Translations under genes and position numbers: made by a program
From: Solidesulfovibrio aerotolerans
GTDB lineage: Bacteria > Desulfobacterota > Desulfovibrionia > Desulfovibrionales > Desulfovibrionaceae
NCBI RefSeq assembly: GCF_009856865.1
Contig: NZ_WVUD01000043.1
Coordinates: 1 to 33,897, forward strand
Direction of reading: 5' to 3'
DNA: 33,897 nt
In this document: piece by piece, positions 1 through 33,897 of the stretch
How the letters are laid out: each line of letters opens with the position of its first letter
Numbering within the stretch: the stretch's first letter is position 1
Notes under the pieces: generated by a model
What the model saw: only the letters and a program-made list of their open reading frames with translations
What the model was told of the DNA's origin: nothing
The model's database searches: none

Positions 1-70
1 GCTCAAGGCCACCTTGCCCGCCAGGAAGACTGCTCTGCGCGAAGAGATCAGCGGGCAGCTCGCCGTTCAT
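1..70 (-). CDS. Possible start of a CDS running off the window edge
   Basis: An ATG on the minus strand opens 23 codons with no stop before the window edge. It would lie downstream of the minus-strand ligase/ACP pair and could be the next gene of that operon. There is no clear ribosome binding site and too little sequence to assign a family. Between this start and the ACP stop (71-268) the ACP frame reads on for about 50 codons beyond its stop codon without an ATG; I assign nothing there. Confidence 0.2.
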   Translation of the reverse strand, partial: MNGELPADLFAQSSLPGGQGGLE

Positions 71-268
71 TCCCGCACCCCTGACATCATCGCGGGGCGG
101 CTTCGACTGCCCTTTTCATCGCCTCGGCCGGGCGTGACCAAGTGCTTGGGCCACCCCGAGAGCAATGAGAGGTTCGGCCGCTTCTGGTTGATCGCGGTCA
201 GCCTTAATGCGTTCAAACAGCGCTGGGGACTGCCCACGCGAAAAGTGGCACAGCCTGAACGTGTCCGG

Positions 269-514
269 CTATTTCCCCCTGGGGGCGCGGTTTATGAACT
301 CAGCGAAATCATCCAGCGAACGAAGTTGCCAAGCAGTGTCTTCAGGGATGTCGATGGCAAAGCGATCCTCAACTGCGACAATAAAAGTCGGAAAATCCAC
401 AGAATCAAGCCCCTGAAGCAAAAGGGGGGCATCAGGCTTCACGCCGGCAATGATTGCCTCATCAATCCCGGCCAAGCGCAATAGATCCGTTAACTCTGAC
501 CCCGTGATCGACAT
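269..514 (-). CDS. Acyl carrier protein (starter-unit ACP candidate)
   Basis: The protein has 81 residues, the normal ACP length. The phosphopantetheine site is Ser38 in the motif QGLDSVDF, with the usual acidic helix following. It lies 36 bases downstream of the benzoate-CoA-ligase-type gene on the same strand, so the two are probably co-transcribed. In the Xanthomonas xanthomonadin pathway a ligase (XanA2) loads hydroxybenzoate onto a dedicated ACP (XanC); the pair here fits that arrangement. That role is inferred from context and not proven by the sequence. The two other ACPs of the window (9286, 19132) carry the more standard GLDSLDAV motif, so this ACP is the divergent one. Confidence 0.88.
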   Translation of the reverse strand: MSITGSELTDLLRLAGIDEAIIAGVKPDAPLLLQGLDSVDFPTFIVAVEDRFAIDIPEDTAWQLRSLDDFAEFINRAPRGK

Positions 515-550
515 GAAAAGCTCCTTCGATTCAGTGCTCGCAGCGACGGC

Positions 551-2032
551 TTAGGCTTGGACCAGCGCGCGGCGCATGATTTTACCCGTCGAGGTCTTGG
601 GCAGGGCTGCAACCAACTGGAAGCGCACGGGGCACATGTCCTCGGGCAGATGCTCCCGGACAAACCGTCGCAGTTCCCCGCCAAAATTTGAACCCGCTTC
701 GACGCCGTTTCGGGCTACGACAAAGGCCTGAGGCCGTTCCAAGCCCTCCACACGGCAACCGATGACGGCGCATTCCACCACGTCAGGATGGGTCAGCAGC
801 ACATTCTCGACTTCCTGGGGCGAGACGAACCGTCCCCCCACCTTGAGCATGTCGTCAGCCCGGCCTTGGTGGATGAACACCCCGTCTGAGGCTGTAAACA
901 TGTCGCCAGTGCGCAGCCAGCCGTCAGGCAGCATGGTCTCCTGACTTTTTTCTGGAAGGTTCCAGTAGGCGGTTGCCGTGCCTTCTCCTCGGATCAGCAA
1001 AAGACCCGGCTGGCCGGCGGCGACATCAGTGTCGGCTTCATCCACCAAGCGGACTTCAAACCCTGGAGCGACTTTGCCGGTGGCACCAGGCATCGCTTCG
1101 CCGGGACGGTTGGAAATGAACAGGTTGTAGGCTTCGGTAGAACCGATGCCCTCGCAGATTTCGCAACCGGTCATCTGCTTCCAGGCCTTGAAGGTTGCCG
1201 CCGGCAACGCCTCGCCGGCAGAATAAAAGAGGCGCACGCCGCCGAGGTAACTGTCCGGCTCAAGGACTCGCAGCAGGAGGTTATACAAGGTAGGCACGGC
1301 GAAAAAAACGCTCGGCCGGTAGCGTCTGATCAACTGGAGCAGTTCGGCGGGGCCAGGCTTTTCGGGGGACAAGATGGCCGTTGCGCCATAGGCCAGGGCC
1401 AAGCTGAAGGAGGCGATCAAGCCATAGGCAAAGGACAGCTTGCTGGCGGAGAAAATCACGTCGTTCTCGGTCAGGCCAATCAGGCCGCCGAAGGTCTCGG
1501 CCGGGCGCAGAATGTCGCGGTGACGATGGGGAACGCCCTTGGGACGACCCGTGGAGCCTGAGGTGTAGAGCAAAAGGGCAAGATCGTTGGCTTCAGGGGT
1601 ATGAGGTTCCAGGAAGTCGCAATAGGTTCGTAATCCTTCGGGACCACCTGGGGAGCAGGGCAGAACGGGAATGTTTGAAGCGACAGCGGCGGGATGACCC
1701 GTGTCCGCAATCAGTACACGGGCTCCCGCGTCGGCCAGAATCCAGGCATACTCTTCAGGGCGCAGAGACGACGATAGCGGCATGGGGCAAGCGCCGATCC
1801 ACATAGCCCCCAAAAGCATGATGGGCGTCGCTGGTCCATCCGGCAGGACGCATCCCACCCTATCGCCTGGCTGTACGCCTGAGGCAGCCAGCATAGCCCC
1901 GGTTCGGGCTACGGCGCTGGCCAAGTCGGCATAGGTCAAGACGTCGTCGCCGCACAGGTAGGCCGGCTTGTCTGGGTGACGTTCCAGATTGGGGAACAAC
2001 AGCTCCCACGCCGCATTGGAGACCGAGGTCAC
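551..2032 (-). CDS. Adenylate-forming benzoate-CoA-ligase-type enzyme
   Basis: The 493-residue protein belongs to the ANL superfamily. It shows the phosphate-binding loop YTSGSTGRPKG at about 156-166, a GIGSTE motif in the middle, GWLRTGD, the hinge region around GRADDMLKVGG, and the C-terminal catalytic lysine in STGK (Lys484). Overall it resembles benzoate/hydroxybenzoate ligases, so an aryl acid is the likely substrate, activated as acyl-AMP and passed to CoA or an ACP. The start is GTG at 2032, supported by a GGAGG about six bases upstream. The ACP gene follows directly, suggesting aryl-ACP formation for the polyene cluster that begins 2.7 kb away on the opposite strand. The exact aryl acid cannot be read from the sequence. 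Confidence 0.88.
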   Translation of the reverse strand: MTSVSNAAWELLFPNLERHPDKPAYLCGDDVLTYADLASAVARTGAMLAASGVQPGDRVGCVLPDGPATPIMLLGAMWIGACPMPLSSSLRPEEYAWILADAGARVLIADTGHPAAVASNIPVLPCSPGGPEGLRTYCDFLEPHTPEANDLALLLYTSGSTGRPKGVPHRHRDILRPAETFGGLIGLTENDVIFSASKLSFAYGLIASFSLALAYGATAILSPEKPGPAELLQLIRRYRPSVFFAVPTLYNLLLRVLEPDSYLGGVRLFYSAGEALPAATFKAWKQMTGCEICEGIGSTEAYNLFISNRPGEAMPGATGKVAPGFEVRLVDEADTDVAAGQPGLLLIRGEGTATAYWNLPEKSQETMLPDGWLRTGDMFTASDGVFIHQGRADDMLKVGGRFVSPQEVENVLLTHPDVVECAVIGCRVEGLERPQAFVVARNGVEAGSNFGGELRRFVREHLPEDMCPVRFQLVAALPKTSTGKIMRRALVQA

Positions 2033-3045
2033 AGGCAGCCTCCCTGAATTGTTGTCGGGTTATCCTCATTGAAATAAGCAAGGTGTCTCAAAATGCAAGG
2101 GAATCGCAGGCGGAAGTTGAAGATATAGATGTCAGCGTTGTAGCCGAACGTGGAGGGCAATCCGGGACTGATATTGTTGGCCAGGGGGATAGTCTGGGGT
2201 GATGCGAGGGATTGCCTCCTGGTAGCGCGCACTGCCGCGATCGTTGGGCAGAAATTAACTTGGCACTGAGGGCTGAATGGCGGAGAAACTGGACAACCAT
2301 CTGAAATTGTACTGGAATATGAATCGTGCAAGGGAGCAGGGATTCCCTCCCCGGGGTGGAAGGTCCCCAACGTTCCACCCTTCACCTTAAAATTTACGGT
2401 AAATAGTTAAAATATTTAACTAAATTTTAAAGGTGCAAGGTGCAAGGTTTAAAAAGTTAAAATATATATATTTATTATTATTTTTCCTTTTTAAAAAAGT
2501 ATAATCCAACCTTCCACCTTCCACCACATGACATTTATCTTTAAAATACAATATGTTAAGCGGTGCAGGGTGGAAAAAGGGAACCTCCCACCTTCCACCT
2601 AGCCTTATGTTTTAAAATAGTATAACAATTTCAATAGAATATACAATTTCTATTTATTTGACTGAAATTCGATAACAATTTTATATTCAATGCATCGAGC
2701 GCAGACTTATGCCTCGTAAAATTATCTACTAACTATTCAGTATCTCTACTGCAATCAAGACAATCTGATGCAATCGGAATTGTTCAGCGATCATAAGCAA
2801 GAGGAAAAATTCTTTCTGAAAATTGGTACTGTAGTCCATACTGCCGATTAATCGGTCAGCACTCATCAGTATTCTACCATTATTAGGGTATCTTTACCCT
2901 TATCAATAAGTTCAGATCTGCCACACAGATAAATACAGCCCAAGGGTCAGAAATCTTGGTCCAGTCAGCGACGAAATGGTCTGTCGCTCTTCCTCGGATA
3001 CAGGCGGTCTCGCCGAACGCTATCTTTACAGCTTCGGAAGTTGTC
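2033..3045. other. Gene-free AT-rich intergenic region
   Basis: About 1 kb without a credible gene. Positions 2033-2350 have ordinary composition and should hold the promoter of the minus-strand ligase, but I see no clear -35/-10 pair. Positions 2390-2900 are strongly AT-rich, with long A/T runs broken by G-rich or C-rich blocks described as a separate repeat feature. ORFs here (for example a 118-codon frame on the minus strand at 2029-2385) have no ribosome site and no protein-like composition. Very low GC next to average-GC genes suggests acquired DNA or a silenced regulatory region. Confidence 0.6.
2353..2600. repeat. Dispersed GGTGGAAGG/CCTTCCACC blocks in both orientations
   Basis: Four blocks share one motif. 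Block 1 (2353-2388) has GGGTGGAA, an 11-base loop, then TTCCACCC, a hairpin. Block 2 (2430-2450) has AAGGTGCAAGGTGCAAGG. Block 3 (2506-2529) has ACCTTCCACCTTCCACCA, the near-complement of block 2, so the two could pair over about 18 bases around an AT-rich loop. Block 4 (2562-2600) has GGTGCAGGGTGGAA followed by CCCACCTTCCACC, again able to fold back. The pattern is directly visible. Whether it is a structured RNA, a protein-binding iteron array or decayed repeat DNA is open. Confidence 0.6.
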
Positions 3046-3081
3046 GTAAAAACCCCCAACGCCGGGAGGGGCATTGGGGGC
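3046..3081 (-). terminator. Rho-independent terminator of the MucR-type gene
   Basis: Read on the minus strand, a stem of CCCCCAA pairing with TTGGGGG encloses a short GC-rich loop and is followed by TTTTT. It lies about 50 bases past the stop codon of the zinc-finger regulator gene. Confidence 0.75.
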
Positions 3082-3130
3082 CAGGGGGAAGCCGCATACG
3101 TCGGGCGGCGTCGGAAGGGAAATTTCCAGG

Positions 3131-3538
3131 TTAGTCGGCTTTCTTGGCCCCTTTCCGTTCCCACAACTTCATATCATTCATTTTCTTGCGGCGGTCACGA
3201 GCCAAAGACTTACAAGCCAATCCAGTTCCCTTTTTATAACCATACTTGGCCCGGTATGCTTCCGGGGTGAGTCCATGGCTGGCAAGGTGCTTCTTGGTGA
3301 TGACCTTAAAGGACTTGCCACACTCCAGGCAGGTGATAGAGGATTCCTTGATCGCTTTCTTCGAGTCAATGGTCGGGGCTTGGTCCTCAGTGGAGCCTGC
3401 AACGAGTTGTCCAACCTCGATAGCCTGGAAGCCTTTTGCCAGCGTGCTGACCATGCTGACGATCTCTTCCTGGGTCATTGAGCGGGTGGTGGCTTGAGCC
3501 TTGACGATTTCAAGCGCGGCCTGTGTGTATTCGTTCAT
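3131..3538 (-). CDS. MucR/Ros-family zinc-finger transcriptional regulator
   Basis: With the ATG at 3538 the protein has 135 residues. The C-terminal half carries the prokaryotic Cys2His2 finger of this family: CLECGKSF (Cys70, Cys73) and KKHLASH (His84, His88), followed by the family signature GLTPEAYRAKYG and a basic tail ending in lysine-rich residues. Ros/MucR proteins bind AT-rich promoter DNA and mostly repress surface-polysaccharide, motility or mobile-element genes. A frame extension to a TTG at 3601 lacks a ribosome site, whereas the ATG has GAGGA just upstream. The gene is divergent from the IHF/HU gene and sits next to an AT-rich region, a likely target. Control of the polyene cluster is possible but not shown. 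Confidence 0.88.
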   Translation of the reverse strand: MNEYTQAALEIVKAQATTRSMTQEEIVSMVSTLAKGFQAIEVGQLVAGSTEDQAPTIDSKKAIKESSITCLECGKSFKVITKKHLASHGLTPEAYRAKYGYKKGTGLACKSLARDRRKKMNDMKLWERKGAKKAD

Positions 3539-3572
3539 TGTGTCCTCGTGTTTGTTTGCGGTGAACACAAGA

Positions 3573-3601
3573 GCCATAGGCTGTGAGGCACCGTTTGGCA
3601 A
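3573..3601 (-). promoter_or_regulatory. Possible sigma70 promoter of the MucR-type gene
   Basis: On the minus strand TTGCCA (3601-3596) is followed after 17 bases by TATGGC (3578-3573), about 35 bases upstream of the ATG. The -10 box is only fair, so this is a moderate call. Confidence 0.35.
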
Positions 3602-3616
3602 GGGGGCTCGCGCTAC

Positions 3617-3645
3617 TTGCTTGAATGGGTGATTACCACTATTAT
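3617..3645 (+). promoter_or_regulatory. Sigma70-type promoter of the IHF/HU gene
   Basis: TTGCTT (3617-3622), a 17-base spacer and TATTAT (3640-3645) match the consensus well. Transcription would start near 3652, 18 bases before the ATG, giving a short leader that holds the AAGGGGG ribosome site. Confidence 0.7.
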
Positions 3646-3669
3646 ACCAAGCACAGCAAGGGGGTGAAG

Positions 3670-3945
3670 ATGAACAGAAGCGAACTAATCAAATCTTTTG
3701 CGGAGCGGTTCAATACGCCAGATTACGAGGCCTCAGCCTTCGTAAACCTCTTTTTCGAGAGGATCAGGCAGGCGCTCATTGATGGCGACCGCGTGGAGAT
3801 TCGTGGCTTTGGCTCCTTCGCAATGAAGGACTACGAGGGCTACACGGGCAGGAACCCCAAGACAGGGGCCGTCGCCACTGTCGGACCAAAGCGGCTGCCG
3901 TTCTTCAAGGCGAGTAGGCAATTAAAAGACCTTTTAAACAAGTAA
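3670..3945 (+). CDS. IHF/HU-family DNA-bending protein
   Basis: The 91-residue protein is full length for the family. It begins MNRSELIKSFAERF, has the beta-arm core VEIRGFGSFAMKDYEGYTGRNPKTG (given here as family landmarks GFGSF near 47-50 and RNPKTG at 61-66) and ends FFKASRQLKDLLN. The charged VEIRGFGSF segment and the RNPKTG arm motif are closer to IHF-beta than to HU. It would act as a dimer that bends DNA during transcription, recombination or integration. ATG at 3670 is chosen over an upstream in-frame start because AAGGGGG lies just before it. The gene is divergent from the MucR-type regulator. Confidence 0.9.
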   Translation: MNRSELIKSFAERFNTPDYEASAFVNLFFERIRQALIDGDRVEIRGFGSFAMKDYEGYTGRNPKTGAVATVGPKRLPFFKASRQLKDLLNK

Positions 3946-4262
3946 TTGGCGGTGACCTGTAGGTGTTATGCATCTATACGTGGAGCGTTCTTTCGCCAAG
4001 AGCCTTGGCCAGTTGTTTGAGCAACCCATGCTGCCCGTTAAGATCTCGGGTGTTTGGTTATTGGCCAGCAGGGAATAGATCCTGGTAAAGGAAACTTTGC
4101 TGTCGATTTTTCTCATGGTTTTACCTTCATGACCGCCACTAGAGGTGGTCAGACTCAACCAGTTTTTTTACAGAATTATTGCAGTTCCCGGGTGTAACCA
4201 ATACATTGCTAGCGATATTTGTTAGTTGTTTTCAGGATGATAGATTTATTTCCGGCCCAACT
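3946..4262. other. Intergenic stretch, no supported gene
   Basis: No convincing gene. A minus-strand frame (ATG at about 4116 to 3934) encodes 60 residues after a modest AAGGT ribosome site but matches no family I recognise and has a poor protein-like composition. An imperfect hairpin (GACCGCC/GGTGGTC, about 4130-4150) is visible. The right part may be a more decayed 5' continuation of the ATPase fragment that follows. Confidence 0.4.
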
Positions 4263-4576
4263 GCTTTACACTCATTGTCGAGACCGATATTAATAATCTG
4301 CAATAATTGGATTCTGGAGGGGCCACGTCGGGAATTTACGGGCCTCAAGCTTGGGACAACCACGCAAGTGAGGCTGAACGGTAGAATGCGTTTCTGCCGG
4401 AGACCGTGGACCGAATGTTCAACCAACTGAGGTCTAGCGTCCGAGTTAATGACCGACTATGCCTACATTACAAATATTACGGCGTCAGTAGTATTCAGGA
4501 CATTGCGGCCAACCAACTGACCGGGCAGCTGAATATACTGCAACGATGTAAGATACGAGACAAGATACTCATGTAA
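4263..4576 (+). pseudogene. Decayed 3' fragment of a RecA-like (Sak4-type) ATPase gene
   Basis: The DNA aligns with the 3' third of the intact gene at 29320-30291. The stretch from CTTTACAC (4264) through CTGGAGGGG (about 4314) matches the intact copy with small insertions and deletions. From 4409 the reading frame is restored and gives DRMFNQL, then YYGVSSIQDI, AANQLTGQLN and LQRCKIRDK, against DRMFNQL, RYGVSGLEDL, EANQLTEQLN and LRQCKMREE in the intact protein. There is no start, no P-loop part and several frame breaks, so it is non-functional. Codon-level divergence is high, implying an old or separately acquired copy and not a fresh duplication. Confidence 0.8.
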
Positions 4577-4705
4577 ATTATTGCATTTTACAACATGATC
4601 CGAAAGCTACATATGCCAGTCGTCGGGATGGACAACCAAATTTTTTAGGATATGCTTTTTCAATTATTGCTCGAAAAAATCGGAATAAGTCATGCGAGGC
4701 CTTAA

Positions 4706-5422
4706 ATGCCCATTGCTTTAGTAACAGGTGCTAGCAGAGGAATAGGAGCCGCGATCGCCCTAGACCTAGCGCAACATGGCTTCGATATATGGCTAAACTA
4801 CAGGAATAACCACCAAGACGCCAATCGTGTAGCTGATTTGATTAGGGGGTCAGGACAAAAATGCTTAGAACTTCCTTTTGACGTGTCACACCCAGAGGAA
4901 GTTTCGAAATGGCTCACTCCTTTACTAGCACAAAAAACCCCAGACGTCTTGGTTAACAATGCTGGCTTCTCACGAGATGCGCTTTTGGTTTGGATGAAAC
5001 AAGAAGAATGGAGTGATGTCCTAGGCGTACATTTGCATGGATTCTTTAACGTAACAAAAGCTATACTTCCAGGAATGATTCGGGCTCGTGGTGGACGCAT
5101 AATCAATATCGTTTCCACTTCCGGCGAACGAGGTGTAGCAGGCCAAGTTAATTACTCCGCTGCGAAGGCAGGACTTATCGGCGCAACCAGATCGCTCGCG
5201 GTGGAGGTTGCCAAGCGGAACATTCTGGTCAACGCAGTCTCGCCTGGTTTTATTGAAACTGAAATGACCAGTGCCATACCCAAGGATAAAGTGCTTCCTC
5301 TGATCCCTTTAGGCCGATTTGGAACGCCGGAGGAGATAGCCGCTGTCGTGAGATTTCTTTGCTCGCCCGGTGCAAGCTATATCACAGGGCAAGTGATTGG
5401 TGTGAACGGGGGGGTGTCGTGA
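4706..5422 (+). CDS. fabG: 3-oxoacyl-ACP reductase (FabG/ApeQ-like)
   Basis: The 238-residue short-chain dehydrogenase reduces the 3-ketoacyl-ACP intermediate with NADPH in each chain-extension cycle. The nucleotide-binding motif TGASRGIG is at 7-14, NNAG at 84-87, and the catalytic Ser137, Tyr150 and Lys154 (YSAAK) are all present. The fourth tetrad residue, normally Asn, appears as His109 in GVHLHGFF. The substitution should not abolish activity but may mark the subfamily. Start ATG at 4706 follows GAGG by seven bases. This is the first gene of a 20-gene run; its stop overlaps the GTG start of the next gene. I find no convincing promoter in the 129 bases before it. Confidence 0.92.
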   Translation: MPIALVTGASRGIGAAIALDLAQHGFDIWLNYRNNHQDANRVADLIRGSGQKCLELPFDVSHPEEVSKWLTPLLAQKTPDVLVNNAGFSRDALLVWMKQEEWSDVLGVHLHGFFNVTKAILPGMIRARGGRIINIVSTSGERGVAGQVNYSAAKAGLIGATRSLAVEVAKRNILVNAVSPGFIETEMTSAIPKDKVLPLIPLGRFGTPEEIAAVVRFLCSPGASYITGQVIGVNGGVS

Positions 5423-6642
5423 TCCACCGGGTCGTCATCACAGGATTTGGCATCGTCTCGTGCCTGGGCATCGGCGCAGAGAACGTGGGGAATGCGCTTC
5501 GGCAAGGGAAAAGCGGTATCGTCAATGATCCAGAACGTTCAGCATTAGGTTTTCGAAGCCCCCTCACAGGTCAGATAAGTGGTTTCGACCGACAGGCTTA
5601 TCTGAGCCGCAAGCAACGCAAGACCATGCCTGATTTCGTTCTTCACGCTTATGTGGCAGTTGAAGAGGCCATGGGCATGGCGCGACTCACCCGGGAAGAT
5701 GTCCATGGCCCAGCAACCGGCATTATTTTCGGAGCGGACTCAAGTTGCGAGTCCGCCATCCGGGCGGTTGACATTGTGAGAGCAACTGGCGAGACCAAGG
5801 CTATTGGCGGCGCTACTGTCTTTGGGGTCATGAACTCGACGGTCAGTATGAATCTGGGATGTCTCTTCGGCATCCAGGGCGCGTGTTGGACAGTCAGTGC
5901 CGCGTGCGCGAGTGGAACCTTGGCCATCGGACAGGCCGCACAGCTTGTTGCCTCAGGACAGCAGCAGCGCGTCATCTGCGGTGGTGCCCAGGAAATTAAT
6001 TGGCAATCTACGTCCAGCTTTGACGCCCTCAGAGCCTTCAGTATGGACTCCGTCAATCCGACACGGGCCAGCAAACCTTTCGATAGCAGGCGCGATGGTT
6101 TGGTGCCCAGTGGTGGGGCGGCGGCCTTGGTGCTGGAAAGCCATGACTCGGCATCCAGGCGTGGTGTACCGATAGCAGGTGAAGTACTTGGCTTTGGCTT
6201 TGCTTCGGATGGTGAGAGCATGGCAGTACCTACAGGAGTTGGCCTTGGGATGGCTATCCGGCAGGCCCTGCATCAGGCCGGGGCCGGCCCGGAGGCCATT
6301 GATTATATATGCGCCCATGCCACATCCACTCCGCGCGGGGATGCGGTCGAGGCACAAGTACTTCTAGACATCTTTGGAGATATTCAACCGCCAACTTCGT
6401 CTCTTAAATCCATGACTGGCCATGAGCTTTGGATGGCCGGTGCTTCTCAGGCTGTTAGCTGCTCCATCATGGCCCAGGGCGGTTTTATTGCTCCGAATAT
6501 CAATTTTGAGGAGCCGGATGAACTGTCTTCAAGGCTCAACATAATCCGCGAGTTAATCCCGCAGGGGCCGCAGATGGCGCTTTGCAACGCCGCCGGTTTC
6601 GGCGGCACCAATGCAGCCCTTATACTGGGATTTCAAAGATGA
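5419..6642 (+). CDS. Beta-ketoacyl-ACP synthase (KS1)
   Basis: This FabF-like condensing enzyme has 407 residues from the GTG at 5419, which overlaps the fabG stop as GTGA; the longer frame reaching to 5359 lies inside fabG. The catalytic triad is complete: Cys163 in SAACASGT, His300 in CAHATSTP and His335 in MTGHELWMAG, with Lys330 nearby. It would perform decarboxylative Claisen condensation on ACP-bound chains. In E. coli the aryl polyene cluster uses ApeR as a single KS plus the ApeO/ApeC pair. Here there are two extra single KS genes close together, this one and the one at 8057. The motif ATSTPRGD is slightly unlike the classical HGTGT, suggesting a specialised subfamily. Confidence 0.9.
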   Translation: MIHRVVITGFGIVSCLGIGAENVGNALRQGKSGIVNDPERSALGFRSPLTGQISGFDRQAYLSRKQRKTMPDFVLHAYVAVEEAMGMARLTREDVHGPATGIIFGADSSCESAIRAVDIVRATGETKAIGGATVFGVMNSTVSMNLGCLFGIQGACWTVSAACASGTLAIGQAAQLVASGQQQRVICGGAQEINWQSTSSFDALRAFSMDSVNPTRASKPFDSRRDGLVPSGGAAALVLESHDSASRRGVPIAGEVLGFGFASDGESMAVPTGVGLGMAIRQALHQAGAGPEAIDYICAHATSTPRGDAVEAQVLLDIFGDIQPPTSSLKSMTGHELWMAGASQAVSCSIMAQGGFIAPNINFEEPDELSSRLNIIRELIPQGPQMALCNAAGFGGTNAALILGFQR

Positions 6643-8063
6643 AACGAACGTGTGTGGTGATCGGCGGCGGGATTTCCGGCATGAGCACCGCCATTCTGTT
6701 GGCCAAACAAGGATTTGACGTCACTCTGGTCGAAAGGGCCAGTCGGCTCGCCCCCCTTGTCAGAGGTTTTTCTCGCCAGGGAATGCACTTTGAGACCGGT
6801 TTCCATCATACCGGCTACCTGGAACAGGGTGAGATACTAGACCGGGCTTTTAAAGTTATGGGATTGACAGGCATAGAATCATTCCCGCTGGGCCTAGGAA
6901 GTGACCAAAGGGTGGTAGTGGATGGGGGGCCGACCGAGGGATATCCAATGTCTTCTGGATTCGTTCGTCTGCTGGATGTGCTCGGAGATTATTTTCCCCA
7001 AGAGCGGTCGCCCTTGCAGAATTATCTCAACTCAGTTGAAAAAACCCAGAACAGCTCTCCCTACCTAGCGCTTGATGCCTCTGGCCCGAGGGAAACACCT
7101 TATCGAGACTCAACATTGGCCGAAGTGCTTGATAGTTTGTTTACCGACAATAGGCTAAAGAGTATTCTTGCTTCCCAGGTTTTGTATCATGGTGTTCCGC
7201 CTGCCGAAGTCTCTTTCGTATTTCATGCCTGGGTTGGGGCAGCTGCCCTGCGTTCTCTGCGAACGATTAAGGGGGGGGGGAAGAGTCTGGTTCAAGCTTT
7301 TGAACGCGCACTCGAATATGCCGGGGTCCGCGTTGAGACGGGAAGAGGCGTCAACAGAGTCATCGTCTCGCCAGCGGGAGCCCTGGCTGGCGTATGCCTC
7401 GAGGACGGGCAGGCGCTGGAAACGAAAATTTGCGTCAGCACCGTTCACCCCGCGTTGCTTGCCGATCTTATTCCTGAAGGAATTTTTAGACCTGCATACA
7501 CAAACCGGCTGGCGAGACTCCCCGAGACTCCCCGAGCCGCTATGGTGTTTGGAATGATCCCTACTAACTCAGATGTCGCGCCAGGAAATTCGTGGCTGTT
7601 TCTTGAGGGCCACAATCCCGCATGTTGGTTTGGCGTAGAAGATCGCCGAGGGCCTGGGGCTATGTCTGTCATGATATCCGACCCTGGCGGAGATAATGGG
7701 ATGGCGAGTTTGGAACTCGCAGCATGTAGCGCTCCCGACGTATCGAAGTATGAGTTGAAAGAACATCTCATCCAATCCTACATGCAAAGATTGCCATCAC
7801 TTTACCAGAGGACACAATTTCTGGAAGTGGCGTCACCATCTACTTTCGCCCGCTTTACCAACTCGCCTTTCGGCAGCTATTATGGCCCACAGCACGCGGT
7901 GGGCGTGCACCCTCCCCAGCCACGCACCAGACTCCCGGGTTTCTATCTGGCCGGACAGGCGGTGGTGGCTCCCGGCATAGCTGGGGCTGTGATTTCTGCG
8001 TGTGTGGCTGTGGACGTTATGCTCGGAGGCGATACCGTACTCAAGGAACTGCGCCAATGTTGA
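6639..8063 (+). CDS. FAD-dependent phytoene-desaturase-like oxidoreductase
   Basis: The protein has 474 residues from the ATG at 6639, which overlaps the KS1 stop. An N-terminal dinucleotide fold (VVIGGGISGMS, residues 7-17, with the acidic ribose-binding Glu32 in LVER) marks the flavin-binding family that includes phytoene desaturases, carotenoid isomerases and amine oxidases. The C-terminus has the typical FYLAGQAVVAPGIAGA motif that closes the FAD site. Such an enzyme could desaturate or isomerise the polyene, or act on a related acyl chain. It is not part of the E. coli aryl polyene cluster. The reading frame crosses a run of ten G bases (7271-7280, codons for Lys-Gly-Gly-Gly-Lys), a possible slippage site. 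Confidence 0.88.
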   Translation: MKRTCVVIGGGISGMSTAILLAKQGFDVTLVERASRLAPLVRGFSRQGMHFETGFHHTGYLEQGEILDRAFKVMGLTGIESFPLGLGSDQRVVVDGGPTEGYPMSSGFVRLLDVLGDYFPQERSPLQNYLNSVEKTQNSSPYLALDASGPRETPYRDSTLAEVLDSLFTDNRLKSILASQVLYHGVPPAEVSFVFHAWVGAAALRSLRTIKGGGKSLVQAFERALEYAGVRVETGRGVNRVIVSPAGALAGVCLEDGQALETKICVSTVHPALLADLIPEGIFRPAYTNRLARLPETPRAAMVFGMIPTNSDVAPGNSWLFLEGHNPACWFGVEDRRGPGAMSVMISDPGGDNGMASLELAACSAPDVSKYELKEHLIQSYMQRLPSLYQRTQFLEVASPSTFARFTNSPFGSYYGPQHAVGVHPPQPRTRLPGFYLAGQAVVAPGIAGAVISACVAVDVMLGGDTVLKELRQC

Positions 8064-9286
8064 AAGGCAGGGTTGTCGTGACGGGGTATGGGGCCGTCTC
8101 GCCCTATGGATTGGGCGTCCAGACGTATTGGGATGGCTTGATAGCCGGTCATAGCGTGGTACTGACGGATTCGAAACAATTGAGTACACTTAAAGTCAGA
8201 AGCCATCTTTGCGCTCGAGTCCAGGACTTCCCGTCAAAGGATATTCCCAGGCAGCATAGGCGGACTATGAGCCGTATGTCTCAGTATGCATATTGGGCCG
8301 CACGAGAAGCATTGGAGGTGGCTCAACTACCTGAGGATCTCTTGCACAATGGACGAACAGGAGTCGTCATTGGGTCCACAACCGGGAGCGTGGATGGCCT
8401 GGAGGAGTTCTTCAGAAATTATATAACCACGGAATCCTTAGATACAGTTAAATCGACATTGTTTTTCAAAGTCATGAATCATTCAGCAGCCTGCAATCTT
8501 GCCCAGGCCCTTGGGACGACAGGTCCACTTCTCGCACCGTCGGCAGCGTGCGCCACAGGCTGTCAGGCCTTAGGTATGGCGGCCATGCTGGTGGCCTCGG
8601 GGCAAATGGATGTGGCGATATGTGGAGGGACGGACGAATACCATCCGTTGACAACAGCTACTTTTGATATCATGAATGCATCCTCAACTATTTATAATGA
8701 CAATCCAACCAAGAGTCCGCGGCCTTTCGATAGCGCCAGGGATGGCGTCGTCTGTTCCGAAGGTAGCGGCATCCTGGTCTTAGAGAGTCTTGAACATGCG
8801 ACCAACCGTGGCGCATCAATCATTGCAGAACTTGTAGGATACGGAACTAATCTTGACTCCGGCCATATAGCGCATCCCAGCCGAGAATGTATAGGAAAGT
8901 GTATACGTCTGGCTCTCCAGTGCGCAGACATCGAACCGGATGCCGTGGATTACATCAATGCCCACGCCACTGGGACGATGCAGGGAGATGCTGCGGAGGG
9001 ACTCGCCTTAGAAGATGTTTTTGGTTCGGGGACCCCGGTGAGTTCACTAAAAGGATATTTCGGCCATGCCATGGCTGCGAGTGGAAGTCTCGAGGCCATT
9101 GCCTGTCTCAAAATGTTGCATGATGGACTCATCATTCCGACTCGAAATTTGGATGCCCCGGACCCTTCCTGTGGAAATATCCAACATGTCCAGCAATTAT
9201 TACGCAAGCCGATCGCCACAGCTATCAAGAACAATTTTGCTCTCGGCGGCGTAAATGCCGTACTAGTATTCAGGAGTTCTGTTTAA
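8057..9286 (+). CDS. Beta-ketoacyl-ACP synthase (KS2)
   Basis: A second FabF-like condensing enzyme of 409 residues. The triad is complete: Cys165 in SAACATGC, His303 in NAHATGTM and His337 in YFGHAMAAS, with Lys332. Start ATG at 8057 overlaps the end of the FAD gene by seven bases. Its stop overlaps the ATG of the ACP gene (TAATG), so KS2 and ACP1 are translationally coupled. Its sequence differs clearly from KS1, so this is not a recent duplication; the two may act at different chain lengths or on different ACPs. Confidence 0.9.
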   Translation: MLKGRVVVTGYGAVSPYGLGVQTYWDGLIAGHSVVLTDSKQLSTLKVRSHLCARVQDFPSKDIPRQHRRTMSRMSQYAYWAAREALEVAQLPEDLLHNGRTGVVIGSTTGSVDGLEEFFRNYITTESLDTVKSTLFFKVMNHSAACNLAQALGTTGPLLAPSAACATGCQALGMAAMLVASGQMDVAICGGTDEYHPLTTATFDIMNASSTIYNDNPTKSPRPFDSARDGVVCSEGSGILVLESLEHATNRGASIIAELVGYGTNLDSGHIAHPSRECIGKCIRLALQCADIEPDAVDYINAHATGTMQGDAAEGLALEDVFGSGTPVSSLKGYFGHAMAASGSLEAIACLKMLHDGLIIPTRNLDAPDPSCGNIQHVQQLLRKPIATAIKNNFALGGVNAVLVFRSSV

Positions 9287-9546
9287 TGACTGACCAGGAA
9301 ATAATTGAGCGTGTCAATGCGGGACTTGAGGAAGAATTTGAAATCCCACGCGAGAAACTCGTCCCGGATGCTAAGATTTATGAAGAGTTAGGTCTAGATA
9401 GCCTAGACGCCGTAGACATGGTGGTGGTTCTTGAGCAGCAGTTTAAAATCAAGATCCGTGAAGATGACGGTATTCAGAAAATCCGGACTCTGGCGGATCT
9501 TTATGCATTCATTCTTCAAAAGGTTGCGACCAGGCCGGAACAATGA
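9286..9546 (+). CDS. Acyl carrier protein (ACP1)
   Basis: The 86-residue ACP has the phosphopantetheinylation site Ser39 in ELGLDSLDAVDM and an acidic surface helix. It carries the growing acyl chain between the KS, KR and DH enzymes. It overlaps KS2 at the front and the acyltransferase gene at the back (ATGA), matching the tandem of ACP genes found in aryl polyene clusters (ApeE/ApeF in E. coli). Confidence 0.93.
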   Translation: MTDQEIIERVNAGLEEEFEIPREKLVPDAKIYEELGLDSLDAVDMVVVLEQQFKIKIREDDGIQKIRTLADLYAFILQKVATRPEQ

Positions 9547-10427
9547 GAAGCTGTGTCCTCGCAAGTCTGGCGATCTGGACCACTTTGCTTCTAATCGCGC
9601 TAGGGGCCGTCCTCCTTGCCCCCCCCATTTGCCTTCTCATTGGAAGTGCCACCCGAATGCCATGGCCCAGGCTGGCGCGGTACTGCATTTGGGGCTACGG
9701 CAGGGCTGTGGCTTGGTTGCTTGGACTTTTTTTCACCATTCGCGTCCATGAAAGGCCTGACTTTCCTCAAAGTTTGCCGCGTATTTTCGTCTTCAATCAT
9801 GGATCATTGCTTGACCTCTTTCTCATTACATTGGTGGCCCCGCCGGACTCTGTCTGTTTGGCCCGACAATGGCCCTTTTCAGTGCCCCTATTCGGCCCGG
9901 TCATGCGACTGGGAGAATATATCAACGTGGAACGCCAGTCAGGTCAGGAATTGTTGGAGCGAGCAAGAACGCTCCTCCATAAAGGAATCAGCCTCGGTGT
10001 TTTTCCCGAAGGGACACGGACTCGTACGAACACTCTAGGGCGTTTCCGGTCGGGAGCTTTCAAGCTATCCCTTGAAACAGGTGTGTCCATCCGGCCGGTC
10101 TCCATCATTGGGACCTGTTCAATCTTGCCCCCGGGCCAGTGGAAGCTTCAGAGAGGAGAAATACACATAAGTGTGCTGGAAGATATCTCTCCAGTGCCTT
10201 ATGTGGTCGATATGCTGGGACATCTGGCAATGTGTCGCTACACACGCAAGCGTATGGCCATTGCAGGCTTGTCTTCCCCAAAAACCTCTTGCGAAAATGG
10301 AGCCAGGAATGAATCTCACTCGGATTCTTGTTATGATGCTACTGATTCTGACCGCCACATTCGTCTCCTGCCGCACAGCGGCAGTACGCAACATCCCCTT
10401 AAACAGCATCCCGGCCACACAGGATAA
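9543..10427 (+). CDS. PlsC-type 1-acylglycerol-phosphate acyltransferase-like protein
   Basis: A membrane-associated acyltransferase. Residues 5-35 form a hydrophobic anchor. The catalytic NHGSLLD (HX4D) is followed by the FPEGTRT phosphate-binding motif and a third block near RPVSIIG. In aryl polyene clusters such enzymes are thought to attach the polyene to a glycerolipid-type anchor. The C-terminus is suspicious. This frame runs 119 bases into the next gene, and the last 40 or so residues look like out-of-frame translation. In another frame a stop at 10310-10312 would give the four-base ATGA overlap seen elsewhere in this operon. A frameshift near 10200-10260, natural or from sequencing, is likely, and the true protein may end at 10312. 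Confidence 0.85.
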   Translation: MRSCVLASLAIWTTLLLIALGAVLLAPPICLLIGSATRMPWPRLARYCIWGYGRAVAWLLGLFFTIRVHERPDFPQSLPRIFVFNHGSLLDLFLITLVAPPDSVCLARQWPFSVPLFGPVMRLGEYINVERQSGQELLERARTLLHKGISLGVFPEGTRTRTNTLGRFRSGAFKLSLETGVSIRPVSIIGTCSILPPGQWKLQRGEIHISVLEDISPVPYVVDMLGHLAMCRYTRKRMAIAGLSSPKTSCENGARNESHSDSCYDATDSDRHIRLLPHSGSTQHPLKQHPGHTG

Positions 10428-10731
10428 AGCACTTTCGACTGATGAAATCGAGTCATCAATTATTAGGGGTGGCAGTAAAGTCGGGTGGAACATGCGCAAG
10501 ATTGAGCCGGGACTTATAGTTGGCACAATACAGGTTCGTGTGCACGAAGCGCAAGTCAATATCCGCTATACAGCCAACACATGGGACATCACCTATCGCG
10601 ATAGCAAGAACCTGAAGTATAACGGTGAGAAAATTCATTCGAACTACAATAAATGGGTCAGCAAACTTGCTGATGCCATCCGGACGCAAATTGACGAGGA
10701 CGAAGCCGCAGTTCCTTCAAAAAAGAAATAG
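10309..10731 (+). CDS. Small lipoprotein of the aryl polyene cluster
   Basis: The 140-residue product has a signal sequence (hydrophobic 5-19) and a lipobox-like FVSC with Cys21, so it is probably lipidated. The mature part has a conserved pattern I recognise from small lipoproteins of unknown function in Gram-negatives: GWNMRKIEPGLI, then YRDSKNLKY and IHSNYNKWVSKL, ending in a lysine-rich tail. Its position between acyltransferase and dehydratase genes suggests a role in moving or anchoring the product in the envelope. Start ATG at 10309 follows GGAG. A later ATG (10333) would also leave a signal peptide. Confidence 0.75.
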   Translation: MNLTRILVMMLLILTATFVSCRTAAVRNIPLNSIPATQDKALSTDEIESSIIRGGSKVGWNMRKIEPGLIVGTIQVRVHEAQVNIRYTANTWDITYRDSKNLKYNGEKIHSNYNKWVSKLADAIRTQIDEDEAAVPSKKK

Positions 10732-10743
10732 GCGCCTACTTTC

Positions 10744-11205
10744 ATGACCATTTTCCCGTTCGGAGCTTGTCCTGTCCCAGCCTTGGAATTCATCCCCCAC
10801 CGCCCGCCCATGGCTCTGGTGAAGAGCCTTGAGCGGGCGTACGGGGAAGGATGCATTATTTGCACTGTCATTCCAGCCGGCACCATGTTTATCCGTGAAG
10901 ATGCGACCGTGGAGCCTTTGGTCCTTCTCGAAATTATTGCTCAGGCCTGTGCCGTTTACGGAGGTTGGAGGACCAAGGACGACAGCCAGGGAAAACAGGC
11001 TGCGTTTCTGGCCGGCGTTAGTTCATTCGAGATAGTCGGGAAGGCCGTAGCTGACGAACCCATGGAGATCACGGTGACGCTCCTTAGGGAATTCGCCGGC
11101 TTCCATCTCTTCAACGGTGAGTTGCGGCAAGGCGGATATGACGTGGCTCGCGCCAGTCTCAAGGCCTACCAACCTGCCGCGACAACCACGAGGCTTGAGA
11201 CATGA
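10744..11205 (+). CDS. ApeP-like 3-hydroxyacyl-ACP dehydratase
   Basis: A 153-residue single-hotdog protein. The motif FIPHRPPMALV places the catalytic His at residue 19, and the partner acid is Glu63 in LLEIIAQACA, as in FabZ/ApeP-type dehydratases. It would remove water from 3-hydroxyacyl-ACP to create the conjugated double bonds. In E. coli ApeP acts together with ApeI, and an ApeI-like gene is present at 14845. The gene follows the lipoprotein gene by 12 bases and overlaps the LolA-like gene by ATGA. No strong Shine-Dalgarno is visible, so translation may depend on coupling. Confidence 0.88.
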   Translation: MTIFPFGACPVPALEFIPHRPPMALVKSLERAYGEGCIICTVIPAGTMFIREDATVEPLVLLEIIAQACAVYGGWRTKDDSQGKQAAFLAGVSSFEIVGKAVADEPMEITVTLLREFAGFHLFNGELRQGGYDVARASLKAYQPAATTTRLET

Positions 11206-11828
11206 GGCTTTTCTTGACCCTAATTCTGGCCCTGGCCCTCGTGGATGTGCCGTTATTGTCTTTGGCCACTGTGCTCACGGAAGACACCTTGTCCCGACTG
11301 ACCACCAAGGCCGGACAGGTGAAGAGTATTCAAGCCGAGTTCACACAGGAGAAGCGGCTCAGCATTTTCAAACAGACGCTGATCTCGAAAGGTAGATTTG
11401 TCTTTCAGAGACCCGCCTCTTTACGGTGGGAATATCAGGATCCGGTTCATTCTGGGTTTATTGTGCATGAAGAGTCTGGCATTCGGTGGAATGCGTTGAC
11501 AGGCGAGACACGAGATTTTTCGCTTCAAAACGACCCCATTATGCGACTGGTTTCCGGTCAGATCCTGCTTTGGACCACCCTTAACCTTCAAGCCCTCTCC
11601 AGGACATATCACATTGACATCGAATCAATCTCCCCCGCAATTCTTCATTTCACGCCGCTCACAGCCGGTCCCGGGCCCATTGTTGGCATGCGAATCACTT
11701 TTACGCCTGACGACATGGCCATCGCCACGATTGAAATGATGGAGACACAAGGTGATACCACCACAATTCGTTTCCATAACACCCAACTCAATGACGAAAT
11801 TCCCGCATTGGTTTTCACGCGACAATGA
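11202..11828 (+). CDS. LolA-like outer-membrane lipoprotein carrier
   Basis: A 208-residue periplasmic protein with a cleavable signal (about residues 1-22, ending LLSLA). The rest fits the LolA fold: VKSIQAEFTQEKRL near the start of the mature chain, then KGRFVFQRPASLRWEY, and FTPDDMAIATIEM towards the end. In aryl polyene clusters a LolA homologue (ApeN) is thought to ferry the lipid-linked polyene across the periplasm. It is flanked by a dehydratase gene and an MMPL exporter with ATGA overlaps on both sides, which supports a transport role. Confidence 0.88.
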   Translation: MRLFLTLILALALVDVPLLSLATVLTEDTLSRLTTKAGQVKSIQAEFTQEKRLSIFKQTLISKGRFVFQRPASLRWEYQDPVHSGFIVHEESGIRWNALTGETRDFSLQNDPIMRLVSGQILLWTTLNLQALSRTYHIDIESISPAILHFTPLTAGPGPIVGMRITFTPDDMAIATIEMMETQGDTTTIRFHNTQLNDEIPALVFTRQ

Positions 11829-14200
11829 ACGTTACCAGTCTGATCGTCCGGTTGAATCGATCTTTTGCAGCACATAAACAACTTGGATTGTGGTGCGTAG
11901 GTATCCTCTTGGCTTCAGGATTGACGGGCACCATCTTGTTGAAGCCCGTCGAGGATATTGCTTCCATGATCCCCAACGACGGCTCTAGGCTCGCGGAAGA
12001 TTTCAGACTTATCCAAAAGGCACCCTTCATCAACCGCGCCCTTATAAGCGTGGCCGCCCCTCAGGGAACGACAACGGCTGATCTCGCCGCCGCTGGAGAC
12101 GCCCTGGCGGCTGCTCTTCCTGCTGTGTTGTTCCCGGAAATACACAAAGGTCCCGCGATAAACACACCTGCGGATTTCGTCCTGGGCATGCTTGACCTCC
12201 TGCCCGCGCTTTTCACTGAGAAAGACCGCGCCGAGGTGGAAAAGCGCCTTGCGCCAGCGGCAGTTCGGCAGTCTCTACTAGAGTGCGTACAGATACTTAC
12301 CTCTCCCGAAGGACTCGGCATGAAGGATATCATACGTCGAGACCCTTTGCGCCTGCGTGAATTGGCCTTGTCTAAGCTGGCGAACTTGCGCCTGTTGGAT
12401 TCACTCAGGATCGAACATGGCCGATTCTTGAGCAAGGACGGTCTGCATATGTTGATCATAGCACGTCCTGCCCCGGCAATGACGGATTCGAAAGGCGCGG
12501 ACCAAGTCGTGGCTGCCTTCCAACAAGCACGAACTGCCTTGCCGCCAGGCTATGATGCTACCCTCATCGGAGGTCACCGGCATACCCAGGCTAACGCCGC
12601 CGCCATACAGTCCGACATGACCACAGTACTGGCGGCGTCTACCCTCGGGCTGGCCGTCATTTTTCTCGTTTTCCTTCGGTCTGGAGCAGGCTTTTTCGCG
12701 TTTCTGTTGCCACTTGTCGTACTCCCTCCTGCAGCTCTAGCTACACGTTTTGTTTTTGGCTCCATTTCAGGCATCACCATCGGCTTCGGTTCGGTTCTCA
12801 TGGGGGTCGCGGCAGATTATTCCATCTATGTCTATTTTTCCATGCGTGCTCGTCACCTCTCCGCTGCGACGGCTCTTGGACGGGTGGCCGCACCTGTTTG
12901 GTATGGAGCGGCCACATCCCTGGTTTCTTTTGCAGCGCTCCTGTTTTCGGCGATGCCTGGCGTTCGGGAACTGGCCTTTTTCGCACTGGTCGGGCTCGTC
13001 CTGGCGCTTTGCCTGGCCCTGGTGGTCCTGCCCTGTTTGATCGGGCCGGAGAGTGAACCGGCACGAAAACCAGCAATGTGTTCTCAACGGCCATTACTCA
13101 CCCCCCTCTGGTCGCTCATACTGACTGTTCTGACCCTTGTTTCTGGAGTATGTCTGGGCCGAAACGTCTCCTTCGATTCTGATCTGCACGCCCTCTCTGC
13201 ATCCGGGGCCGCCATTAAACATGATGAGGCGATGCTGTATTCCATCTGGGGAGGAATGCATGACAAGACGATGATCTTCTCCAGAGGAGCCAGCCTGGAC
13301 GAGGCTCTGGACGCCAACATAGAGCTTTTTACCGATGCCTCGACTCACAAGGACTCTTCGGGTCTGATAAGCCTCGCCCCGATACTGCCCCCAAGTCGAG
13401 TTCAGACTGCCAACATTCAAAGATGGCGGACCTTCTTTACTCCCGAACGTATGTCTGACCTCTTTGGCTTGGTGAAATCAGAGGCGTCGCTCCTGGGATT
13501 CACACCGGATGCATTCGAACCTCTTTGGGAATTTCTGGGGGCTCCAGCCCCGTCGCTTGCCACGCCCGAGCAACTGCGAGCCATGGGTTTGGGCGAGGTG
13601 ATTGATCTTCTGCTGACCAGGGACGCTGATCAATACCTCGCAATCAGTCTCACTGCTGAAAGTTCTTCTGAATTCAGTGTTCCTGAGAGGTTAGCTGGCA
13701 AAATTCGGACCATATCCCAATCACGTTTTGGCCGGGAACTGACTAAGTGCGTTCAGAACGACTTCATCCGTTTCTTCCTGCTGTCCGTGGTTGGCAATAT
13801 ACTACTGCTTTACATCCTCTTGCGCTCCCTACGATTGACCTTGATTTCGTTACTGCCAACCGCAGTAGGACTGTCCCTTGTTTTTACCCTAATGGGAGCC
13901 CTGGGTATCGGTTTGAATCTTTTTGGTGTAATATCCCTCCCTCTGATCATTGGAATCGGAGTCGATTATGGCATTTTCATAGCCATGAATGGTGCCGGCG
14001 AAGACCAACGAGCCACACTGCGTTCAGTCATGGTGGCCGGCCTCACGACAGTCGTCGGGTTCGGGGCTTTGGCTCTAGCGCGACATCCAGCCCTTCATTC
14101 CATTGGCCTAGTGGTATTAATTGGCATTTCTGGAGCTGTGTTGGCTGCCTGCCTGCTCGTCGCTCCCCTGGGAAAATTGAATGAACGCCGCCGCCCGTGA
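11825..14200 (+). CDS. MMPL/RND-family exporter
   Basis: A 791-residue inner-membrane protein with the two-repeat architecture of MMPL transporters: one N-terminal helix (about 20-39), a large periplasmic loop, a block of helices from about 265, a second single helix near 425, a second loop, and a final helix block from about 648. Proton-relay signatures appear once per half: GVAADYSIYVYF near 326-337 and GIGVDYGIFIAM near 711-722. In aryl polyene clusters this exporter is the likely flippase or pump for the lipid-linked polyene. Start and stop overlap the LolA-like and DUF3261 genes. Confidence 0.9.
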   Translation: MNVTSLIVRLNRSFAAHKQLGLWCVGILLASGLTGTILLKPVEDIASMIPNDGSRLAEDFRLIQKAPFINRALISVAAPQGTTTADLAAAGDALAAALPAVLFPEIHKGPAINTPADFVLGMLDLLPALFTEKDRAEVEKRLAPAAVRQSLLECVQILTSPEGLGMKDIIRRDPLRLRELALSKLANLRLLDSLRIEHGRFLSKDGLHMLIIARPAPAMTDSKGADQVVAAFQQARTALPPGYDATLIGGHRHTQANAAAIQSDMTTVLAASTLGLAVIFLVFLRSGAGFFAFLLPLVVLPPAALATRFVFGSISGITIGFGSVLMGVAADYSIYVYFSMRARHLSAATALGRVAAPVWYGAATSLVSFAALLFSAMPGVRELAFFALVGLVLALCLALVVLPCLIGPESEPARKPAMCSQRPLLTPLWSLILTVLTLVSGVCLGRNVSFDSDLHALSASGAAIKHDEAMLYSIWGGMHDKTMIFSRGASLDEALDANIELFTDASTHKDSSGLISLAPILPPSRVQTANIQRWRTFFTPERMSDLFGLVKSEASLLGFTPDAFEPLWEFLGAPAPSLATPEQLRAMGLGEVIDLLLTRDADQYLAISLTAESSSEFSVPERLAGKIRTISQSRFGRELTKCVQNDFIRFFLLSVVGNILLLYILLRSLRLTLISLLPTAVGLSLVFTLMGALGIGLNLFGVISLPLIIGIGVDYGIFIAMNGAGEDQRATLRSVMVAGLTTVVGFGALALARHPALHSIGLVVLIGISGAVLAACLLVAPLGKLNERRRP

Positions 14201-14852
14201 TGTGCTGGTCCTTGCCATTCTGCTGGCCGCCTCGGTCATGCTTTCTGGCTGTCAAAGCGGTTGTGTTGGTGCCACCCTTCCGGCTGAGCGCACAGCCGTT
14301 CGCCTCTCCGGGCACAGCGGCTGGTTTGACCGTGCAGAGGAAGTGCGGTTCCAGGGGGGCATGCTGGTGCGTACGCCCTTCGCCAAAGTCCCTCTCATAG
14401 CCTTCATCACGATAGATGCCCCGGGTCATGTAGCATTCGTTGGATTGAGCGACTGGGGCATGCGTTTGGCCGAGGCATCAGTCACACTGGAAGACCCCGC
14501 CCCGGCTCAGTTACAGGCCAGCTTGACCCGCATTCCCAAACTTGCTTCCAGGTTGTCGCTGGCCCTTACCCGTATTTTCTTAGTCTGGCCTGGACATGGC
14601 GATTATGCAGAGTTGCTGGGGAAAAACGCTTCAAGGGAACAACCGATTACACCAGCTGTGGTTCGTTATGCCTTCGACGCTGAAACGACCCAGATGACTG
14701 AGAAAAAAGGCCGCGATAGACAAGACACTTGGTGCGTCTCCATGCTCTACGGTGACCGGACCTCTCCTGAGGCCCTGCCCGTGGAGATTATTTACCGAGC
14801 CGGCGGATTGGAAATTGTGCTACAGCTAAAGGAACTAGCTGGACATGAGTGA
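14181..14852 (+). CDS. DUF3261-family lipoprotein
   Basis: The 223-residue product has an N-terminal signal and a lipobox MLSGC with Cys24. DUF3261 lipoproteins are regular members of aryl polyene clusters; their precise role is not established, but they are presumed to help in outer-membrane localisation. Landmarks here are VPLIAFITIDAPG and SDWGMRLAE in the first half. The gene overlaps the MMPL gene by 20 bases and the following dehydratase gene by eight. No other family fits better. Confidence 0.82.
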   Translation: MNAAARDVLVLAILLAASVMLSGCQSGCVGATLPAERTAVRLSGHSGWFDRAEEVRFQGGMLVRTPFAKVPLIAFITIDAPGHVAFVGLSDWGMRLAEASVTLEDPAPAQLQASLTRIPKLASRLSLALTRIFLVWPGHGDYAELLGKNASREQPITPAVVRYAFDAETTQMTEKKGRDRQDTWCVSMLYGDRTSPEALPVEIIYRAGGLEIVLQLKELAGHE

Positions 14853-15213
14853 ATTAAATAAGGCAATTCTGGCGGCAAGCCGTGGTGATGCCAGAATGGA
14901 ACGGGACGGCTGGGTTTGTCGTGAATTCGTCTTTCGGGAAGACTTCCCAGGCTTCGACGGGCACTTTCCTAATTATCCGGTTCTCCCAGCCATCATCCAA
15001 ATGATGGCCGGAGCCAGCCTGACAGCCTCGTGGTTGGGTCGTATTCCCGAAGTCTGCCAAGTAAAGAATGCCAAATTTATGGCCCCGATCCACCCGAACG
15101 CGGTCGTGCACATCCACGCTAGGGCGCAAGGTCTGGAAACCGCTGAGATTCGTGTATTGCTCGGGGACCGACTTGCAGCAACCTTTACGCTAGGTTTTTC
15201 CTTAGCTGTATGA
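14845..15213 (+). CDS. ApeI-like 3-hydroxyacyl-ACP dehydratase
   Basis: A 122-residue hotdog protein. The core DFPGFDGHFPNYPVLPA, with catalytic His40, is characteristic of the FabA/FabZ-like ApeI dehydratase. It would pair with the ApeP-like protein at 10744. Start overlaps the DUF3261 gene by eight bases and the stop overlaps the thioesterase gene by ATGA. Confidence 0.87.
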   Translation: MSELNKAILAASRGDARMERDGWVCREFVFREDFPGFDGHFPNYPVLPAIIQMMAGASLTASWLGRIPEVCQVKNAKFMAPIHPNAVVHIHARAQGLETAEIRVLLGDRLAATFTLGFSLAV

Positions 15214-15677
15214 GAAAAAAATATTTTCCACTTGATCCAAGCGCACCGCCGCCGCTTCGGGCCACCGTAGCCCGCCGCGTCCGTTTCGAGGAAGCCGACC
15301 CACTCGGCATTGTGTGGCACGGGCGTTACGCAAGTTATTTCGAAGATGCTCGCGAAAGTCTAGGCAACTCCCTAGGCATTGGCTACGTCGACTTCTTTGC
15401 TAAGGGTTACAGTATACCGTTGCGCCATCTGAGCGTGGACTTCTTGTCTCCTCTCATCTATCCAGAAGAATTCACCGTCGAAGCTATTCTGCACTGGACA
15501 GAGGCCATGCGCCTTAATTACGAGTTTGTCCTGCGTGGCCCCGATCAGGATATACGCGCCACAGGCTGCACGATCCACCTGCTGGTTGATTCAAAGCTGT
15601 CCTTGCAAATGACGATGCCGATTTTTTACCGTGATTTCCTCGACTGTTGGCGTGCTGGAACGCTTTTTCGTTCATGA
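15210..15677 (+). CDS. 4-hydroxybenzoyl-CoA-type (YbgC-like) thioesterase
   Basis: A 155-residue hotdog thioesterase. The 4HBT signature FEEADPLGIVWHGRYASYFEDAR runs at about 26-48 (shown by landmarks Asp30, GIVWHGRY and YFEDAR), with Asp30 as catalytic residue. Such thioesterases hydrolyse acyl-CoA or acyl-ACP. In aryl polyene clusters (ApeK/ApeL type genes) they may release or edit chains. Overlaps on both sides are ATGA. Confidence 0.88.
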   Translation: MRKKYFPLDPSAPPPLRATVARRVRFEEADPLGIVWHGRYASYFEDARESLGNSLGIGYVDFFAKGYSIPLRHLSVDFLSPLIYPEEFTVEAILHWTEAMRLNYEFVLRGPDQDIRATGCTIHLLVDSKLSLQMTMPIFYRDFLDCWRAGTLFRS

Positions 15678-17038
15678 GACGTGTCCTCCTCATATCCTCC
15701 AACACGTGCGAGGATCCCTATCCGGTCTATCCTCTCGGGGTGTCTGTTGTGGCAGGCGCGCTTCGCCAAGCAGGTTATCTGACACAAATCTATGACATCT
15801 CTCTCAGTGCTTCCTCGGATGACTTGGAACGTGTAGTGAAGGAGTTTACCCCTGATGTTGTTGGCATCTCCGTGCGCAACATCGACAACGTGGACTCCTT
15901 GACCGCCGGAGCCTCCTGGACCGGAGATTCCCTACGTGAACTAGTGGCGCGCCTGAAGGGCCTTGTCGCGGGACCAGTAGTCCTGGGTGGCCCTGGTTTT
16001 TCCCTCATACCTGAAGAACTGTTGGCTCATACCGGTGCGGACTATGGAGTGACCGGCCCGGGAGAAGCCGCTCTGCCCGCCCTTCTCAATCATCTCGCGG
16101 CCAGGAAATCTTCACCCCGGATCGTGTCGGCCGAGGGAACGTCATGCTCCCATATCGGGCCTGCCGCGTGGGACGAATTCCTGTTTCCGGAATATCTCAA
16201 ACGCGGCGGGTTACCAGGTCTGCATACGAAAAGAGGGTGCCCGAATGCCTGCCTCTACTGTGGTTATCCTGTGGTCGAAGGGACAACAATATGCCACCGT
16301 GATCCGTTGGAAGTGGTGGAAGATTTGCGTCACGCCAGAGACCATTTTGGAGCTAGGGATTTTTTCTTCACCGATGCAGTATTTAATGACTCTGAGGGCG
16401 GCTATCTTCGCTTCGCGGAAATCCTGGCAGGAGCCGGCCTGGGCATCCGTTTCGGTGCATACTTCCAGCCCTGCCGCATTGGGGCAAACGAACTCAACCT
16501 CTTGAAACAAGCCGGTCTCATGGCCATGGAACTGGGGACCGACAGTGGTTGCGACCAGATCCTCACGCGCTTGCGAAAGCCACATCGTATGGAAGACGTG
16601 TTTGCATTTCAGGCGATATGTCATGCCCATTGTATTCCTTGCGCGCACTTCATAATTTTTGGCGGTCCTGGCGAAACCATGGACACCGTGGAAGAGGGGC
16701 TTGCGAACCTGGAAAAACTCGAGGGAAGTTGCATTTTTGCATTTATGGGGCTCCGGATACATCAAGGCACCGGCCTGCACCGTCTGGCCGTGAAAGAGGG
16801 CCGACTCGCCGTTGGTGATCCACTGCTCCGTCCAGTCTTTTATCTCTCTTCCCTTTTGGACCCCATACTTCTGGAAGACCGCATCCGTCGGTCCTTTTCT
16901 GGACGGCGTGATCGCTTTTTCCCCCCCGAGGAGGGGAACCTGCGCATGCGAATTCTACGCCGTATGGGTTATTCTGGACTTTTGTGGGATACTCTCCCCA
17001 TCTTTACTTCCCACAATCAACGTGGCCCCCGGACATGA
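15674..17038 (+). CDS. Radical SAM enzyme, B12-binding-domain subclass
   Basis: The 454-residue protein has an N-terminal region like B12-binding Rossmann domains (PVYPLGVSVVAGALRQAGY, PDVVGISVRN, GGPGFSL) and a radical SAM domain with the cluster motif CPNACLYC: Cys189, Cys193, Cys196. The usual DxHxxG cobalamin-ligand motif is not visible, so cobalamin may bind base-off without a His ligand, or not at all. These enzymes methylate, cyclise or rearrange unactivated carbons. It is not a gene of the E. coli aryl polyene cluster. Start ATG at 15674 overlaps the thioesterase stop; the longer frame begins inside that gene. Confidence 0.87.
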   Translation: MRRVLLISSNTCEDPYPVYPLGVSVVAGALRQAGYLTQIYDISLSASSDDLERVVKEFTPDVVGISVRNIDNVDSLTAGASWTGDSLRELVARLKGLVAGPVVLGGPGFSLIPEELLAHTGADYGVTGPGEAALPALLNHLAARKSSPRIVSAEGTSCSHIGPAAWDEFLFPEYLKRGGLPGLHTKRGCPNACLYCGYPVVEGTTICHRDPLEVVEDLRHARDHFGARDFFFTDAVFNDSEGGYLRFAEILAGAGLGIRFGAYFQPCRIGANELNLLKQAGLMAMELGTDSGCDQILTRLRKPHRMEDVFAFQAICHAHCIPCAHFIIFGGPGETMDTVEEGLANLEKLEGSCIFAFMGLRIHQGTGLHRLAVKEGRLAVGDPLLRPVFYLSSLLDPILLEDRIRRSFSGRRDRFFPPEEGNLRMRILRRMGYSGLLWDTLPIFTSHNQRGPRT

Positions 17039-18195
17039 TCAACAACCTTCGAGTATGCATTCTTATACCCGTTTACAACCATGGAGCCACTCTGCGCACC
17101 GTGGTGACGCAAGCTCTTGCCATCCATCCATATGTACTCGTGGTGGACGATGGATCAAGTGACGGAGGCGGGGCAACTCTGGCCGATCTTCCGATTATCC
17201 TGAAAAGGCACCCGGAAAACCGGGGCAAAGGTGTGGCCATAATGACTGGGGCAGCCGAGGCTGTACGACTCGGCTACACGCACATGATTACTCTGGACGC
17301 TGATGGGCAGCACGACCCCCGGGACGTCGCGATGTTCCTCCCCATCATTGATGCGGCCCCCATGGCGATCATCGTGGGAGCGCGCGATTTCAATATCCCC
17401 AATGTTCCTCGTTCCTCCCGGTTCGGCCGTCGGTTCTCCAACTTTTGGTTGCGGGTTCAAACCGGACAGATACTCGACGATGTGCAATCAGGATTTCGTG
17501 CCTATCCCCTGAACGTCCTCCTGGCTCTCGACCTTGGTGAGACCCGCTATTCGTTTGAAGTGGAGGTGTTGGTCAGGGCTGCCTGGGCCGGCTTTCCGCT
17601 TTGCGAAGTCCCCATCTCTGTCTATTATCCACCGCGTCACGCTAGGATCTCGCACTTTGACGCCTTCTGGGACAATGTGCGCATCAGTCGGCTGAATACG
17701 AAGTTGACCATTAGGGCTATGATGCCACTGCCCCAACAAAAGCTATGCCTGAATCGCACTGGGAGCGTCAGTGCCATTCATCCGCTCAGGTCCCTACATC
17801 TACTTCTGGCCGAAAGGGAAACACCTATAAACCTGGCCCGATCCGTCGCGTTCGGCGTCCTCGTGGGGGCACTTCCTTTGCCGGGGCTTTCCTGCATCAT
17901 CATCCTGTTGGCCTCCGGTTATCTAGCCCTGAACAAGTACGCCGCCTTGGCGGCCAACCAGTTGTGCATCCCCCCCTTTGTCCAGGCCGCTTGCGTTATG
18001 ACGGGCTTTTATTTCCAACATGGACGGTGGCTCACAGAATTTTCCGTCCAGACCCTTGGCTATCAGGCGGGTCAGCGTCTCTTCGATTGGATTCTTGGGT
18101 CGCTTGTCGTGGCTCCAGTCCTGGCCCTGGCCATCGGTCTGCTGGTGTATCTCCTGGCCCTACCGATACGATATTCACTTAAGGGAAATCCGTGA
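17035..18195 (+). CDS. GT2-family glycosyltransferase fused to a DUF2062 membrane domain
   Basis: A 386-residue fusion. The N-terminal 230 residues are a GT-A glycosyltransferase: VCILIPVYNHG at 7-17, VVDDGSSDGG at 36-45, and the metal-binding DADGQHD at 88-94. The C-terminal 130 residues have three or four hydrophobic helices with the DUF2062 pattern (LARSVAFGVLVGALPLPG). It probably transfers a sugar to a lipid or the polyene head at the inner membrane. Similar GT2 proteins are common in aryl polyene clusters. It overlaps the preceding gene by ATGA and the next by GTGA. Confidence 0.87.
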   Translation: MINNLRVCILIPVYNHGATLRTVVTQALAIHPYVLVVDDGSSDGGGATLADLPIILKRHPENRGKGVAIMTGAAEAVRLGYTHMITLDADGQHDPRDVAMFLPIIDAAPMAIIVGARDFNIPNVPRSSRFGRRFSNFWLRVQTGQILDDVQSGFRAYPLNVLLALDLGETRYSFEVEVLVRAAWAGFPLCEVPISVYYPPRHARISHFDAFWDNVRISRLNTKLTIRAMMPLPQQKLCLNRTGSVSAIHPLRSLHLLLAERETPINLARSVAFGVLVGALPLPGLSCIIILLASGYLALNKYAALAANQLCIPPFVQAACVMTGFYFQHGRWLTEFSVQTLGYQAGQRLFDWILGSLVVAPVLALAIGLLVYLLALPIRYSLKGNP

Positions 18196-19085
18196 TCCCC
18201 GCTTCCCGATGGTCGAGTCGCAGCCTTGGCTCGCGGTTGCAACATGATTTTTTTTACGCCTGCATCCGTCTGGGAGGATGGCGTTTGGCCTATGTGGTCT
18301 TGGCGGCAGTGGTGCTCTTTTACACATTGCTCCCGTCGGTGCGAAAGAGGTCCCATCCTTATCTCTCTCGGCGATTCCCTGGAGCAAGTCGGACAGCAAT
18401 GTTCAGGCATACCTACCGGTTAAACTTCACTTTCGGCAAAGTCCTAGTGGACCGGGCTGTGCGAGGAATTGTCGGACTCGGAAAGGTGGAAGCTTCCCTG
18501 GAAGACACACAACATTTCCTACAACTTCTGGACGAGGGCCGGGGCCTTATTGTCATCACCGCCCATGTCGGCGCATGGCAATGGGCCATGTCCGAACTAT
18601 CCTTCACCGGCCGACGGATGCACGTGCTGTATAGGCGTGACGTCGGAGATGTGGACCGGCAGTATTTTGAGCATTCCGAAGAAGCTGAACCACCGCATTT
18701 TATAGACCCATGTTCCGACTTCGGGGGGGTCATCGAAATCATGGCCGCCTTAAAAGCCGGAGAGGTTGTTTGCGCCATGGGAGACCGCGTCATGGGAGAC
18801 TCAGGCAACACTGTGGAAGCGCCCCTTTTCGATGGAACGATACACTTGCCCCTCGGACCATTCGTCATCGCAGCGAAACTCGGGACGCCAGTGGCCCTGG
18901 TCTTCGTGCCACGGACTGGTCCGTGCCGGGCACAAGTCCTCGTGCCACGTGTTTTCGAGGAGACACAAGGCATTGATCCGAAACTGATGGTCTTCGGCCT
19001 CGCCAGGGAGCTTGAGAAGTTCGCGCAGGAGAATCCTTATCAATTTTTTAATTATTATGACCTGTGGGACTTGCCACAGGCCTGA
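18192..19085 (+). CDS. LpxL-like (LABLAT superfamily) lysophospholipid/lipid acyltransferase
   Basis: A 297-residue protein with an N-terminal membrane helix (about 33-50). It follows the lipid A acyltransferase family: AHVGAWQWAM aligns with the catalytic HX4E/D box, but the acid is Gln130 (His125 retained). FGGVIEIMAALKAG, VCAMGDR and PLGPFVIAAKLG are the later conserved blocks. Aryl polyene clusters carry such an acyltransferase, presumed to load the polyene onto a lipid. Loss of the acid may reduce activity or reflect a subgroup. Start is GTG overlapping the glycosyltransferase stop. Confidence 0.82.
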   Translation: MIPASRWSSRSLGSRLQHDFFYACIRLGGWRLAYVVLAAVVLFYTLLPSVRKRSHPYLSRRFPGASRTAMFRHTYRLNFTFGKVLVDRAVRGIVGLGKVEASLEDTQHFLQLLDEGRGLIVITAHVGAWQWAMSELSFTGRRMHVLYRRDVGDVDRQYFEHSEEAEPPHFIDPCSDFGGVIEIMAALKAGEVVCAMGDRVMGDSGNTVEAPLFDGTIHLPLGPFVIAAKLGTPVALVFVPRTGPCRAQVLVPRVFEETQGIDPKLMVFGLARELEKFAQENPYQFFNYYDLWDLPQA

Positions 19086-19131
19086 GCAGCGCCCGAGTCA
19101 CGATTAGGTAACAACCAACGCCGAGGAAAGA

Positions 19132-19380
19132 ATGCAGCTTCGTCAACAAGTGAAAGAAGCCTTGATCAAGGATCTGAACCTCCAATCCATCACGCCGGAG
19201 GGAATTGAGGACGACGCACCACTCTTTGGCGACGGCCTGGGTTTGGATTCCCTGGACGCCGTGGAACTGGTGGTACTCGTGCAAAAGCGTTTTCATGTTG
19301 AAATCAAAGACATGGATGAGGGGCGCGTTGCCTTTGCTTCCGTCAACACGCTCGTCAAATTTATCGAGGAGCGCCGGTAA
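19132..19380 (+). CDS. Acyl carrier protein (ACP2)
   Basis: An 82-residue ACP with Ser40 in GLGLDSLDAVEL. It follows the LpxL-like gene after 46 bases, the widest gap in the operon, and has its own clear ribosome site (GAGGAAAG five bases before ATG). It lies two bases before KS3, so it is probably the dedicated partner of the KS/CLF pair. Confidence 0.93.
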   Translation: MQLRQQVKEALIKDLNLQSITPEGIEDDAPLFGDGLGLDSLDAVELVVLVQKRFHVEIKDMDEGRVAFASVNTLVKFIEERR

Positions 19381-19382
19381 CG

Positions 19383-20552
19383 ATGCCTCGAACTCCGGCC
19401 CTTGCCACCGTCACCGGCATCGGGTGCGTCTGCGCGGCGGGGCGCTCCCTGGAAGCGGTCCTGGACAACCTGGAGGCCAATCCGCCTGTACCCGAACCAC
19501 CAAAACGTTTTTTAGAAGTCGTGGAGACGCCTTACCCGGTATTCGAGGTAAGGGATGACCTTGAACCGCCTGCAGACCATGGCCTAGCCCTCCTCTTGGA
19601 AAGCGCCTTGCAAGCAGTTGCCACCGCAGGTCTCGCTCCAAAAGATCTACTTTGTAAATGTGTAGGAATCTGCATTGGATCATCGGTGGGATTCGCCGTC
19701 AATTATCTCCCCCTGTACAAAGCTTGGCACCAGGGCAATGCGCTTCCCAAAGCTTTGCTCGACGTATTTAGACACTCCAACTACGCCCTAAGCCTTAAGG
19801 AGCGACTGGGGCTCACCGGGCCGTGCCAGTTGGTGGCCAATGCATGTGCCTCAGGTACGGACTCCATTGGTATCGGTGCGTCTTGGATCGCCTCCGGCAT
19901 GTGCGACATGGTCTTAGCCGGCGGTGCAGAGAGCCTCTCAATTGTCAGCTATCTCGGATTTAGCCGCCTGATGATCGCCGATACCGCCCCATGCCGTCCT
20001 TTCGATCGCACGCGAAACGGCCTTAATCTGGGCGAAGGCGCGGCATTATTTCTGCTGGAACCAGCCGCTACACCACGACCTGGATTGGGATATATCCGAG
20101 GTTATGGTTCGGCCAGCGACGCTTTTCATCTCACCGCTCCGCATCCCGCAGGGCGGGGTCTACGGCGCGCCATGGCAGAGGCTATGCGGCAGGCGGCGGT
20201 CACGCCCCGGGAGGTCGCCTTCATCAACGCTCATGGCACTGGCACTCGCGACAATGACAAGGTGGAAGGCCTCGTCATTAGAAACTTGCTTCCAGACATC
20301 CCGGTACTGGCTACCAAAGGGGCCACAGGACACACGCTGGGCGCAGCTGGAGCCATTGAGGCGAGCATCACTCTGGGCTGCCTGAACAGAGGTACCATTC
20401 CAGCATCACACGGCTTCTGTAAATCGGATCCTGAGGTCGGGGTCAATCCGACGACTCATCCAGTGAAGCTGGAAAGCCGCATAGCCCTGTCCGATTCACT
20501 GGCCTTCGGCGGTAGCAATGCCGTCCTAGTGCTTGAGGGAAAACGAAAATGA
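19383..20552 (+). CDS. Beta-ketoacyl-ACP synthase (KS3, ApeO-like)
   Basis: A 389-residue condensing enzyme with a complete triad: Cys155 in NACASGTD, His284 in NAHGTGTRDND and His317 in KGATGHTLGAAG (Lys312). It is the most classical of the three KS proteins. Its stop overlaps the start of a shorter KS-like protein without the active cysteine, giving the KS/CLF order known from aryl polyene clusters where ApeO and ApeC form a heterodimer. It should therefore build the main polyene chain. Confidence 0.9.
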   Translation: MPRTPALATVTGIGCVCAAGRSLEAVLDNLEANPPVPEPPKRFLEVVETPYPVFEVRDDLEPPADHGLALLLESALQAVATAGLAPKDLLCKCVGICIGSSVGFAVNYLPLYKAWHQGNALPKALLDVFRHSNYALSLKERLGLTGPCQLVANACASGTDSIGIGASWIASGMCDMVLAGGAESLSIVSYLGFSRLMIADTAPCRPFDRTRNGLNLGEGAALFLLEPAATPRPGLGYIRGYGSASDAFHLTAPHPAGRGLRRAMAEAMRQAAVTPREVAFINAHGTGTRDNDKVEGLVIRNLLPDIPVLATKGATGHTLGAAGAIEASITLGCLNRGTIPASHGFCKSDPEVGVNPTTHPVKLESRIALSDSLAFGGSNAVLVLEGKRK

Positions 20553-21391
20553 TACCCTTGGCTATTCGATCATACGGCATTGCCGGCATAGCGGAGGGAC
20601 TGCCCGGGTATATTCAGTGGTCTGGACAGCCGAGCATCCGAACTGCTGTCGGAGGCGCGAAGGCAGTGAATGAAGCGCTCAAGACCTACTATTCGCCGCT
20701 GAAACTACGGAGACTCGATGCATATCTCCAGACAGCACTGCTGGCCGCGAAGCTGGCCTTGGAGGCCTACGGAGAACCGCCCATCGATCTAGGCCTCATA
20801 GTCTGCACAGGATATGGGCCCATGCCTGCTACCAATGTCTTCATGGATTCCTTCTTGGACTTTGGCCCTCAGGGGGCATCGCCAACTGCGTTTTCTCAAA
20901 CTGTACACAATGTAGCAGCATCGACCATTTCTATGTTTCTAGATTTCCAAGGCCCGGTTCTGTCTGTGAGCCAGCCCGGGCTCGCATGTTCCAGCGCGCT
21001 GCTCACGGCGCAATCATGGATCGGCCAAGGTTTGGTCAAGACCGTGTTGTTCGGCGCGGTGGACGACGCTCAACCATTTTTACGTCTCCTCTTCCCACAA
21101 TGCAAACAAAGCAAGATCACTTACGATCCCATTGCCACGTTCGTAGTCTTGACCAAAAGGCATGCCACACAGGGACTGCTGGAGTTGGTGGAAGTTGGGT
21201 TTCCTTCTCCCACGTCGAACACGAAACCGCCTCCTACGCACGCTTGCTCAACTCCCGCTTGGATAGTGACGCAATTGCTCTCGGCCTTGGACCCGAGCCA
21301 AGGAGGACGTAAAATATCAATCAAGGAAACCTGGAATGGTTTAACAGCCGCAATATGTGTCCGGGCCACCGCTTCAGGAGACAGGTCATGA
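20549..21391 (+). CDS. Chain-length-factor-like KS partner (ApeC-like)
   Basis: A 280-residue protein with only the N-terminal half of a thiolase-fold ketosynthase. Aligned with KS3, the catalytic Cys position is Gly144 in SVSQPGLACSSALL; a Cys lies three residues later (Cys147). The His residues of the C-terminal half are missing with that half. It is therefore probably a non-catalytic heterodimer partner of KS3 that sets chain length, like the ApeC partner of ApeO. It overlaps both neighbours by ATGA. Confidence 0.85.
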   Translation: MIPLAIRSYGIAGIAEGLPGYIQWSGQPSIRTAVGGAKAVNEALKTYYSPLKLRRLDAYLQTALLAAKLALEAYGEPPIDLGLIVCTGYGPMPATNVFMDSFLDFGPQGASPTAFSQTVHNVAASTISMFLDFQGPVLSVSQPGLACSSALLTAQSWIGQGLVKTVLFGAVDDAQPFLRLLFPQCKQSKITYDPIATFVVLTKRHATQGLLELVEVGFPSPTSNTKPPPTHACSTPAWIVTQLLSALDPSQGGRKISIKETWNGLTAAICVRATASGDRS

Positions 21392-22533
21392 TACCCACGC
21401 GCCGGGGTATCCTGCGCATGCTCATGAGCTTGGCGAGAACTCTGGAGCAGCATGCTTTCAACACTGAACCAGAAAGGCTTGCAGCGCGGGCAGTGGCTCT
21501 GTTCGGACTAGAGGAGTTGCCAACCATAAATGCTTCGTGTGAATCTAAACCGCTTGCAAATCAATTGGACATCCTGGCGTCCGACATACAAGACCGCTGG
21601 CCCGGTGAGAGCCTCGTGTTCAGGACTTCCGGCTCCACAGGCGTCCCCAAGGATTGTGTTCAGAGCCTCACTTTGCTTGTCCAAGAGGCTCGTTTTCTTG
21701 TTGGATTGTTCCGTGATAGTCGCCGCATCGTTGGGCTGGTGCCAGCGCACCATATCTACGGATTTCTTTTTTCCGTGCTGTTGCCAGAATTGCTCGACGT
21801 GCCAGTCACTGATTTGGATGCACTGTCTCTAGGCTCTCTTTCAAACCTGCTCCAACCTCGGGATGTCGTGATTAGTTTTCCTCTGCTATGGAAGAAGATG
21901 GGGGAACTTAGCATAATCTATCCATCAGGAGTCACCGGCGTAACCTCCACCGGCCCATGTCCGGAGAATGTAATCATTAAAGCACTGGAGAGCGGCCTTA
22001 ACCATATGACAGAGATTCATGGCTCCACCGAGACCGGCGGATTAGGTTACCGGTTGGATCATACCCAACCTTACTGTCTCATGAATCATTGGATTCGTTG
22101 TAATGAGTTTGGCTTGCGGCGCTTGCTTCCATCAGGAGAAGCGCCGGTCCCCTTCGACTTCCCAGATATGCTGGCTTGGGAAGGGGTGCGATTCTACCGA
22201 CCAGTTGGCCGTAAGGACAAAGCGATCCAGGTGGCCGGAGTCAATGTTTTTCCCCAACACGTGCGTCGCGTGCTCCTCGAGCATCCCCTGGTGACGGATG
22301 CCGTAGTTCGGCCCATGCGCCCAGAAGAAGGTGATCGACTCAAGGCGTTTATTGTCCCAGTGAATGCTGCACCTTCATCTGATGTTGTCATCCAAATCTT
22401 GCGGGAATATTTGAAAAACAGGCTGACTCCCCCTGAAATTCCAAGGATTTTTACATTCGGAGAAAAAATCCCGCAAAACGATTTCGGCAAAAACACGGAT
22501 TGGTTTTTCACTACAACGCATCGTATTGAATGA
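21388..22533 (+). CDS. ApeH-like acyl/aryl-CoA or -ACP ligase
   Basis: A 381-residue ANL-superfamily enzyme, short for the family (usually about 450-550), lacking much of the first N-terminal subdomain. Core motifs are FRTSGSTGVPK (78-88), HGSTETGG in the middle, GRKDKAIQVAGVNVFP near the hinge, and a C-terminal Lys368 in NDFGK that fits the catalytic lysine. In the E. coli cluster ApeH activates 4-hydroxybenzoate for chain initiation. Here a second ligase of a different subtype is present at 551-2032, so substrate choice between the two is open. The ATG at 21388 overlaps the CLF stop; the longer frame starts inside that gene. It is the last gene of the run. Confidence 0.85.
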   Translation: MIPTRRGILRMLMSLARTLEQHAFNTEPERLAARAVALFGLEELPTINASCESKPLANQLDILASDIQDRWPGESLVFRTSGSTGVPKDCVQSLTLLVQEARFLVGLFRDSRRIVGLVPAHHIYGFLFSVLLPELLDVPVTDLDALSLGSLSNLLQPRDVVISFPLLWKKMGELSIIYPSGVTGVTSTGPCPENVIIKALESGLNHMTEIHGSTETGGLGYRLDHTQPYCLMNHWIRCNEFGLRRLLPSGEAPVPFDFPDMLAWEGVRFYRPVGRKDKAIQVAGVNVFPQHVRRVLLEHPLVTDAVVRPMRPEEGDRLKAFIVPVNAAPSSDVVIQILREYLKNRLTPPEIPRIFTFGEKIPQNDFGKNTDWFFTTTHRIE

Positions 22534-22671
22534 CTATTATCACCACAACTCAGATTTTGTTAGCGCCTGAGAATATCAAATAACGCTAGTGGTTAGATTT
22601 TTGGCGACATCACTAGACGTGACCGCAACAGACTGTCTTCTCACTCGTGGCACGAAACATTAGCTTAGCTC

Positions 22672-22698
22672 GACGATATTGGAGCTGGTCTTTTTTGT
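22672..22698 (+). terminator. Possible weak terminator after the polyene operon
   Basis: AGCTC and GAGCT can pair over a ten-base loop, followed by GGTCTTTTTTG. The stem is short, so this is a weak candidate about 140 bases after the last stop codon. Confidence 0.3.
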
Positions 22699-22774
22699 TC
22701 TATGTAGATTTGCTTGCCCATATTTTAAATGGGCCTCTTAAAAACAAACAACGGCCTACATGCGGGGGGGGGAT

Positions 22775-23485
22775 ATGTCCAAGAAATTATTTGTTCCAAT
22801 AATATTGTGTTGCGTGATATCTTTGTGCGCTGGATGCGCTCTTGGTGTAAAGCACGACCTAGCGACCGTAAAACCACATTTGACTGGCCAAGGCTCTGGA
22901 GAAATCGCTCTGGCTGTGCATGACCAGCGCTCTTTCATTCTGAACGGCAACAAGAAGCCCGATTTTGTTGGTTTACAACGAGGCGGGTACGGAAACCCAT
23001 GGGATGTGCACACCAAGAGCGGCCGCCCTCTCGCCGAGGACATGGTTTCAGCAATTTCTAATGGTTTGGCCGATACCGGTCTGAATGTCAAAGCGGTTGC
23101 GGCTTCATTTTCAGAGAGCCCTGCCTCAGTCCGGGACCGGATCGTGGCCATTGGCGATAACCGGGCCCTGTTAGTGACCATTACTCAGTGGAAGACAGAT
23201 ACATACGTGAACGTGAAACTGCTTTATGATTTGCGAGCAGAGGTGCTTGACGCCAAAGGTATCGTTCTGGGCCATAACGAGGTTCGAGGAGAGGAAAATC
23301 TCGGCGGAAACTTCATCAATCCTCCGGCCCACGCGATTAGAGCCTCTCCCGAGGCTTTTGGACACAAACTTGAGGCTCTGGTGGGCTCTCCGACCATTCT
23401 TGACGCCCTCATGGGTGGAACTGACAGGATAACCCCGGCGAAAACGACAGCGGCGGTAGGGAAGAACGCGCAACCTCAAAATTAA
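22775..23485 (+). CDS. Lipoprotein of unknown family
   Basis: A 236-residue product with a signal (hydrophobic 6-18) and lipobox CAGC with Cys21. The mature part has IALAVHDQRSFI, SAISNGLADTGLNVKAV and LLVTITQWKTD, a pattern reminiscent of small YajG-like outer-membrane lipoproteins; I do not recognise a precise family. It lies 241 bases past the polyene operon on the same strand and may or may not belong to it. The ribosome site is a run of nine G bases (22764-22772) directly before the ATG; an in-frame ATG upstream of the run (22760) would shift with run length, a possible contingency switch. Confidence 0.7.
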   Translation: MSKKLFVPIILCCVISLCAGCALGVKHDLATVKPHLTGQGSGEIALAVHDQRSFILNGNKKPDFVGLQRGGYGNPWDVHTKSGRPLAEDMVSAISNGLADTGLNVKAVAASFSESPASVRDRIVAIGDNRALLVTITQWKTDTYVNVKLLYDLRAEVLDAKGIVLGHNEVRGEENLGGNFINPPAHAIRASPEAFGHKLEALVGSPTILDALMGGTDRITPAKTTAAVGKNAQPQN

Positions 23486-23602
23486 GAAGGCACCCTATAT
23501 TATGTGGGCTCCGACCTTTGGCCGGAGAAGTGATCCCAGACCTATCTCCGGGAAATTGGCAATGACTTGAGATTGCCTGCCGGCATCGACCACTATTACT
23601 GA

Positions 23603-23697
23603 GAGCATAAAATATTTAACACCCAACCGCAGGAAAATGGAGGACTGGCTTGATCCTCATTGATCAACGTGGCCATAGTGTTAAATATTTCGTGCTC
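23603..23697. repeat. 20-base imperfect inverted repeat
   Basis: A 20-base arm at 23603-23622 ending AAATATTTAACAC recurs inverted at 23678-23697 with two mismatches, separated by 55 bases. It could be a long hairpin or the ends of a degraded mobile element; no transposase lies between. Confidence 0.55.
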
Positions 23698-23893
23698 CAA
23701 GCATTAATCTATGCCTATGGCGTCCTCGGCCTCGGCTTTCATTCTCCGTCAGGGACACAGCCGGGGATCGTCCAGTGGTTCGAGGAGTTTTGGGCGGCTG
23801 GAGGTAATCGAGAGGCTGGACAAGGTAATTCGGTACGCTCATCAAGCGGATATCAAAACCCGAAAAACGGGAGGGTCGCCACACTAGATCTCA

Positions 23894-23989
23894 CTGCAAA
23901 AAGTCGGAATCGAACGAAAGCCAAGCTTTAGAGACTATAGAATTCAGTGGGTTACGTTTTTGAAACTCTAGGTTTTGGACTTTTTGCAG
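23894..23989. repeat. 12-base inverted repeat around about 72 bases
   Basis: CTGCAAAAAGTC at 23894-23905 recurs inverted at 23978-23989. The size and the non-coding interior suggest a miniature inverted-repeat element or a deleted IS, but no target-site duplication is obvious. Confidence 0.45.
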
Positions 23990-24167
23990 GGACATCACGC
24001 TAGTCCAGGGTAGAGATTGCTACGACAAGGAGTAGTTAAAACGTTGCATGACGAGCCGTCTACCGAATGAAACCAACGATGTCTTTGATTTATTATTGCA
24101 CAAAAAGTAAACCTTAAAACAATAAAGACAAAACATCTGCAATTCCTTAGGCACCCAAAGAAAAACT

Positions 24168-24491
24168 CTAGTCCTTTCTTCGAGGCGTGATCACCACGTC
24201 TTCCCCTGAGTCTGTTTTTGCGTGAAAATGGCATTTGGTATGCGGAGTGATCATAATTTCCTTAAAATGCTTTTTACAAAGCTCACCTTTGTTAAATTCA
24301 TATACGTTCCCAGGCAATATTGTGTTGTTCTTGGAAGCGCCGTTGGCTTTGCACACGAGACAATCTCTCGCACTTCCAAACAAACCAACCAGATCAACGG
24401 TCGTTTCTTGGAAATCTTCCGACTCGGGCTCAATTCCAAACTCTTCAGCAATGGCGTCCTCAATGACACTTCGCCCGCGTTTCTTATTCAT
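24168..24491 (-). CDS. Hypothetical Cys/His-rich small protein
   Basis: A 107-residue protein from the ATG at 24491 (an in-frame ATG at 24503 follows AAAGG directly and is also possible). It is charged at the N-terminus (KKRGRSVIEDAIAEEFG) and carries CLVC, then CKKH and HTKCHFH, enough for a zinc site. I recognise no family. It sits at the left edge of the phage-like region and is transcribed away from the AAA+ operon, like the next gene. Confidence 0.55.
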   Translation of the reverse strand: MNKKRGRSVIEDAIAEEFGIEPESEDFQETTVDLVGLFGSARDCLVCKANGASKNNTILPGNVYEFNKGELCKKHFKEIMITPHTKCHFHAKTDSGEDVVITPRRKD

Positions 24492-24640
24492 ATTGCTACC
24501 CATCCTTTCGATCAATCAGAGTCATTTGAATTTTACAAAACTATTCCAAAAACACATACGGACTTAATCTCAAACCGTTGGCATCATTCCACCGCTCGGT
24601 CAAGTAAATTTTAGCTCCTTGCATATTGGGATAACTCACC

Positions 24641-24681
24641 CCAAAAAAGAGAATCCCCCGGCGTGAGCCAGGGGTTCTCTT
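24641..24681 (-). terminator. Rho-independent terminator
   Basis: On the minus strand AGAGAACCCC pairs with GGGGGATTCTCT around a short loop and is followed by TTTTTT. It ends transcription of the glycine-rich protein gene that stops at 24689. Confidence 0.8.
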
Positions 24682-24688
24682 GCCGCCG

Positions 24689-24976
24689 TCACTCCCGAAT
24701 CTTGCGATGGAGTTTTTCCATGAGCGACTCGGATGCGCTGGACAGGCCTTGAATGACCAAGGCCGATCCAGTTTCGCCGGCGACCCTGCCAAAGGCAAGG
24801 CCTGAAGCAATACCGGCGGAGACGCCAGCAGCACCGAGGGCGCTTACGGAATAGGTGGTCGCGCCGAACACCCCGAGGAAGGGGGCTGAAACGACCAGCA
24901 ACGGTCCGGTTGCGGCAGCGGCAGCAGCGCCAAGCATGGCGCCGCCGAGAATCATCACCCCTTTGAGTAAAGGCAT
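24689..24976 (-). CDS. Small glycine/alanine-rich membrane protein
   Basis: A 95-residue protein from the ATG at 24976, which has GGAGG seven bases upstream; the longer frame to 25120 overlaps the divergent AAA+ gene and has no ribosome site. Two hydrophobic stretches rich in Gly and Ala (GGAMLGAAAAAATGPLLVV and SALGAAGVSAGIASGLAFG) suggest two close-packed membrane helices, followed by a charged tail ESLMEKLHRK. No known family. It is divergent from, and probably co-regulated with, the AAA+ module. It could be a holin-like or effector-like membrane protein, but that is speculation. Confidence 0.65.
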   Translation of the reverse strand: MPLLKGVMILGGAMLGAAAAAATGPLLVVSAPFLGVFGATTYSVSALGAAGVSAGIASGLAFGRVAGETGSALVIQGLSSASESLMEKLHRKIRE

Positions 24977-25035
24977 TGGGTGCCTCCAGCTTGTAGAAAG
25001 TTGACGATATACCAGGGTAATTTCTCTAACAACGG

Positions 25036-25049
25036 CTTGAATATTCAAG
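25036..25049. promoter_or_regulatory. Perfect 14-base palindrome in the divergent promoter region
   Basis: CTTGAATATTCAAG lies between the divergent membrane-protein gene (start 24976) and the AAA+ gene (start 25120), where a dimeric repressor would act. No regulator gene for it can be named from the window. Confidence 0.45.
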
Positions 25050-25119
25050 TTCTGTATAGAGAAATAGGCCTGTAAGGCGATTTTGCTCGTCAACCCAACT
25101 GACTGGAGGTCTTTTTGCA

Positions 25120-26556
25120 ATGCTGCAAGATTTTTTGAAAGCTGGCTACCCCGCGCTGTGCGTCTTAACCCAAGAGCCAGCCCGGGCTGAAAACACCCTG
25201 CCGTTTGTCGGCATTTGGAGTTTTTTCGCCTGGTGCTGCGCCAAGGGCATCCGCCAAGCCGGGTTCCAGCAAGTCACAGAGGAAATCCGCGACCCGGTCG
25301 AAGCCATCAATTGGCTCTCCGGTCAGCGTGACACTGTCCTTTTGGCCCACAACCTCCACCTATTCCTGGATTCACCTGAAGTCATTCAGGGCGTCCAAAA
25401 CGGCATCCAACTCTGGAAGTCTCGGGGATCATGCCTTGTCATGGTCTCCCCGGTCATCCAGATCCGCCCAGAGCTCAAATCCATCTTTACGGTCATCGAC
25501 CTGCCTTTACCCGACACCGACAGCCTCTATTCGCTGCAACACGATCTCGGGACTCCCCTCAACATCAAACCCAACAAAAAATGCGCACGTTTGGCTCGCG
25601 GACTCACTGAGTTCGAAGCCGAGTGCGCCTATGCCCTGTCGCTGGTCACCAAACGCTACTTCTCTTCTCGCGTCGTTTCCCAACTCAAATCCCAGATCAT
25701 CAGGAAGTCCGGTTTATTGGAAGTATGGGAGCCCGAACATCTCTCCAGCGTTGGTGGGCTGTCGCGGCTAAAGCACTATATCAAAACGCGGGCTCAAGCC
25801 TTTATGCCCGGCAACGAGCATCTGCCTTGCCCCAGAGGCGTCCTCCTTGTGGGACCGCCTGGCACCGGCAAGAGCTTATGCTGCAAAGCCGCCGCCTCCA
25901 TTTTGGGGTGGCCGCTGATCCGTCTGGATATCGGAGCCCTCAAAGGCTCCCTGGTTGGGGAATCAGAACAAAAAATGCGCCAAGCCCTTCGGATTATCGA
26001 GAGCTTCGGCGAATGCGTCTGCTTCCTCGACGAACTTGAAAAGGCCTTCGCCGGGGTCAAATTGTCCGGCGAGACCGACGGCGGTTCCACCTCCGGAATG
26101 TTCAGTCACTTTCTGACCTTCCTGCAGGAGCACCGCTCCCCGGTCTTTGTCATGGCTACAGCCAATGACGTGACCAAACTCCCGCCGGAAACCATGCGGG
26201 CCGGTCGGTTCGACGCCATCTTTCTGGTGGACCTGCCGACCCTGCCCGAACGCCGGGAAATCATCCGCATCGTCTCCAAACGCTACGGCGTCCAGATCCC
26301 TCTGGAATACGCCGAACGCCTCACTGGCTGGTCTGGTTCGGAAATCGAACAACTGGCCAAGGAGACGGCCTTTACGGGCCTGGAGGAGGCTTACCACTCG
26401 ATAGTGCCCCTGTCCCGGACCATGCGCGAGGACATTGAGTCCCTGCGCAATTGGGCGCGCACTCGTGCTCGTCTGGCCAATACGCCGGAAGACGAACCCG
26501 AGGAGTCCCGAAAAATTCGGACCACGGCCGCCCCGGCACCGGCCGGCATCCAATAG
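25120..26556 (+). CDS. AAA+ ATPase, Ycf46-like
   Basis: A 478-residue protein. Residues 1-210 form a degenerate N-terminal domain with a Rossmann-like core (DTVLLAHNLHLFL) as in Ycf46 proteins of cyanobacteria and plastids. The AAA+ module follows: Walker A GPPGTGKS (245-252), Walker B CFLDELEKA with Asp304 and Glu305, sensor 1 Asn349 in ATAND, arginine fingers in MRAGRFD (Arg360, Arg363) and the C-terminal lid to about 440. The key ATPase residues are intact. It heads a plus-strand operon with DUF1257, DUF2997 and DUF3150 genes. Start ATG has GGAGG upstream. Its molecular role is unknown; by analogy it would remodel protein complexes. Confidence 0.85.
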   Translation: MLQDFLKAGYPALCVLTQEPARAENTLPFVGIWSFFAWCCAKGIRQAGFQQVTEEIRDPVEAINWLSGQRDTVLLAHNLHLFLDSPEVIQGVQNGIQLWKSRGSCLVMVSPVIQIRPELKSIFTVIDLPLPDTDSLYSLQHDLGTPLNIKPNKKCARLARGLTEFEAECAYALSLVTKRYFSSRVVSQLKSQIIRKSGLLEVWEPEHLSSVGGLSRLKHYIKTRAQAFMPGNEHLPCPRGVLLVGPPGTGKSLCCKAAASILGWPLIRLDIGALKGSLVGESEQKMRQALRIIESFGECVCFLDELEKAFAGVKLSGETDGGSTSGMFSHFLTFLQEHRSPVFVMATANDVTKLPPETMRAGRFDAIFLVDLPTLPERREIIRIVSKRYGVQIPLEYAERLTGWSGSEIEQLAKETAFTGLEEAYHSIVPLSRTMREDIESLRNWARTRARLANTPEDEPEESRKIRTTAAPAPAGIQ

Positions 26557-26565
26557 GAGGCCGCC

Positions 26566-26988
26566 ATGAGTCACATCTCAAAAATAGAAGTCGCTATCAC
26601 CGACCTTGAAGCCCTTAAAAACGCCTGTCACAGGCTGGGGTTTGAGTTCGTGGAGGGTGCGACCACCTACAGGTGGTACGGCCGCGTGGTTGAACCCGAG
26701 AAATATCCCCTGCCGGAAGGCATGACGGTGGATGATCTCGGCAAATGCCACCACGCCATCCGTGTCCCTGACGCTGATTACGAAATCGGCATCGTCAGGA
26801 GAAACGGCAACTACCTGCTGCTGTTAGACTACTGGGATTCGAAACTGAAAAACCGCGTCGGCGAAAACGGCGGCCGGCTCAAACAAGCCTACGCCATTGA
26901 GCGCACCCTTCGGGAAGCGCGTCGTCGCAACTTCAGAATCACCGAAACCCGCACCGAACACGGCATCCGCCTGACCCTGTCCGCTTAA
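26566..26988 (+). CDS. DUF1257 (Ycf35-like) protein
   Basis: A 140-residue protein matching DUF1257, the bacterial/plastid Ycf35 family, with conserved SHISKIEVAITDLEALKNAC at the N-terminus (start only) and YRWYGR and LLLDYWDSKL later. The family has no established function. It starts nine bases after the AAA+ gene with a TAGGAGG ribosome site. Cyanobacterial genomes and phages also place Ycf35-type genes near Ycf46-type ATPases (from memory), so the pair is likely one functional unit. Confidence 0.82.
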   Translation: MSHISKIEVAITDLEALKNACHRLGFEFVEGATTYRWYGRVVEPEKYPLPEGMTVDDLGKCHHAIRVPDADYEIGIVRRNGNYLLLLDYWDSKLKNRVGENGGRLKQAYAIERTLREARRRNFRITETRTEHGIRLTLSA

Positions 26989-27070
26989 GTCACCCGCCGC
27001 ATCCTCGCGGCCCCATCCACATACCGGCGACAATTACCCGGCGCTCTTCGCGTCAAAGGGGGCTTTTCCC

Positions 27071-27268
27071 ATGAAACAGATCGTCGTGGACATTCGCGAT
27101 GACGGCGAAGTCCGCATCGAGACCAAAGGTTTTTCCGGTCCGGTCTGCCTGGCTGAGTCCCAGTTTTTAAAGGACCTGCTCGGCACTGAGACCGCTCGAA
27201 GTCTGGCCGCGTCGTTTTACCAGCGCGGCGGCGTCACCGTGAAACGTCACATTCCGCTTTGCGGATAA
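27071..27268 (+). CDS. DUF2997 protein
   Basis: A 65-residue protein of the DUF2997 family: MKQIVVDIRDDGEVRIETKG at the start (shortened here to its hallmark VDIRDDGEV) then GFSGPVCLAESQFL. DUF2997 proteins are small, have no known function and regularly neighbour DUF1257. Strong AAAGGGGG ribosome site. Third gene of the AAA+ module. Confidence 0.8.
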   Translation: MKQIVVDIRDDGEVRIETKGFSGPVCLAESQFLKDLLGTETARSLAASFYQRGGVTVKRHIPLCG

Positions 27269-27286
27269 CCCCAAAGGAGATGCACC

Positions 27287-28186
27287 ATGAGTTACGACAC
27301 CCTGTTTGCCAAGGCCTGTCTGCTGCAACTGTCCACGTCCTGCTGGACGGGAAGCCGGTCCCTCAACTCGGCTGTCCTGGAAAGCGTGGGCAATACCGAA
27401 TGGCTCAAGGGCAAGAAGTTCCTCATTAACCCGGAACTGCTCTCGCCGATCAAGACCAGTATTCAGAAGGCCCGGCAGCTGCTCCAGCGCAGCGCCCTGC
27501 CGTTTCCCCTGTCTGGCCTGTATCTGATCCCCAAGGACTCCATCGCCGACATTGACGGCCGCATGGACGCCATCAAGGACGAGTACTGGGACAAGGTCGA
27601 TACCTTCATCGACTTCTACCAGGAGGCCCGCGAGGAAGCCCGGCAAGCCCTGGTCGACCTCTTCGCCGAAGCCGACTATCCGCTCAACATGCGGGAGAAG
27701 TTCAGCTTCGAGTGGCGCTTCGTTACCCTGGCCACCCCCAAGAAGTCCGGCATCCTGACTCCCGAAATCTACGAACGGGAGAAGGAGAAGTTCCAGAACC
27801 TCATGGACGAGGCCAAGGAGCTTTCCATGGCCGCCCTTCGTGAGGAGTTCGGCCACATCGTCAGCCACCTGGTGGATCGTCTCTCCGGCAACGGCGACGG
27901 TAAGCCCAAGGCTTTCAAGTCGACCATGCTGGGAAAGATGCACGAGTTCCTGGATACCTTTGGGGACCGCAACGTCTTTGACGACGACAAGCTCACCGAA
28001 CTGACCGTTCAGGCCAAGGAGATCGTCGGCGGCATGACCGGCTATTCCATCTCATACAACGATGTCCTGCGTCAGCAGGTCACGGGCGAGATGGGACGGC
28101 TTAAGTCCGCCATCGACGCCGCCATTGAGGAACTGCCCCGCCGCAGGATTCGCCTCGACGGGGATGCCTTGCAACAGGCCGCATAG
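27287..28186 (+). CDS. DUF3150 protein
   Basis: A 299-residue protein of the DUF3150 family, largely helical and charged; landmarks are YLIPKDSIADIDGRMD, DTFIDFYQEAREEARQAL, FSFEWRF and KPKAFKSTMLGKMHEF. DUF3150 genes often occur beside MoxR-type ATPases in phages and ICEs (from memory). Here the ATPase is Ycf46-like instead. No catalytic motif is visible. It follows DUF2997 by 18 bases with GGAG before the ATG and is the last gene before a strong terminator-like hairpin. Confidence 0.78.
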   Translation: MSYDTLFAKACLLQLSTSCWTGSRSLNSAVLESVGNTEWLKGKKFLINPELLSPIKTSIQKARQLLQRSALPFPLSGLYLIPKDSIADIDGRMDAIKDEYWDKVDTFIDFYQEAREEARQALVDLFAEADYPLNMREKFSFEWRFVTLATPKKSGILTPEIYEREKEKFQNLMDEAKELSMAALREEFGHIVSHLVDRLSGNGDGKPKAFKSTMLGKMHEFLDTFGDRNVFDDDKLTELTVQAKEIVGGMTGYSISYNDVLRQQVTGEMGRLKSAIDAAIEELPRRRIRLDGDALQQAA

Positions 28187-28200
28187 CTGAAACCCACACC

Positions 28201-28245
28201 AAGCGCGGGGGAGACATCACCCAATGTCAGACCCCGCGCTTTTCT
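28201..28245 (+). terminator. Intra-operon terminator or attenuator
   Basis: A perfect ten-base stem, AAGCGCGGGG pairing with CCCCGCGCTT, is followed by TTCT. It separates the DUF3150 gene from the nuclease gene, so the two modules may be transcribed at different levels. Confidence 0.7.
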
Positions 28246-28265
28246 ATTGCTCCAAAGGAGGCAGC

Positions 28266-29135
28266 ATGATCAGGTTCTCAAAATCAAAGCTCAACACGTT
28301 TCTGTCATGCCCTGAAAAATATTACCTCTTTTACGAACTGGGGCTGCGTTCCCCGAAATCCTCACCGACCCTGGTCGAAGGCTCCTGCATCCATCATCTG
28401 GTGGAAGCCGGCGTTATGTACCGGGACCGGATCGACGACGTGCTCGAACAAGCCTCTCTGTCCTTTTGGCTGGAGAACACCTTCGAGCGCTGCGGCTACG
28501 AGACCCAAGGCGAATACCTGGCCGCCCAGGCCAAGTGCTTCATGCAGGCCCAGGCTTTCCTGGACCAGCTTGGTCCGGTGACCGCCCGGCATATCGAGCT
28601 TCGGGTCGATACCCCGCTCATTCACCCCATCACTCTGGTCGAGCATCCGGAGATTACCCTCACCGGGTTTATCGACATGGTGCTCGTCGGGCCTGAAGGG
28701 GATCACTGCGTGGTGGACCTCAAATCGGTCCAGCGCATGCCCCGCGAGGGCATGTCCCGGGTTGCCCTGGAACTGACACTCTACGCCTACCTGTATTCCT
28801 TGCCGTTTGAGGCTCAGGCCTTGCCCACCATCCCTGTGGCCCTGGTTTACCTCATTCGGACCCGAACGCCCCAGGTGCATTTCGACGAGTCGCGCCGGTC
28901 CATGGCCCATTTCGTCGAACTCTACAACATCTGCCGCAAAGTCGCCCAAGACATTGAGCAGGGGCATTTCTGGAAGAATCCGGGAATCCACTGCTCGTGG
29001 TGCGATGCGGCCAGCGCCTGCTACGGCGAGGAGCAAACCGCCATCGCCACCTTTGGCCGGGAAACCTGGGATCGCTATCGCGAAGACCAGGAGCGTCGCC
29101 AGGAGATCAATCTCCCCGACGCGGTCAATCTCTGA
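28266..29135 (+). CDS. PD-(D/E)XK nuclease, RecB/Cas4-like, candidate Fe-S protein
   Basis: A 289-residue protein of the PD-(D/E)XK superfamily. The N-terminus SKLNTFLSCPEKYYLFY is typical for RecB/Cas4-type nucleases. The catalytic set is His43/44, Asp137 (FIDMVL), Asp151 and Lys153 (VVDLKSV). Four cysteines, Cys15, Cys243, Cys246 and Cys252 (CSWC and ACYG), are positioned as in AddB/Cas4 iron-sulphur domains. It is not near a CRISPR array; next to a RecA-like ATPase it resembles the exonuclease half of a phage recombination module. ATG at 28266 has AAAGGAGG upstream; an earlier in-frame ATG (28224) lies in the hairpin. Confidence 0.87.
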   Translation: MIRFSKSKLNTFLSCPEKYYLFYELGLRSPKSSPTLVEGSCIHHLVEAGVMYRDRIDDVLEQASLSFWLENTFERCGYETQGEYLAAQAKCFMQAQAFLDQLGPVTARHIELRVDTPLIHPITLVEHPEITLTGFIDMVLVGPEGDHCVVDLKSVQRMPREGMSRVALELTLYAYLYSLPFEAQALPTIPVALVYLIRTRTPQVHFDESRRSMAHFVELYNICRKVAQDIEQGHFWKNPGIHCSWCDAASACYGEEQTAIATFGRETWDRYREDQERRQEINLPDAVNL

Positions 29136-29147
29136 AAGGAGGTTCCC

Positions 29148-29330
29148 ATGCGCTGTTTCTGGTGCAAAGATATCATCCTCCCTGAGGAGGATTGCGTCAT
29201 GCTCCCCGGGAGCTGTTCCAGGGCGTTAGACTCGGAAGAGGCGGAAACTATGTTCCATCCCGCCTGCTTGTTCAGATTTGAACGGCAGATTCTGTGGGGC
29301 AAAACCAAGGAGGATTTCGATGTTTCATAA
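29148..29330 (+). CDS. Small zinc-binding protein
   Basis: A 60-residue protein with CFWC at 3-6, later Cys and His residues (GSCSRA and FHPACLF), enough for a treble-clef-type zinc site. It overlaps the next gene by 11 bases and has GAAAGGAGG before its ATG, so it is translated. Function unknown. Confidence 0.65.
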   Translation: MRCFWCKDIILPEEDCVMLPGSCSRALDSEEAETMFHPACLFRFERQILWGKTKEDFDVS

Positions 29331-30291
29331 AGCCCATCGCGGCACTTCGAAACTCCGGCTGGCCCTCATGGGGCCGGCCGGCTCCGGCAAGACCTTTTCG
29401 GCCTTGCAAATTGCCAAGGGACTCGGCGGCAGGATCGCCATGATCGACACCGAACGGGGCAGCGGATCGCTGTATTCGCATCTCGTCGAATTCGACGTGA
29501 CCGAAATTACCCCGCCGTTTTCCCCAGACAGATATGTGGAAGCCATCAGTGCCGCCGAGCAGGCTGGCTACGGTGTGCTCATCATCGACAGCCTCAGCCA
29601 CGCCTGGGCTGGCCCGGGTGGCGTTCTGGACATCCATGACAAGGTGACCAAGGCCGTGCGGAATTCGTTTACCGCCTGGCGTGAGGTCACGCCAGACCAC
29701 AACCGGCTGGTCGACGCCATGCTGGGCTCGGCCTGCCATGTCATCGTCACCCTGCGGACCAAGACCGCCTACGAGGTGGTGAGCGAAGGGGGGAAGACCA
29801 AGGTCGCCAAGATCGGCCTTGCCCCGCAACAACGCGATGGGCTCGAATACGAGTTCACCGTCGTATTTGACCTGTCCATCGACGGGCATGTGGCCACCGC
29901 CACCAAGGACCGAACCAGCCTTTTCGATGGTAACTACTTTACACCCGATGCTGAGACCGGTATCAAAATACTGGAGTGGTTGAATGCTGGAGGGGCTGCG
30001 TCGGGAAATGACGCTGCTCAGACCGTGGCGGATGACCAACCTGTCGAACCGGAACGCAAAAACGCATTCTTGCTCGACACCCTGGACCGCATGTTCAACC
30101 AGTTAGGCCTTGGCACCCATGTCGAGGCGTATCAGGCCTACGTATGCGAGCGCTACGGCGTCTCCGGCCTTGAGGACCTTGAGGCCAACCAATTGACCGA
30201 GCAGCTTAACCTGCTGCGGCAATGCAAGATGCGAGAAGAGAAGCTGAAGCAATTAGTAACTATTTTAGAGCAGCACAAGAAAGCTGCTTAA
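29320..30291 (+). CDS. RecA-like ATPase, Sak4-type recombination protein
   Basis: A 323-residue protein. P-loop GPAGSGKT at 18-25, Walker B-like VLIIDSLSH near 98-106, and a RecA-type core with VIVTLRTKT. The overall layout matches phage Sak4-like recombinases or AAA_24-type ATPases, which with a PD-(D/E)XK exonuclease form a phage homologous-recombination module. The C-terminal 90 residues are also found in the decayed copy at 4263-4576. ATG at 29320 has AAGGAGG; the longer frame to 29278 lies in the upstream gene. Confidence 0.85.
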   Translation: MFHKAHRGTSKLRLALMGPAGSGKTFSALQIAKGLGGRIAMIDTERGSGSLYSHLVEFDVTEITPPFSPDRYVEAISAAEQAGYGVLIIDSLSHAWAGPGGVLDIHDKVTKAVRNSFTAWREVTPDHNRLVDAMLGSACHVIVTLRTKTAYEVVSEGGKTKVAKIGLAPQQRDGLEYEFTVVFDLSIDGHVATATKDRTSLFDGNYFTPDAETGIKILEWLNAGGAASGNDAAQTVADDQPVEPERKNAFLLDTLDRMFNQLGLGTHVEAYQAYVCERYGVSGLEDLEANQLTEQLNLLRQCKMREEKLKQLVTILEQHKKAA

Positions 30292-30297
30292 AACACA

Positions 30298-30318
30298 AGC
30301 CCCTTCGGGGGCTTTTTC
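30298..30318 (+). terminator. Rho-independent terminator after the RecA-like ATPase gene
   Basis: AGCCCC, a TTCG tetraloop and GGGGCT, followed by TTTTCTT: a compact strong terminator. Confidence 0.9.
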
Positions 30319-30333
30319 TTCGGGGGATAATCC

Positions 30334-30735
30334 GTGGACGAGACCGAATATCTCACTGAGATGCTTCAACTGCTTGTGGTCAGAAAGATGGCAAATTACG
30401 CAGCCAGCAGCAGTGATGGCGTCTTCCATCACTATGGTCAAAAGATTTTCAAACGAAAGCCCCTCAAAGGAAAAGAATATTTTTTACTTTTCGAGCATAT
30501 CGTTCCAGGTGTTGCCGAAATAATTGTCGTGATGAATATGTTTAAGAAAATTCCGACTGGCACAGGGGGGAATTTTCCGAAATCAATCAAGTTTCATTGC
30601 TGTTGGCGAAAATCCACGGCGGGCAGGTACAAGTGGGCGGGCAGTCCTCGCAAACTGTTGAAGGACGTCAAGGATCGAGTTGACGGTATTGACATAGGAA
30701 TGGAGGTCGAGAAAAATATTTTTGAGATCATGTAG
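30334..30735 (+). CDS. Hypothetical protein
   Basis: A 133-residue protein from a GTG start preceded by GGGGGAT. It has YLTEMLQLLVVRKMANYAA and HYGQKIFKRKPLKGKEYFLLFEH, then a basic C-terminal part. It begins just after the terminator, so it probably has its own promoter or depends on read-through. I recognise no family. Confidence 0.6.
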   Translation: MDETEYLTEMLQLLVVRKMANYAASSSDGVFHHYGQKIFKRKPLKGKEYFLLFEHIVPGVAEIIVVMNMFKKIPTGTGGNFPKSIKFHCCWRKSTAGRYKWAGSPRKLLKDVKDRVDGIDIGMEVEKNIFEIM

Positions 30736-31114
30736 GCGGATAGACATGTCGGGAAAGCTTAACGCTTGCCCCTACCAATACTCTTCGGCCGACTGGAGAA
30801 CCTCAAAAGCTGCTCTCTCTGATCGCCACGCGGTAAGCCTGACCTGGGGAAAATCGATGTCGGGTTACTTTTGCTCAAGGGCCAGCGCAGCGCCAAAATC
30901 CCATTCGGCTCGACAAGGGAACTGGTGGTCCGGGAAATCGAGTCCCTGTACCCGACCATTTTCATGCCGGAGAAAGTGGCCATTTTCTGCATCGAAGATT
31001 CGGCCGTGACGATCCCCTGTGAGCCGATGGCGGATGTCCATGGGCAGAGGATCATTCAACCGAGCAGCCAAAAAGTGCGGTCATGAACGGAAGGCTGCCG
31101 ACGCTGGGGCTGCT
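30736..31114. other. Stretch with only a doubtful small ORF
   Basis: A frame starting with TTG at 30871 and ending at 31086 has a plausible composition (VVREIESLYPTIFMPEKV and VAIFCIEDSAV) but no ribosome site, and the frame is broken by a stop upstream. It may be the remnant of a longer gene. Nothing else is seen here. Confidence 0.35.
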
Positions 31115-31384
31115 CTACCTCACCAGCTTGTATTTCCCTTCGACGATCTTCAGTCGCCCCGCTGCCCGCAGTTGCTGCACGGTCCTCGGCCGCGTCCCCG
31201 GCGGCACGTCCAGCTGCATCTTGAGGAGACCGGTATAGTACCGGGCAATCACGCGTTTGATGCGCTCCCTGGTTTCCCGGTTGGTGTGCTCACTGAAAAG
31301 CAGCTGTACCTCCCCGTCCTTGTCCAGGGAGGCAACCGCGCCCTTCGTGGCCAGCCAGTGGAGGGGATCGAACATCGTGGGCAT
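31115..31384 (-). CDS. Hypothetical protein
   Basis: An 89-residue protein from an ATG at 31384 (an alternative ATG is nine bases later). Composition is protein-like: LATKGAVASLDKDGEVQLLF, TRERIKRVIARYYTGLLK and a basic C-terminus resembling a small helix-turn-helix or DNA-binding protein, with TRPRTVQQLRAAGRL as a possible recognition helix. It is the only minus-strand gene here; function unknown. Confidence 0.5.
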   Translation of the reverse strand: MPTMFDPLHWLATKGAVASLDKDGEVQLLFSEHTNRETRERIKRVIARYYTGLLKMQLDVPPGTRPRTVQQLRAAGRLKIVEGKYKLVR

Positions 31385-31536
31385 GGTCGGTGAGTATAAA
31401 TCTCTGCGCTTGAGCGCAACCGGCGTCTCTGCTACCCCGTCGCCATGCTCAAGACGCTGAAAACGAAAAGCCCTAGGCGATCCTGAAAGTCTCCCGACGG
31501 CAGTACGAAACAAAAAGGCCCTGGGTAGCGGCCAAC

Positions 31537-31656
31537 ATGCCACGCCAGAAGTTTGAGGAGCTCCTAACCAGCCTACCAGATGGGTTTGTGGATCATTGTC
31601 ATCGTGACGCCGAAGCCGACCGACTGGTCGAAGCGATCTTTGGGAAGGTGGATTAG
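31537..31656 (+). CDS. 39-residue protein, duplicated cassette unit 1
   Basis: A 39-residue ORF, PRQKFEELLTSLPDGF at the start and RDAEADRLVEAIFGKVD at the end. Its paralogue at 32317 has the same length and 15 of the last 17 residues identical or nearly so, which supports real coding. Probable helical small phage-type protein; function unknown. Confidence 0.6.
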   Translation: MPRQKFEELLTSLPDGFVDHCHRDAEADRLVEAIFGKVD

Positions 31657-31659
31657 ATC

Positions 31660-31833
31660 ATGGAATGGCTCATCATCGGCGTCGTCGTGCTCTTCGTCCT
31701 GGCCCTGGCCGGTATGCTCATCTGGAAGGCCAAACACCAGCCCGGTAGTGTCCACGGGGACTTCCGCTTCGACCAACACAAGGGGTTGGAGACTTCCAAA
31801 CGCGGCCTGTTCGACAGGACTAAGTTTCGGTGA
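31660..31833 (+). CDS. Small single-helix membrane protein
   Basis: A 57-residue protein. Residues 3-24 form a strongly hydrophobic helix (WLIIGVVVLFVLALAGMLIW) followed by a charged tail. It starts four bases after the 39-residue gene. No counterpart is present in unit 2, so it is either inserted in unit 1 or lost from unit 2. A holin-like or small regulatory protein is possible. Confidence 0.6.
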   Translation: MEWLIIGVVVLFVLALAGMLIWKAKHQPGSVHGDFRFDQHKGLETSKRGLFDRTKFR

Positions 31834-32057
31834 GTAGGGCAGCTCTAATCCTTAATCTTAGCCAGTGCCCCGACATGCACGCCCTGCTTCTGGAAGCTAT
31901 CACAACCCTTCGTCATGCTGGCTTCGATGATCAGGCGCATGAACTGCATCAACGTGGCCTGAATATACCATCCTGGCACCGCATGGCGATCTTGGTGGCT
32001 GAGTACATGGAATTGGACATCATCGTGCGAGGGAACCCTTCTGACAATATCTTTTAA
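31830..32057 (+). CDS. 75-residue protein, duplicated cassette unit 1
   Basis: Start is GTG overlapping the stop of the membrane-protein gene (GTGA). Core DMHALLLEAITTLRHAGF and HELHQRGLNIPSW correspond to DMYSLHLMAIGVLRQDGL and EELHHRVLGVASW in the paralogue at 32437. Probably helical; function unknown. Confidence 0.6.
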   Translation: MSRAALILNLSQCPDMHALLLEAITTLRHAGFDDQAHELHQRGLNIPSWHRMAILVAEYMELDIIVRGNPSDNIF

Positions 32058-32316
32058 TCACGGCCGGACCAATAACATGAGACATATGCGATAGACAGCC
32101 GCCGCCTCCTCCCCAATCAGGCGCGGTCAGGCCGGCCCGGCGGAGGAAAGCTACACCTCTCTTCTGCCAGGCCTTGTTCGTCTGAGCGCTTGAACAGCAA
32201 CTGGCGTTGATGCTACCCGTCGCCATGCTCAAACGACTGACGCAGGGAAAACCCAGGGCTAAGCTCCGCATCACCCGCAAATAGATGAAGGCCGGCAGCC
32301 CTGGATGGTTGCAGGC

Positions 32317-32436
32317 ATGAACCGCAAAAAGTTCGAGGAGATCATCGTGGAATTGCCCGATGAAACCATTGACGCCCTTTACCGTGACGCCGAGGCTGAC
32401 CGGTTGGTTGAAGCTATTTTCGGGAAGGTGGATTAG
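32317..32436 (+). CDS. 39-residue protein, duplicated cassette unit 2
   Basis: Same length as its paralogue at 31537: NRKKFEEIIVELPDET, then RDAEADRLVEAIFGKVD. The stop is followed directly by the ATG of the next gene. Confidence 0.6.
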   Translation: MNRKKFEEIIVELPDETIDALYRDAEADRLVEAIFGKVD

Positions 32437-32634
32437 ATGATTACGCCCATCCTCGTAGTCAGTCCCGACAGTTGTTTGGACATGTATTCCTTGCACCTCA
32501 TGGCAATAGGCGTTCTCCGCCAGGATGGACTCCATGCTCGTGCTGAAGAACTGCACCATCGCGTCTTGGGTGTGGCTTCCTGGGACCAGATGATCGAGTT
32601 GGTAGGAGAGTTCGTGGAACTGAGGTGGATGTAG
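32437..32634 (+). CDS. 65-residue protein, duplicated cassette unit 2
   Basis: Paralogue of the 75-residue protein at 31830 with the same pattern of a helical core and a LxxxxGLxxxAxELHxRxL repeat-like segment. Starts immediately after the 39-residue gene, so the pair is translationally coupled. Confidence 0.6.
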   Translation: MITPILVVSPDSCLDMYSLHLMAIGVLRQDGLHARAEELHHRVLGVASWDQMIELVGEFVELRWM

Positions 32635-32962
32635 ATATCACGGCAGGCAAACTGCCCTGAATCTCCCGGCCAACGTCGCCTGGGTGGGTGACTGGGGAGG
32701 GTGGTTCAGGAGACGAGGGTAGGGGGCAGGGATCGCACGATTTGAAACTATTCAGGCTATTCTCCTTGCCTACCTGATCGGTCGCTTCGAGCTTGATCGG
32801 AGGCGTAAACCGAGAAGTAATTCAACGGCTGCGGTCTGAGTGTTTGGAGCATGCCCTGGTACCCCGGCTGGTACCCCAGGCCATGTATCTGGATGTATCT
32901 CCGTGTACCGCTGTGCATGTCCAACTCACCGAAATCATTGGGCGGTGCGGGGCTGTGTCCAT
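32635..32962. other. No supported gene
   Basis: A 61-codon frame (32793-32978) overlaps the tRNA fragment and starts from TTG without a ribosome site; I do not accept it. The stretch has short direct repeats (GGTACCCC twice near 32860-32880). Nothing else is seen. Confidence 0.4.
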
Positions 32963-33007
32963 TCTTTCACGCCGGTAACAGGGGTTCAAATCCCCTTGGG
33001 GACGCCA
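32963..33007 (+). other. 3' half of a tRNA-Glu gene, probable attachment site
   Basis: From TCTTTCACG (anticodon loop carrying TTC) through GCCGGTAACAGGGG, TTCAAATCCCCT and GGGGACGCCA, the sequence matches the anticodon-to-CCA part of tRNA-Glu(UUC). The D-arm and 5' acceptor half are absent, so this is a fragment and not a working tRNA. Tyrosine-recombinase elements often use tRNA 3' ends as attB and leave such a fragment at one end of the island. Confidence 0.8.
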
Positions 33008-33016
33008 AGAAATTCA

Positions 33017-33050
33017 GCGGGTTACCTGTCCAGGGTAACCCGCTTTTTCT
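33017..33050 (+). terminator. Rho-independent terminator downstream of the tRNA-Glu fragment
   Basis: GCGGGTTACC, a short loop and GGTAACCCGC followed by TTTTTC, a ten-base stem. It could be the original tRNA-Glu terminator carried along with the tRNA 3' end. Confidence 0.85.
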
Positions 33051-33101
33051 TTGGTCCACACGAAGTCCACATTTACGACTTCAATAGTCTGGTATTCCCT
33101 C

Positions 33102-33770
33102 TCACTCTTGGGAAGCTTTCTGGATGCTGACCACCTTCGTGGGGCCTCGCTGCCCCATGACAGTTTCCATAGCTTCCTGGGTCTGCTTGAGACCAAGGGT
33201 CTGGAGGTAGCGAGTCGTGGTCTGGGGGCTTTTATGACGAAGGACAGCTTGGGCCACCGCCACGGGCTGTCCCTCACGGTAAAGAAGACTCGCCGTGAGG
33301 TGACGGATCGCGTGAAACCCGAACTCCCTGACCCCTGCTTTCTTGCACAGTCGCTCCATGAGATGTTGCCGATTTGTAAACGGCTTACCCCGGTATTCTT
33401 TGCAGAACGCATGCTCCTCCAGGTTTACGAACACGTACTCGGAGGCAATGGGTCGGTGTTCCCACCACGCCATAAGAACCTTCTTGAGTCGTTGCACCAT
33501 GGGGACCGGGTCAGGTTCCAGGTCACCTCCTGCGCGCTTCCTCGTCCAAAGGGTGACGGTATTCCCTGCGAAATCGATATCCGCCCATTTGAGCCGGAAA
33601 ACTTCGCCGCGCCGTGCAGCAAGAAACAGCAGTGTGAGCAGCATCACTCGGTCCTGACCGCTGGCAGCCTCGTATACAGCCCAGAAGTCCTCTTCTGGTG
33701 GCACATACCGGGGCTGGCGCTTCTCCGGGAAGCGGTCGATGATCCGGAATGGGCACTGCTGCTCAGGGAA
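33102..33770 (-). pseudogene. Tyrosine recombinase (phage-type integrase), 5'-truncated
   Basis: Only the C-terminal catalytic domain is present: AARRGEVFRLKWAD (catalytic Arg), FHAIRHLTASLL (HxxR), LRHKSPQTTTRYLQ (His and the nucleophilic Tyr). Full-length integrases are near 340-400 residues; here about 220 remain. The N-terminal core-binding domain is missing because the gene runs into an IS21-like end at about 33771. The frame continues to a TTG at 33800, but that part lies in the IS terminus. The tRNA-Glu fragment is about 100 bases past its stop. Confidence 0.8.
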
Positions 33771-33897
33771 TGTCAAACAGCACCGAAAAGTGACCCCCAA
33801 TCAGCGTCCAAAATTGACCCCCTCGATGTTGATGTCCGCCCTCCATCTAATCGGGGGGGGGGGGCGCCTCATTGGCTTCTGTGCTTGAGCCTCCAGC
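33771..33897 (-). mobile_element. Probable end of an IS21-family element
   Basis: TGTCAAACAGC begins the element at 33771, followed by two similar internal repeats, AAAAGTGACCCCC and AAAATTGACCCCC, typical of IS21-family multiple terminal repeats. It continues past the window edge, so the transposase genes cannot be seen. A run of 12 G bases (33853-33864) lies inside it. Confidence 0.6.

Follow-up and report, generated by a model that had tools for sequence, protein, structure and literature searches.

Introduction

The MoxR-VWA chaperones NorQ/NorD and RavA/ViaA consist of an AAA+ engine and a dedicated partner, which is a VWA protein, and remodel or mature a client (PMC13036017, PMC3893208; both cited from excerpts), and MoxR/VWA machines are described in the excerpted part of the former source as remodelling their targets and inserting metal. 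ATPases of the MoxR type (CbbQ/CobS-like) also occur in MoxR-DUF3150-VWA sets, where the VWA protein is CobT-like or of the DUF2201 family and a nuclease or the annealing protein ERF is often present. In Synechocystis, DUF2997 and ycf35 are adjacent and lie with the ferredoxin gene fed7 (PMC4284462, excerpt). AAA+ domains are also found in IetAS and in SgiAT; the excerpted source for the latter reports an AAA+ antitoxin of the SpoVK/Ycf46/Vps4 superfamily on the SGI1 island (PMC10954446).

Here we analyze a stretch of 33,897 nt from Solidesulfovibrio aerotolerans (contig NZ_WVUD01000043.1; hereafter, the window) that encodes a Ycf46-like AAA+ ATPase followed by DUF1257, DUF2997 and DUF3150 proteins (the quartet). 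The cyanobacterial and plastid Ycf46, Ycf35 and DUF2997 proteins belong to the same families, but the Synechocystis pair sits with fed7, whereas the pair of the window is accompanied, on a mobile element, by an ATPase, DUF3150 and genes for recombination. In the MoxR-DUF3150-VWA sets, too, DUF3150 adjoins an AAA+ ATPase with its partner, although their ATPase is of another type and their VWA protein corresponds to DUF1257 plus DUF2997 in the window. NorQ/NorD and RavA/ViaA share the scheme of an engine with its partner, but no VWA match was obtained among the ten ORFs scanned at 24.2–31.4 kb. The AAA+ domains of IetAS and SgiAT are similar to that of the window ATPase, which nevertheless falls far below the curated cut-off of the NCBIfam antiphage ATPase model (45.8 against 510 bits) and has no protease among the scanned ORFs around it; in IetAS and SgiAT, the ATPase is partnered by a subtilisin-like protease. 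A search of the open-licence literature returned no description of the four-gene set and no mention of DUF3150.

The Four Genes and Their Surroundings

The features of the window discussed here are the following, with their evidence in brackets:

24689–24976, minus strand: small Gly/Ala-rich hydrophobic protein, 95 aa (ORF, divergent from the quartet)
25120–26556, plus strand: Ycf46-like AAA+ ATPase, 478 aa (Pfam AAA, phrog_8638, motifs, dN/dS)
26566–26988, plus strand: DUF1257 (Ycf35-type) protein, 140 aa (PF06868, dN/dS, AlphaFold2)
27071–27268, plus strand: DUF2997 protein, 65 aa, conserved Cys at residue 26 (PF11211, dN/dS, alignment)
27287–28186, plus strand: DUF3150 protein, 299 aa, mostly helical (PF11348, dN/dS, AlphaFold2)
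28224–29135, plus strand: PD-(D/E)XK (Cas4/RecB-like) nuclease (PF12705, phrog_69, dN/dS, sister element)
29314–30291, plus strand: Sak4-like RecA-fold ATPase (AAA_24, phrog_1366, phrog_124, dN/dS, sister element)
32969–33008, plus strand: tRNA-Glu 3′-end (att-like) sequence (matching copies at no more than one mismatch)
33102–33800, minus strand: part of a tyrosine integrase (PF00589, sister-element comparison, repeat)

The quartet ORFs are separated by 9, 82 and 18 bp and precede the nuclease and Sak4-like genes; both ORFs and Pfam scores agree with a preliminary description of four adjoining plus-strand genes of these families. A second copy of the quartet in the same genome shows ~97% DNA identity, with mainly silent differences, and dN/dS between the two copies is 0.03–0.22 across six genes (the quartet, the nuclease and the Sak4-like ATPase); purifying selection acts on the quartet, which is conserved as a unit on a single strand.

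The ATPase matched Pfam AAA (PF00004, 91.7 bits; cut-off 21.2) and phrog_8638 (E 5e-92), with a dN/dS of 0.04, and scored under the cut-off for the MoxR-type AAA_5 (19.1 vs. 22 bits). Relatives on cyanobacterial plasmids matched nearly full-length, with 33.7% identity over 95%. As had been proposed, the Walker and arginine-finger residues are intact: in a four-sequence alignment, the key Gly and Lys of Walker A (GPPGTGKS, residues 245–252), Asp304/Glu305 (Walker B), Asn349 and Arg360/Arg363 were invariant. The core of the protein is thus an intact AAA+ domain of the Cdc48 type, preceded by ~200 N-terminal residues that may correspond to the inactive AAA-like domain of Ycf46.

DUF1257 passed PF06868 narrowly (24.3 bits, cut-off 22.2; profile positions 33–95 of 103; dN/dS 0.18), a weak call that is supported because homologues occupy the same position, as in a Manganitrophus plasmid (51% identity). 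The match of DUF2997 to PF11211 reached 40.2 bits (cut-off 24.1; dN/dS 0.22), and its Cys was kept in every row covering the column among 74 distinct aligned rows. DUF3150 scored 51.9 bits with PF11348 (cut-off 24.9; profile positions 3–186 of 257; dN/dS 0.07). Foldseek searches of the PDB with AlphaFold2 models of DUF1257 (pLDDT 91.6) and DUF3150 (pLDDT 87.5) returned nothing convincing (best E 0.58 and 0.51, respectively), nor any match telling how these proteins act, and searching PDB sequences with a profile built from the DUF1257 set gave nothing convincing either (best E 0.025).

Downstream of the quartet, the nuclease (PF12705, 85.9 bits; phrog_69 exonuclease; dN/dS 0.03) and the Sak4-like ATPase (AAA_24, 76.9 bits; Sak4-like phrog_1366 and phrog_124; dN/dS 0.06; ORF opening at TTG 29278, scanned from ATG 29314) are both present in an element of a sister species. 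The hydrophobic gene is indeed a real minus-strand ORF divergent from the quartet, with seven silent and no replacement differences from the second copy, but it is probably outside the core set because no match to it was found in the sister element.

Along the window, an aryl-polyene-like cluster of chromosomal genes, assigned by inference (~4.7–22.5 kb), is followed by the quartet module, the tRNA-Glu 3′-end sequence and the integrase part. With at most one mismatch, the tRNA-Glu sequence recurs next to the second copy, at each end of the sister element, in two tRNA-Glu genes of the genome and on one further contig. The element of the sister species (G001) has att repeats at L029:4405 and 19176 with an integrase between them; in the window, only the right-hand att-like sequence was found, which is probably the right end of the element, and no left end. 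The element appears to be tRNA-Glu-targeted. The integrase part (PF00589, 71.7 bits), cut at 33771 by a repeated sequence, is 88% identical over 196 aa to an integrase beyond the sister element and 53% to the sister element's own, and probably belongs to an adjoining element. The locus had been placed in a phage-like region. That is correct only in part: the window also contains the chromosomal cluster, and no virion gene was detected among its scanned ORFs (the window ends with the contig) or in the sister element. No prophage is recognizable in the window, and the sister species carries the same genes in an integrative element at tRNA-Glu.

Distribution of the Quartet

Scanning viral contigs with the ATPase confirmed 252 relatives, of which 80 were kept. 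DUF1257 and DUF2997 accompanied 26 of 70 distinct viral-contig loci picked by the ATPase alone; 19 of these 26 also had DUF3150, in all 19 on one strand. In the host phylum, where DUF2997 occurred in 43 of 395 sampled genomes, we took 40 regions around this gene and found the ATPase in 37, DUF1257 in 39 and the complete trio in 37. The quartet is therefore a conserved unit whose co-occurrence is beyond chance, with DUF1257 and DUF2997 as near-constant companions of the ATPase in the genomes sampled. Thus, the proposal of a self-contained set withstood a check for scattering, the genes staying together in these regions and viral loci; the association of Ycf46 and Ycf35 with cyanobacteria and plastids, on the contrary, has to be widened, as the trio occurs in about a tenth of the host-phylum genomes sampled. 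The trio lacked DUF3150 in 27 of the 40 regions, and the engine must therefore have work without DUF3150, which is an addition in many mobile versions of the set.

Scans with DUF3150 alone gave six loci in genome contigs, five of them with DUF1257 and DUF2997 (three also with the ATPase, which was not detected on the other two contigs), and two in viral contigs, both MoxR-DUF3150-VWA sets; given these small numbers, the breadth of the distribution rests on the viral-contig ATPase scan and the phylum sample. Plasmid records contained DUF3150 in 39 cases and DUF1257 in only three, all from Manganitrophus, two of whose plasmids carry the quartet. The ATPase matched 143 phage records, some of them from Rhodobacter capsulatus phages, and in nine the match covered 80% or more of the query; tblastn with DUF1257 found no match in phage records, and profiles detected it in two phages. 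The module is conserved and is carried by a genomic island, phages and plasmids. Fusions that join two of the families in one protein were not found. In a second viral group, neighbors of 272 and 114 aa weakly resemble DUF3150 and DUF2997, respectively (hhalign E 0.004 and 0.001; probabilities 8 and 17%).

DUF3150 and Its Two Types of Engine

DUF3150 is also paired with a different engine, a MoxR/CbbQ-type ATPase plus a VWA protein, as the preliminary description had anticipated for MoxR ATPases. A Cupriavidus plasmid and a cyanophage each have it between an ATPase and a VWA protein. Among 20 genome regions taken around DUF3150 matches without DUF2997 nearby, 17 had a MoxR-like ATPase, 16 a VWA protein (CobT-like or other), 12 a nuclease-like protein akin to the L187 nuclease and seven ERF. 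One MoxR-type alternative that was scanned has CbbQ_C and CobT domains. The window set does not belong here: there is no VWA match among the ten ORFs scanned at 24.2–31.4 kb, and its engine scores as AAA and not as AAA_5. In a tree of 61 DUF3150 rows, with long branches and midpoint rooting, MoxR-CobT rows formed one clade (100/100) and MoxR-VWA rows another (95/76), and Ycf46-type rows were spread over several branches.

It may be, with chances slightly short of even, that DUF3150 is a constant client-facing subunit whose AAA+ engine was exchanged more than once, between Ycf46 with DUF1257 and DUF2997 and MoxR with VWA, one Ycf46-type lineage having a permuted AAA+ core whose Walker B precedes its Walker A.

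Neighboring Genes

The nuclease and ERF found near MoxR-type DUF3150 parallel the nuclease and Sak4-like genes of the window. A nuclease also adjoins the quartet at locus L169, and at locus L174, of the same family, a nuclease and ERF lie beside a quartet with split ATPase and DUF3150 frames. A general link to recombination was not borne out: among 147 near same-strand neighbors of 32 quartet loci there were three PDDEXK_1 and one ERF (25 of 71 Pfam families listed).

Of the 40 host-phylum DUF2997 regions, 17 contained a 505-aa cluster and 12 a 673-aa cluster; the single members scanned gave HSP70 just below the cut-off (20.1 vs. 20.6 bits) and HEAT_2 (34.4 bits, cut-off 27.7), respectively. 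This suggests a chaperone-like setting for some chromosomal trios, part of which adjoin an Hsp70-like gene.

Of 41 loci with DUF1257, 13 have a member of a 308-aa family upstream of the ATPase. We dropped this family as a terminase candidate; Pfam gave no match for the single member scanned. There was no terminase among the neighbor families listed (25 of 71 Pfam, 25 of 112 PHROGs).

Discussion

We give even weight to the proposal that the products of the four genes work as a single ATP-driven machine for protein remodelling, carried by mobile elements, whose client is perhaps the downstream recombination pair. An ATP-driven remodelling step is likely in itself; the nuclease and strand-annealing pair as client is a more tentative suggestion. 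The ATPase would form a hexamer, with DUF1257 and DUF2997 as paired cofactors in the role that the VWA protein has in machines of the NorQ/NorD type. DUF3150 would be the client-facing subunit, which the element retains when the engine is exchanged and Ycf46 with DUF1257 and DUF2997 takes the place of MoxR with VWA. ATP hydrolysis would then serve the remodelling or maturation of a client complex belonging to the element. The most probable client in this lineage would be the pair encoded directly 3′, the nuclease being a possible client or partner, and the module would therefore aid the element's own recombination or replication; these genes are the best local candidates, in a neighborhood that is not general.

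Another possibility, which we regard as unlikely, is a phage chaperone for the assembly of virions or of the packaging apparatus, a relic here, whose AAA+ ring matures a structural complex. The many ATPase relatives on viral contigs and in phage records point in this direction, as do the 308-aa family upstream of the ATPase, a Treponema plasmid relative that lies among baseplate-like genes without the other three families, and a MoxR-VWA pair that the excerpted part of PMC7159879 mentions for the tail system of an archaeal phage. However, virion genes were missing from the scanned window ORFs, from the sister element and from the annotated surroundings of the quartet on the two Manganitrophus plasmids, and the 308-aa family yielded neither a Pfam match (one member) nor a terminase among the listed families.

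Somewhat less likely still is a maturation machine that inserts a cofactor or metal in the manner of NorQ/NorD or CobS/CobT, with the Cys of DUF2997 as transfer site. This Cys is present in all covering rows, but one conserved residue carries little weight. In one Acidobacteria quartet, the ATPase is preceded by a radical-SAM/4Fe-4S gene, whose sequence cluster was found in five of 41 loci and is absent from the other 36, some on short contigs. The DUF2997-ycf35-fed7 cluster of Synechocystis (PMC4284462, excerpt) and the CbbQ_C and CobT domains of one scanned MoxR alternative fit such a role, and the one Hsp70-like neighbor scanned had HscA as its best NCBIfam match, at 26.0 bits far under the cut-off of 743; no metalloprotein client was recognized in the window element.

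A conflict system, either anti-phage defense or an addiction (toxin-antitoxin-like) pair comparable to IetAS or SgiAT, is improbable, and a defense role is poorly supported. The module lies on a genomic island, as does the SGI1 antitoxin, and PADLOC scored the ATPase with IetA (49.5 bits) and weakly with TRIP13 (18.3 bits), but the IetA match is confined to the AAA domain (residues 231–417) and the antiphage ATPase model is far from its cut-off. PADLOC also had no match for DUF1257, DUF2997 or DUF3150 and only Cas4 and DruK traces for the nuclease, no protease partner was seen among the scanned ORFs, and phages and viral contigs themselves often carry the ATPase. Finally, that the quartet comprises passenger genes of a decaying element, with no present function, is very improbable given the low dN/dS of all six genes between copies and the intact motifs, despite the adjoining integrase cut by a repeat, the left end not found in the window and the split frames of the relative L174.

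The comparison gives three DUF families without established function a common context, that of an AAA+ machine with paired partners and a subunit for the client. Its likeness to MoxR/VWA machines makes the binding partners, and DUF3150 as the common piece, directly testable, and the plastid proteins Ycf46 and Ycf35 are brought within reach of bacterial and phage genetics.

Gene content, second copy and selection

The window is the whole of contig C99 in a genome of 4.6 Mb, and the module of interest (hereafter the quartet) comprises the following genes:

25120–26556, plus strand, Ycf46-like AAA+ ATPase of 478 aa, above the Pfam cut-off
26566–26988, plus strand, DUF1257 protein, narrowly above the Pfam cut-off
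27071–27268, plus strand, DUF2997 protein, above the Pfam cut-off
27287–28186, plus strand, DUF3150 protein, above the Pfam cut-off

Downstream, and also on the plus strand, lie genes for a PD-(D/E)XK nuclease and then a Sak4-like ATPase. In the alignments, a Cys of DUF2997 is present in every row spanning its column (74 distinct rows aligned), and Ser2 of DUF1257 in every row spanning its own (77 distinct rows aligned). The AlphaFold2 models of DUF1257 and DUF3150 were good (pLDDT 91.6 and 87.5), with no confident PDB fold match for either.

Contig C111 of the same genome contains the block 24643–30291 again, with 96.8% DNA identity. The differences between the two copies are mostly silent and the proteins have therefore been maintained: dN/dS is 0.04 for the ATPase, 0.18 for DUF1257, 0.22 for DUF2997 and 0.07 for DUF3150, as well as 0.03 for the nuclease and 0.06 for the Sak4-like ATPase, and the hydrophobic gene shows seven silent and no replacement changes. 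In the C111 copy, about 12.7 kb (L012, 2243–14906) separates the Sak4-like gene from the next common block; as read from its ORFs, this stretch may hold a transposase-like gene and chemotaxis-type genes. The bulk of the integrase stretch of the window (33023–33771) is absent from this copy.

A related element in a sister species

The sister species G001 has the six genes in identical order, flanked at L029:4405 and 19176 by a 40-base sequence equal to the 3′ end of tRNA-Glu(CTC), both copies with one mismatch to the sequence in the window. An integrase gene lies immediately inside the tRNA side, and the element thus measures about 14.8 kb; a second integrase is found outside its right end. The window integrase is closer to this outer integrase (88% identity over 196 aa, vs. 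53% to that of the G001 element itself), and is therefore likely part of an adjoining element, with the tRNA-Glu-like sequence at 32969 as the probable right end of the element carrying the module; no left end was found within the window. The window integrase is broken at 33771 by a 127-base sequence (33771–33897) that occurs with 99–100% identity on eight further contigs of the genome, in six of them at most 210 bases from the contig start; the assembly was probably broken here by an insertion sequence, of which this would be the end.

Regions 31406–31658 and 32186–32438 of the window are imperfect repeats some 780 bp apart (84–86% identity over 56–57 bp); this stretch contains small ORFs, two of which, 31830–32057 and 32437–32634, seem related by eye. 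The first part of the window (4706–22533) encodes ketosynthases, an ApeP-like dehydratase, an MMPL exporter, LolA and acyltransferases, and from this content looks like an aryl-polyene-like biosynthetic cluster.

Distribution of the gene set

Among 59 genomes, including that of the window, the only other full-length orthologue was in G001 (73%), with a fragment match in G026; a wider phylum sample added G196, of the same family, with the set present but in split frames (L174). The quartet also occurs in the order of the window in Manganitrophus plasmids, one with split frames, and a Tunturiibacter phage contains all four families, while a Rhizobium phage contains the ATPase, DUF1257 and DUF2997.

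From a scan of viral contigs with the ATPase alignment we kept the best 80 of 252 confirmed relatives, or 70 loci after removing 10 rows with identical ATPases. DUF1257, DUF2997 and DUF3150 accompany the ATPase in 19 of these loci and DUF1257 and DUF2997 in seven; none of the three was detected in the other 44, some of them on short contigs. Each of the 19 viral quartets has its genes on a single strand, and in 15 the gene order matches that of the window. In a 119-row ATPase tree, 44 of the 48 rows without a detected partner fall on one branch with other conserved neighbours. The large viral ATPase branch consists of L014, L015 and most of L067–L123, loci without detected DUF1257; among 55 such viral loci, two neighbours are conserved, one of about 272 aa in 35 and one of about 114 aa in 21, and these are perhaps divergent DUF3150 and DUF2997 proteins, respectively.

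By motif order, 114 ATPases of the tree set are normal, two permuted and three unclear. Altogether, seven ATPases of the Ycf46-like family have a permuted core, with the Walker B/alpha-3 segment preceding Walker A, and DUF3150 is near all seven:

L033:5237–6832, permuted ATPase
L039:1871–3391, permuted ATPase
L221–L225, permuted ATPases

Within 395 genomes of the phylum, DUF2997 was above cut-off in 43, DUF1257 in 38 and DUF3150 in 30. We fetched 40 DUF2997 regions from 39 of the 43 genomes (G000 was previously in hand; G394, G356 and G178 were left out): 27 contain the trio of ATPase, DUF1257 and DUF2997, ten the quartet, two only DUF1257 and DUF2997, and one only DUF2997. By coordinate comparison, 11 of the 30 genomes with DUF3150 have it no more than 5 kb from DUF2997. 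Of the 40 regions, 17 contain a protein of a 505-aa cluster, one member of which is Hsp70-like just below cut-off, and 12 a protein of a 673-aa cluster, one member of which bears HEAT repeats; gene calling lost DUF2997 in a few others (e.g., L145 and L151), which are therefore outside these counts. At L153, L154 and similar loci the trio adjoins genes for an Hsp70-like protein and a HEAT-repeat protein, as well as an extra small gene of about 67 aa (10 loci). In Synechocystis, according to an excerpt of PMC4284462, the ferredoxin gene fed7 adjoins DUF2997 and ycf35.

DUF3150 accompanies two types of ATPase

DUF3150 matches without a nearby DUF2997 gave 20 regions from 19 genomes (one just below the DUF3150 cut-off). 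Of these regions, 17 encode a MoxR-like ATPase, which in 15 is a relative of the L187 protein and in two a relative of plasmid or phage queries, and 16 encode a VWA protein (14 CobT-like, two of DUF2201 type); neither was detected in three regions, all short or at contig ends. One MoxR-type example that was scanned showed AAA_5 plus CbbQ_C, and CobT domains. Twelve of the 20 regions include a relative of the L187 nuclease and seven an ERF annealing protein. The L187 protein itself passes the PD-(D/E)XK cut-off of Pfam (22.5 bits; cut-off 22) and a separate protein from L197 matches strongly, but the L190 protein has no Pfam match to PD-(D/E)XK, which makes the nuclease label uncertain for the more distant relatives. 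The window shares the layout of these MoxR-type regions (DUF3150, nuclease, Sak4-like ATPase), but with a Ycf46-type engine. Likewise, the split quartet of L174 adjoins a nuclease and ERF, and the quartet of L169 a nuclease.

In a 61-row DUF3150 tree, rows labeled MoxR-CobT (including L197, itself without a CobT match) form one clade (support 100/100) and MoxR-VWA rows another (95/76), and the Ycf46-type rows require four label changes. This fits more than one exchange of engine, within the limits set by long branches and midpoint rooting. DUF3150 is also found in 36 Burkholderiales-type plasmid records (39 minus three from Manganitrophus), one of which was inspected. Five DUF3150 loci in one genome of the host family, G430 (L190, L191 and three more), suggest a multi-copy mobile element.

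Possible role of the quartet

The quartet is best read as an AAA+ remodeling machine in which one pair of proteins would serve as partners and DUF3150 would face the client; the gene set, the selection on it, the intact motifs and the alternative engines are the established steps. The ATPase would act as a hexamer, in contact with the other module proteins, and the best local guess for its client would be recombination. Yet among 147 same-strand neighbors of 32 quartet loci, window excluded (per locus, up to the five nearest genes of at least 110 aa), Pfam assigned only three to PDDEXK_1 and one to ERF, with four each to RadC and ParB-HTH (25 of 71 families shown), and the few PDDEXK_1 and ERF neighbors would count against recombination as the client of quartets generally. 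Of the rival functions, virion assembly is placed first, ahead of cofactor insertion and, in third place, functions in conflict.

No paper describing the four-family set was among the matches listed in a literature search that covered mainly open-licence papers. The individual parts are already named families, and an AAA+ engine with an adaptor and a client subunit, as in the remodeling machine favored here, is a known kind of system.
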